A DNA stretch of 48,168 nt, taken from positions 1-48,168 of the forward strand of contig SUXY01000016.1 in assembly GCA_015060705.1 (NCBI GenBank), given 5' to 3'. Every line of letters starts with the position of its first letter. Position 1 is the first letter of the stretch. Source of the stretch: Bacteroides sp. GTDB lineage: Bacteria; Bacteroidota; Bacteroidia; Bacteroidales; Bacteroidaceae. Shown in pieces: positions 1 to 48,168 of this stretch. A model generated the notes under the pieces. That model saw only the letters and a list, made by a program, of their open reading frames with translations. It made no database searches and was not told where the DNA came from. A program made the translations under genes and the position numbers.

Positions 1-302
1 CCATTTACAAAGATTTCGTAGACACCCAAACCGGTCGTCATCCATTTAGCAGACACCACCTTCTGTTCATTCTTCACGGTAGACACAAACCAGTTGGCGC
101 CATCGGCCGCCCGATTGTTTTCCATATCACCGGTCTTGCCTGTCACCACCGGTGCATCAACTACCGAAATCCACTTGGATGCTTCCCAAGCGGATGCATC
201 GAGGGCATCGACACGCATCACGTCCGTTGCGGTCTTTGCGCCACAAGCGGAAAATATAATTGCCATAGCAGCTATAGCAACACGTAAATACTGTTTTTTC
301 AT
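1..302 (-). CDS. Alpha-L-rhamnosidase-like lipoprotein (GH78 type), N-terminal part only
   Basis: This gene is cut by the window edge, and only about 100 N-terminal residues are visible. It starts at an ATG at 302 (reverse strand) with a lipoprotein signal: a basic start, a hydrophobic stretch and the lipobox IFSAC. The mature part includes WMTTGLGVYEIFVNGK, which resembles the N-terminal beta-sandwich of GH78 rhamnosidases, where a similar stretch precedes the catalytic barrel. The catalytic domain lies outside the window, so the family call rests on this motif and on the neighbours. It lies 12 bases downstream of the GH106-like gene and is probably the next gene of the rhamnose operon. A role as an exported enzyme removing terminal L-rhamnose is inferred. 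Confidence 0.6.
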   Translation of the reverse strand, partial: MKKQYLRVAIAAMAIIFSACGAKTATDVMRVDALDASAWEASKWISVVDAPVVTGKTGDMENNRAADGANWFVSTVKNEQKVVSAKWMTTGLGVYEIFVN

Positions 303-314
303 ATATCTAGATTT

Positions 315-2252
315 TTAATTAATTTTCTTCGCAGTAAAGCCCAAGTCAATGACCTCTACCTTACCTTGTTTATCCACCTTCAGCAACAGCGATTCATTCG
401 GACGGAACTTCAATTGAAGCGACTGTGGACCCGCCGAAGTATTCACCACCATACTCCTTTCGGAACCTTGGTCTTCGAAAGCCTGACCGTAACGAAGCGG
501 GTACTTCAGCTTCTTGGCAGCGGGATTCGCCACAAAGATATACTGTTCTTCACCATCCTGACGGCACCAGAAATCCGGTAAGTTCTCACCTTCCAACAAC
601 GGCTTCTGCTTCAATACATCGGTTGGAGTGGCAGACACATTCGGAAGCTTCATCAACTCGGCATACAATTGTGCAAATTCATCCGACTTGTTCTTGCCCG
701 GTTGCTTCGGTTCACGAGCCATGACTACCGGCAAACCCTCCTTCGCCAAACGAAGCATTTGACGCAAGGCGGCTATATCCAGCCATTCCACATCAACAGC
801 CAATGCAGAGAAAGACATAGCGCCATAACGCAACACTCCTTCAGCAAAAGTCGCTTCGGAAAGTACCTTGGCATTCACCCACAAAGGCTGATAACCCGCC
901 AAATAATCCGGTGCAAAGACATAGCGAAGTTCGTATTCACCCCACACCCACGGCATCTGCAAGGAATCGGGATATTCCACACCCATCCACGAATCTTCCA
1001 ACGGGAGGTAGAGCGCTACATCCGAGTAGACCTGTCCTTTCCGCATGTATTGGGATACCTTCGTCATGTAATCGTTGAAATCTTTCAATTGGTCCTTGAA
1101 GTACGCATCGGGTCCCACATGCACGGAAGCATAGAAATGGTTATCATTCTTGCCTTTTCCTTTTTCATTGTACGGCATGCCGTGCCAAATGATCTGATTG
1201 GTACCGTTTGCAAAAAGCGCATCGGCAATCAACCGCATATCCGCCACTTGTTCTTCGTCCTGATGAGGGCCTTTACCGCCCCACTTCCGCCAACCATACA
1301 AGCAGGTGAAAGTTTCGGAAGTCACCACATCCTTTCCAGCCAAAGCTGCTGCCGATGCCGGGATACGACCGTAGTTCGGTTCATAGAGAATGGCTTCCGT
1401 TTCCGGCACATCCACCAACATGAAAGCAGTGAGCAAATCGGCCGGTGCACCTCCGCACTGTGAGCGAGAGAAAGCGCCCTGCGTATGTGCATGGTCAGTA
1501 AACGGCTGATAGAAATCGTAAAGCACATAGTCCGACATCAACGTCATGTAATCATAGTATATGTCTTCGTAACCCGGCTGGTAGAGCTTGTCCATCAACG
1601 GTTCGATGTCATAACCGAAGCGTTCCTTGAACTTCTCGCCATAACCGGCTGTCCACAGATGACGAGTTTCCACTTCCCATGAATCAACAAAGATGCCCGA
1701 CTTGGAACCTTTGTAAGCATCCTTCAGCCCTGCATCCATCTGTTTGGCATAAAAAGCAAAAGCTTCCTTATCCAAGTGATTGATGATACGTGCCTTGCGA
1801 GGATGATCCCAAGTCAAAGTACGGTCTTCCGGTGATTCCTTTTGATAGAAGGAGCGTGTACCATATTTATCGGGAAGGTCGAATGCATTGAAAGGCCACA
1901 GCGTGCCATAAGTAAAGTCGCATCCCAATCCCAACGAATCAGCAGTACGCTTGGCGTAGTTCACGGATGCTGCCCATTCTTCGGACAACCACTTCGGATG
2001 CTTCACGGTACTATCACCACGCATCGGATATACCCAAGCTATTTCTACTCCACCGAATCCGTTTTCCTTCAGCCATTCCAACTGATACTTGATGTCTTCG
2101 TTCTGAATTTCAGAAGCAAACCACCACCAACGGGTGTATGGTTTGCCTTCGGCATAAGGATCTACCAATGGCTGTTCCTTCTGTTGGATAGTGCATGAAA
2201 ACGTCATGCCCAACAATATCGCCCAAATAATCAATAGTTCTTGTTTTCTCAT
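315..2252 (-). CDS. Short GH106-like glycoside hydrolase lipoprotein (putative alpha-L-rhamnosidase)
   Basis: This is a 645-residue exported protein. I chose the ATG at 2252, which gives MRKQELLIIWAILL followed by the lipobox MTFSC. A start 32 codons further upstream would destroy the signal peptide and overlap the preceding gene. The mature N-terminus carries RWWWFASEI and then LEWLKENGFGGVEIAWVYP, which resembles the opening of the barrel in GH106 rhamnosidases. GH106 enzymes known to me are usually around 1,000 residues or more, so this is a short relative or a neighbouring family. I could not place the catalytic glutamates with confidence. It follows the GH78 gene by only 7 bases, so the two are probably co-transcribed. 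Rhamnosidase activity is inferred from resemblance and context. Confidence 0.6.
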   Translation of the reverse strand: MRKQELLIIWAILLGMTFSCTIQQKEQPLVDPYAEGKPYTRWWWFASEIQNEDIKYQLEWLKENGFGGVEIAWVYPMRGDSTVKHPKWLSEEWAASVNYAKRTADSLGLGCDFTYGTLWPFNAFDLPDKYGTRSFYQKESPEDRTLTWDHPRKARIINHLDKEAFAFYAKQMDAGLKDAYKGSKSGIFVDSWEVETRHLWTAGYGEKFKERFGYDIEPLMDKLYQPGYEDIYYDYMTLMSDYVLYDFYQPFTDHAHTQGAFSRSQCGGAPADLLTAFMLVDVPETEAILYEPNYGRIPASAAALAGKDVVTSETFTCLYGWRKWGGKGPHQDEEQVADMRLIADALFANGTNQIIWHGMPYNEKGKGKNDNHFYASVHVGPDAYFKDQLKDFNDYMTKVSQYMRKGQVYSDVALYLPLEDSWMGVEYPDSLQMPWVWGEYELRYVFAPDYLAGYQPLWVNAKVLSEATFAEGVLRYGAMSFSALAVDVEWLDIAALRQMLRLAKEGLPVVMAREPKQPGKNKSDEFAQLYAELMKLPNVSATPTDVLKQKPLLEGENLPDFWCRQDGEEQYIFVANPAAKKLKYPLRYGQAFEDQGSERSMVVNTSAGPQSLQLKFRPNESLLLKVDKQGKVEVIDLGFTAKKIN

Positions 2253-2259
2253 TTCTTCT

Positions 2260-4017
2260 TTATTTAACCAACTCCACACCTTCCGGAACCTGAATGTCCG
2301 AAACGACCTTTCCGTCGGCTCCCTTGGTATGTTTGATTTGAATGACACCGTATGGAGTCGGGAATGTACCTTCTACCCATTTCAGATTACCCAAATGCGG
2401 AGTGATTCTGACTTTCTTAAATCCCGGTTCCACCACTTCGACACCCAAGACATGACGGCTCAACCATGCAGTTGGTCCAGATGCCCAGCCGTGGCACAAG
2501 CTGTGACGGAATCCCTTGTAACAGTAATCACCATACGCACTATGTACATCAATCTTTCCTTCCGGCACCAATTCATCGATGCGGGCAGCATTCTTCGCCC
2601 AATCGATGTGGAAGTCTTCCCAGAAAGTAGTAGCTCCCAAATCGAGCATGGCTCCCCAATATTCACTGATGATGTCCATGGCTCCCTGATAGTTGCCTGC
2701 CTTCGCCATAGCTTCCAACATGTAATAGCCATAGAAAGTAGAAAAACCTTGCGCTCCACCCACACTCAGCACTTCCTTGTCAGCCTTTTCGGCTTTCATC
2801 AGTCCTGCCAATGCCATAAGAGCGGCACCTTGCTTGGATTGGTTATGATCAGGGATATACTTCTTCAACTTCTTGGAAGCCTTGGCACAACGGCCAGCCA
2901 ATTCCTTGTCGCCCATCGCCAATGCCATCTCATGACCGGCATCCATCGCCATGACCATCAACGCTTGCAAACCGGCATCTACACCTTTCACATTCGGTGA
3001 AGAAGGCCAGTCGAGGAAGCGGGTTCCATCCAACATTTCCTTGCCCTGATCGTCTATCTTGGTTATCAAGTGATTGAACAAAGTAGTCATGTATTCCTTC
3101 TGCTCCTTCAAGTAATCCAAGTTTCCTTGATAGAGATACCAATCCTTGTGAATGAGCAACCACCAGATGGAATACGAACTGATGCCATTCATCCAGTTCG
3201 GTACAGGTGTAGTGTCACGAATCAGATCAAGGCTCTTGGGGATAACTTCGTTGTAACCGAAAACGGTATTGACAGTCATGAGTTCCGGGTGCAAGTCACC
3301 GATCCAGACCAAGCGATCACGCTTCACACCGTCCCAAATGTATTCCTGCATGTTGAGATGAACAGTATAAGCACCCGTCATCCAAATGTCGTTCAAACGA
3401 TCGTTGTCGGACTTGAAAGAACCAAGGTAAGGAATGTCCCGATAACCGAAGGTCGCTCTCACTTCCTTGAGCAACAAGTCAATTTCCGGTTCTTCCACAT
3501 CAATGCGCACGAAACGGAAACCTGAGTTACCAATTTCGGCTACACCTAACCAAGGCAAAGTGAAATGAAAGTCACGGATAGCATGGTCGTTGGTCGCACC
3601 GTTTTCCGGAGTGATGTCGCACATGGCTTCCGATACGGATTCACCGAAACGTATCCGAACCTTTGCTTCTTTTCGTGAAGACTGACCGGTCACAATCTGG
3701 ATACCTCCTTGCAACTCCCGTCCGAAGTCCAAGAGGAAAGAAACCTTTCCATCCGGACGTTTCCGGATGACACATTCCTTACCTCCTACCAGTTCCGCCT
3801 GTCCATTGCCGGGCAACAACAACTTGTCTATACCCTCTATCGAAGAGCTTCCGGTAGTCTCCTGCCAAACGATGCGAGTGGGAGGAAGATAAGCAATGGT
3901 GCGACTGCTGTATTGTACATCAGCACTTCCCTGCCAAACAGGAGGCAATAATGTTTGAGCCTGCGTCATCGCACAGGCCCAAAGCAATCCTATCGTATAC
4001 AGAATACGTTTCATCAT
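2260..4017 (-). CDS. Secreted GH78-family alpha-L-rhamnosidase
   Basis: This 585-residue protein has a cleavable signal peptide (MMKRILYTIG to AMTQAQ). It would hydrolyse terminal alpha-L-rhamnosyl bonds in the periplasm or outside the cell. The central region reads EYIWDGVKRDRLVWIGDLHPE, which matches the active-site segment of GH78 enzymes (D-x-x-x-R-[DE]), and a beta-sandwich-like C-terminus follows (TPHLGNLKWVEGTFPTPYG). The position after the conserved Arg, where characterised members have the Glu acid, is Asp here, so activity is not certain. The start ATG overlaps the rhaD stop as ATGA. A second ATG follows immediately and gives a protein one residue shorter. This points to translational coupling with rhamnose catabolism. 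Confidence 0.82.
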   Translation of the reverse strand: MMKRILYTIGLLWACAMTQAQTLLPPVWQGSADVQYSSRTIAYLPPTRIVWQETTGSSSIEGIDKLLLPGNGQAELVGGKECVIRKRPDGKVSFLLDFGRELQGGIQIVTGQSSRKEAKVRIRFGESVSEAMCDITPENGATNDHAIRDFHFTLPWLGVAEIGNSGFRFVRIDVEEPEIDLLLKEVRATFGYRDIPYLGSFKSDNDRLNDIWMTGAYTVHLNMQEYIWDGVKRDRLVWIGDLHPELMTVNTVFGYNEVIPKSLDLIRDTTPVPNWMNGISSYSIWWLLIHKDWYLYQGNLDYLKEQKEYMTTLFNHLITKIDDQGKEMLDGTRFLDWPSSPNVKGVDAGLQALMVMAMDAGHEMALAMGDKELAGRCAKASKKLKKYIPDHNQSKQGAALMALAGLMKAEKADKEVLSVGGAQGFSTFYGYYMLEAMAKAGNYQGAMDIISEYWGAMLDLGATTFWEDFHIDWAKNAARIDELVPEGKIDVHSAYGDYCYKGFRHSLCHGWASGPTAWLSRHVLGVEVVEPGFKKVRITPHLGNLKWVEGTFPTPYGVIQIKHTKGADGKVVSDIQVPEGVELVK

Positions 4018-4823
4018 TTCGGTAAATTAAATACAACAGACATTTCCTTCATCTGCTCATCGCTCATGCCTTCCGGCTCGAAACCCATGTTCTTGGCTGC
4101 GATGTAAATCAAAGCGGACTTGTTCAGTACGTCAATTTGGTCGAATGCTTGCATTACATCCACATCCACTGCAAAGACACCATGTTTTTCCCACATCACT
4201 ACGTCATAGTCTTCCAATTCACGGATAGTAGCATCTGCCAATTCTACCGAACCCGGCAATGTATAAGGAACAATGCCCAAGCCTCTCGGACAGAACGCCT
4301 TGGTTTCCGGAATCATGCTCCAAAGCAACTTGGTTGCTACGTCCTTTTCCAAGTATTTCGGATTGTGCGACATGGCCACCAATTCTATCGGGTGTGTATG
4401 AACCGAAGCTCTGTAAGGAGAACCCTTACTCAATAGGTCATTATGTACACTGAGGTGAGAAGGAAGTTCCGAAGTAGGTTTCACCGGATTGTCGGCAATG
4501 ATTACATACGAAGCACAGTCATCCAAGATGCGGATGATAGAACCGTTTTCCATCGGCCAACGGGCCAAGTCACGCATACGCATGTTGGTTCCCTTGCAAT
4601 AAAAATAACATCCCTTCAAGTAAGGCAAAGTAGCTCCAATTTGATAAACTTCACTGATGGCAGGCAATGCACGGATTTCATCGTCTACATATTCTGTAAT
4701 ATTGACAGTTATGTTACCACCGTTGCGTTCTGCCCAACCTTTTTCCCACAAATAACCGGCTACTTCGGCCACCTTATTCACTTCGCGTGCCAATGCCGGG
4801 CGATTATTCAATATTGAGTTCAT
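4014..4823 (-). CDS. rhaD: Rhamnulose-1-phosphate aldolase
   Basis: This 269-residue class II aldolase cleaves L-rhamnulose 1-phosphate into dihydroxyacetone phosphate and L-lactaldehyde, the last common step of rhamnose breakdown. Visible family features are GWAERNGGNITVNI near the N-terminus, the metal-binding SVHTHPIELVAM, and a later WEKHGVFAVDVDV whose His should be the third zinc ligand. Its length is close to that of the E. coli enzyme (about 274 residues). It lies 27 bases downstream of rhaT and overlaps the following GH78 gene by four bases. The identification is strong because rhaA, rhaB and rhaT are adjacent. Confidence 0.95.
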   Translation of the reverse strand: MNSILNNRPALAREVNKVAEVAGYLWEKGWAERNGGNITVNITEYVDDEIRALPAISEVYQIGATLPYLKGCYFYCKGTNMRMRDLARWPMENGSIIRILDDCASYVIIADNPVKPTSELPSHLSVHNDLLSKGSPYRASVHTHPIELVAMSHNPKYLEKDVATKLLWSMIPETKAFCPRGLGIVPYTLPGSVELADATIRELEDYDVVMWEKHGVFAVDVDVMQAFDQIDVLNKSALIYIAAKNMGFEPEGMSDEQMKEMSVVFNLPK

Positions 4824-4850
4824 TTTGTTTTCTAATTTATGATTTCTAAT

Positions 4851-5861
4851 TTATTTCAACAATTCAGGCAAGAAGGAAGAAACGATCAATACCAACAAGC
4901 CTATCACCAACACGGTAATGGTCTTGGAAGAACATCCCTTCCATTCCTTCAATATGATTCCCCATACATTCGAGAATGTCACATTCAGCGACATCAGGAT
5001 GCACCAGGAGAATGTCAACAATGCCGGAGAAGAGGTAAGGAATCCTTTACCCAAGCTCAAGCCGAAGAACTGGCTGTACCAAAGAATACCTGCCAATGCA
5101 CAGTATATCAGGTTATTGCCATACAAGGCAGTCTTGCTGTAATCTCCCCAAGTCTTGTTCTTCCCATTCTGATAGAAACAATACACGGCATTGGTCAAGA
5201 AACCGCCTACCGTTACCATCAAGGTAGCCGGTAAGGTCTTGTACAACTCATCGCTTTCCGGGAAACAAAGGCTTTCGCCGAATCCCAAGCCGATGCTAAA
5301 ACAGGCACTCATGAAACCTGCCAACAAAGCGACCAAAATACCTTTAGTAAAGTTAAAGTCTTTCACCGCTTTCTTCTTTTCCTCTTCACTCAGTGCAGCT
5401 GATTTCAAGCTACCGGCATAACCGATAATACCGATACCCAACAAGGTTACTACCACACCTACAATGACCGGTGTAGTCAAATCGTCGGTCTTACCGGTAA
5501 ATACAGGAGTCAGGATGGTACCCAATCCGGCACAAGTACCCAACGCCACGGACTGTCCCAAAGCCACACCCAAGTAGCGCATGGAAAGTCCGAAGGTCAA
5601 GCCACCTACACCCCAAAGCACGCCGAAGAACATGGTCCAAAGCGTATCAGTAGGATTAGCCGCATAGATTTCCATCAAGGAGTGCCCGGCAGGAACAGCC
5701 AACAGGGCACCCAAGAACGGAAACACCAACCATGCGAACACTCCCTGCACAATCCAATACGATTCCCAACTCCATTCCTTGATACGGTTGATGGGAACGT
5801 AGGAACTGGATTGGCAGAAAGCGCCAATGGCTATTATTAAAAGTCCAATGATTATTTCCAT
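4851..5861 (-). CDS. rhaT: L-rhamnose/proton symporter
   Basis: This 336-residue inner membrane protein has about ten hydrophobic segments and belongs to the RhaT family of the drug/metabolite transporter superfamily. It imports L-rhamnose with protons. Family-like features are the early INRIKEWSWESYWIVQG, which parallels the KKVKKWSWET region of E. coli RhaT, and GVLWGVGGLTFGLSMRYLG. I chose the ATG at 5861 because it starts directly with hydrophobic helix 1. The alternative at 5882 adds seven residues that lie inside the palindromic repeat upstream. The gene follows rhaA after a 139-base gap that contains this repeat, so transcription may continue from rhaA or be tuned there. Confidence 0.92.
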   Translation of the reverse strand: MEIIIGLLIIAIGAFCQSSSYVPINRIKEWSWESYWIVQGVFAWLVFPFLGALLAVPAGHSLMEIYAANPTDTLWTMFFGVLWGVGGLTFGLSMRYLGVALGQSVALGTCAGLGTILTPVFTGKTDDLTTPVIVGVVVTLLGIGIIGYAGSLKSAALSEEEKKKAVKDFNFTKGILVALLAGFMSACFSIGLGFGESLCFPESDELYKTLPATLMVTVGGFLTNAVYCFYQNGKNKTWGDYSKTALYGNNLIYCALAGILWYSQFFGLSLGKGFLTSSPALLTFSWCILMSLNVTFSNVWGIILKEWKGCSSKTITVLVIGLLVLIVSSFLPELLK

Positions 5862-5876
5862 AAAATTTATCCAAAT

Positions 5877-5989
5877 TGTCATTCAGACGACCGAAGGGAG
5901 GAAGACGAGTTGTTGAGGACTCTGTCCGAAAAATCTCGGAAACATAAACGTTGATGCACACGAGATTCTTCGCTTCGCTCTGAATGACA
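5877..5989. repeat. Palindromic intergenic repeat between rhaA and rhaT
   Basis: The element is bounded by a perfect 11-base inverted repeat, TGTCATTCAGA at 5877-5887 and TCTGAATGACA at 5979-5989. The imperfect pairing extends inward with many GAAG/CTTC-rich matches (GATTCTTCGCTTCGCTC on the right arm). A smaller dyad, TCCGA-6-TCGGA, sits inside. The structure resembles mobile REP/MITE-like extragenic elements found in many copies in bacterial genomes. Copy number cannot be judged from this window. Confidence 0.7.
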
Positions 5990-6000
5990 TTAATGTATCA

Positions 6001-7251
6001 TTATCTCTTAGAAGTAACTTCCGCTTCGTATTTTTCTACTTCTGCAATGAACGATTCGCCTACCGGCACATTGTTCTTCAAGCAGAACATATCCCATACG
6101 GCATTCCATGGCAAGGACTTACATTCTTCCAGGAGAGCCAAGCGTTGGAAGCCTTGTCCGTTCGCTTCGTACTGACGCAACTGAGCCAACGGTTCAAGCA
6201 TGGCCTGCAACATGCACTTCTGAGTGGCACGGCTACCGATGACGTATGCACCAATGCGGTTGATGGAAGCATCGAAGTAATCCAAGCCGATGTGTACCTT
6301 ATCCATAGCATCGCAACGTACGATTTCCTTGCACAAGTCGAGAGTATCGTCGTTCATGATAGTCACGTGGTCGGAATCCCAACGTACCGGGCGGCTCACG
6401 TGCAACATCAATTCAGGTACATAGAGCAACATAGAAGAAACCTTGTCTGCCACACTTTCTGTCGGATGGAAGTGACCGGTATCAAGCGTAATGATTTTCT
6501 GGTTCTGAGCTGCATAACCGATATAGAAATCGTTCGAACCTACCGTATAGCTTTCCAAACCGATACCGAACACCTTCGATTCGATACAATCCTTCATGTT
6601 CTTGTATTCAGTGGCGAAGATTTGGTCGAGCGAATCCTTCAACAAAGCACGGTACTTCATGCGGTTCACAGTAATATCTTTGCTACCATCGTGTACCCAC
6701 AAGTTCATGATACACGGATCGCCTTGACGCTTACCCATTTCTTCGGCAATGGCACGACAATGCTTGGTATGTTCAATCCAGAAATTGCGAATACCTTCAT
6801 CCGGATTGGACAAGGTCAAGTCACCCGACTTCGGATGAGAGAACGAAGTGGAATTGAAGTCGAGCTTCATATTGTTTTCAGCCGCCCACTGCATCCAGCT
6901 TTCGAAGTGTTCCGGTTCTACTTGATCACGATCTACAAACTTTCCACCGAAGTCACCATAAATTTCATGTAGGTTCAAACGATGATTACCCGGAATCAAC
7001 GATACAGCCTTCAGGATGTCGGCACGGAGTTCGTCGATATTACGAGCCTTACCCGGATAATTACCAGTTGTCTGAATACCTCCAGTCAATTCGCCGGTCG
7101 ACTCGAAGCCTGTCACATCATCCGCCTGCCAGCAATGCAAGGAAAGCTGAATACCCTGCAACTGTTCCAGTACTTTTTCTACATCTATACCGATGGCTGC
7201 ATAACGTTCCACAGCCAATTCATATGCTTTTTTAATGTTCTGTTCATTCAT
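6001..7251 (-). CDS. rhaA: L-rhamnose isomerase
   Basis: This 416-residue cytosolic enzyme interconverts L-rhamnose and L-rhamnulose and needs divalent metal. The length matches the E. coli protein (419). Family motifs include VTGFESTGELTGGIQTTGNYPG near the N-terminus, the metal and substrate region YTVGSNDFYIGYAAQNQK, and ITLDTGHFHPTESVADKVS, whose Asp and His are expected metal ligands. It is 6 bases downstream of rhaB in the same direction, so the two are co-transcribed. The next gene, rhaT, is separated by the palindromic repeat. Confidence 0.96.
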   Translation of the reverse strand: MNEQNIKKAYELAVERYAAIGIDVEKVLEQLQGIQLSLHCWQADDVTGFESTGELTGGIQTTGNYPGKARNIDELRADILKAVSLIPGNHRLNLHEIYGDFGGKFVDRDQVEPEHFESWMQWAAENNMKLDFNSTSFSHPKSGDLTLSNPDEGIRNFWIEHTKHCRAIAEEMGKRQGDPCIMNLWVHDGSKDITVNRMKYRALLKDSLDQIFATEYKNMKDCIESKVFGIGLESYTVGSNDFYIGYAAQNQKIITLDTGHFHPTESVADKVSSMLLYVPELMLHVSRPVRWDSDHVTIMNDDTLDLCKEIVRCDAMDKVHIGLDYFDASINRIGAYVIGSRATQKCMLQAMLEPLAQLRQYEANGQGFQRLALLEECKSLPWNAVWDMFCLKNNVPVGESFIAEVEKYEAEVTSKR

Positions 7252-7257
7252 AGTCCA

Positions 7258-8727
7258 TTATTTTAAAGTTATAAATTTCTGATAAGCTTTTTCCCATTCT
7301 TCTACCAATTGCGGTACAAATTCTTCCGTCTCGATGGAAGCATGAATGATGCTACGCATTTCTTGCAAAGAAGAAACGGCACCGGCAGCCATTGCCTGAA
7401 TCATCACATTACCGATAGCGGTCGCTTCCGATGGACCAGCAATCACTTTGCGACCGATGGCATTGGCAGTCAGTTGGTTCAACAAGCGGTTCTTCGAACC
7501 ACCACCGATGATATGCAAGCGCTCGATCGGATGAGTTGCGATGCCATCCAAGTCTTCCAACACTTGACGATAACGCAAAGCCAAGCTTTCGAAAATCAAG
7601 CGGATAACCTGTGCATCATTGGCAGGCTTTTCCTGTCCAGTTCTTTCACAGAATGCATCAATGGCCTCAAGCATGGAAGGAGGATTGGCAAACGAAGGGT
7701 CGTCCGGCTGAACAAATGCCTTGAACGATTCGGCTTTCATCGCCATATCCACGATTTCAGGATAACTGTAGTCCTTGCCCGACAAAGCCCATTCTTTCCG
7801 ACATTGTTCTAGAAGCCACATACCACAGATGTTCTTCAAGAAGCGGGTAGTGCCTTCCACACCGCCTTCATTGGTGTAATTCAACTCGTAAGTTTTAGGA
7901 GTAATAATCGGCTCTTTCGATTCAATACCCATGAGTGACCAAGTACCCGAACTAAGATAGGCAAAATTTTCGTCCAATGCCGGAACTGCCGCTACAGCTG
8001 AAGCTGTGTCATGACCGGCCACCGAAACCACATTCACCTTACCCAAACGACTATACTGCGCCAAAGCATCAGTCAGTGTTCCCACAACGGTTCCCGGCAT
8101 CACTGGCTTACTGAAGACTGACGCATCTACACCTGCGGCTTCCAACAGTTCCTTTTCAAAATCCTTTGTACGAGGATTCAAGATTTGTGAAGTCGAAGAG
8201 ATGGTATATTCGCAAACCTTTTCGCCTGTCAGCATATAAGCCAACGCATCCGGCATGAACAAAAGGTATTTAGCCTGCTTCATCGGTACATAACCTGTTT
8301 CCATACCGGCAAAGATCTGATACAACGTATTGAAGTTCATGATTTGAATTCCCGTCTTTTCATAGACCACCTCCTTGGAAATTTTCTCGAAATACTTTTC
8401 CGGCATACCTACAGTATATGGGTCACGATAAGCGCGAGGCATACTCAATATTGATCCGTCTTCTGCAATTGGTACCACATCGACACCCCATGTATCAATA
8501 CCGATAGATTCAGGTACAACACCTTCTTTGTTACAAGCTACCAAACCTTCCCGTAATGCCTGGTACAAGCCCATCAAATTCCAATAATACTTTCCGTGAA
8601 GTTCGGTCACGGCATTCGGGAAACGGGTCAATTCCTTGATTTCCACTTTACCGTCAGCAACTGTCCCCAGAATGGAACGGCCACTAGTCGCCCCCAAATC
8701 GAAGGCTAAAAAGATGTGTTTTTCCAT
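7258..8727 (-). CDS. rhaB: Rhamnulokinase
   Basis: This 489-residue FGGY-family sugar kinase phosphorylates L-rhamnulose to L-rhamnulose 1-phosphate with ATP. Visible motifs are the N-terminal phosphate-binding AFDLGATSGRSILG, GIDTWGVDVVPI with the presumed catalytic Asp, AGHDTASAVAAVP in the middle, and the C-terminal adenosine-binding HIIGGGSKNRLLNQLTAN. The length equals that of E. coli RhaB. It lies between the GH29 gene (33-base gap) and rhaA (6-base gap). Confidence 0.95.
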   Translation of the reverse strand: MEKHIFLAFDLGATSGRSILGTVADGKVEIKELTRFPNAVTELHGKYYWNLMGLYQALREGLVACNKEGVVPESIGIDTWGVDVVPIAEDGSILSMPRAYRDPYTVGMPEKYFEKISKEVVYEKTGIQIMNFNTLYQIFAGMETGYVPMKQAKYLLFMPDALAYMLTGEKVCEYTISSTSQILNPRTKDFEKELLEAAGVDASVFSKPVMPGTVVGTLTDALAQYSRLGKVNVVSVAGHDTASAVAAVPALDENFAYLSSGTWSLMGIESKEPIITPKTYELNYTNEGGVEGTTRFLKNICGMWLLEQCRKEWALSGKDYSYPEIVDMAMKAESFKAFVQPDDPSFANPPSMLEAIDAFCERTGQEKPANDAQVIRLIFESLALRYRQVLEDLDGIATHPIERLHIIGGGSKNRLLNQLTANAIGRKVIAGPSEATAIGNVMIQAMAAGAVSSLQEMRSIIHASIETEEFVPQLVEEWEKAYQKFITLK

Positions 8728-8760
8728 AATATTCTATTTTTAGATTTATTTACAACGAGT

Positions 8761-10071
8761 TTATTTCAACAACAATTCTACTACATAATCCGTCTCCGTC
8801 GGCACTTCCGGGAATTTCAGTAAAACCCCTTCCTTATCTTGTGAGAAAGCGATGGGAGTACCATCTACAAAACGGATGGCTTTCTTTACTTTCGCCTTCA
8901 ATGGAAGATAGAGAGCCTTGTCTTGATAATCGAGCACATGAATAAACAAGCGATTTCCTTTTCGGGTAGATACGCCCCAAACATGTGGTTCCACATCACC
9001 TCCCCGGGTTCCATAAATAGTTTCACCATATTGAGCCATCCACTCTCCCATTTCCTTCATACGCTGAACAGCTGTAGCCGGAAGCTCACCATTGGGTTGT
9101 GGGCCGATGTTCATCAACAGGTTAGCATTCTTTCCAGCAGCACGCACCAAAAGTTGAATTAAAGTCTTGGTCGACTTATAGTTTTGGTCTTCAATATTAT
9201 ATCCCCAAGTACGGTTCATGGTCTCACAAGTTTCCAGCGGCAAGGCACTAACCTCTTGTCCATCCGAATAGCCCGACTTGTTCTCACCCGGCAAGTCACG
9301 TTCAAACATTTGGAAATCCTCACCTGCATAAGGAATACGATGGTGATTGTTCCCCACCAAACAAGCCGGTTGAAGTCGATGAATCAATGCGTATTGTTCT
9401 TCCAACTGCCAGTAGAAGCTTTCCGGTTGGTCCCATACACCGTCAAACCATATCGCACCAATCGGCCCATAGTTAGTCAATAATTCGGTAAGCTGATTAT
9501 TCATGAATTGATAGTAAGTCTGCCAATTCTCTTTTCCCTTCGGGCGACCGGTACCTTTCCCCGTCCTTCCCATCGGATAATCTTCCCGTTTCCAATCCAA
9601 ATGTGAGTAATAGAAATGAAGTTTGATACCCTGCTTTTGACATTCCTCTGCCAATTCTTTGAGTACATCCCGTTTGAACGGAGTCGCATCTACGATATCG
9701 TATTCCGATTCCTTCGTCTCAAACATAGAAAAGCTGTCATGGTGACGGCTTGTAATGGTAATGTACTTAGCACCCGATGCCTTGATTTGTGAGACCCATT
9801 CTGCCGCATTGAACTTGGAAGGATAAAATCCCGATGCCAATTTGGCATATTCGTCGCGATGGATATTACGGTCATTCATGTACCACTCACCACGGGCAGT
9901 CATGCTATAAACGCCCCAATGCAGGAAGATACCGAACTTGTTGTCCTGGAATTCCTTACGGGCTTGCAAGTTTTCGGGAGTAGGCGTATAAGTTTGTGCT
10001 TGGGCAGCCATGCCGGTACATAGGCAGAAAGCCATGCCCAACACTCCAATTTTCCAATTATTTTTCATCAT
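8761..10071 (-). CDS. Secreted GH29 alpha-L-fucosidase
   Basis: This 436-residue exported glycoside hydrolase has a signal peptide ending near MAAQAQ. It is expected to remove alpha-L-fucosyl residues. Family motifs are KFGIFLHWGVYS and EWYMNDR at the start of the barrel, ITSRHHDSFSMF, and GPIGAIWFDGVWD, in which Asp210 is the predicted nucleophile. The segment MFERDLPGE may hold the acid/base. A beta-sandwich follows the barrel. Two adjacent ATGs (10071 and 10068) are possible starts. It is unusual to find a fucosidase in a rhamnose operon without fucose catabolic genes nearby. A substrate carrying both deoxysugars, such as a plant cell-wall side chain, is inferred. Confidence 0.9.
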   Translation of the reverse strand: MMKNNWKIGVLGMAFCLCTGMAAQAQTYTPTPENLQARKEFQDNKFGIFLHWGVYSMTARGEWYMNDRNIHRDEYAKLASGFYPSKFNAAEWVSQIKASGAKYITITSRHHDSFSMFETKESEYDIVDATPFKRDVLKELAEECQKQGIKLHFYYSHLDWKREDYPMGRTGKGTGRPKGKENWQTYYQFMNNQLTELLTNYGPIGAIWFDGVWDQPESFYWQLEEQYALIHRLQPACLVGNNHHRIPYAGEDFQMFERDLPGENKSGYSDGQEVSALPLETCETMNRTWGYNIEDQNYKSTKTLIQLLVRAAGKNANLLMNIGPQPNGELPATAVQRMKEMGEWMAQYGETIYGTRGGDVEPHVWGVSTRKGNRLFIHVLDYQDKALYLPLKAKVKKAIRFVDGTPIAFSQDKEGVLLKFPEVPTETDYVVELLLK

Positions 10072-10105
10072 TGCAGTCGTTGATTAAGATTGTTATCCGT
10101 CAAAT

Positions 10106-10888
10106 TCAAATATGCGTAGAGTCCATACTTATGTCTACAATTTTTCCACTATCTTTCCACATCGTGACATATACAAAAACACCTCTTGAAACCAGAATTG
10201 CTCTATTGGCCTCTTGAGGGATTCCATCCGATCCATAAATATTCATCCGAATTACAACAGGCACTCCATCTACATTCAAGATAGAGAACGAACCACCCAC
10301 GTGTTTCTTGGCTGCATCCATTGCTTTTTTCACTATCTGCATCCGTTCTTCATCGTTCAGTTCCGGAAAACCGGACGGAACTTCCAGCTGCTTCGGCATC
10401 AATGATACATTCTTCAGTTTCAAAGGTTTTTCTATTTCTATCCCGTTATAGTCTTTATTACTCCTATATCCGGTCTTCAAGCCAAAAGGAGTACCATCAG
10501 TAAGCAGATAAACCATTGCCACAAAACCGTCTTCAAACCTGTGCACATATTCATCCTTGCTAAAATAAAGAATCCGATAATAGGAACTTCCACTGGCTAT
10601 CCCTTTGAATAAACCATTGTCCATCCCATCTTCCATCTCGAAGACCGACCGTACAATTTGTGGAGATACCTCCGTATCAATATAGCGACACAACTTCGAG
10701 TTTTCCTGCTCCAACACAGCCAACCCAGCCATTACCAATTCACGGCACTGCTCATAATCGAGTGAGAAATTCCATTCACGATAGACACGGAAGCCACCAG
10801 CGCCCTGCGCAGAAAGAGCGATGACACACACTACCTGCATGAGCACAACAAGAAACCAACGGGAGAGATGAGAAACACTAGTTTTCAT
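10106..10888 (-). CDS. Secreted protein of unknown function at the head of the rhamnose operon
   Basis: I do not recognise this 260-residue protein. It begins with a basic start and a hydrophobic segment (RWFLVVLMQVVCVIALSAQG), so it is probably exported to the periplasm. The rest is mixed alpha/beta, with FSLDYEQCRELVMAGLAVLEQ, a stretch that could be a substrate-independent fold (SYYRILYFSKDEYVH), and ELNDEERMQIVKKAMDAAKKHVG. No catalytic motif is evident. The gap to the fucosidase gene is only 34 bases, with no terminator or clear promoter, so it may be the first gene of the operon. A weak -7-like TATCTTCG lies at 10909-10916 on the minus strand. Confidence 0.6.
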   Translation of the reverse strand: MKTSVSHLSRWFLVVLMQVVCVIALSAQGAGGFRVYREWNFSLDYEQCRELVMAGLAVLEQENSKLCRYIDTEVSPQIVRSVFEMEDGMDNGLFKGIASGSSYYRILYFSKDEYVHRFEDGFVAMVYLLTDGTPFGLKTGYRSNKDYNGIEIEKPLKLKNVSLMPKQLEVPSGFPELNDEERMQIVKKAMDAAKKHVGGSFSILNVDGVPVVIRMNIYGSDGIPQEANRAILVSRGVFVYVTMWKDSGKIVDISMDSTHI

Positions 10889-10938
10889 AATGGTTGAAAT
10901 TAACTTGCCGAAGATACAAATAAAAACTGATTTTTATG

Positions 10939-10946
10939 TACATTTG
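10939..10946 (+). promoter_or_regulatory. Candidate -7 box for nth
   Basis: TACATTTG fits the Bacteroidetes TAnnTTTG element and lies 17 bases before the chosen ATG. No clean -33 TTTG was found at the usual spacing. Confidence 0.45.
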
Positions 10947-10963
10947 TGAACAAAATCAGCACC

Positions 10964-11605
10964 ATGAGAAAAAAAGAACTATACGATAAAGTCATCGCCT
11001 ACTTTGAGCAAGCCATGCCAGTAGCCGAAACGGAATTACACTACAGCAACCCATTCGAATTGCTGATAGCCGTCATACTCAGTGCCCAATGTACTGACAA
11101 ACGGGTGAACCTGATTACACCCCCTCTTTTTCATGACTTCCCGACTCCCGAAGCACTAGCTGCCAGCACTCCGGAAGTAATCTTTGAATACATCCGCAGT
11201 GTGAGTTATCCCAACAACAAAGCAAAACACTTGGTAGGTATGGCACAAATGCTGGTAAAAGAATTCCATAGCGAAGTACCCGGTACCCTTGAAGACCTAA
11301 TCAAGCTACCCGGAGTAGGTAGAAAAACCGCCAATGTCATTCAGAGCGTAGTGTTCAACAAAGCGGCCATGGCAGTCGACACCCATGTATTCCGGGTGAG
11401 CCATCGAATCGGTTTAGTTCCGAAAAGCTGTACGACTCCCCTCTCCACCGAAAAGTACCTAATGAAATACCTCCCCGAGGCAATTGTACCTAAAGCTCAT
11501 CATTGGTTGATTCTGCATGGAAGATATGTATGTGTTGCCCGAAATCCCAAATGTGAAGTTTGCGGCCTGAACGGCATCTGTACTGCCTCTATGTTAATAA
11601 AATAA
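10964..11605 (+). CDS. nth: Endonuclease III (DNA glycosylase/AP lyase)
   Basis: This 213-residue base-excision repair enzyme removes oxidised pyrimidines and cuts at the abasic site. The helix-hairpin-helix LPGVGRKTANVI contains the catalytic Lys121, and AVDTHVFRVSHR holds the catalytic Asp139. The C-terminus has the [4Fe-4S] loop C-x6-C-x2-C-x5-C (Cys190, 197, 200, 206). I chose the ATG at 10964 over a GTG at 10946, because the GTG lies inside the presumed -7 box and the shorter form matches the usual length (211 in E. coli). The gene stands alone, divergent from the rhamnose operon. Confidence 0.96.
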   Translation: MRKKELYDKVIAYFEQAMPVAETELHYSNPFELLIAVILSAQCTDKRVNLITPPLFHDFPTPEALAASTPEVIFEYIRSVSYPNNKAKHLVGMAQMLVKEFHSEVPGTLEDLIKLPGVGRKTANVIQSVVFNKAAMAVDTHVFRVSHRIGLVPKSCTTPLSTEKYLMKYLPEAIVPKAHHWLILHGRYVCVARNPKCEVCGLNGICTASMLIK

Positions 11606-11645
11606 ATAAAGCAACGTTCCATTAACGATATTTGGGAAATATCAT

Positions 11646-11653
11646 TATCTTTG
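11646..11653 (+). promoter_or_regulatory. Candidate -7 box for the GH35 gene
   Basis: TATCTTTG fits TAnnTTTG and lies 34 bases upstream of the GH35 ATG. The nearest upstream TTTG (11631) is only 11 bases away, shorter than the usual spacing. Confidence 0.5.
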
Positions 11654-11687
11654 CCCAGAATGAAAATACTATAAAAAAAATAACACT

Positions 11688-13565
11688 ATGAAAAAATTAT
11701 TCTATCTACTTCTTCTTTTTACCTTATTACCATTGGGTAGCTTCGCACAAAAGAAGATTTCTTTCGAGATTAAGGATGGTGATTTTTACTTGAATGGTAA
11801 GCCGACTCCGGTATTATCTGGTGAAATGCACTATTCTCGTATTCCACACCAATATTGGCGTCATCGTTTCCAGATGATGAAGGGCATGGGCTTGAACACC
11901 GTTGCTACTTACGTATTCTGGAACTGGCACGAAGTAGAACCAGGCAAGTGGGATTTTGAAGGTGACAAGAACTTGGCAGAATACATCCGCATTGCCGGTG
12001 AAGAAGGCATGATGGTGATTTTGCGTCCAGGCCCATACGTTTGCGCAGAATGGGAATTCGGCGGTTATCCTTGGTGGTTGCAGAACGTAGAAGGCATGGA
12101 AATCCGTCGTGACAACGAACAATTCTTGAAACATACCAAATTGTACATCGAACGTTTGTACAAGGAAGTAGGTCACTTGCTCTGTACTAAGGGTGGTCCA
12201 ATCATCATGGTACAGTGTGAAAACGAATTTGGTTCATACGTATCACAACGTCAAGACATTCCATTGGAAGAACATCGCGCTTATAACGCAAAAATCAAGC
12301 AACAATTGGCTGATGCAGGTTTCGACGTACCTTTGTTTACTTCAGACGGTAGTTGGTTGTTCGAAGGTGGCAGCACACCGGGGGCACTTCCGACAGCTAA
12401 TGGCGAAAGTAACATCGAAAACTTGAAGAACGCTGTCAACAAGTATCACGGCGGCAAGGGCCCGTACATGGTTGCTGAATTCTATCCGGGTTGGTTAGCA
12501 CACTGGGCTGAACCACATCCAAATGTAAGCGCATCCAGCATCGCCCGTCAGACTGACTTGTATTTGAAGAATGATGTTTCTATCAACTTCTACATGGTTC
12601 ATGGTGGTACTAACTTCGCTTTCACTAGCGGTGCTAACTATGACAAGCGTCGCGACATCCAGCCTGACTTGACCAGCTATGACTACGATGCTCCTATCAG
12701 CGAAGCTGGTTGGGTTACTCCAAAATACGATTCTATCCGTACCGTCATCAAGAATTACGTAAAGAACGTACCAGAAGCCCCAGCACGTATTCCAGTAATT
12801 GAAATCCCTTCGATCAAGTTGAATAAGGTAGCCGATGTTTTGGGTTGGGCAGAACGCATGACTCCAGTTAGCGCCAATCAACCGTTGACTTTCGAACAGT
12901 TAAATCAAGGTTATGGTTACGTATTGTATAGCCGTCGTTTCAACCAACCTATTAGTGGTACTTTGTCTATCCCTGGTTTGCGTGACTATGCTGTTATCTA
13001 CATTGATGGCGAAAAGGTGGGCGAACTGAACCGTAACACCCAGACTTACGACATGGAAATCAATGTTCCGTTCAATGCTACATTGCAAATCTTGGTAGAA
13101 AACATGGGTCGTATCAACTATGGTAGCGAAATCGTTCACAACACCAAGGGTATCATCAGCCCAGTAACTATTGCAGGACAGGAAATCAGCGGTAATTGGG
13201 AAATGTACCAACTCCCGATGAGTGAAGTGCCTGATTTCAGCAAGATGGGACGGAATGCATTCAACAATGGCACTTCTCAAGCCAACCGTTTGAAGGATTG
13301 TCCGGTATTGTACGAAGGTACTTTCACATTGGATGAAACCGGTGATACATTCATCGATATGGAAGCTTGGGGCAAAGGTATCATCTTCGTAAACGGACAC
13401 AACATCGGCCGTTACTGGAAGGTAGGTCCTCAGCAGACTCTTTACATCCCAGGAGTATGGTTGAACAAGGGCGAAAACAAGATTGTGATTTTCGAACAGC
13501 TCAACGAAACTCCAATGACAGAAGTGAAGACAGTCAAGGTTCCTGTATTAACTAACTTGAAATAA
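11688..13565 (+). CDS. Secreted GH35 beta-galactosidase
   Basis: This 625-residue exported enzyme has a signal peptide ending near LGSFAQ. It would release terminal beta-D-galactose from glycans. Family motifs include FYLNGKPTPVLSGEMHYSR, TYVFWNWHEVEPG and ILRPGPYVCAEWEFGG. Glu180 in CENEFGSY is the predicted acid/base and Glu264 in MVAEFYPGW the predicted nucleophile. C-terminal beta-sandwich regions follow, with a jelly-roll-like GKGIIFVNGHNIGRYW. The codon choice is strongly biased (TTG for Leu; GGT and AAC common), unlike the neighbouring nth, which suggests high expression. It has its own promoter box and terminator and no SusC/SusD partner, so it appears to be a solitary transcription unit. 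The natural substrate is not shown. Confidence 0.94.
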   Translation: MKKLFYLLLLFTLLPLGSFAQKKISFEIKDGDFYLNGKPTPVLSGEMHYSRIPHQYWRHRFQMMKGMGLNTVATYVFWNWHEVEPGKWDFEGDKNLAEYIRIAGEEGMMVILRPGPYVCAEWEFGGYPWWLQNVEGMEIRRDNEQFLKHTKLYIERLYKEVGHLLCTKGGPIIMVQCENEFGSYVSQRQDIPLEEHRAYNAKIKQQLADAGFDVPLFTSDGSWLFEGGSTPGALPTANGESNIENLKNAVNKYHGGKGPYMVAEFYPGWLAHWAEPHPNVSASSIARQTDLYLKNDVSINFYMVHGGTNFAFTSGANYDKRRDIQPDLTSYDYDAPISEAGWVTPKYDSIRTVIKNYVKNVPEAPARIPVIEIPSIKLNKVADVLGWAERMTPVSANQPLTFEQLNQGYGYVLYSRRFNQPISGTLSIPGLRDYAVIYIDGEKVGELNRNTQTYDMEINVPFNATLQILVENMGRINYGSEIVHNTKGIISPVTIAGQEISGNWEMYQLPMSEVPDFSKMGRNAFNNGTSQANRLKDCPVLYEGTFTLDETGDTFIDMEAWGKGIIFVNGHNIGRYWKVGPQQTLYIPGVWLNKGENKIVIFEQLNETPMTEVKTVKVPVLTNLK

Positions 13566-13576
13566 TTATTCCTATT

Positions 13577-13618
13577 AAAAGAAAGCCCTGAATGAAGATT
13601 CATTCAGGGCTTTCTTTT
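13577..13618. terminator. Perfect bidirectional terminator hairpin
   Basis: Two exact 20-base arms (13577-13596 and 13599-13618) are separated by the two bases GA. The stem has an A-tract on one side and a T-tract on the other, so it can stop both the GH35 transcript and the opposing hydrolase transcript. The right arm reaches two bases into the stop codon of the opposing gene. Confidence 0.9.
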
Positions 13619-14393
13619 AAATTATGATTTCTAAACCGTCATAAGCAAAATGAACATGAGGCGGAAGCAACTTTTCAGCCTCTTCATGCAAACCGGCATG
13701 ATGGCTCATGTGGACAAAATACGTTTCTTTCGGAGCCAACCGCTTAACATTTCCCAACGCTTCACTTATACTCTGATGCGTTCCATGTGGCTGAGGACGC
13801 AAGGCATTCATCACCAACACATCCAGCCCTTGTAACTTTTCGTATTCACTTTCGGGCATAGTAAGCATATCGGTTATCCAAGCCATCTTTCCGACACGAA
13901 AACCGAGAATCGGCAATTTGCCATGCATTATCCGAATGGGAAGTACCTCCACTTTGGTACCTTCGGAGTTACTAACCTGAAAAGGAACTCCCGGATTGAC
14001 TTCTTCCAACAAGATACGAGGGACACCCGGATAAAGATTTTCAGCAAAACAATAAGGTATCCGTTCGCGTAAATGCTGGGCAGCGTATGGCTCAGCATAA
14101 ACAGGTACATCACGGAAACGACAGAACGGACGAAGATCATCCAAACCACCTACATGATCGTAATGTTCATGAGTAACCAATACGGCGTCAATCGCCTTGA
14201 AATCATTCAAGCGAATCATCTGTTCGCGAAAATCCGGACCACAATCCATTAAAACACGAACGCCGTTCACATCAATCACGCCAGAACAACGTGAACGATT
14301 GTCTTTCGGATCCTGACTAGTACACACCGGACAAGTACACCCTATTTCAGGTACACCCGTCGAAGTTCCACTTCCTATAATCGTTATTTTCAT
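13617..14393 (-). CDS. Metallo-beta-lactamase-fold hydrolase (PhnP/cyclic-phosphodiesterase-like)
   Basis: This 258-residue cytosolic protein has the binuclear metal signature THEHYDHVGG (HxHxDH) and an N-terminal ITIIGSGTSTGVPEIGCTC, typical of the PhnP and RNase Z-like branch of the fold. Further metal ligands are expected at MDCGPDFRE and the His of RIMHGKLP, with HMSHHAG near the end. The early cysteine group C-x-C-x2-C resembles the extra metal site of PhnP. No phosphonate genes are nearby, so the substrate is unknown and may be a phosphodiester. It follows murB by 7 bases and is probably co-transcribed with it. Confidence 0.85.
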   Translation of the reverse strand: MKITIIGSGTSTGVPEIGCTCPVCTSQDPKDNRSRCSGVIDVNGVRVLMDCGPDFREQMIRLNDFKAIDAVLVTHEHYDHVGGLDDLRPFCRFRDVPVYAEPYAAQHLRERIPYCFAENLYPGVPRILLEEVNPGVPFQVSNSEGTKVEVLPIRIMHGKLPILGFRVGKMAWITDMLTMPESEYEKLQGLDVLVMNALRPQPHGTHQSISEALGNVKRLAPKETYFVHMSHHAGLHEEAEKLLPPHVHFAYDGLEIII

Positions 14394-14400
14394 ATTTTCT

Positions 14401-15411
14401 TTATATAAAGTTCACTTCCGGCAAAATGTTTATACCGAACTTCTCATATACCGATTTTTGTATAGCTTCTGATAATGCTATTACTTCTGCTCCAACAGCA
14501 CCTCCCAGATTCACTAATACCAAAGCCTGCTTGTCATGAACACCCGCACGGCCCAAACGTTTCCCCTTCCAGCCACATTGATCGATCATCCAAGCTGCCG
14601 GAATCTTTATGCTTTCAGCATCGACTTCGTAATGTGGTATCAACGGATAGTCCACCAACAACGCATCAAAATGTTCACGAGAAATGACAGGATTCATAAA
14701 GAAGCTACCGGCATTACCTTGTAGCTTTGGATCTGGAAGTTTAGCTTCCCGTATACTTATAATAGCTTGGCGTACGTTAGCTAGTGTCAAACGAACCTTC
14801 TGCTTTTCCAACTCCAAACGTATATTGCCATAATCCAGATGATAGCATGGCGTTTTCTTCAAACGATAGGACACATGAGTGACCAAATACTGATATTTCA
14901 ACGAAGACTTGAAAACACTCTCCCGATAAGCATACCCACATTCTTCATTCTTGAAAATACTTTCTTTACCGGTAGACACTTCGATTGCCTCCACTCCTAC
15001 AATCAAGTCCTTGACCTCAACACCATACGCACCGATATTCTGTACAGCCGAAGCACCAACCTCACCCGGAATCAATGAAAGATTTTCAGCACCATACCAT
15101 TCATTCTCAACTGTCATTGCCACAAAATCATCCCAAACTTCTCCGGCCCCTACCCGTACCACGACTTCGTTCGTATCTTCATGGATGACCTCATAGCCTT
15201 TAATCGCAGAATGTAGAATAATCCCTGAAAAATCGCCTGTAAACAACAAGTTGCTGCCTTTCCCTATATGTAACCACTGATTATCCTTGACATATAGGCT
15301 CAATACCTTTTTCAATTCTTCCACCGAAGCATATTCAATGAAGACAGATGCTTTCACATCCATTCCGAAAGTATTATGCGGCAACAAAGAATAATCCCGA
15401 AATATCTTCAT
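14401..15411 (-). CDS. murB: UDP-N-acetylenolpyruvoylglucosamine reductase
   Basis: This 336-residue cytosolic flavoenzyme makes UDP-MurNAc for peptidoglycan synthesis, using NADPH. The start [11 protein letters not shown] and the FAD-binding [32 protein letters not shown] and [13 protein letters not shown] are characteristic. The Ser in GSFF is the expected proton donor, and the C-terminal LPEVNFI carries the conserved Glu. The C-terminal insertion corresponds to type I MurB, as in E. coli (342 residues). It is 6 bases downstream of a lipoprotein gene and 7 bases upstream of the metallo-hydrolase, so the three form an operon. Confidence 0.96.
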
Positions 15412-15417
15412 CCTCCA

Positions 15418-16275
15418 TCAATTACTTAAATCTTCGAAACGCGTCAATCTCCATTCTCCATTCCGGCATCTGAAATACAACGTGTTAGAGAATCCATTAC
15501 CAAAACCGCGCAATTCGATGATACGTGTTCGGGAATTCAAGTTCAAACGCTGACCATAGTTTACATTGGTGAGAAATTCATTCGGCAACTTCGGTTGGAA
15601 AGTAAACCATTGCGCTTTCTGAATTGTAGTCTCCAATATCTGGAATTCATCATCCGGATCAGGTGCCACAAATGGCAATGGATCAGCGACACGTTCCGCT
15701 TGAAATAGGGAATCATTTGCAAAACGTTCATAAAACTCGTAAAAATCTTCTTGACCGTTATCTTCTTTCGGCATGGTAGCATCGTCTATCGCCTCCAACT
15801 TCCACCAACCATACAAACGCTCGAAGTAATAACGTTTCATCTTCTTCTGCTTCAAGTCAATCCACTCTATACGCACACTAGTCGATGCCGTATCCTTTTC
15901 CAACTCGGCATCGTCCAAATTATCGTAAAGCATGGTATAGAACTCTTGTTGACTGAAAAGTGGATCGTGTACCCAATCTTCCTTCATAATGGAATCTTTC
16001 TGGTTATCCATATAATAGGGTAATGGGAATAGGATACGACGCAACTGTAATCTCTCGTCCAATGCAAAATTGTACAAAAAATCGGCAAAGCTTTCATCGG
16101 CAGCAGCCGGAATAACCGGTTCTTCCTCTACCTCTTCTACCAACAACGAATCTGCCATGGCTTCGATAGAATCTGCCCATTCCATCTGTTCTTCATGCGC
16201 ATCGGTATTCTTCTTCCCCCCACCGCAAGAAGTCAAGCATCCCAGCAAACAAATTCCAATAATCAGTTTCTTCAT
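15418..16275 (-). CDS. Lipoprotein of unknown function (DUF4348-like)
   Basis: This 285-residue protein has the signal MKKLIIGICLLG and the lipobox LTSCGGG. I chose the ATG at 16275; an upstream ATG at 16299 would add eight residues before the signal. After an acidic linker (DSLLVEEVEEEP) comes a globular domain with FLYNFALDERLQLRRILFPLP, YYFERLYGWWKLEAIDD and FYFRC-type strands near the end, which recall the Bacteroidales DUF4348 family. This assignment is from memory and unverified. No catalytic motif is visible. It heads the murB operon, so it may have a cell-envelope role. Confidence 0.65.
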   Translation of the reverse strand: MKKLIIGICLLGCLTSCGGGKKNTDAHEEQMEWADSIEAMADSLLVEEVEEEPVIPAAADESFADFLYNFALDERLQLRRILFPLPYYMDNQKDSIMKEDWVHDPLFSQQEFYTMLYDNLDDAELEKDTASTSVRIEWIDLKQKKMKRYYFERLYGWWKLEAIDDATMPKEDNGQEDFYEFYERFANDSLFQAERVADPLPFVAPDPDDEFQILETTIQKAQWFTFQPKLPNEFLTNVNYGQRLNLNSRTRIIELRGFGNGFSNTLYFRCRNGEWRLTRFEDLSN

Positions 16276-16301
16276 TGACTTGTTTCTTGAAAAATTCAAC
16301 G

Positions 16302-16309
16302 CAAAAATA
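16302..16309 (-). promoter_or_regulatory. Candidate -7 box for the lipoprotein-murB operon
   Basis: Read on the minus strand this is TATTTTTG, which fits TAnnTTTG, 26 bases upstream of the lipoprotein ATG. It lies back to back with the pheS promoter box. Confidence 0.45.
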
Positions 16310-16330
16310 TAAATATTCCGTTTAATTCGC

Positions 16331-16338
16331 TAACTTTG
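16331..16338 (+). promoter_or_regulatory. Candidate -7 box for pheS
   Basis: TAACTTTG fits TAnnTTTG, 27 bases before the pheS ATG. An AAGGAA stretch at 16358-16363 may serve as a ribosome binding site. Confidence 0.5.
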
Positions 16339-16365
16339 TCGCCATTAAAAAATAAACAAGGAACT

Positions 16366-17400
16366 ATGTTAGCAAAAATAGAACAACTCCTTCAGGAAAT
16401 TGAAGGCTTGCAAGCATCCAATGCAGAAGAGTTGGAAGTGCTTCGCATCAAATATTTAAGTAAGAAAGGTGCCATCAATGAGTTAATGGCTGACTTCCGC
16501 AATGTTCCCGCAGAACAGAAGAAGGAAGTAGGTATGAAGGTGAACGAATTAAAGAACAAGGCACAAGAAAAGATTGCTGCCTTGAAAGAAACATTCGCTA
16601 CCCTAGACAATAGTGCTGCAGAAATGGACTTGACTCGTACTGCCTATCCTATCGGTTTGGGAACTCGTCATCCATTGAACATCGTGAAGAACGAAATCAT
16701 CGATATCTTCCACCGTTTGGGCTTCAGCATTGCCGATGGTCCGGAAATCGAAGACGACTGGCATGTATTCTCTTCCATGAACTTTGCCGAAGACCATCCG
16801 GCACGCGACATGCAGGATACTTTCTTCGTGGAAGCCAATGCCGAAGACGTGAAGAAAAACGTGATTCTCCGCACACACACTTCATCAATACAAGCCCGCG
16901 TCATGGAACATACCCAACCGCCAATCCGTGTGATTTGCCCGGGACGTGTATACCGTAATGAAGCCATCAGCTATCGAGCCCATGCTTTCTTCCATCAAGT
17001 AGAAGCATTATATATAGACAAGAACGTATCGTTCACCGACTTGAAACAGGTATTGTTACTCTTTGCCAAGGAAATGTTCGGCGAACAAACTCAAATCCGT
17101 TTGCGTCCGTCTTACTTCCCATTCACTGAACCAAGTGCAGAAATGGACATCAGCTGTAACATCTGTGGTGGTAAGGGCTGTCCTTTCTGTAAGGGAACCG
17201 GTTGGGTAGAAATCTTGGGTTGTGGTATGGTAGACCCGAACGTACTCGAACTGAACGGTATCGACAGTAAGGTATATTCCGGTTATGCACTCGGTATGGG
17301 TATCGAACGTATTACCAACTTGAAGTATCGTGTGAACGACTTGCGTCTGTTCTCTGAAAACGATACCCGTTTCTTGAAAGAATTTGAAGCAGCTAACTAA
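16366..17400 (+). CDS. pheS: Phenylalanine-tRNA ligase alpha subunit
   Basis: This 344-residue subunit charges tRNA-Phe together with PheT, which is not in the window. The N-terminal coiled coil (residues about 1-90) is followed by the class II catalytic core with GTRHPLNIV, RVYRNEAISYRAHAFFHQVE (motif 2) and GYALGMGIERI (motif 3). A small cysteine cluster, C-x2-C-x4-C-x2-C, lies in CNICGGKGCPFCKGTGW. I chose the ATG at 16366, because the upstream in-frame start at 16336 lies inside the presumed -7 box. A terminator follows directly, so pheS is transcribed alone or reads through to the MFS gene. Confidence 0.96.
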   Translation: MLAKIEQLLQEIEGLQASNAEELEVLRIKYLSKKGAINELMADFRNVPAEQKKEVGMKVNELKNKAQEKIAALKETFATLDNSAAEMDLTRTAYPIGLGTRHPLNIVKNEIIDIFHRLGFSIADGPEIEDDWHVFSSMNFAEDHPARDMQDTFFVEANAEDVKKNVILRTHTSSIQARVMEHTQPPIRVICPGRVYRNEAISYRAHAFFHQVEALYIDKNVSFTDLKQVLLLFAKEMFGEQTQIRLRPSYFPFTEPSAEMDISCNICGGKGCPFCKGTGWVEILGCGMVDPNVLELNGIDSKVYSGYALGMGIERITNLKYRVNDLRLFSENDTRFLKEFEAAN

Positions 17401-17408
17401 ACAACCAT

Positions 17409-17436
17409 AAAAGTGGGTGATACACACCCACTTTTT
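17409..17436 (+). terminator. Intrinsic terminator after pheS
   Basis: An 11-bp stem (AAAAGTGGGTG pairing with CACCCACTTTT) has a five-base loop and a T-tract. It ends only about 13 bases before the ATG of the MFS gene. Confidence 0.85.
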
Positions 17437-17449
17437 TATTGCCATAAGT

Positions 17450-18646
17450 ATGAAAGAAAGATTAGTTACCCCTAGTTATATCCTGATTATTGCAGCTAAC
17501 TTCCTGCAATTCTTCGGATTCTGGTTGCTGATTCCGGTACTTCCCTTCTATTTGCAAGAAGTATTCGGTGCCGATAAGACCAGCATCGGGGCTATCCTTT
17601 CTTGCTACACCATAGCGGCGCTCTGCATGCGTCCTTTCTCCGGCTATCTACTGGACACCTTTGCCCGCAAGCCACTCTATTTATTGGCATACTTCTTCTT
17701 TACAACCATGTTCGGTGGATATATGTTGGCAGGTACTCTTACCTTATTCATTATTTTCCGCATCATCCACGGATTTTCCTTTGGTATGGTGACTGTCAGT
17801 GGAAATACCATCGTCATCGACATTATGCCTTCTTCCCGCCGTGGAGAAGGATTAGGATATTATGGATTAGCCAATAATATCGCCATGTCCATCGGTCCCA
17901 TGACAGGGCTTTTCTTGCACGATGCAGCCGTAGGCTATACATTCATTTTTAGCTGCTCACTTGGTGCTTGCCTCATCGGCTTACTTTGCGCCTATTTAGT
18001 AAAAACGCCTTATAAACCACCCGTTAAGCGAGAACCGATTTCATTGGATCGATTCATTCTATTGAAAGGGATTCCGGCAGGCATTAGTTTGTTATTGCTA
18101 TCTATCCCTTACGGCATGACCACCAATTATGTAGCCATGTATGCCAAACAAATAGGGATTACTTCTTCCACCGGTTTCTTCTTTACATTAATGGCAATCG
18201 GTATGGCGATATCCCGCTTATTCTCTGGGAAATTGGTAGACAGAGGAATGATAACCCAAGTTATCAAGGCAGGCCTATTCTTAGTTTGCTTCTGTTTCTT
18301 CGGTTTAAGTGCATGCGGTTGGATTATCCATTGGAATCCAGCAGCCATTACTGCTTTTTTCTACGCCATATCCTTGTTATTAGGCATCGGATTCGGAACC
18401 ATGTTTCCTGCTTACAATACGTTGTTTGTAAATTTGGCTCCCAACAACCAACGAGGAACGGCTACCAGCACATATCTTACCTCATGGGATGTAGGCATTG
18501 GTATCGGTATGGTTGTAGGAGGATATTTGGCAGAAATAGCCACTTTTAAAGTTGCCTACCTAGTAGGTGCCATACTGACTGTGGTTTCTCTTTTCTATTT
18601 TTATCAGAAAGTTTCTCCGCATTTCCATCGTTTCCGTCTGCGCTAA
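17450..18646 (+). CDS. Major facilitator superfamily transporter
   Basis: This 398-residue inner membrane protein has about 12 hydrophobic segments. The loop between helices 2 and 3 reads RPFSGYLLDTFARKPL, matching the MFS signature (G-x3-D-x-x-x-R-K/R), and SGKLVDRG follows in the second half. The family includes drug and sugar-phosphate exporters, and the substrate cannot be told from sequence. I chose the ATG at 17450; an upstream start at 17417 would be inside the pheS terminator. No promoter box was seen between the terminator and this start, so expression may rely on read-through. Its stop codon overlaps that of the opposing gene by four bases. Confidence 0.88.
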   Translation: MKERLVTPSYILIIAANFLQFFGFWLLIPVLPFYLQEVFGADKTSIGAILSCYTIAALCMRPFSGYLLDTFARKPLYLLAYFFFTTMFGGYMLAGTLTLFIIFRIIHGFSFGMVTVSGNTIVIDIMPSSRRGEGLGYYGLANNIAMSIGPMTGLFLHDAAVGYTFIFSCSLGACLIGLLCAYLVKTPYKPPVKREPISLDRFILLKGIPAGISLLLLSIPYGMTTNYVAMYAKQIGITSSTGFFFTLMAIGMAISRLFSGKLVDRGMITQVIKAGLFLVCFCFFGLSACGWIIHWNPAAITAFFYAISLLLGIGFGTMFPAYNTLFVNLAPNNQRGTATSTYLTSWDVGIGIGMVVGGYLAEIATFKVAYLVGAILTVVSLFYFYQKVSPHFHRFRLR

Positions 18647-19791
18647 TATTTATAGGTAAATACCCACATATGAGAAGGACGGTTCCCGTTCAATGAATAT
18701 TGGGCAGAAAGAATAAACGATTCAAACAAAGCAGCATTCTTCAATAAAAATGGAGACAAATAAGTTTGAAAACGATTGGGAGAATCCATCACCTTCTGCA
18801 TATCCACAACCATCGAGAAAGAAGCCTCGTTAGACAAATTAGACATACATTCATTGAACAGCAAACGGTTTCCACTTTCGTTGGCATCATATGCCTCATT
18901 CATATAATATGAAGTAGAATCCTTATCCGACGACATAAATAGATTGGGTTCACTTACAATGGGTACTTCTTTTAACGTTTCCGCCATATCCTCCAATAAA
19001 ACAAGTTCATCCATTCCGAATGTCTCGCCCGTTAGATATACCACATCACTATTCAAGTGGAAATCATATTCACACCAACAAGGTTGATTCATCTTCAAAA
19101 TCGGCATGGAGGGAGTTTGTGTATATAAGGTCAAAAACTCAGAAGACTTCTTGCGGGCAATGATTTGAGAGAATAGGACATCATTATTCAAAGAAGTATC
19201 ATCCATTTGTGCATCAATAACCTCTTCAATCAAACGTTTTTGATAGCTGACAACAAAATAAGTATCCTCAATATATGCAGCAATGAATTCTTCATGACTT
19301 AAAGGATAAACAATAATCGTTTTTCCACGATAGGTTTCCTTTTTCGGAAGAAAGTATTCCGCTGCATAATTCCGAAAAATATCAGACAACATTTGTTCAT
19401 CTGCATTTTCCATTTGAAAATAAACAACTTGATTTTGAGGACTCACCGGCTCATGAAAACTTACCAAGAAATGATCCATATGTTCGCTCAGTCCATGCTC
19501 ATTATCCTGAACATAAAGATTCAATTCTGCCATAAAGAAATCAAACAGTCCAGGAAAATGGAAACCATTTAGTTCCTGATTATAATTCAGCATGGAAGTT
19601 TGATCCAAAACACCCTGTATATGGTCGCTCTCCAATACCCCCGCAACATTGGAAGGTACCAACGAAAATAGATTGACATCCCGACTACGACCGGTTGTTT
19701 CCAAACGCATGAAAGCATAGAACCCTACTGCAAAACAAAACAAAAGGACAGAAGTTATGGTTCCTATTTTTACAATTGTCTTCAGTTGCAT
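18643..19791 (-). CDS. Membrane-anchored protein of unknown function
   Basis: I do not recognise this 382-residue protein. It has one N-terminal transmembrane segment (IGTITSVLLFCFAVGFYAFM), no lipobox, and a large extracytoplasmic domain. This domain begins with VNLFSLVPSNVAGVLESDHI and resembles bacterial anchored proteins of unknown function whose domain opens with a P-x-D/N-x-x-x-V-L-type strand. I chose the ATG at 19791; one at 19818 adds nine residues. The gene is convergent with the MFS gene and divergent from the AraC regulator. A palindrome overlaps its likely promoter. Confidence 0.6.
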   Translation of the reverse strand: MQLKTIVKIGTITSVLLFCFAVGFYAFMRLETTGRSRDVNLFSLVPSNVAGVLESDHIQGVLDQTSMLNYNQELNGFHFPGLFDFFMAELNLYVQDNEHGLSEHMDHFLVSFHEPVSPQNQVVYFQMENADEQMLSDIFRNYAAEYFLPKKETYRGKTIIVYPLSHEEFIAAYIEDTYFVVSYQKRLIEEVIDAQMDDTSLNNDVLFSQIIARKKSSEFLTLYTQTPSMPILKMNQPCWCEYDFHLNSDVVYLTGETFGMDELVLLEDMAETLKEVPIVSEPNLFMSSDKDSTSYYMNEAYDANESGNRLLFNECMSNLSNEASFSMVVDMQKVMDSPNRFQTYLSPFLLKNAALFESFILSAQYSLNGNRPSHMWVFTYKY

Positions 19792-19815
19792 AGGCCTTGT
19801 TTTATATTTTTTTTG

Positions 19816-19845
19816 CAAATATAGTTAGTTTATTAAGATATCAAA
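19816..19845 (-). promoter_or_regulatory. Candidate promoter of the membrane-anchored unknown gene
   Basis: On the minus strand a -33 TTTG (19842-19845) and a -7 TATATTTG (19816-19823) are separated by 18 bases, close to the Bacteroidetes consensus spacing. The box ends 24 bases before the chosen ATG. Confidence 0.6.
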
Positions 19846-19856
19846 AGACTTTTGAT
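19840..19856. promoter_or_regulatory. 17-bp perfect palindrome, possible operator
   Basis: ATCAAAAG-A-CTTTTGAT has exact 8-base arms around one base. It overlaps the -33 element of the minus-strand promoter in the divergent region shared with the AraC gene. Operator function is inferred from position. Confidence 0.4.
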
Positions 19857-19983
19857 GGATTTTTTCACATTAATATGCTTTTATATCCATCCATTAATTT
19901 CATCTTTCACTTCAGATAACACTAATAGAAAAAAATTGTTCAAAAACATCATTCTTCTAGATACAGCATTTCAAAAATAGCCA

Positions 19984-19991
19984 TATATTTG
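19984..19991 (+). promoter_or_regulatory. Candidate -7 box for the AraC-type regulator gene
   Basis: TATATTTG fits TAnnTTTG and lies 26 bases upstream of the regulator ATG. Confidence 0.5.
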
Positions 19992-20017
19992 CACAAACTA
20001 ATACTTTTTTACCCCAC

Positions 20018-20911
20018 ATGAATCAATCACTGGAAAACCAAGTCATGCGCGAAATCACTCCTTTATCGGACAAGGACTGTTTCTATATCGGCGAACGTAT
20101 CAAAACGGAATTCACTTATCCTATTCATCACCACGATGAATACGAACTGAATTTCATTGAGCAAGCTGCCGGAGTAAGACGAGTGATAGGTGACTCTACG
20201 GAAGTCATCAACGATTTCGACTTAGTGTTGATTACTGGCCGTGATTTGGAACATGTTTGGGAACAACATGAATGTTCATCCAAACGTATTCATGAAATCA
20301 CAATACACTTTTCTTCCCAATTGTTCAATGAAAGTCTGTTGAACAAAAACCAATTGGAATCCATTCATAAGATGTTCGAGAAAGCTAAGAACGGATTAAG
20401 TTTTCCAATGCCTGCCATCATGAAGGTATACTCCCACTTATGCTCTCTATCATCCGAACAAGGGTTTTATGCTTTCATCAAGTTTCTGACCATTTTATAT
20501 GAATTGTCTTTATACACAGAAGACGCCAAAGCACTTTCTAGCAGTTCCTTTGCCAAGATTGAGCCAACATTCAACAGCCGACGTATCCATAAAATACAAA
20601 AATACATCAATGACAATTACCGCGAAGAAATTCGCTTGGAACACATGGCCCATCTGGTAGGCATGACTTCCACCTCTTTCAGCCGCTTCTTCAAGCTCCG
20701 TACCGGAAAGACACTTTCGGATTATGTCATCGATATCCGAATCGGATTTGCCAGCCGTCTGCTGGTAGACACAACCATGTCCGTTGCCGAAATCTGTTAC
20801 GAATGTGGATTCAACAATCTTTCCAATTTCAACCGTATCTTCAAGAAGAAGAAAGACTGTTCGCCGAAAGAATTCCGTGAATACTACCGGAAGAAAAAAA
20901 TCATCTTCTAG
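20018..20911 (+). CDS. AraC-family transcriptional regulator, likely of the mannan locus
   Basis: This 297-residue cytosolic regulator has an N-terminal cupin-type sensor domain (residues about 15-110, with PIHHHDEYELNFI) and a C-terminal double helix-turn-helix domain (about residues 190-297). The first DNA-binding helix region is EHMAHLVGMTSTSFSRFF and the second AEICYECGFNNLSNFNRIF, both close to the AraC signature. No membrane segment is present, so it should bind a soluble ligand, plausibly a mannan-derived oligosaccharide taken into the cell. It stands directly upstream of the mannan genes in the same orientation but is followed by a terminator, so it is probably transcribed separately. 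Confidence 0.9.
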   Translation: MNQSLENQVMREITPLSDKDCFYIGERIKTEFTYPIHHHDEYELNFIEQAAGVRRVIGDSTEVINDFDLVLITGRDLEHVWEQHECSSKRIHEITIHFSSQLFNESLLNKNQLESIHKMFEKAKNGLSFPMPAIMKVYSHLCSLSSEQGFYAFIKFLTILYELSLYTEDAKALSSSSFAKIEPTFNSRRIHKIQKYINDNYREEIRLEHMAHLVGMTSTSFSRFFKLRTGKTLSDYVIDIRIGFASRLLVDTTMSVAEICYECGFNNLSNFNRIFKKKKDCSPKEFREYYRKKKIIF

Positions 20912-20966
20912 TCAAATCATATCAGAATATGACAAGATAATATCGTTACTTCTAAACTTCACTATT

Positions 20967-20974
20967 TATCTTTG
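20967..20974 (+). promoter_or_regulatory. Candidate -7 box upstream of a terminated leader or small RNA
   Basis: TATCTTTG fits TAnnTTTG. It lies 56 bases downstream of the AraC gene stop and 78 bases upstream of a strong terminator, so a transcript starting here would be short. Confidence 0.45.
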
Positions 20975-20980
20975 CATTAC

Positions 20981-21092
20981 AAAACATTCTCTCTTTTGTT
21001 TTAACATAAAGATATTTAGTTAGGTTAGGTTAACGTTTATAAAAAGGTTGTAACAAGAGTTTCCTTACAGCGGCAAGGGAGCTCTTGTTTTT
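20981..21092 (+). ncRNA. Candidate small RNA or attenuated leader of about 110 nucleotides
   Basis: The candidate is defined by the -7 box at 20967-20974 and the intrinsic terminator ending near 21092. There is no convincing reading frame inside. The stretch contains the direct repeat TTAGGTTAGGTTAAC. An alternative reading is simply the 3' untranslated region of the AraC gene with a chance promoter match. Start position is estimated from the usual distance to the -7 box. Confidence 0.35.
21052..21092 (+). terminator. Intrinsic terminator between the AraC and esterase genes
   Basis: AACAAGAG (21052-21059) pairs with CTCTTGTT (21082-21089). An inner CCTT/AAGG stem and a T-tract follow the usual rho-independent layout. 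Confidence 0.8.
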
Positions 21093-21159
21093 ATTTCCCC
21101 TTCACAAAATAGCATAACAAACAGGCAAAAAAGTATCGGTTAATTTTCCTATCATTATT

Positions 21160-21167
21160 TACTTTTG
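21160..21167 (+). promoter_or_regulatory. Candidate -7 box for the CE7 esterase gene
   Basis: TACTTTTG fits TAnnTTTG and lies 27 bases upstream of the esterase ATG, after the terminator. Confidence 0.5.
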
Positions 21168-21194
21168 TCTAAAGAACATTAAAATCTATATTCT

Positions 21195-22472
21195 ATGAAA
21201 CGTATCTTCATACTATGTACATGCTTAACCTTCTTTTTGCTAGGTATTCAAGCTCAAATCAAAGGTAACGAAATCCGAGTCGTCGTATCTCCCGACCATA
21301 CCGACTGGACATATCAACTCAATGAAAAATGCACATTCCGTATCCAAGTCTACAAAGCACAAAACTTGTTGCCGGGAGCAGTTATCGACTACGAATTGGG
21401 GCCAGAAATGTACCCTACAGAAAAGAAAGAAGGTATTGTATTGAAAAATGGCGAATTGACTGTCAAATCACAAATGAACAAGCCTGGGTTCATTCGTTGC
21501 AAGGTCAAAGCCCATGTCAACGGACGTACTTATGAAGGTATCGCCGCTGCTGCTTATGCACCCGATCAAATTACCGCCAAAGTACAGAATCCGGCAGATT
21601 TCGATGAATTCTGGAGCAACTCACTTGCAGAGGCCAGAAAGACTCCTTTGAAACCTACCATGGAACTGCTTCCCGAGCGTTGTACAGAGACAGTCAACGT
21701 TTACCATGTAAGTTTCCAGAACATGCGTTGGGGATCACGCACATACGGTATCCTTTGTATGCCCAAAACACCGGGTAAATACCCTGCTCTTCTTCGCGTT
21801 CCTGGAGCAGGTATCCGTCCTTATTATGGCGATATACAAACTGCAGAGAAAGGTGCCATCACGTTGGAAATAGGAGTACATGGCATACCTGTCACCATGA
21901 CACAAGACTATTATGACAAACTCTTTCAAGGGGCAATTTATTCTTATTGGACCACCAATTCCGACAACCGTGATGACTTCTATTATAAACGTGTATTCAT
22001 CGGAGCCGTTCGTGCAGTAGATTTCATTTGCAGTCTTCCTGAATATAATGGTAAAGCCTTGGGAGTTACCGGCAGTAGTCAAGGAGGGGCATTGTCATTC
22101 GCTACCGCAGCCCTTGACAATCGAGTTACCTTCTTGGCAGCCATTCACCCTGCCATGTGCGACCATGAAGCGTTCCTTTATGGACAAGCCGGCGGATGGC
22201 CACATTATTTCTATTGGCAAAAAGCCGACAAAGCCCGTTTGGAAACTAGCAGATATTACGACTCTGTGAATTTTGCCCGTCGAGTGCAAGTACCAGGATG
22301 GTATAGTTGGGGGTATAATGACGACGTATGTCCACCGACCTCCATGTATGCCGCCTACAACAGCTTAACCGCCCCTAAAGAATTAGAGCTCTATTTGGAA
22401 ACAGCTCATTTCTGGTATCAGGAACAATATGATGCCTGGAACGAATGGCTTTGGGAACAACTTGGTTTATAA
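21195..22472 (+). CDS. Secreted CE7-type acetyl esterase (acetyl-xylan esterase family)
   Basis: This 425-residue exported protein has a signal peptide ending near LLGIQAQ. It has an N-terminal beta-sandwich-like domain (about residues 25-125) and then an alpha/beta-hydrolase domain of the AXE1/CE7 family. The nucleophile elbow VTGSSQGGA contains Ser295. Asp377 in GYNDDVCPP and His405 in LETAHFWYQ complete the predicted triad. CE7 enzymes remove O-acetyl groups from xylan-type oligosaccharides and other acetyl esters. Here the neighbours are mannan enzymes, so acetylated (gluco)mannan oligosaccharides are the likely substrate (inferred). It is 17 bases upstream of the epimerase gene and forms one unit with it. 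Confidence 0.85.
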   Translation: MKRIFILCTCLTFFLLGIQAQIKGNEIRVVVSPDHTDWTYQLNEKCTFRIQVYKAQNLLPGAVIDYELGPEMYPTEKKEGIVLKNGELTVKSQMNKPGFIRCKVKAHVNGRTYEGIAAAAYAPDQITAKVQNPADFDEFWSNSLAEARKTPLKPTMELLPERCTETVNVYHVSFQNMRWGSRTYGILCMPKTPGKYPALLRVPGAGIRPYYGDIQTAEKGAITLEIGVHGIPVTMTQDYYDKLFQGAIYSYWTTNSDNRDDFYYKRVFIGAVRAVDFICSLPEYNGKALGVTGSSQGGALSFATAALDNRVTFLAAIHPAMCDHEAFLYGQAGGWPHYFYWQKADKARLETSRYYDSVNFARRVQVPGWYSWGYNDDVCPPTSMYAAYNSLTAPKELELYLETAHFWYQEQYDAWNEWLWEQLGL

Positions 22473-22489
22473 ATTTAAATTAACTGCTT

Positions 22490-23680
22490 ATGAACGCTAC
22501 CACTACCACGTTAAAGCATGAAGTTCAAGAGGTTTTAACCAACAACATACTCCCCTTTTGGACTAATCGAATGATAGACAGCCGCGGAGGTTTTTATGGA
22601 CGCATCAACGGCAATAACGAACTCATCGCCGAAGCCGACAAGGGAGCGATACTCAACGCCCGCATCCTTTGGACATTCTCTGCAGCCTATCGTTTGCTCC
22701 GCCGGAAAGACTATCTGCAAGTGGCAACCCGTGCCAAACGAGTCATCATCCACGATTTCTTTGACAAGGAATACGGAGGTATCTATTGGTCCTTGAATTG
22801 CAATGGTATCCCCATTGACACTAAGAAACAAATCTATGCACTCGGATTTGCCATTTACGGATTAAGCGAATATTATCGGGCTACTGCTGACCAAGAAGCT
22901 CTAGAATACGCAATCCGTCTCTTCAATGACATCGAAGCACATAGTTTTGACACCGTAAAGAATGGTTATTTCGAAGCAACCACTCGCGATTGGCAAGAAA
23001 TAGCAGACATGCGACTGAGTGAAAAGGATGCAAACGAACGCAAGACCATGAACACTCATCTCCATATCCTGGAGCCATACACCAACCTTTATCGAGTATG
23101 GAAAGACGAACGGTTGAAACAACAGATCCACAATCTGGTGAATTTATTCATCCATCAAATCAAACATCCGGAGACTCATCATCTACAACTGTTCTTTGAC
23201 GATGATTGGAATAGCAAGTATGATATTATATCTTATGGTCACGACATCGAAGCTTCCTGGCTCATTCACGAAGCTGCATTGGAATTAGGTGATGCACAAC
23301 TATTAACCGAAATAGAATCAGTCATCCAACAAATTGCTTGCGCAGCTTCCGAAGGACTTACCGCCCAAGGTGGCATGATGTATGAAAAAGATGTCAAGCA
23401 GAACCACACTGATACTGATTTGCACTGGTGGGTACAGGCTGAAACAGTCGTTGGATACTTGAATATCTATCAACATTTCGGCGATGAAGACAGTCTTCAG
23501 AAAGCCGTGAACTGTTGGAATTTCATCAAGAATCATTTGATAGACCACACCCACGGCGAATGGCTATGGAGCGTACACCTGGACGGAACGCCTAACCATG
23601 TAGACGACAAAGCTGGTTTTTGGAAATGTCCTTATCACAACGGACGCATGTGCATGGAAATCATGGAAAGATTCAAATAG
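22490..23680 (+). CDS. Mannobiose/cellobiose 2-epimerase
   Basis: This 396-residue cytosolic enzyme of the N-acylglucosamine 2-epimerase family has an (alpha/alpha)6-barrel. It should convert beta-1,4-mannobiose to mannosyl-glucose, the substrate of the GH130 phosphorylase encoded further downstream. Family-like features are RGGFYGRINGNN, KGAILNARILWTFSAAYRL, KTMNTHLHILEPYTNLYR with a conserved His, SYGHDIEASWLIHEAA, and the C-terminal KAGFWKCPYHNGRMC. There is no signal peptide. The same enzyme pair is known from the Bacteroides fragilis mannan pathway, which supports mannobiose over cellobiose as the substrate. It is followed by the SusC leader region. Confidence 0.9.
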   Translation: MNATTTTLKHEVQEVLTNNILPFWTNRMIDSRGGFYGRINGNNELIAEADKGAILNARILWTFSAAYRLLRRKDYLQVATRAKRVIIHDFFDKEYGGIYWSLNCNGIPIDTKKQIYALGFAIYGLSEYYRATADQEALEYAIRLFNDIEAHSFDTVKNGYFEATTRDWQEIADMRLSEKDANERKTMNTHLHILEPYTNLYRVWKDERLKQQIHNLVNLFIHQIKHPETHHLQLFFDDDWNSKYDIISYGHDIEASWLIHEAALELGDAQLLTEIESVIQQIACAASEGLTAQGGMMYEKDVKQNHTDTDLHWWVQAETVVGYLNIYQHFGDEDSLQKAVNCWNFIKNHLIDHTHGEWLWSVHLDGTPNHVDDKAGFWKCPYHNGRMCMEIMERFK

Positions 23681-23946
23681 TATCATTATATGGCAAAATT
23701 GTATTTGTTTAGAAATGTGAAATCAACTTAATTTGCCATGTTGAAAGTTCTATGACAACATAGAGAACGATTTGAAAGAAAAGAGAATATAATTATAATA
23801 TAAAGAAACCTGAAAAACCAGACAGCCTATGGGGAACGACTGAAAAACGCCATTACCGACTTCGATTACAAGTAGGTAATATGAGAGAAATTAACCTTTA
23901 TCATAAGAACAATCTTATGAATTATTAATCTAAGAAAAGACACAGT
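23681..23946 (+). promoter_or_regulatory. SusC leader region with two hairpins
   Basis: This 266-base gap upstream of susC holds a spaced dyad (TGGCAAAATT at 23691 and AATTTGCCA at 23730). It also holds a hairpin at 23852-23880 (ATTACC and ACTT pairing with AAGT and GGTAAT). A perfect 8-bp hairpin (TCATAAGA-ACAA-TCTTATGA) lies at 23901-23920, 26 bases before the susC ATG. No clear TAnnTTTG promoter box was seen. The hairpins may shape translation or stability of the susC message (inferred). Confidence 0.45.
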
Positions 23947-26900
23947 ATGAATCTAAAAATTAAAAAGAACGCGCTGGTAGCAAGTGCATGTATGGCATTC
24001 TTGCTCGGTGGCGCACCTCAGGTTTGGGCTGCAGATTTTGATTCAGTAACCGCAGCACAACAACAGACTAAGAAGATTACTGGTACCATCCTCGACCAAG
24101 CCGGTATTCCGGTGATTGGAGCCAACGTACTTGAAAAGGGTACAAGCAATGGTACTATCACTAATCTGGACGGTAAGTTCACATTGAACGTGAAGCCGGG
24201 TGCTACTTTGCACATCTCTTACATTGGTTACAAGGTAGAAGAAATTACCGTAGGCAGTGCACAGAATTATCAAATCACATTGAAAGAAGATACCGAACGC
24301 TTGGACGAAGTAGTAGTAGTAGGTTACGGTATCCAGAAGAAGAAACTCGTTACAGGTGCTACTGTAGAAGTAAAGGGAGAAGATATTGCCAAATTGAACA
24401 CCACTCAAGCATTGGGTGCTCTCCAGAGCCAGACTCCGGGTGTTAACATCCAAGCCAACTCTGGTCAACCAGGTGATGGTTTCAAGATTTCTATCCGTGG
24501 TGCCGGTACTAACGGTAACACCGCTCCTCTTTATATTATTGACGGTGTAGCAGGTGACATCAACAATTTGAACCCTGCCGACATCGAACGTATCGACGTT
24601 TTGAAGGATGCAGCCTCTTGTGCCATCTATGGTTCTGCCGCAGCTAATGGTGTTATCCTCGTTACCACCAAGCAAGGTAAGGAAGGTAAGCTCCAAATCA
24701 GCTACGACGCCAACATCGGTATTTCGAATGTATACAGACTTCCACAGATGTTGACAGCTAAGCAATACATGGAAGTTCAGGACGTAATGCAATTCAACAC
24801 CGGTTCTCCTCTTTGGAACTGGAGCGATTACCTCGATGCAGATTTGCTTGCAGCTTATCAAAGCGGTGCAAATCCGGGTACCAATTGGGTAGAAGCCATC
24901 CGCAACAAGGATGCTGTCACTACCAGCCATGCATTGAACATCACTGGTGGTACAGACCGCAGCAAGATTTCTTTAGGTGCCGGTTATCAGTACCAAGACG
25001 GTGTATTCGGTAACGTAGTGAAGTCAGACTACCGCCGTTTCACATTCCGTATCAACTCTGAACATATCCTCTACCGCAACTCAAAGGGTATGGATGTAGT
25101 CAAGGTGGGTGAAACCATGTACTACTCTCACAAGCAGTCACAAGGTATCCAGATTGGTAACCAATATTCCAATGCTCTTTCTACTATGCTTCGTGCCAAC
25201 CCGTTGGTTCCGATGTATAACGCAGACGGTGAATATTTCAATTGGGAAGACATCCAGAACTCAGGTACAAAGGGTTTGCAAAACTACAACCAATATACAG
25301 TCAATCCGATTTTAGTATTGGTTAATAGCCAAAATGCTGCCAACAAGAGTGTAAATCATGGCTTCAACTTGAGCGGTTACTTGGAAATCCAACCTATCAA
25401 GAACTTGATTTATCGTGGTCAAGTGAACTACAACCAAAGCACTTGGTCTTGGAGAAGCTTCTTGCCGGTATTTACAGCCAATGCATTGACAGCCGACGGT
25501 TTCCGTAGCGAAAGCCAAGCTACCAACCAATTGGGTACAGGTTGGGGATGGAGTACAACCAACACTTTGAACTACCGCTTCGACATCAAAGACCATAACT
25601 TCGACGTATTGTTGGGTACAGAATATGGCGAAAGCCGTCCGGATTACGGTTTTAGCTTGAGCGCTACTGCATCAAATGCTATCTTCGACGACTTGAGACA
25701 TGCTTACATGGACTACATGAAGAACAATGCTTCTGCTACTGTATCAGGTTCTCCTTACGGTGACTCACGCAGCTTCTCATACTTCGGTCGTTTGAACTAT
25801 AACTGGAAAGAAACTTACATGTTGTCTGCTATCATGCGCGCCGACGGTAATTCTAAGTTTGCTCCGGGTCAACGTTGGGGTTACTTCCCATCAGTTTCTG
25901 CAGGTTGGGTAATCTCTAACGAAGCATTCATGGAAGATTTGCAAGGCAAGATTGATTTCTTGAAGCTCCGCGCTGGTTGGGGACAGAACGGTAATGCCGG
26001 TTCTGTAGGTAACTTCCAATGGCAAGGTACTTTCCAATTCGGTCCTTATGGTAACTATTCATTCAACAGCAACAAGGACGGTTACACATCCGGTGCTTAC
26101 CCAAGCCGTTTGGAAAACTTGGATTTGACATGGGAAACTTCTGAACAGATGAACATCGGTTTGGATGCACGTTTCTTGAACAGCCGCTTGAACTTCACTT
26201 TCGACTACTACCAGAAGAAAACTAAGGACTTGCTCGTTCAGGTTCCTATCGATGCTTCTACAGGTTTCAGCACCATGTGGAGCAATGCCGGTACTGTAAA
26301 GAACGAAGGTTTTGAAGTGGCACTTGCATGGCACGACCAAATTGGTAAGGATTTCAACTACAACATTGGTTGGAACATGGCTTACAACAAGAATAAGGTA
26401 ACTGAAGTTAATTCTTCTCAAAAGTACAACAACGGTGGTAACGACCTCCTTTCACAAGGTACAGGTGTGATTGCACGCTTCGAAGAAGGTCACCCAATCG
26501 GTTACTTCTGGGGTTACAAGACTGACGGCGTTATTCAGAACGAACAAGACTTGGCAGCTTACAAGTCAACATTGTTGAACGGTGACCCAGCTAACTCAAG
26601 ACAAGGTTCTAGCTTGCAGGTAGGTGACTTGAAGTTCGTGGACGTTAACGGTGACGGTATCTTGAACGACAACGATAAGACCAACCTCGGTAATCCTCAT
26701 CCGGATGTAACTATGGGTATCAACCTCGGTGCTTCTTACAAGGGCTTCGATTTCAATGTAACAGGTTTCGCTGCATTGGGTCAGGAAGTAGCTCGTTCTT
26801 ATCGTAAGTTCGCTGACGGTGCACAAGAAAACTTTACTACTGAAGTATACGATTACTGGAACGGTGAAGGCACATCCAACAAGTATCCTCGTTTTGCACG

Positions 26901-27198
26901 TATGAACGTAGGTGCCAACTGGCAGACTATTTCTGACATCTACATTGAAGATGCAAGCTACTTCCGTTTGCAGAACCTCACATTGGGTTATGACTTCAAG
27001 TATTTGTGGAAGAATTGTCCGTTCCCACAATTGCGTCTCTATGTGGCAGCACAGAACCTCTTCACTATTACAGGATACAAGGGTATGGATCCTGAAAACG
27101 GTAAGGCTATCGGTAGCGAATCATGGGTAACAGGTGTTGACGTTGGTAACTATCCACAACCACGTACATTCCTGGTAGGCGTGAATGTTAAATTCTAA
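23947..27198 (+). CDS. SusC-family TonB-dependent outer membrane transporter
   Basis: This 1,083-residue protein imports oligosaccharides across the outer membrane, powered by TonB. It has a signal peptide ending near PQVWAA and an N-terminal carboxypeptidase-regulatory-like domain (KITGTILDQAGIPVIGANV, residues about 43-115). The TonB-box region DEVVVVGYGIQKKK follows, then the plug domain with PGVNIQANSGQPGDG and IERIDVLKDAASCAIYGS. The rest is the beta-barrel, which ends in the terminal Phe of VGVNVKF. Codon use is strongly biased, consistent with high expression. SusD follows after 18 bases. The neighbouring GH26, GH130 and epimerase genes suggest mannan oligosaccharides as the ligand. 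Confidence 0.95.
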   Translation: MNLKIKKNALVASACMAFLLGGAPQVWAADFDSVTAAQQQTKKITGTILDQAGIPVIGANVLEKGTSNGTITNLDGKFTLNVKPGATLHISYIGYKVEEITVGSAQNYQITLKEDTERLDEVVVVGYGIQKKKLVTGATVEVKGEDIAKLNTTQALGALQSQTPGVNIQANSGQPGDGFKISIRGAGTNGNTAPLYIIDGVAGDINNLNPADIERIDVLKDAASCAIYGSAAANGVILVTTKQGKEGKLQISYDANIGISNVYRLPQMLTAKQYMEVQDVMQFNTGSPLWNWSDYLDADLLAAYQSGANPGTNWVEAIRNKDAVTTSHALNITGGTDRSKISLGAGYQYQDGVFGNVVKSDYRRFTFRINSEHILYRNSKGMDVVKVGETMYYSHKQSQGIQIGNQYSNALSTMLRANPLVPMYNADGEYFNWEDIQNSGTKGLQNYNQYTVNPILVLVNSQNAANKSVNHGFNLSGYLEIQPIKNLIYRGQVNYNQSTWSWRSFLPVFTANALTADGFRSESQATNQLGTGWGWSTTNTLNYRFDIKDHNFDVLLGTEYGESRPDYGFSLSATASNAIFDDLRHAYMDYMKNNASATVSGSPYGDSRSFSYFGRLNYNWKETYMLSAIMRADGNSKFAPGQRWGYFPSVSAGWVISNEAFMEDLQGKIDFLKLRAGWGQNGNAGSVGNFQWQGTFQFGPYGNYSFNSNKDGYTSGAYPSRLENLDLTWETSEQMNIGLDARFLNSRLNFTFDYYQKKTKDLLVQVPIDASTGFSTMWSNAGTVKNEGFEVALAWHDQIGKDFNYNIGWNMAYNKNKVTEVNSSQKYNNGGNDLLSQGTGVIARFEEGHPIGYFWGYKTDGVIQNEQDLAAYKSTLLNGDPANSRQGSSLQVGDLKFVDVNGDGILNDNDKTNLGNPHPDVTMGINLGASYKGFDFNVTGFAALGQEVARSYRKFADGAQENFTTEVYDYWNGEGTSNKYPRFARMNVGANWQTISDIYIEDASYFRLQNLTLGYDFKYLWKNCPFPQLRLYVAAQNLFTITGYKGMDPENGKAIGSESWVTGVDVGNYPQPRTFLVGVNVKF

Positions 27199-27216
27199 TT
27201 TAAATTTGAATAGACT

Positions 27217-28968
27217 ATGAGAAAGATATATATATTAGCAGCTTCAGCCTTGATGACATTCGGTCTTGCTTCGTGCGACATCGACAATGTCGAAAACTTC
27301 GGCGAACTTTCTTCTGGAAACTTCCCAGCCTCAGATGTGGATGGTGAAGCTACTTTGGCTGGTGTTTACCAAAACCTCAACCAGACACATGGTACTCCTC
27401 AGCAATCATTCCTTTACTACGCATGTTTGGCCAGTGACGACCAATTGGGCGGTGGTGGAGACAATGACAAGTTGATGCAGGCTCATGACTTGATTTTGAA
27501 CAACGGTGCCGACATGACTAACCAGTTCTATGTAGACCGCTATTCTGGTATCAACCGTGCCAACATGTTGATTTCGGCATTGCCGAACACTTCCATGTCG
27601 GAAGAAATCAAGGCACAGTATTTAGGTGAAGCACTTTTCCTCCGTGCATTCTACTATTATGAATTGTCATCCATGTACGGTAACGTGCCTTTGCGTACTG
27701 CAGCAGGAGGTGAAACCATGCAACAAGGCAACATCGAAGATATCTGGAAGCAGATTCTTCAGGACTTGCGTGATGCCATCGAAATGATGCCAGCAAAGAA
27801 GAGCACTTCAGCCGGCCACATAGACAAGTATGCAGCTGAAGCCATGTTGGGTAGAGCTTGGTTGTTCTATACAGGTTTCTTCTGCAACGGTTCTTCTATC
27901 GCAGACCTTACCAGCACTAACTACAGTCCGTTGACTAGCGTAGAATTGTTGGATGGTACTACATTGACCAAGCAAGATGTAATCGCTTACATCGACGACT
28001 GTGTAAATAACTCTGGTTATTCATTGGTTCCTGACTTCCGTAACCTTTGGGCTTACACCAACCGCTTGACAGTAGAAGATTACGACTACACCAAGGGACA
28101 AGGTTTGAAGTGGGTAGAAGACGACAGCGCTGACAATCCTGAATCATTGTTCGCTATCAAGTTCAATAAGTTCGCTTCTTGGAGCACTACTATCGGTTAT
28201 GCAAACGGTATCGCTCTTCACTTCGGTGTACGTGGTGGTTCTACAGACGCTAAGTACTTCCCATTCGGTTATGGTTGGGGTGCAGGTCCTGTAGCTCCAA
28301 ACTTGGTAAAGGATTGGGAAACTCAAGAGCCTAACGATATGCGTCGTGAAGCTACCATCAAAGACTGGTTGTCACATCCGGGCTTCCAACTCGGTGGCGG
28401 TGGCGACTTTGTACAGGAAACTGGTTATTACGGCAAGAAGTGGTCTCCTATCATGACTTACAACGAAAGTGGTGGTATCACTAGCTGCTTCGACTATTTG
28501 ATGTACGAAGGCAACTGGGATACAGCTGGTGGTGACAACTTCCAGTTGAACAACATCCACGACTTAGTATTGATTCGCTTCGCCGATGTTCTTTTGATGC
28601 AGAGTGAATTGAAGGAAGATGTAGCTGGTATCAATAAGGTACGTGCCCGTGCCGGTTTGGATCCGATTGCAGCTTATTCATTGACAGCTCTCCAGAACGA
28701 ACGTCGTTGGGAATTGGCTTGTGAAGGTGTCCGTTGGAACGACCTCCGCCGTTGGCACATTGCTGCAACAGCTTTGGCTAAGCAGGAAAACCAAGTGGTA
28801 TATCACGCAGGTGCTGAAGAAACCAATGCTCCTCACAATGGAGGTTATGCTGCACGTTACAACGCTACAGCTGGTTTCCAAAAAATGCCTGACACACAGA
28901 TTGCGATTGGTACAGTGGTTCAGAACGAAGGTTGGACCGGTTCTGACTCCGAATACCAAGCATGGTAA
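27217..28968 (+). CDS. SusD/RagB-family outer membrane lipoprotein
   Basis: This 583-residue surface lipoprotein captures oligosaccharides and hands them to its SusC partner. The signal MRKIYILAASALMTFG ends in the lipobox GLASC. SusD-type features are YSGINRANMLISALPN and the early helical repeat LGEALFLRAFYYYELSSMYG. The C-terminal NKVRARAGLDPI and NERRWELACEGVRWNDLRRW are close to the family signature. It is 18 bases downstream of susC with the same biased codon use, so the pair is co-transcribed. The probable ligand is beta-mannan, inferred from the locus. Confidence 0.95.
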   Translation: MRKIYILAASALMTFGLASCDIDNVENFGELSSGNFPASDVDGEATLAGVYQNLNQTHGTPQQSFLYYACLASDDQLGGGGDNDKLMQAHDLILNNGADMTNQFYVDRYSGINRANMLISALPNTSMSEEIKAQYLGEALFLRAFYYYELSSMYGNVPLRTAAGGETMQQGNIEDIWKQILQDLRDAIEMMPAKKSTSAGHIDKYAAEAMLGRAWLFYTGFFCNGSSIADLTSTNYSPLTSVELLDGTTLTKQDVIAYIDDCVNNSGYSLVPDFRNLWAYTNRLTVEDYDYTKGQGLKWVEDDSADNPESLFAIKFNKFASWSTTIGYANGIALHFGVRGGSTDAKYFPFGYGWGAGPVAPNLVKDWETQEPNDMRREATIKDWLSHPGFQLGGGGDFVQETGYYGKKWSPIMTYNESGGITSCFDYLMYEGNWDTAGGDNFQLNNIHDLVLIRFADVLLMQSELKEDVAGINKVRARAGLDPIAAYSLTALQNERRWELACEGVRWNDLRRWHIAATALAKQENQVVYHAGAEETNAPHNGGYAARYNATAGFQKMPDTQIAIGTVVQNEGWTGSDSEYQAW

Positions 28969-28999
28969 AATTGTTTGTTAACTTAAAATCGATTTAGGT

Positions 29000-30520
29000 A
29001 TGAAAAAGATATTAATCCCTGCATGTGCAATCATTGGATTGTTCACCGCTTGCGACCCTGCGATAGACGATATCGTAACTCCGAGTACCGACGTGACTGC
29101 GGAACAATTGGCCAATGGATTCACATACGTGCAATATAGTGATGAAGAATGTACCACTCAGGCTGCTGACGGTAACTTCCTCAAGTTCGAAACTTCACCA
29201 TCCAGAGTAGTGGAAATCTACCAATTGGACGACGAAGGCAACAAGAATGTTTTGAAGAGCGGTGTAGCTAGCGGCGTATTCAAGCTTGCTCCAAAACGTG
29301 GTGGTTCTCCATCTCAGACATTCTATGTAACTACCATCAATTGGGACGGCTCTTATTTGACATTCGATGTGACTGCCAACGTATTCGTTCCAACCGAATT
29401 GGCTCCTGAAATGCGCTTGCTCGCTAGTGACGCATACGGCAAGAAGGTTTGGAAGTGGGATACTTCATGGCGTGCTGACGGTGGTGCTTGGGGTAACAAA
29501 GCATATACAAATGGAGGACCAGCTGACGACTTCGTTAATAACGGAGGTGGTATATGGTGGGGCTGTCCACCTGCTGATTTGGTTGGTCAATTAGGTCACT
29601 CAGATACAGGTGTTGCCACAGGTGAAGAACATCCAGATGCTTATATGGAATTCTACGACGACGGTAACATTATCACTTATGATGCAGCTGGAAATCAAAT
29701 CCGCAAAGGCAAGTATTCTGTAACAGGATATACAGGAGAACGCAATAGTGTTGCACAAGACGGTACAGAAAATTGGTCACTTGGTACTCTAACGACCACA
29801 GAAGGTACAATCCTTTTCCCGTTCCAAATTAATGGTGGAGGATATAAACCTACAGATTTTGAGATCCTACAGCTTGACGCAAATCATTTAAAATTGATTT
29901 ATGCAAAAGCTGGTGCAGGAAGCTGGGATGAAGCTACCTGGTGGGCATTTAAGAGTGAATCAGATGCTGAAGCTTCATTGACTAACTTCAGCGCAAAGAG
30001 TTGGACATGGGATACAGAATTCCGTGCTGATGGTGCAGTTTGGGGTAATAAAGCATACACAAACGCAGCAAGCGGTTCTGACTTTGCAATCAATGGTGGC
30101 GGTGTATGGTGGGGTTGTCCTCCAGCAGACTTGACAGGTCAGTTGGGTCACTCTGATACCGGTGCTGCAACCGGCGAAGAAGATCCGAACGCTTACATGA
30201 CATTCGATTGGAAAGCTGGTACGGTGACTTCTTACGATGCTGGTGGAAACGCTATCCGTAGCGGTAAGTTTGAAATTACAAATTGGGGTAATGGAGAACG
30301 AACTCAAAATGGACTTGATGGTACAACAGATTGGGCATTAGGTACACTCAACACCGATGCAGGTTCTATCCTCTTCCCATTCCAAATCAACGGTGGTGGA
30401 AACAAGCCAACAGCATTCGAAATCCTTCAGCTTGATGGTGATCACATGAAACTAGTTTATGGAACACCTGAAGCTGGTAGTTGGGGTGAAGCTACTTGGT
30501 GGGCATTCAAGAAGAAATAA
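29000..30520 (+). CDS. Surface glycan-binding lipoprotein with two tandem modules
   Basis: This 506-residue lipoprotein (lipobox LFTAC) sits where SusE or surface glycan-binding proteins are usually encoded, 31 bases after susD. Residues about 30-140 look like an Ig-type domain. Two homologous modules of about 170 residues follow, at residues 148-319 and 333-505. Both contain near-identical blocks such as GNKAYTN, GGG[IV]WWGCPPADL, GQLGHSDTG, ILFPFQINGGG and EATWWAFK. The Trp-rich repeated blocks suggest two sugar-binding sites. I do not recognise the module as a named binding family. Function as a mannan-binding protein is inferred from position. Confidence 0.75.
   Translation: MKKILIPACAIIGLFTACDPAIDDIVTPSTDVTAEQLANGFTYVQYSDEECTTQAADGNFLKFETSPSRVVEIYQLDDEGNKNVLKSGVASGVFKLAPKRGGSPSQTFYVTTINWDGSYLTFDVTANVFVPTELAPEMRLLASDAYGKKVWKWDTSWRADGGAWGNKAYTNGGPADDFVNNGGGIWWGCPPADLVGQLGHSDTGVATGEEHPDAYMEFYDDGNIITYDAAGNQIRKGKYSVTGYTGERNSVAQDGTENWSLGTLTTTEGTILFPFQINGGGYKPTDFEILQLDANHLKLIYAKAGAGSWDEATWWAFKSESDAEASLTNFSAKSWTWDTEFRADGAVWGNKAYTNAASGSDFAINGGGVWWGCPPADLTGQLGHSDTGAATGEEDPNAYMTFDWKAGTVTSYDAGGNAIRSGKFEITNWGNGERTQNGLDGTTDWALGTLNTDAGSILFPFQINGGGNKPTAFEILQLDGDHMKLVYGTPEAGSWGEATWWAFKKK
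29441..30517 (+). repeat. Internal tandem duplication in the glycan-binding lipoprotein gene
   Basis: Two copies of one coding module (about 29441-29956 and 29996-30514) are in the same frame. Their products share long identical blocks, for example WGCPPADL and QLGHSDTG. The copies differ at many synonymous sites. Confidence 0.85.
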
Positions 30521-30541
30521 TCCTTTCTTCAAATAATAAAT

Positions 30542-30571
30542 TTCGGGGCAGGCCATTAGGCTTGCCCCGAA
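30542..30571 (+). terminator. Hairpin after the surface lipoprotein gene, probable terminator
   Basis: TTCGGGGCAGGCC pairs with GGCTTGCCCCGAA across the loop ATTA, a 13-bp stem with one G-T pair. No strong T-tract follows, so it may act as a 3' stability element that separates the highly expressed SusCD message from the D/T genes. Confidence 0.65.
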
Positions 30572-30643
30572 TAATATATACCTTCTCCCGAAAAGACGGG
30601 CACAAGCAACCACTTTCACGACCTACAGGCGATCGCTGAAAGA

Positions 30644-30711
30644 TCATACATCTTGTCGCAATAAGACGTATCATCTTATCGCAGTAAGACCATACGTCTT
30701 TCAACGAAGAC
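30644..30711 (+). repeat. Tandem array of three degenerate hairpin units
   Basis: Three adjacent units of 24, 23 and 21 bases (30644-30667, 30668-30690, 30691-30711) share the pattern ATAC/ATC-TCTT-n-AAGAC. Each can fold on itself through CTT/AAG arms. GAAAGA at 30638 and TCTTTC at 30697 can also pair and enclose much of the array. Confidence 0.55.
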
Positions 30712-30885
30712 TCATAGCGGTTTAACTTCTCACCTATAAGGACGAATCCTCATCAAGGAAGTTCAGTCTAATTATCTGATAAACAACGAATCTGAAGTTT
30801 CTGAAGAACTTTTGTGATTTTTTGTTCAACTTTACATACAATCCACTTCCATATTCGAAGAATAAATTGTAACTTCGCTAGCTAT

Positions 30886-32487
30886 ATGAAAAACATTGAC
30901 TTGAAATATTATTTGGCATCCAGTTTGTTCTGTGTCATAGTCTTCTTGTTCTGGCTATTGGGCTTTCCTCAAGCCATGAACTATCAAGAACAAAACCAAT
31001 TGTTCTTATTCACGAACGACTACTTCTGGAACGACATGCGCATAGCCGGTGGATTAGCCGATTATATCAGCGAGTTCATTGTACAATTCTATTATGTGCC
31101 TTGGTTGGGAGCATTGTTGTTGGCTTTGATGTTCGTTATCCTTCAACAACTTACCTGGAAGCTGATGAAGCAACATAGTGACACCTATTTTCCACTAAGT
31201 TTCCTTCCTGCCTTATTTATGCTTTGGCACATGGGGGACATCAATACATTACTCTCTTTTCCCGTTGCAACAATCCTGACCATGTTTGCAGCATACTTAG
31301 CCCGAAGCATGCATCGAGGTTTCGACCTGCTGATAGTTCCCCTACTCTATTGGCTGGTTGGTCCAACGGTATGGATTTATGTATTGCTCCGTTGTATCGA
31401 AAAGGGGCTGAAAAGCTTCTGGGCAATGGCCTATTTAGTAGGCATCCAAGGGTTGGCATACTATGCCTTTTTGGAGCAATGGCCTCGGGATATGGTCATT
31501 ACAGGATTGAATTACTATCGCATTCCGATGCAAACCCCGATGCTCCAAATCGTTACTCCACTATCAATCGTTGCCGTAGTAGCTATCAGCCGATGGATTA
31601 AGTCAAGAATGATACTGACCGTCATTTCACAAGCAACGGTCATCGCCACAGCTAGCATGGCCATTACTGATGGCTATGACAGTGAGATGTACGAACTTCT
31701 GAAACAGGACGAGCTGGTCAGAAAGGAACGTTGGACAGAAATCATCGAACGAGCAGAGAAAGAACAAGTACAAAATGCCTTCAGTTCCCAATGTGTAAAT
31801 CTAGCATTGGCAATGACCGAACAACTGCCCGACCGGATGTTCCAGTTCTATCAAAGTGGAACAGATGCCTTATTGATGCCGATGGTACGCGATAACACGT
31901 CAAATCTACCTACCGCTGAAGCCTTCTTCCATTTGGGTATGATAAACGAATCGTTGCGCTACATGTTTGACATCCAACAGTCTATCCTTAACTTCAAGAA
32001 AAGTGGACGATACACCAAACGCATAGCCGAATGTTATTTGATTAATGGTAATTATGCCGTGGCATCCAAACACTTGACGGTATTGGGACAAAGTCTGTTC
32101 TATCGTTCCTGGGCCAAGGAAGCAGCTACTTACTTGAACCGGGATGACAAGATGAACACCCATCCCAAATGGGGAAAACTCCGCCAATTGCGATACAAGG
32201 AACAATTCCTCTATAATTACAACGAAAAGGACAAAATGCTGGGATTGCTCTTCACGAACAACCAACAGAACCGGATGGCCTTGTTCTATTTCATGGGACA
32301 AATGTTGTTGGACGGAAATGTACAAGGGTTTACCCAATACATGCAATGGGTACAACAATACGGTGGTTTTACCCAGATGCCAGCCGGTTATGCCGATGCC
32401 ATGAAATGCATTCAGGCACAGGGAAATCTGCCGGGATCGGAGTATGCGAATTATGTACAACGAATGATGAAAGAACATGAGAAATAG
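30886..32487 (+). CDS. D1: polytopic membrane protein with C-terminal helical-repeat domain
   Basis: This is a 533-residue protein of unknown function. The ATG at 30886 places the first membrane helix (SSLFCVIVFLFWLLGF) right at the N-terminus; an earlier in-frame start is unlikely. About eight hydrophobic segments cover residues 1-255. A soluble, mainly helical tail (about 258-533) follows, with TPR-like features such as AECYLINGNYAVASKHLTVL and FYRSWAKEA. Motifs shared with D2 and D3 are YQEQxQLF near the first helix, a GG-x-n-E[FC]-x-x-QF segment, FYQ-x-GT, FHLG and the LINGxY block. I recall such proteins listed as DUF6057 but could not verify this. It overlaps T1 by 11 bases. Confidence 0.7.
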   Translation: MKNIDLKYYLASSLFCVIVFLFWLLGFPQAMNYQEQNQLFLFTNDYFWNDMRIAGGLADYISEFIVQFYYVPWLGALLLALMFVILQQLTWKLMKQHSDTYFPLSFLPALFMLWHMGDINTLLSFPVATILTMFAAYLARSMHRGFDLLIVPLLYWLVGPTVWIYVLLRCIEKGLKSFWAMAYLVGIQGLAYYAFLEQWPRDMVITGLNYYRIPMQTPMLQIVTPLSIVAVVAISRWIKSRMILTVISQATVIATASMAITDGYDSEMYELLKQDELVRKERWTEIIERAEKEQVQNAFSSQCVNLALAMTEQLPDRMFQFYQSGTDALLMPMVRDNTSNLPTAEAFFHLGMINESLRYMFDIQQSILNFKKSGRYTKRIAECYLINGNYAVASKHLTVLGQSLFYRSWAKEAATYLNRDDKMNTHPKWGKLRQLRYKEQFLYNYNEKDKMLGLLFTNNQQNRMALFYFMGQMLLDGNVQGFTQYMQWVQQYGGFTQMPAGYADAMKCIQAQGNLPGSEYANYVQRMMKEHEK

Positions 32488-33940
32488 TCTGTTTATAATA
32501 TTAATATTCCTCCTAACTGCCTGCACCGAACAAGTCAAGCAAGCCGAATCCATCAACCGGTTGCCACATATCTATCCGGACTACATCGGTGTGACCATAC
32601 CTGCCGGAATTGCCCCACTCAACTTCCAAGTATTGGAACCATCCATCGAGAAGGTAGATGTACATATTACCGGAAATCAAGGAGGTGAACTGCATGTACA
32701 AGACCAATGGGCCAACTTCGACATAAAGAATTGGCACGAACTGACAGAAGCCAACCGAGGAGGAAGCCTCAACATCAAGGTACGAGCCAAAGGGAAAGAA
32801 GGGAAATGGCAAGCATACAAGGACTTTAAGATATTCATCAGTCCCTATCCGTTGGACGATTTCGGTTTAACCTATCGCCGTATCCAACCGGGCTATGAAG
32901 TGGGCGGAAACATCGGCATCTACCAACGTGACATTCATACGTTCGAAGAAACCGCCTTGATGCAGGAATCGGCCGTACCGGGACGATGCTTCAACTGTCA
33001 TACTCCGAACCGTACCAATCCGGAAACCTTTACCCTACAAGTGAGAGGCGAAGGAGGCGGAACTTTGGTACAAAAGGATAGTGTACAGACCTGGTACAAC
33101 ACCAAGACCGACCAAACGAAAGCTGCCGGCAGTTATGCTTCCTGGCATCCAGATGGAAGATATTGTGCCTATGCTGCCAATGCCGTCCATCAGAGTTTCT
33201 TTGTAGGTAAGGACCGGAACATTGAAGTATATCACTCCTTCAGCAACATCGTGGTACTGGATACCCAAACCGGAGAACTGATTGTATCCCCTCTGTTGAA
33301 CACCGATGCGCTGGAAATCTTCCCGGCATTCTCTGCCGATGGAAAGACACTCTATTTCAGCACTTCGGAGAACTGCAACGTTCCAGCGGAATACGAAAAA
33401 GTGAAGTGTAGCCTATGCGCCATCTCCTTCGATGCAACTACCGGCACCTTTGGCCATCAGGTAGACACCTTGCTTCACGGACCAGCCACCGACAAGAGTT
33501 ACATCCAGGCACGTCCCTCTTACGATGGCCGTTGGTTGATGTTCTGTAGAGCGGAACGTAGTAATTTCCCTGTCAGTCAGAAAGAATCTGATTTGTGGTT
33601 GATGGACTTACAAACCGGAAAGTTCCGTTGTTTGGATGAAGTGAACAGTCCTCAAACGGAAAGTTATCCTAACTGGAGCAGCAACAGCCATTGGTTCGTC
33701 TTCTCCAGCAAGAGTGAAGACGGTCTCCATAGCCGTGCATACCTGGCCAGTATCGACGAGGAAGGCAAGGTTACCAAACCTTTCCTGCTCCCCCAAGAAA
33801 ATCCATTGAAGTATTATCGGAATATGTTCGATTCATTCAATTGTCCGGATTTCACGTCCAGCCAAGTGGAATTTGACATACGGACAGCACGGGAGAACCT
33901 ATTTTCAAACGAAAGAGTACAAGTAAAGATTAAAGAATAA
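32477..33940 (+). CDS. T1: lipoprotein with one CxxCH motif and PD40-like propeller repeats
   Basis: This 487-residue lipoprotein (lipobox LLTAC) has an N-terminal domain opening with IYPDYIGVTIPAGIAPLNF. A single haem-c-type motif CFNCH follows at residues 171-175, then TPNRTNP. The C-terminal half contains PD40/TolB-like strands: SWHPDGRYCAYAAN, AFSADGKTLYFSTS, RPSYDGRWLMFCRA and NWSSNSHWFVFSSK. His224 in HPDG is conserved in all three T proteins and could be a distal haem ligand (inferred). It would sit in the periplasm or outer membrane. The CxxCH might instead bind metal or form a disulfide. The start overlaps D1, which suggests coupled translation. Function unknown. Confidence 0.7.
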   Translation: MRNSLFIILIFLLTACTEQVKQAESINRLPHIYPDYIGVTIPAGIAPLNFQVLEPSIEKVDVHITGNQGGELHVQDQWANFDIKNWHELTEANRGGSLNIKVRAKGKEGKWQAYKDFKIFISPYPLDDFGLTYRRIQPGYEVGGNIGIYQRDIHTFEETALMQESAVPGRCFNCHTPNRTNPETFTLQVRGEGGGTLVQKDSVQTWYNTKTDQTKAAGSYASWHPDGRYCAYAANAVHQSFFVGKDRNIEVYHSFSNIVVLDTQTGELIVSPLLNTDALEIFPAFSADGKTLYFSTSENCNVPAEYEKVKCSLCAISFDATTGTFGHQVDTLLHGPATDKSYIQARPSYDGRWLMFCRAERSNFPVSQKESDLWLMDLQTGKFRCLDEVNSPQTESYPNWSSNSHWFVFSSKSEDGLHSRAYLASIDEEGKVTKPFLLPQENPLKYYRNMFDSFNCPDFTSSQVEFDIRTARENLFSNERVQVKIKE

Positions 33941-33944
33941 AACA

Positions 33945-34580
33945 ATGAAAAAGATAATTGCAACAATAGCTTTGGCAGCAACTTTCATCGGTTGTACTTC
34001 TACGTCAAAAACGGAGGATGGTCTCTGCCACATCCAAGGCACGACCAACGAACGCTTTGAAGGCAAGAAGATATTCCTCCTTCCTGCCGAAGGACCTGCG
34101 ACCATGGAAACGGTAGACTCCGTAGTCGTTACCAACGGGAAGTTTGCCTTCCAATCCGAACCGGGTGAAATGAAGATTATCCGTATTGATTACCGTTACC
34201 GTACGGGAGTAGAAGATTTGCTGGTGGTGATGGAACCGGGAAATCTGGAAGTCATCATCGATAGTATCAGCAGTGGTAAAGGTACTCCCCAAAACGACAC
34301 GCTGCAAGCATGGAAGGAACGCACCATGCAGCATTATCGGAGCCTCGCCCCTTACCGCATCCAAGCCAGAGAAGCCGAAAAAGCAGGAGACCGGGCAACC
34401 GTCGAAGCCTTGAAACAAAAAATAGAGAGTCTGGAAAAAGCATACAAGAAGTATTCCCGCGACTTGACCGACCGCTTGAAGGAAGGTACCTTGTACGAGT
34501 TTCTGAATACTCGCTTCCCGTATAGCTATCCAAAGAAAATGCCCGATGGTACCATTACCACCGTCCATGTAGAGTACTAA
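33945..34580 (+). CDS. L: DUF4369-like lipoprotein without a thioredoxin domain
   Basis: This 211-residue lipoprotein has the signal MKKIIATIALAATF and the lipobox FIGCT. Residues about 25-110 resemble the DUF4369 domain, with CHIQGTTNERFEGKKIFL, VDSVVVTNGKFAFQS and a PGNLEVIIDS-type strand. A charged helical stretch with coiled-coil character follows (REAEKAGDRATVEALKQKIE). In Bacteroidetes this domain usually precedes a thioredoxin-like domain with CxxC. Here the protein ends after the helices and no CxxC is present. It lies 4 bases after T1 and is followed by D2. A role as a binding or assembly partner of the D/T proteins is only inferred. Confidence 0.65.
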   Translation: MKKIIATIALAATFIGCTSTSKTEDGLCHIQGTTNERFEGKKIFLLPAEGPATMETVDSVVVTNGKFAFQSEPGEMKIIRIDYRYRTGVEDLLVVMEPGNLEVIIDSISSGKGTPQNDTLQAWKERTMQHYRSLAPYRIQAREAEKAGDRATVEALKQKIESLEKAYKKYSRDLTDRLKEGTLYEFLNTRFPYSYPKKMPDGTITTVHVEY

Positions 34581-34591
34581 AAATGATACAC

Positions 34592-36268
34592 ATGAAAAAC
34601 ATCCTTACCAACAAATACAGTGGCATTGCGCTGACTGCCCTTTTCGGTATCGTCGCCTTCCTTTTCTGGAGGGTCTTCTATCCGCATGCTTTGGTCTATC
34701 AGGAACAATACCAACTTTTCCAGTTCGATTCCTCGTACATCCTCGAACGAATCAGTCTACCGGGAGGAGTAGCTGCCGTCATCGCTGAATGCCTGACACA
34801 GTTCTACAATCACCCGACCATCGGAGCCATCATCCAATCGCTTCTGTTGGTAGGTATCCAACTCATGACTTGGCTGCTGATGAAGCGGAACGGACAACAA
34901 GGAATTCAATACATCAGCAGTTTCATTCCGGCATTGATATTGTGGTATGTATTGGGAGATGAAAGTGTGTTGACCATTTACTCCTGGTCGTTATTGCTCA
35001 CGCTGACAGCCATGCTATTCCATCCTCAAAGCTCCAAAGCCAGCATGATATATACTTTAATCTTCATTCCAATCATATATTGGATCGTAGGTCCGTTGGT
35101 ATTGCTTTATACCCTCTTTGTCACTATCCAGTCTGTCAAGAAGAAAGACTATTTGATAGGAATCGGTGTATTGCCTTATGCCGTGTCCTTCATCGTGCTC
35201 AGCAGTCAATGGTTCCCCTACCCGGTTCATCGTTTGTTTACCGGACTTTTCTATTACCGGTTTGTCGACATTTATCCTTATTGGCTCATGGCTGTACCTG
35301 TACTTTGCTTATTGGTGACAAGCTTCCGTATACATCCTGTGTTGTCCATAGCTCCGATGCTTCTCATACCATTCGGTTACGATGCCAAGAAATACGAACT
35401 GATGGAATACGATTATCTGATTCGTCGCCAACAATGGGACGCCATCATTGCCAAGGCGGAGAAGCAACAGCCCGACATGCCGATGAGTGTATGTGCCACC
35501 AACTTGGCCCTCGGCATGAAGAACCAGTTGGGCAACCGTGCATTCCGGTTCTATCAACATGGCACCGAAGGCTTGTTGCCGAAGTTTGAACGCGACTTTA
35601 CATCGGCTTTGCTCACGGGAGAAGTATACTATCATCTGGGATTGGTCAACACCGCCCAACGTCATGCATTCGAAGCCATGGAAGCCATTCCGAACTACAA
35701 CAAAAGCGGTAGAATCGTCAAGCGATTGGCAGAAACGAACCTAATCAACGGACAATACAAGGTAGCGGAGAAGTATCTTCGAATGTTGGAAAAAACAGTC
35801 TTCTATCGTACTTGGGCGAAGGACAAGCTCCAATTGATTGCTCATGAAGAACAGATAGACAAGCATCCACTGTACGGACGGATGCGCCAGTTCCGCCTGC
35901 AGGAAGATTTCCTGTTCAGCGACACCGAGTTGGACAAGATATTCGGACAATTGTTCATGCACAATCCGAAGAATCAACTGGCCATCCAGTATCTGCTGAT
36001 TCATCCGCTCTTGAACAAAGACATCGATAGCTTCATGCGCTATCTGATTGCGGTACAGGAGAAAGTAAAATATAACCCGACCGTATGTCAGGAAGGTATC
36101 ATCTTTGCCTATACCCAACGTCAACAAACGGTGCCGGAAGGATTTGTAAATCCAACCATCCAACAGAGTTTCAAACGGTTTGCACAAGTCTATTCGCAAG
36201 GAGGACAAAACTCACCGCAACTAGAAGCTTTCAAAGGTACTTTATGGTATTATTTAATGAAGGAATAA
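34592..36268 (+). CDS. D2: polytopic membrane protein, paralogue of D1
   Basis: This 558-residue paralogue of D1 has the same plan. The first helix (ALTALFGIVAFLFWRVF) is followed by VYQEQYQLFQFDSSY, about eight further hydrophobic segments to residue 260, and a helical tail. The tail motifs align with D1: YELMEYDYLIRRQQWDAII, NLALGMKNQLGNRAFRFYQ, YYHLGLVN, AETNLINGQYKVAEKYLRML and VFYRTWAKD. I chose the ATG at 34592, since MKN matches the D1 start; an ATG at 34583 would add three residues. The gene is 3 bases upstream of T2. Function unknown. The tail could be a protein-interaction module for the T partner (inferred). Confidence 0.7.
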   Translation: MKNILTNKYSGIALTALFGIVAFLFWRVFYPHALVYQEQYQLFQFDSSYILERISLPGGVAAVIAECLTQFYNHPTIGAIIQSLLLVGIQLMTWLLMKRNGQQGIQYISSFIPALILWYVLGDESVLTIYSWSLLLTLTAMLFHPQSSKASMIYTLIFIPIIYWIVGPLVLLYTLFVTIQSVKKKDYLIGIGVLPYAVSFIVLSSQWFPYPVHRLFTGLFYYRFVDIYPYWLMAVPVLCLLVTSFRIHPVLSIAPMLLIPFGYDAKKYELMEYDYLIRRQQWDAIIAKAEKQQPDMPMSVCATNLALGMKNQLGNRAFRFYQHGTEGLLPKFERDFTSALLTGEVYYHLGLVNTAQRHAFEAMEAIPNYNKSGRIVKRLAETNLINGQYKVAEKYLRMLEKTVFYRTWAKDKLQLIAHEEQIDKHPLYGRMRQFRLQEDFLFSDTELDKIFGQLFMHNPKNQLAIQYLLIHPLLNKDIDSFMRYLIAVQEKVKYNPTVCQEGIIFAYTQRQQTVPEGFVNPTIQQSFKRFAQVYSQGGQNSPQLEAFKGTLWYYLMKE

Positions 36269-36271
36269 ACT

Positions 36272-37732
36272 ATGAACAAATGGATATTCATCTTCTTGGC
36301 AACGATGATGTGTGCTTGCCAACAAGAAGTCAAAAATGCAATCAAGGTAGATGAAATGCCTCCTATCTACCCCGATTATATCGGTGTTACCATCCCTGTC
36401 GGTATCGCTCCCCTGAACTTTGATTCGGAGGAAGAAGCAGATCGAATGGACGTGTTTGTCAAAGGAAGCCAACAAGGAGAATTGCATGTGCAAGGAAAGT
36501 ATGCAGCCTTCGACGTGGAAGACTGGCACCAATTGCTCCAAGCCAACCAAGGAGGAAAGCTTACCTTCTCGGTATGCATCCAACAGAAAGGCCAATGGTA
36601 CCGCTACCAAGATTTTGAGATGCAAGTTAGTTCCTATGCATTGGAAGATTACGGACTGACTTACCGAAGAATTGCTCCGGGATATGAGGTATACAGTCAC
36701 ATGGGACTCTACGAACGCGAACTGGCTACCTTTGAAGAAAGAGCCATCATCGAGAACACCCAAGTGCCGGGCATGTGTGTGAATTGCCATACGCCTAACC
36801 GTACTAACCCGGACGCATTTGTTTTCCATGTGCGTGGTTCTCATGGAACCACCTTAGTTCAACGAGATGGACAATTCGAAGTATTGAAAGCACAGAACGA
36901 TAGCATCAAGGGGTCAATGGTATACCCGTATTGGCATCCTTCAGGAAAGTATTGTGCATTTTCCACCAACCAGACACGCCAAGGTTTCCACATGGTGAAG
37001 GACGAACGCATCGAAGTATTCGACCTTTCCTCGGATGTCTTTGTATACGATGTAGAAAAACGGGAACTGATACTCGACTCCTTGCTGATGACTCAAAGCC
37101 ATTCAGAAAATGTACCCGTCTTCTCACCAGACGGAAAGACCATCTATTACATGACGGCTCTCCAACAATCCTATCCGTTGGATTACAAGAAGGAACAATA
37201 CAACCTTTGTCGCATCGGTTTCGATGCGGAGAAAGGCAAGTTCGGTGAGAAAGTCGATACAGTCTTCAATGCCGTACAGATGAACAAGAGCTTGACATGG
37301 CCGCGTCCTTCCTACGACGGCAAGTACCTCATGTTCAACTTAATGGATTATGGCTATTTCTCCATTTGGCACAAGGAGAGTGACTTGTGGCTGATGAACC
37401 TTGAAACCGGAGCATCCTTCCCATTGGAAGCAGCCAACAGCGAAGATGCTGACAGCTACCACAATTGGAGCATCGGCTCTCATTGGTTTGTCTTCACCAG
37501 CCGCAGAGAGAACGGTCTTTATTCCCAACTCTATCTGTCGTGCATCGACGACGAAGGAAAACCGACCAAGCCGTTCCTTCTGCCACAGAAAGACCCGAAG
37601 AAATATTATGCCACCACGCTATACTCGTTCAATACACCTGACTTCACTTCCCGTCCGGTGGAATTCGATTCGCGTGCAGCATCGTCAGCTATCAGTAGCG
37701 ACAAACGTATCCCAACCAGCATCAAACAATAG
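36272..37732 (+). CDS. T2: CxxCH/PD40 lipoprotein, paralogue of T1
   Basis: This 486-residue protein is similar to T1 along its whole length. A short signal peptide ends in a cysteine-rich MMCACQQE, and the second Cys fits the lipobox. The N-terminal IYPDYIGVTIPVGIAPLNF is nearly identical to that of T1. CVNCHTPNRTNP at residues 169-180 carries the haem-c-type motif. Propeller strands are YWHPSGKYCAFSTN, VFSPDGKTIYYMTA, RPSYDGKYLMFNLM and NWSIGSHWFVFTSR, again with the conserved His of HPSG. It lies between D2 (3-base gap) and D3 (2-base gap), so the genes form one transcript. Function unknown. Confidence 0.7.
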   Translation: MNKWIFIFLATMMCACQQEVKNAIKVDEMPPIYPDYIGVTIPVGIAPLNFDSEEEADRMDVFVKGSQQGELHVQGKYAAFDVEDWHQLLQANQGGKLTFSVCIQQKGQWYRYQDFEMQVSSYALEDYGLTYRRIAPGYEVYSHMGLYERELATFEERAIIENTQVPGMCVNCHTPNRTNPDAFVFHVRGSHGTTLVQRDGQFEVLKAQNDSIKGSMVYPYWHPSGKYCAFSTNQTRQGFHMVKDERIEVFDLSSDVFVYDVEKRELILDSLLMTQSHSENVPVFSPDGKTIYYMTALQQSYPLDYKKEQYNLCRIGFDAEKGKFGEKVDTVFNAVQMNKSLTWPRPSYDGKYLMFNLMDYGYFSIWHKESDLWLMNLETGASFPLEAANSEDADSYHNWSIGSHWFVFTSRRENGLYSQLYLSCIDDEGKPTKPFLLPQKDPKKYYATTLYSFNTPDFTSRPVEFDSRAASSAISSDKRIPTSIKQ

Positions 37733-37734
37733 GT

Positions 37735-39168
37735 ATGAGCAAGTGGAAGACATATAGCAAGTGGATAGTCATGGCACTGGGAGTCGTGGCGACTTTCCTC
37801 TTTTTCCAGCTTCACTATCCCTATCACTTGCTCCATCGGGAACAGGTTTCGCTATTCCTGTACAGCCAAGAATTCATCCTTGACAAGTTGATGCAACCGG
37901 GTGGAGTATCCATCTTGGGAGGGGAATTCCTGACACAGTTCTTCTACTTCATCGGAGGTGGAGCAACGGTAGTTACCCTCTTGCTTTTAGGGGTAGGCAT
38001 CCTATGCTATCAGGCACTCCGTCGGTTCATGGGACATTGGATGGCACTCATCCTTTCCGTTGCTGTATGTCTTTGGGAAGGAGGCAGACTCTGTATCGTC
38101 AATTATCCATTGGCCTCTACCCTCTCGCTGATGGGACTCTTCATCATCATCCGACTGATTTCCTTCAAAGGGTCCAACCGTTTAGGCAAGAACCTAACCG
38201 CATTGGTCTGCATACTCCTGTTCATTCCTTTTCATCCTCTGCGAGGCGTGAAAGCTTGGGGAACCCCCAATTCCTATTTGGAACATCTGTTGGCTATGGA
38301 CGTCAACGCCTCTTATGGGAAATGGGAAAAGGTAAGCCAACTGGCACAAGAGGATGCCAAAACAGGTATCGGAACCTTTTACTACAACTTATCCAATGCC
38401 ATGAAAGGCCAATTGCCAGACGGACTGATGAACTATTACCAACCGTTCAGCAAAGGCTTGTTCCTGCCGGTTGACCCATCGGGTAACTATCTGTCGTTCA
38501 TGGCATCCAATGAACTTTGGTTCCATTTAGGCGACATGACCATGGCAGAGCATAGCGCCATCCTCGGCATGATTTCTACTCAGGACCACCGCAGCGTCCG
38601 AATGATTAAACGCATGGCGGAAATCAACTTGATTAACGGGGATGAAGAAGCCGCCATGAAGTATCTCCGCATGTTACAGAAAACCTGGAAACACAAACAA
38701 TGGGCCGACCAACGAATTCCAGGTCAACAATCACCAGCCGTACAGAAATGGTTGGAGCACAAACGCCAATACATTCCGAAGGCCGATACCCTCCGTGCAT
38801 CAGCCGATGCGCGTCTGTCATTGCGCCATTTGTTGGAAAGCAACCCGGATAATCTGTTGGCTTACCACTATCTGCTATGCTACGAATTGCTGAACAAGGA
38901 TATTCACTCCTTCGCGAAAGATTACGTACCTCAAAAGGGAATACCTAGCCGACTCTATCACGAAGCCATCCTGATTCATCTGATTCGTCAGAACGGCAAT
39001 CTCACGGAAGAAGATTTCCAGACCTATCGGTTTACCCCCGAAGTGCTTCAGGACTTTCAGGAGTACACCCGCATGTATGAACAAAACCAAGGTAATGGAG
39101 CCGCCCTTCAATCCCGATTCGGGAAGACCTATTGGTTCTATTATCACTATGCAACGATGAAGAAATGA
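37735..39168 (+). CDS. D3: shorter polytopic membrane protein, paralogue of D1 and D2
   Basis: This 477-residue paralogue keeps the first helix and HREQVSLFLYSQEFILDKL, then GGVSILGGEFLTQFF. It has only about five hydrophobic segments before the soluble tail begins near residue 170. The region that gives the last three helices in D1 and D2 is missing. The tail retains AMKGQLPDGLMNYYQ, LWFHLGDMTMAEH, AEINLINGDEEAAMKYLRML and a Trp/Tyr-rich end (YWFYYHYATMKK). Its stop overlaps the T3 start as ATGA. The shortening is a clean loss without a frameshift, so it looks like a functional variant. Function unknown. Confidence 0.68.
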   Translation: MSKWKTYSKWIVMALGVVATFLFFQLHYPYHLLHREQVSLFLYSQEFILDKLMQPGGVSILGGEFLTQFFYFIGGGATVVTLLLLGVGILCYQALRRFMGHWMALILSVAVCLWEGGRLCIVNYPLASTLSLMGLFIIIRLISFKGSNRLGKNLTALVCILLFIPFHPLRGVKAWGTPNSYLEHLLAMDVNASYGKWEKVSQLAQEDAKTGIGTFYYNLSNAMKGQLPDGLMNYYQPFSKGLFLPVDPSGNYLSFMASNELWFHLGDMTMAEHSAILGMISTQDHRSVRMIKRMAEINLINGDEEAAMKYLRMLQKTWKHKQWADQRIPGQQSPAVQKWLEHKRQYIPKADTLRASADARLSLRHLLESNPDNLLAYHYLLCYELLNKDIHSFAKDYVPQKGIPSRLYHEAILIHLIRQNGNLTEEDFQTYRFTPEVLQDFQEYTRMYEQNQGNGAALQSRFGKTYWFYYHYATMKK

Positions 39169-40637
39169 AAAGAAAGAACATAAATAATGCCTATTCATGG
39201 ATGATTTTGATGGTCATCCTTCTCATCACCGCCTGCACGCCACAACCCGAAAACGTGACGGACACAGCCGAACTTGCCCCAATCTATCCCGACTATACGG
39301 ACATCACTATCCCATCCAATATCGCTCCTTTGAACTTCCTGCTCCGCAATGAAGCAGAAGCCATTCAGGTTACCCTTCAGGGAGAAAAGGAAAATTGGAC
39401 CATTCAGTCGGACGACGCTCACGTATGTTTCCCGTTGAAGAAATGGCACGAGTTTCTGAAAGCGAATCAAGGAGAAACAATAGCCGTCAGTCTCATTGCT
39501 TTGAAAGAAGGGAAATGGGTACGCTATCCTTCCTTCCAATGGACAATAAGCAAAGATAAGATAGACAGTTACCTCAGTTACCGACTGATAGAACCGGCCT
39601 ACGAAGTTTGGAATGAAGTGGAAATACGGGAGCGGAACATCGAGAACTTCGATGAGAAAGTGCTTTCCACCCACGAAAACACCAACAATGCCTGCATGAA
39701 TTGCCACATCTACGGTAACAACAGCGGTGACCTTTCCATGTTCCATCTAAGAGGTCCTAATGGAGGAAGCATCCTCAACCGGGACGGTCAGCTCCGTAAG
39801 CTTACTTTGAAGAATCAAGACATGATATCGGCGACTGTGTATGGCGATTTCCATCCATCCGGTCGTTTCGGGGTATTCTCTACTAACATCATCATTCCTG
39901 CGTTCCATGCCTTCGAGAACGAGCGATTCGAGGTATACGATACCGCCTCCGATTTGGTGATAACTGACTTTGACGAAAACCGGCTCATTAGCTCACCGTT
40001 GATAGCAGACAAGGGTACATTCGAGACCTTCCCGACCTTCTCACCGGATGGGAAATATGTCTATTTCTGTACGGCAGACACCGTAGCACTTCCGGAAGAC
40101 ATCGAACAGCTGAAGTATTCCTTGTGCCGCATTGCTTTCGATGCAGAAACCAAACAATGGGGCGAACAAGTGGATACTTTGTGGAATGCCAAGGAAATGA
40201 ACGGTTCCGTCTGTCACCCGAAAATTTCTCCAGACGGTAAATACTTGCTATATACCGTGGCAGCTTACGGCACCTTCCCTATTTGGCATCGCGAAACCGA
40301 ACTCCAGATGATGAACCTACAGACGGGAGCCATCGATTCGTTGAAGAACGTCAATTCCAACCGCTCGGAAACGTATCACAGTTGGTCTTCCAACAGCCGT
40401 TGGTTTGTCTTCGCCAGCAAGCGAGGAGACGGGCAATACGGAAAGCCTTACTTCTGTTATGTGGACGAGAACGGGCAGGCTCACAAACCGTTTGTCCTTC
40501 CGCAGAAACATCCCGACCATTACGACATGACGTTGAAATCGTTCAACATTCCTAACTTGTCGGCCTCACCCACTCCTTTCGATGCCAAGGACATCGGACG
40601 GATTTTTGAAAAGATACCGGCCGAAGTGTTCCAATAA
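39165..40637 (+). CDS. T3: divergent CxxCH/PD40 lipoprotein
   Basis: This is the 490-residue third member of the T family. I chose the ATG at 39165, which overlaps the D3 stop; an upstream TTG at 39132 would add 11 residues with no signal character. The signal is preceded by a longer polar start, and the lipobox is LITAC. The shared opening is IYPDYTDITIPSNIAPLNF. The haem-c-type motif is CMNCH (residues 177-181), but the following TPNRTNP of T1 and T2 is replaced by IYGNNSGD. Propeller strands include DFHPSGRFGVFSTN, TFSPDGKYVYFCTA and SWSSNSRWFVFASK. It ends the D/T cluster, 88 bases before the GH26 gene. Function unknown. Confidence 0.68.
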   Translation: MKRKNINNAYSWMILMVILLITACTPQPENVTDTAELAPIYPDYTDITIPSNIAPLNFLLRNEAEAIQVTLQGEKENWTIQSDDAHVCFPLKKWHEFLKANQGETIAVSLIALKEGKWVRYPSFQWTISKDKIDSYLSYRLIEPAYEVWNEVEIRERNIENFDEKVLSTHENTNNACMNCHIYGNNSGDLSMFHLRGPNGGSILNRDGQLRKLTLKNQDMISATVYGDFHPSGRFGVFSTNIIIPAFHAFENERFEVYDTASDLVITDFDENRLISSPLIADKGTFETFPTFSPDGKYVYFCTADTVALPEDIEQLKYSLCRIAFDAETKQWGEQVDTLWNAKEMNGSVCHPKISPDGKYLLYTVAAYGTFPIWHRETELQMMNLQTGAIDSLKNVNSNRSETYHSWSSNSRWFVFASKRGDGQYGKPYFCYVDENGQAHKPFVLPQKHPDHYDMTLKSFNIPNLSASPTPFDAKDIGRIFEKIPAEVFQ

Positions 40638-40684
40638 TACAAGGTTTGGACAAGATAGTATCAGCAGAGGAAAGTTAGAAAATG

Positions 40685-40692
40685 TATATTTG
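40685..40692 (+). promoter_or_regulatory. Candidate -7 box for the GH26 gene
   Basis: TATATTTG fits TAnnTTTG and lies 33 bases upstream of the GH26 ATG. It suggests that the GH26-GH130-esterase unit can be transcribed apart from the D/T cluster. Confidence 0.5.
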
Positions 40693-40725
40693 CAATAGTG
40701 AATATTGTAAACAACAAAAAAATAT

Positions 40726-41838
40726 ATGCGTATGAAAAAACTGTTCATTTCCTCTCTGCTAGCCATGGGGCTTTTGTCTTGCGGACAACCCAAACAGACC
40801 GAAGAAAAAGCACCGGTCAAGTCTCCGGAAGCGGAAGCCTTATTGAAAAACTTGAAGTCTCTTCCTGAAAAAGGATACATGTTCGGACACCACGACGATA
40901 CCAACTACGGCATCTGTTGGGAATTCGAAGAAGGTCGTTCGGATGTTCAGAGCGTTTGCGGTGACTACCCTGCAGTCATCAGTTTCGATTTGGGACACAT
41001 CGAATTGGGACACGATGTCACCCTCGACAAGGTTCCTTTCGACAAGGTTCGTCAAGAAACCATCAACCAGTACCAACGTGGCGGTATGGTATCGTTCAGT
41101 TGGCATTTGGACAACCCGTTGACCAACGGTGACTCTTGGGATGTAAGCGACAATACCGTGGTAGAATCCATCCTTCCAGGTGGAGCGAATCACGAAAAAT
41201 TCATGACTTGGATGGACCGCTTGGCTACTTTCATGAACTCGCTCCAGACAGCCGACGGCAAGAAAATTCCTGTATTCTTCCGTCCATGGCATGAGCATAC
41301 CGGTAGCTGGTTCTGGTGGGGACAGAAGCTTTGTACCACCGAACAATACAAGGCATTGTGGCGCATGACCTACGACTATCTGCAAGAAAAGGGAGCCAAC
41401 CACTTGTTGTATGCATACTCTCCAGGTACTGAATTCAACGACAGCACTTCCTATTTGGAACGCTATCCAGGTGATGACATCATCGATTTGATTGGTTTCG
41501 ACACTTACCAATCCCAAAGCAAGGATTTTTATTTACAGACATTGGCCAGCCGTCTGCCGATTTTGACCGAGATAGGCAAGGCACACAATAAGGTCATCGC
41601 CATTACCGAAACCGGTTACGAAGGTATTCCGGATGCAGAATGGTGGACCGGTACCTTGGCTCCGGCTATTCAGGACTTCCCGATAGCCTATGTCTTGGTA
41701 TGGCGTAATGCCCGCGAAAGAGTGACTCACCACTATGCCCCTTATCCGGGTCATCCATCTGCCGATGACTTTGTGAAGTTCTACAACCAAGAGAAGACCT
41801 TGTTTGCCAAGGATGTGAAAGAAATTCTTTATCGTTAA
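40726..41838 (+). CDS. GH26 beta-1,4-mannanase lipoprotein
   Basis: This 370-residue lipoprotein (lipobox LLSC) hydrolyses beta-1,4-mannan chains to mannobiose and other short oligosaccharides. The clan-A barrel carries FGHHDDTNYGI, VISFDLGHIELG and FSWHLDNP. FFRPWHEHTGSWFWWG holds the predicted acid/base Glu190, and IAITETG holds the nucleophile Glu295. The length is close to single-domain GH26 mannanases of Bacteroides. A second ATG at 40732 could also be the start. The lipid anchor may place it at the cell surface or in the periplasm. It is 16 bases upstream of the GH130 gene. Confidence 0.92.
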   Translation: MRMKKLFISSLLAMGLLSCGQPKQTEEKAPVKSPEAEALLKNLKSLPEKGYMFGHHDDTNYGICWEFEEGRSDVQSVCGDYPAVISFDLGHIELGHDVTLDKVPFDKVRQETINQYQRGGMVSFSWHLDNPLTNGDSWDVSDNTVVESILPGGANHEKFMTWMDRLATFMNSLQTADGKKIPVFFRPWHEHTGSWFWWGQKLCTTEQYKALWRMTYDYLQEKGANHLLYAYSPGTEFNDSTSYLERYPGDDIIDLIGFDTYQSQSKDFYLQTLASRLPILTEIGKAHNKVIAITETGYEGIPDAEWWTGTLAPAIQDFPIAYVLVWRNARERVTHHYAPYPGHPSADDFVKFYNQEKTLFAKDVKEILYR

Positions 41839-41854
41839 CTTCAAGAATCTATCT

Positions 41855-43033
41855 ATGAATACGGAATTCAAAAAACGTGTGGAAAAGCTATTTGCTGAAC
41901 ACGAAACCCTCATAACCCGCCCTAACAAGCCGGTAGAAAATGGTAACGGTATCTTTACCCGTTATGAATATCCCATCTTGACCGCCGCCCATACACCTGT
42001 ATTTTGGCGGTACGATCTGGATGAAACAACCAATCCATACCTCATGGAACGCATCGGCATGAATGCCGCTTTCAATTCCGGAGCCATGAAATGGAACGGC
42101 AAGTATTTGTTGGTAGTCCGTGTAGAAGGAGCCGACCGTAAGTCCTTCTTTGCCGTAGCCGAAAGCCCGAACGGTATCGACAACTTCCGTTTCTGGGACT
42201 ACCCGATTACTATGCCGGAAGACGTGATTCCGGCTACCAACATCTACGATATGCGTCTCACCGCCCACGAAGACGGCTGGATTTATGGCATCTTCTGTGC
42301 CGAACGCCACGATGACAATGCCCCGGCAGGCGATTTATCATCCGCAACAGCCACAGCAGCCATAGCCCGTACTAAGGATTTTATCACCTGGGAACGCCTA
42401 CCGGATTTGAAGACAAAGAGCCAACAACGCAACGTAGTGCTTCACCCAGAATTTGTAGAAGGAAAATATGCGCTCTATACCCGTCCACAAGATGGATTCA
42501 TCAATGCTGGTAGTGGTGGTGGTATCGGTTGGGCGTTGGTAGACGACATGACTTGCGCCGAAGTCAAGGAAGAAAAGATTATCGACCTTCGCTATTACCA
42601 CACCATCAAGGAAGTGAAGAACGGAGAAGGTCCACATCCTATCAAGACTTCAAAAGGTTGGTTACATTTAGCACATGGCGTACGCGGATGTGCCGCCGGT
42701 TTGCGTTATGTACTTTACATGTACATGACTTCGCTGGAAGACCCAACCAAAGTAATAGCAGCACCTGCCGGACACCTTATGGGTCCGATTGGTGAAGAAC
42801 GAATTGGTGATGTTTCGAACGTTCTGTTCTCCAACGGATGGATTGCCGACGAAGATGGTAAGGTATTCATATATTACGCATCGAGCGATACCCGCATGCA
42901 TGTAGCGACATCTACCATCGAACAATTGGTGGATTATTGTATGAATACTCCTGCAGACGGTTTCCGTTCAGGCACTTCTGTTGAGACATTGAAGAAACTT
43001 ATTGAAAAGAACTTGAAACTGATGAACAAATAG
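41855..43033 (+). CDS. GH130 4-O-beta-D-mannosyl-D-glucose phosphorylase
   Basis: This 392-residue cytosolic enzyme cleaves beta-1,4-mannosyl-glucose with phosphate to give mannose 1-phosphate and glucose. It has no signal peptide. GH130 features are FNSGAMKWNGKYLLVVRVEG, TNIYDMRLTAHEDGW with Asp132 as the expected catalytic acid, YTRPQDGFINAGSGGGIGW, and GPHPIKTSKGWLHLAHGVR. The length is close to the Bacteroides fragilis phosphorylase (about 390). The epimerase encoded at 22490 would supply its substrate from mannobiose. The SGNH gene starts one base after its stop codon, so the two are coupled. Confidence 0.93.
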   Translation: MNTEFKKRVEKLFAEHETLITRPNKPVENGNGIFTRYEYPILTAAHTPVFWRYDLDETTNPYLMERIGMNAAFNSGAMKWNGKYLLVVRVEGADRKSFFAVAESPNGIDNFRFWDYPITMPEDVIPATNIYDMRLTAHEDGWIYGIFCAERHDDNAPAGDLSSATATAAIARTKDFITWERLPDLKTKSQQRNVVLHPEFVEGKYALYTRPQDGFINAGSGGGIGWALVDDMTCAEVKEEKIIDLRYYHTIKEVKNGEGPHPIKTSKGWLHLAHGVRGCAAGLRYVLYMYMTSLEDPTKVIAAPAGHLMGPIGEERIGDVSNVLFSNGWIADEDGKVFIYYASSDTRMHVATSTIEQLVDYCMNTPADGFRSGTSVETLKKLIEKNLKLMNK

Positions 43034-43034
43034 T

Positions 43035-43826
43035 ATGAAAAGAATCACTTTCATCGTCAGCCTTCTGATGTGTGTATCTTTGGCACAAGGACAAGCCGTC
43101 TTCCCCGATTTCAGCAAGATGCACTTCGGATGTGATGGAAACAGCATTACAGCAGGCAACCAATGGTCCAAGACTGTGGTAGATGTGCTGGGATTCGCTA
43201 CCCATCACAATGTGGCTGTTGGCTCGTCTACTTGGGCTTGCTATGACGACACCCAAGAATACGGATCGGCTAACTTTGCCGGAATCTCAGGCGGATGGCA
43301 ACCAACTACCGATGCTGCCGAAATGCAGAAACGCCACAACAACGTGGCAAAAGTACACATCCAAAAATTCATTGCCGAAGTAGACAACGGCAGTTATCCG
43401 ACTCCCGACGTCTTCGTTTTCTCCATGGGTACGAATGACCGCATTTTGGGTAATGCCGAAGATGCATTGAGAGGCAAGTCATTGGAAGAAGTAGACTTAA
43501 CCACCATGGCAGGCGGTGCCCGTTGGGCCATCCAGACCATCGCAGCCCGCTTCCCCGATTGCCGCATCTTTGTCTGCACACCCATCCAGACAGGCAATCC
43601 GGAACATAATGAAATGAACTTGAAAAAGATTGCTATCCTGAAGGAAATTTGTCAAGCACTCTCGGTGCAAATGATTGACTGCTATTCCAATGCCGGCATC
43701 AGCGAGAAGTTTGAAGTAAAGGACAGCAAGGGACGTTATCTTCGCGATGGTCTTCATCCCGATGAACGGGGACAGCAGTTAATGGGAAGATACATTGCAA
43801 AAGAAATCCGGAACAATTACTATTAA
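43035..43826 (+). CDS. Secreted SGNH/GDSL-family esterase
   Basis: This 263-residue exported hydrolase has a signal peptide ending near LAQGQA. Block I is FGCDGNSITAG with the predicted nucleophile Ser37. Block III is SMGTND, with the oxyanion Asn. Block V is DGLHPDERG, with Asp238 and His241. These are the hallmarks of SGNH carbohydrate esterases. Next to GH26 and GH130 it probably removes acetyl groups from mannan or glucomannan (inferred), complementing the CE7 enzyme at the other end of the locus. Lipase or other esterase activity cannot be ruled out. A strong terminator follows. Confidence 0.87.
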   Translation: MKRITFIVSLLMCVSLAQGQAVFPDFSKMHFGCDGNSITAGNQWSKTVVDVLGFATHHNVAVGSSTWACYDDTQEYGSANFAGISGGWQPTTDAAEMQKRHNNVAKVHIQKFIAEVDNGSYPTPDVFVFSMGTNDRILGNAEDALRGKSLEEVDLTTMAGGARWAIQTIAARFPDCRIFVCTPIQTGNPEHNEMNLKKIAILKEICQALSVQMIDCYSNAGISEKFEVKDSKGRYLRDGLHPDERGQQLMGRYIAKEIRNNYY

Positions 43827-43831
43827 AGACA

Positions 43832-43867
43832 AAGAAGGAGTGAGTTTGACAACCCACTCCTTCTTTT
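43832..43867. terminator. Terminator hairpin at the end of the mannan locus
   Basis: AAAGAAGGAGTG (43832-43843) pairs with CACTCCTTCTTT (43856-43867), and the stem extends inward past one mismatch to a TGAC loop. T- and A-tracts on the two sides suit both the SGNH gene and the convergent FadL-type gene. Confidence 0.85.
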
Positions 43868-43886
43868 TGATATTTGATGAAATATT

Positions 43887-45299
43887 TTAGAATGCGATAT
43901 CCAAAGATACACCTACTACGTCGTTCTTACGAGTATAGTTGCAAACAGTACCGTTTGCATTAGTGAACTTGTGATCATCATAGAATGAGTGCATGTAACC
44001 AACATTCAACTTCATCTTTTCAGAGAACTTGTATGCACCACCCAAACAAATAGCAGTAGAGCTGATGTTGAAGTTAGTGTCGGCCATATCAGTATCGTCA
44101 AAACCGTATTGAGTACGTTGACCACCCAAGCTCAACAAGATCTTGTCATTTACATCCCATTCGATACCAAGGTTGGCTTCCCAAGTATTGTCACCCTTCT
44201 TGATAGGAGTACCCTTTGCATCCTTGTCCCAGTAGTAGTGGAAACCACCCATTACACGAACAGCATCAGTGAATTGGTATTGAGCACCCAAAGTCAAGAT
44301 AGCCGGGATGTCTGAACGAACCTTAGCACCATCTGCATAAGCAGGCATCAAAGCAGTCACATTAGCGCTTGTATTTTCTGAATCATTTTCCAAGTTGATC
44401 TTTGTGCGGAATTCATACTTAGCAGCCAAGTTCAACTTACCCAAGTTCCAGTCCAAACCGATGATTGGAGTAATACCGAAACCACTCTGAGCACAATCAA
44501 GATTGAAGTCACTTCCCAACAAAGCAGCACCTTGTGCCAAAGCAGCAGACTGTGCAGCAAGTTCTTGATACTTTTCCTTGTAACCAGCTACATCCTTAAC
44601 CGGTTCCAATTGTGCTAAACCTGCATCAACCATAGCCTTAACTCCAGACAAATAGCTTCCTGCAGCTACACCATTTGCTGTGATATTAGTGATTGCACCT
44701 TCGTAAGAGCAATTAGCCAAAACGCCACGTGCACCACCAAATACAGAGAAGTTATCTGTAAGACGATAAGTTGCACCTACTTGGAAACCATAGAAAAATT
44801 GCTTACCAGTCAAGTTCTGAGACAAACCATAAGAAGCAGCTTGTGCACCAACCAACTGACCACCTACCAATTCTTCAAACATTGGCAAACCTTCTGCGAA
44901 TTCACATTCACCACCACCGCCGCCAACAGCGAACTGAGCCGATACCGACCACTTGTCGTTAATAACATATGCTGCCTGGAAAGAAGGGATTACCGGAGCC
45001 TTGGCTACACCTTCAAAATACTTTTCGATCTTACCACCATTCAATTGAAACAATTGATTGCCTACTTCCATCTGACGCTTCTGGAAAGCTGCTTGCCAGC
45101 TTACTGACAAATGGAAACCCTGTGGCAAGAAAGCAATACCTGCCGGGTTGCTGTATACACCATCGATTGCGATGACTGCATCGCGTGACGGATTACGAAG
45201 GAAAGCTGCATTCTGATTCGTATTGGTGAGAATACCACCTGCAAAAGTTGAATTTGAAACCATTAACGCCGTTGCGCCAATCAATAAAAATTTCTTCAT
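43887..45299 (-). CDS. FadL/OmpP1-family outer membrane protein
   Basis: This 470-residue beta-barrel protein has the signal MKKFLLIGATALMVSNSTFA and a mature start GGILTNTNQNAAFLRNPS. Next comes IDGVYSNPAGIAFLP, the characteristic FadL/TodX hatch region. The C-terminus ends in VGVSLDIAF with the terminal Phe needed for barrel insertion. FadL-family channels take up hydrophobic compounds such as fatty acids, and the substrate here is not known. Codon use is biased, suggesting an abundant protein. The gene has a canonical promoter in the divergent region with the MATE gene. Confidence 0.9.
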   Translation of the reverse strand: MKKFLLIGATALMVSNSTFAGGILTNTNQNAAFLRNPSRDAVIAIDGVYSNPAGIAFLPQGFHLSVSWQAAFQKRQMEVGNQLFQLNGGKIEKYFEGVAKAPVIPSFQAAYVINDKWSVSAQFAVGGGGGECEFAEGLPMFEELVGGQLVGAQAASYGLSQNLTGKQFFYGFQVGATYRLTDNFSVFGGARGVLANCSYEGAITNITANGVAAGSYLSGVKAMVDAGLAQLEPVKDVAGYKEKYQELAAQSAALAQGAALLGSDFNLDCAQSGFGITPIIGLDWNLGKLNLAAKYEFRTKINLENDSENTSANVTALMPAYADGAKVRSDIPAILTLGAQYQFTDAVRVMGGFHYYWDKDAKGTPIKKGDNTWEANLGIEWDVNDKILLSLGGQRTQYGFDDTDMADTNFNISSTAICLGGAYKFSEKMKLNVGYMHSFYDDHKFTNANGTVCNYTRKNDVVGVSLDIAF

Positions 45300-45328
45300 T
45301 TCTTTTAATCATTTTGAATTTTCGGGTG

Positions 45329-45360
45329 CAAAGGTACGGTTATATTACACACAATCCAAA
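45329..45360 (-). promoter_or_regulatory. Canonical Bacteroidetes promoter of the FadL-type gene
   Basis: On the minus strand the -33 TTTG (45357-45360) and the -7 TACCTTTG (45329-45336) are separated by 20 bases, matching the consensus. It is the best promoter match in the window. Confidence 0.8.
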
Positions 45361-45474
45361 TATTTGTGCATAAATTCGCATAAAACATTGAATTTTTCAA
45401 TTGTTTCAATCGAAACATTCCCCTCATTAAGCTATAGAAGGGATTTTTATCATTTAGGAATCATAGATTATTTG

Positions 45475-45482
45475 TATCTTTG
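45475..45482 (+). promoter_or_regulatory. Candidate -7 box for the MATE gene
   Basis: TATCTTTG fits TAnnTTTG and lies 23 bases before the ATG. A TTTA at 45453-45456 could be a weak -33 element. Confidence 0.55.
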
Positions 45483-45505
45483 CAAAACAATTACACCTTA
45501 TTTAT

Positions 45506-46831
45506 ATGTTATACACAAACAAAGATATTTGGAATGTCAGTTACCCCATCCTATTGGCTTTGTTGGCACAAAATGTCATCAATGTAACCGACACGGCTTT
45601 CTTGGGGCATGTAGGTGAAGTAGAACTGGGAGCATCGGCCATGGGCGGTCTGCTCTATATCTGTATATTCACCGTTGCATTCGGTTTCAGTACCGGTTCA
45701 CAAATCATGATTGCCCGCCGAAACGGGGAAGGACGCTTCCGCGATGTAGGCCCCGTAATGATGCAAGGTTGTTTGTTCTTGTTAGCCATGGCAGCTATAC
45801 TGTTCGGGCTGTGCCAATGGTCCATGCCTACCATTGTCCGAATGTTGATTTCATCCGACAACATTTATAATGCCACTTGCGAGTTCTTATATTGGCGAAT
45901 GTTCGGATTCTTCTTCTCGTTCGTGAACGTGATGTTCCGCGCCTTGTATGTAGGAATTACCCGGACCAAGGTGCTGACCCTCAATGCCGTCATCATGGCT
46001 TTGGTCAATGTATTCCTGGACTATGCACTGATATTCGGCCACTTCGGTTTCCCGGAAATGGGATTGAAAGGTGCAGCCATCGCCTCAGTTGCCGCCGAAG
46101 CATCCTCATTCGTCTTCGGGATGGTGTATACTTGGATCTATGTAGATTTGAAGAAATATGGTCTGAACCGTTGGCCTCAATGGGACAGCGCTTTGCTAGG
46201 CCGTATTCTTAGTATTTCATGCTTTACCATGGTGCAATATTTCATCTCCATGGCTACCTGGTTCGTATTCTTCATGGCCGTGGAACGATTGGGTGAACGG
46301 GAACTGGCTATTGCCAACATCGTGCGTAGCATCTACATTGTATTACTCATCCCAGTACAAGCCCTCTCCACAGCAGCCAACACCCTCGTTAGCAACCTAA
46401 TTGGAGCAGGAGGTATTGGAGGCGTCATGAAGCTGATGAAAAAGATTGCCAAGGTATCACTGGCTATCGTAGCAATATGTGTACTGCTGATGTCCCTTTT
46501 TCCGAAACTCTTCCTTTCGGTCTACACCAGCGAAGCAACACTCTTGACGGAATCTATCCCTTCCCTCTATGTCATTGGCGTAGCCATGTTGGTAGCCGCT
46601 GTAGCCAACATCTACTTCAATGGTATCTCCGGAACGGGTAATACACAAGCAGCCCTCTGGTTAGAGACCAGCACCTTGGTGGTGTATGGCGTTTATGTAT
46701 TCTGCGTCGGCTGGTGGGCAAAAGCTCCGGTATCCATTTGCTTTACTACCGAGATACTATACTATGCTTTATTGCTCGTAGCCAGTCTTATTTACTTGAA
46801 AAAAGCAAATTGGCAGAATAAAAAGATATGA
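45506..46831 (+). CDS. MATE-family multidrug/cation efflux protein
   Basis: This 441-residue inner membrane protein has 12 predicted helices and the NorM/DinF plan. Features are PILLALLAQNVINVTDTAFLG at the start, FGFSTGSQIMIARRNGE, ALVNVFLDYALIFG and GLKGAAIASV, all common in MATE exporters. These export drugs or other organic cations in exchange for sodium or protons. The substrate is not predictable. It is divergent from the FadL-type gene and precedes ffh by 68 bases. Confidence 0.92.
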   Translation: MLYTNKDIWNVSYPILLALLAQNVINVTDTAFLGHVGEVELGASAMGGLLYICIFTVAFGFSTGSQIMIARRNGEGRFRDVGPVMMQGCLFLLAMAAILFGLCQWSMPTIVRMLISSDNIYNATCEFLYWRMFGFFFSFVNVMFRALYVGITRTKVLTLNAVIMALVNVFLDYALIFGHFGFPEMGLKGAAIASVAAEASSFVFGMVYTWIYVDLKKYGLNRWPQWDSALLGRILSISCFTMVQYFISMATWFVFFMAVERLGERELAIANIVRSIYIVLLIPVQALSTAANTLVSNLIGAGGIGGVMKLMKKIAKVSLAIVAICVLLMSLFPKLFLSVYTSEATLLTESIPSLYVIGVAMLVAAVANIYFNGISGTGNTQAALWLETSTLVVYGVYVFCVGWWAKAPVSICFTTEILYYALLLVASLIYLKKANWQNKKI

Positions 46832-46848
46832 TATACAGATGTTTTTTG

Positions 46849-46856
46849 TAATTTTG
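46849..46856 (+). promoter_or_regulatory. Candidate -7 box for ffh
   Basis: TAATTTTG fits TAnnTTTG, 43 bases upstream of the ffh ATG. Confidence 0.5.
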
Positions 46857-46899
46857 CGCCCTAAAACCATTTAGATTAAAATAATAACAGATAGATTAT

Positions 46900-48168
46900 A
46901 TGTTCGATAATTTAAGTGAAAGACTGGAACGGTCTTTTAAAATCTTGAAAGGTGAAGGTAAAATCACCGAAATCAACGTAGCGGAAACTTTGAAGGATGT
47001 TCGTAAGGCATTGTTGGATGCCGACGTAAACTACAAAGTAGCCAAGAACTTCACAGATACAGTTAAGGAAAAGGCTTTGGGTCAAAACGTATTGACTGCC
47101 GTAAAGCCAAGCCAGTTGATGGTGAAGATTGTACACGACGAATTGACCAAGTTGATGGGTGGCGAAACAGCCGAATTGAAACTGGAAGGTCGTCCTGCTA
47201 TTATCTTGATGTCAGGTTTGCAAGGTTCGGGTAAGACCACATTCTCTGGTAAGTTGGCCCGCATGCTCAAGAGCAAGAAGAACCGCAAGCCGTTGTTGGT
47301 TGCCTGTGACGTGTATCGTCCGGCAGCGATTGAACAGTTGAGAGTACTCGGTGAGCAAATCAATGTACCAGTATATTGCGAATTGGAAAGCAAGGATCCG
47401 GTACAAATTGCCTTGAACGCCATCCACGAAGCAAAAGCCAAAGGATATGACTTGGTGATTGTCGATACAGCCGGTCGTCTGGCTATCGATGAACAGATGA
47501 TGAACGAAATCGAAGCCATCAAGAAGGCCATCAACCCAGACGAAACTTTATTTGTAGTAGACTCCATGACCGGTCAAGATGCTGTCAACACCGCTCGTGA
47601 GTTTAACGAACGTCTCGACTTCAATGGCGTGGTATTGACTAAGCTCGACGGTGATACCCGTGGTGGTGCCGCGCTTTCTATCCGTACCGTAGTCAACAAG
47701 CCAATCAAGTTTGTGGGTACCGGTGAAAAGCTCGATGCTATCGACCAGTTCCACCCATCACGTATGGCCGACCGTATCTTGGGTATGGGTGACATTGTTT
47801 CTTTGGTAGAACGCGCACAGGAACAATACGATGAAGAAGAAGCCAAGCGCTTGCAAAAGAAGATCCAGAAGAACCAGTTCGACTTCAACGATTTCATGGC
47901 TCAAATCCAACAAATCAAGAAGATGGGTAACTTGAAGGAACTCGCTTCCATGATTCCGGGTGTAGGCAAGGCTATCAAGGACATTGACATCGACGATAAT
48001 GCCTTCAAGAGCATCGAAGCCATCATCAACTCCATGACTCCGAAGGAACGTACTAACCCTGAAATTTTGAACGGAAGCCGTCGTACTCGTATTGCTAAGG
48101 GTAGCGGCACCAACATTCAGGAAGTAAATCGCTTGTTGAAGCAGTTCGAACAAACTAGAAAAATGATG
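46900..48168 (+). CDS. ffh: Signal recognition particle protein Ffh (3' end cut)
   Basis: 423 codons are visible; the gene leaves the window in frame. Ffh binds 4.5S RNA and signal sequences of nascent membrane proteins and targets ribosomes to the membrane with FtsY. The N-domain starts FDNLSERLERSFKILKG. The G-domain has MSGLQGSGKTT (P-loop), VDTAGRL and TKLDGDTRGG. The methionine-rich M-domain begins near FDFNDFMAQIQQIKKMG and includes the RNA-binding SMTPKERTNPEILNGSR. Only about 15-20 C-terminal residues should be missing, judged from usual length. The start ATG at 46900 is the first in frame with the N-domain. Confidence 0.96.
   Translation, partial: MFDNLSERLERSFKILKGEGKITEINVAETLKDVRKALLDADVNYKVAKNFTDTVKEKALGQNVLTAVKPSQLMVKIVHDELTKLMGGETAELKLEGRPAIILMSGLQGSGKTTFSGKLARMLKSKKNRKPLLVACDVYRPAAIEQLRVLGEQINVPVYCELESKDPVQIALNAIHEAKAKGYDLVIVDTAGRLAIDEQMMNEIEAIKKAINPDETLFVVDSMTGQDAVNTAREFNERLDFNGVVLTKLDGDTRGGAALSIRTVVNKPIKFVGTGEKLDAIDQFHPSRMADRILGMGDIVSLVERAQEQYDEEEAKRLQKKIQKNQFDFNDFMAQIQQIKKMGNLKELASMIPGVGKAIKDIDIDDNAFKSIEAIINSMTPKERTNPEILNGSRRTRIAKGSGTNIQEVNRLLKQFEQTRKMM

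Follow-up and report, generated by a model that had tools for sequence, protein, structure and literature searches.

The window (the whole stretch of DNA analysed, 48,168 nt) contains a group of genes at 30886–40637. It consists of seven genes, all on the + strand, in the order D1-T1-L-D2-T2-D3-T3, where D denotes genes for DUF6057 membrane proteins, T genes for propeller lipoproteins with a CxxCH motif, and L a gene for a DUF4369 lipoprotein.

The cluster and its locus

The coordinates confirmed both the gene order and the tight spacing claimed in the initial annotation: D1 and T1 overlap by 11 bases and D3 and T3 by 4, and gaps of 4, 2, 3 and 2 bases separate T1 from L, L from D2, D2 from T2 and T2 from D3. 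The cluster also splits a standard set, as had been claimed. Genes for SusC, SusD and an SGBP-like lipoprotein (23947–30520, + strand; Plug 2.1e-18, SusD_RagB 3e-20) precede it, and genes for GH26, GH130 and a GDSL esterase (40726–43826, + strand; 7.6e-46, 1.7e-22 and 2.3e-12) follow it in the same locus. Upstream lie an AXE1-type esterase gene and an N-acylglucosamine 2-epimerase-family gene (21195–23680, + strand; 1.8e-46 and 6.9e-37). From these flanking genes we read the whole locus as probably of the beta-mannan type. The SGBP-like gene (29000–30520) has no Pfam match at 0.001, and the two halves of its product resemble each other.

None of the seven cluster proteins reached any NCBIfam family cut-off or matched a PADLOC anti-phage defence model at E 0.001, and Rfam gave no matches within 20000–46000. 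A Bacteroides-type promoter pattern matched twice in the window and not at all in the cluster, which is the chance level, and sigma-70-like sites were not more frequent than by chance. Terminator-like hairpins between 30300 and 41000 numbered 25, against a shuffle mean of 11.0; they were mostly intragenic and lay on both strands.

All three D proteins are members of the DUF6057 family: PF19529 scores of 430.6, 560.2 and 443.6 bits for D1, D2 and D3 compare with a curated cut-off of 29.8. D1 (30886–32487; 1.6e-128), for which the ATG start was taken although a GTG at 30814 is likewise open, and D2 (34583–36268; 8.4e-168; model mean pLDDT 84.3) are predicted inner-membrane proteins with a TPR-like tail, and share 37% identity. 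D3 (37735–39168; 1.8e-132, in two stretches) is 25–31% identical to the other two and, with five hydropathy segments, is missing the middle membrane helices. The description of the D genes as encoding polytopic membrane proteins with a helical tail is thus sound for D1 and D2 and needs amending for D3. The conserved parts of D are the predicted first periplasmic loop and the C-terminal TPR-like domain. A search by sequence for relatives of D2 with solved structures returned only a chance match (0.86).

The T proteins had been described as lipoproteins with one CxxCH motif and PD40-like strands, and lipobox cysteine, PD40 matches and motif coordinates all agree with this. T1 (32477–33940; PD40 6.3e-12) carries CFNCH at 32987–33001, T2 (36272–37732) CVNCH at 36776–36790 and T3 (39165–40637; PD40 4.5e-14) CMNCH at 39693–39707; each has one CxxCH and the invariant lipobox cysteine. 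The short PD40 repeat is the only Pfam model whose cut-off they pass, and no relative of T1 with a solved structure was found by sequence at E 1. The structure model of T combines a TolB-like propeller fold with a small beta domain at the N-terminus, and the protein's predicted orientation is towards the periplasm. L (33945–34580) matches DUF4369 at 1.6e-9.

Pairing and history of D and T

In the genome that contains the window (2.95 Mb in 118 contigs, 88% complete) there are six T matches, every one immediately downstream of a D; three are in the window, and contigs C47, C72 and C92 carry one apiece. Since three of the D-T pairs lie elsewhere in the same genome, the unit is not specific to mannan loci. 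An additional short DUF6057 protein without T is encoded on contig C7.

The same pairing was found in a family sample of 101 evenly drawn genomes, searched with PF19529 at E 0.001 and with T at 1e-20. PF19529 matches were present in 82 and T matches in 68 of these genomes; the 14 with D and without T had weak D matches only (best E 2.9e-16 to 2.5e-5). At a D threshold of E < 1e-30, chosen after the table had been seen, both D and T are present in 68 genomes and neither in the remaining 33. A short DUF6057 relative without T was seen at L018:660-1814, and genomes without T have only similarly weak D matches.

The initial annotation had named rare adjacency of D and T in other genomes as evidence against the pairing. 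Such rarity was not seen: a D lies no more than 1 kb from 149 of the 150 top-scoring T matches (the D matches listed at first gave 126, and a repeat D search in the 22 genomes affected raised this to 149). D precedes T on the same strand in 131 of these pairs and follows it in 13, and the two genes lie on opposite strands in 5. For the sole exception among the best 150, in genome G299, the nearest listed D is about 5.6 kb away.

Across 296 genomes sampled evenly from the phylum, PF19529 matched 24 and exceeded its cut-off in three, namely the own genome and two relatives outside its class, in both of which a D and a CxxCH-bearing T lie side by side. Four of the weak phylum matches were fetched and three inspected; two appeared FtsW-like and one PMT-like by eye, and these matches were treated as noise. 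A RidA/FkbO-Hyg5-like chorismatase-type gene, below the FkbO/Hyg5 cut-off, adjoins the pair in both out-of-class relatives (L083:4344-5588 and L084:8873-10063); it follows T in one of them and precedes D in the second.

Tree distances of D and T in 83 adjacent pairs correlate with a Mantel r of 0.93. Free permutation reached this value in 0 of 999 trials (maximum 0.15), and so did swapping of partners within multi-pair loci (46 pairs in 19 loci; mean 0.45, maximum 0.77, 0 of 999). As within-locus swaps break the match between the trees, each D follows its own T and not merely its genome. D-T is a real, old and partner-specific envelope pair. The proposal that each D works with its own T protein accords with near-obligate adjacency, co-occurrence and partner-specific co-evolution.

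The initial annotation had also proposed an old, diverged triplication. The pairs are indeed homologous and old. Within the own genome, paralogue identities are 36–53% for T and 23–37% for full-length D, T being the more conserved. T3 is 36–39% identical to T1 and T2 and 41–42% identical to the stand-alone T proteins of the genome. In the T tree (FastTree, midpoint rooted; clades read without branch supports) T1 and T2 occupy neighbouring clades and T3 falls into a separate clade shared with pairs from other settings. T1, T2 and T3 each have relatives at corresponding positions in other genera. The divergence of D3, together with a T3 no nearer to T1 and T2 than to stand-alone T proteins, argues against one local triplication, and the simple form of that scenario was ruled out by the placement of pair 3 in another clade of this tree without branch supports. 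The pairs appear to be three separate, old lineages and not products of a recent local triplication.

The CxxCH motif and cytochrome c synthase

The CxxCH motif of T, including its histidine, is invariant in 86 of 86 full-length proteins, and the distribution of the cytochrome c synthase component CcsA (PF01578) was compared with that of T. CcsA exceeded its cut-off in 62 of 68 genomes with T and in 22 of 33 without it (49 of 51 and 14 of 22, respectively, among high-quality genomes). Because other clients of the synthase confuse this comparison, genomes with NrfA or DHOR were set aside, an exclusion decided after the genes beside the synthase had been seen. Among the high-quality genomes without NrfA and DHOR, CcsA was found in 9 of 10 with T versus 0 of 8 without it (Fisher p 4e-4), a statistic inflated by kinship as these 18 genomes span only five genera per side. 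CCP_MauG and NapC/NrfH types, the other two of the four client families searched, were likewise not found in the 18 genomes. With no quality filter the figures are 11 of 14 and 2 of 13. Genus g158 is self-consistent, with three genomes having both T and CcsA and one having neither.

Six genomes have T and are without CcsA. Three of these have ResB: G306, where the gene extends to the end of the contig, G393 and, with a weak match, G300. G333, G338 and G358 have neither. G333 is an exception to the association: this genome is 99% complete, has four T matches, and the three that were read keep CxxCH (L068, L095, L096), with no CcsA, ResB or DHOR match found, which reflects either a missing stretch or a real loss. 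The own genome has CcsA, and NrfA and DHOR were not found in it. CcsB/CcsA-type genes lie there beside a gene for a four-CxxCH protein (L071:1477-6982), so the own genome is able to produce other c-type cytochromes. G381 has a D-T pair two genes away from a CcsA-type gene (L092:3209-11308); a similar synthase neighbourhood in G343 (L089) has no D-T pair.

The invariant motif and a synthase that tracks T fit a heme or redox role. On the basis of these sequence patterns T likely carries heme c, the support being weakened by the relatedness of the genomes and by the second axial ligand. The candidates for this ligand are none of them invariant among the 86 T proteins: position 186 varies between H (60), Q (15) and Y (11), and H occupies position 222 in 74 and position 397 in 81. 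The main alternative is a heme-free CxxCH that either forms a metal site or serves as a thiol pair with a structural or redox function, in a T that is a binding or assembly propeller acting with D. The variable second ligand favours it, as does the retention by G333 of T with CxxCH where a synthase was not found, and in the heme-free T model the motif sits in a predicted strand of modest confidence, unlike in a cytochrome c fold. Against it stand the conservation of the full motif, histidine included, in every full-length T and the contrast in synthase occurrence among genomes lacking the other clients searched. We regard a heme-free motif as unlikely, while giving it serious weight.

The mannan setting and a proposed role

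We compared 21 loci, of which L019–L030 came from a D2 search and L031–L039 from high-scoring matches, and which are therefore not a random sample. Homologues of L are present in 18 of the 21 (missing from L022, L027 and L038), and homologues of the SusC, SusD or SGBP of the window in 15; three of the six loci without the latter are short contigs (L019, L029 and L030). GH26, GH130 and epimerase homologues occur together in L032, L036 and L037, and GH26 with epimerase in L022. Rumen Prevotella-type genomes often have D-T-L-D-T followed by an inverted T-D. The mannan-type setting thus recurs in several genera. Some pairs belong to different SusC/SusD loci, including one that has GH31 and GH2, and many others are isolated beside varied genes, outside any glycan locus.

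These isolated pairs would suit an explanation in which the pairs are general envelope genes, incidental to mannan loci and with no part in mannan use. Two observations speak against incidental placement, which we consider improbable: in several genera the relatives of T1, T2 and T3 hold matching positions with similar SusC/SusD/SGBP or GH26/GH130/epimerase genes as neighbours, and the spacing inside the locus is tight. From position we infer a role of D-T in mannan use, and in gut and rumen Bacteroides and Prevotella relatives the pairs appear to have been recruited, up to three at once, into mannan-use clusters.

A GT-C-like glycosyltransferase identity for D, with a TPR tail and with T positioning the acceptor, is very improbable: conserved acidic or Gln positions in the first loop and the TPR tail resemble those of TMTC-type enzymes, but position 41 is E in only 62 of 83 D proteins and Q in 13, and the mid-membrane part has a mean conservation of 0.15 and is gone from D3. 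Fold searches with D gave no GT-C chain among the matches listed, but TPR proteins filled these lists.

The reading that we prefer, and to which we give an even chance as a whole, is that of a dedicated D-T unit, a heme-bearing periplasmic propeller with a private inner-membrane partner, which serves the mannan locus. The computed part consists of co-occurrence, adjacency, partner co-evolution, the invariant CxxCH, the TolB-like predicted fold and the synthase association. Building on these, we infer D-T binding, topology, heme and role as follows. D and T would form a dedicated two-protein envelope unit. T would be a periplasm-facing lipoprotein with its small beta domain and propeller, most likely with one covalent c-type heme, for whose attachment the cytochrome c synthase CcsBA would be responsible. 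D would lie in the inner membrane, its first periplasmic loop and TPR-like domain most likely docking its own T. The pair would be an accessory module, duplicated and recruited to different loci; in beta-mannan-type loci, L and two related pairs sit beside the SusC/SusD set, frequently joined by a third from a different clade. Their most likely task there would be in the periplasmic step of that locus, as a sensor, chaperone or processing complex linked to heme or redox state.

A more far-reaching version, which we offer tentatively, is an undescribed envelope machine with heme c in a TolB-like propeller, a private TPR membrane partner and locus-specialised copies. In some Bacteroidaceae it might be the main or only reason why the synthase is kept, and in mannan loci it might tie uptake to the periplasmic redox or heme state. 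Many gut and rumen Bacteroidaceae scavenge heme; if T does hold heme, heme supply would bear directly on their use of glycans.

Open PMC literature yielded no paper on DUF6057 (PF19529), and none describing the D-T pair or PD40/CxxCH proteins in Bacteroidetes mannan or SusC-SusD loci. The function of the family to which D1–D3 belong is so far unknown and its description does not include the T partner; the present results give it a near-obligate partner with which it co-evolves pair by pair, a likely cofactor pathway and a setting in mannan loci that recurs. With Bacteroidetes beta-mannan loci the window shares SusC/SusD, GH26, GH130 and epimerase genes; we know of no described locus of this kind that includes D-T pairs or L. 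D presumably resembles TMTC-type TPR glycosyltransferases in having a membrane part followed by a TPR-like tail, and differs from them in the apparent absence of a conserved acidic catalytic position and, for D3, in the absence of several helices. T has a propeller model like that of TolB of the Tol-Pal system, yet the identity is about 14% and T1–T3 score 26.5, 20.5 and 26.1 bits with TIGR02800, below the equivalog cut-off of 343; unlike TolB, T is a lipoprotein with CxxCH and has D as its partner. From c-type cytochromes T differs in its propeller model, in lacking the cytochrome c fold and an invariant second ligand, and in that its heme is putative; what it has in common with them is an invariant CxxCH and, with the exceptions named above, an association with cytochrome c synthase.
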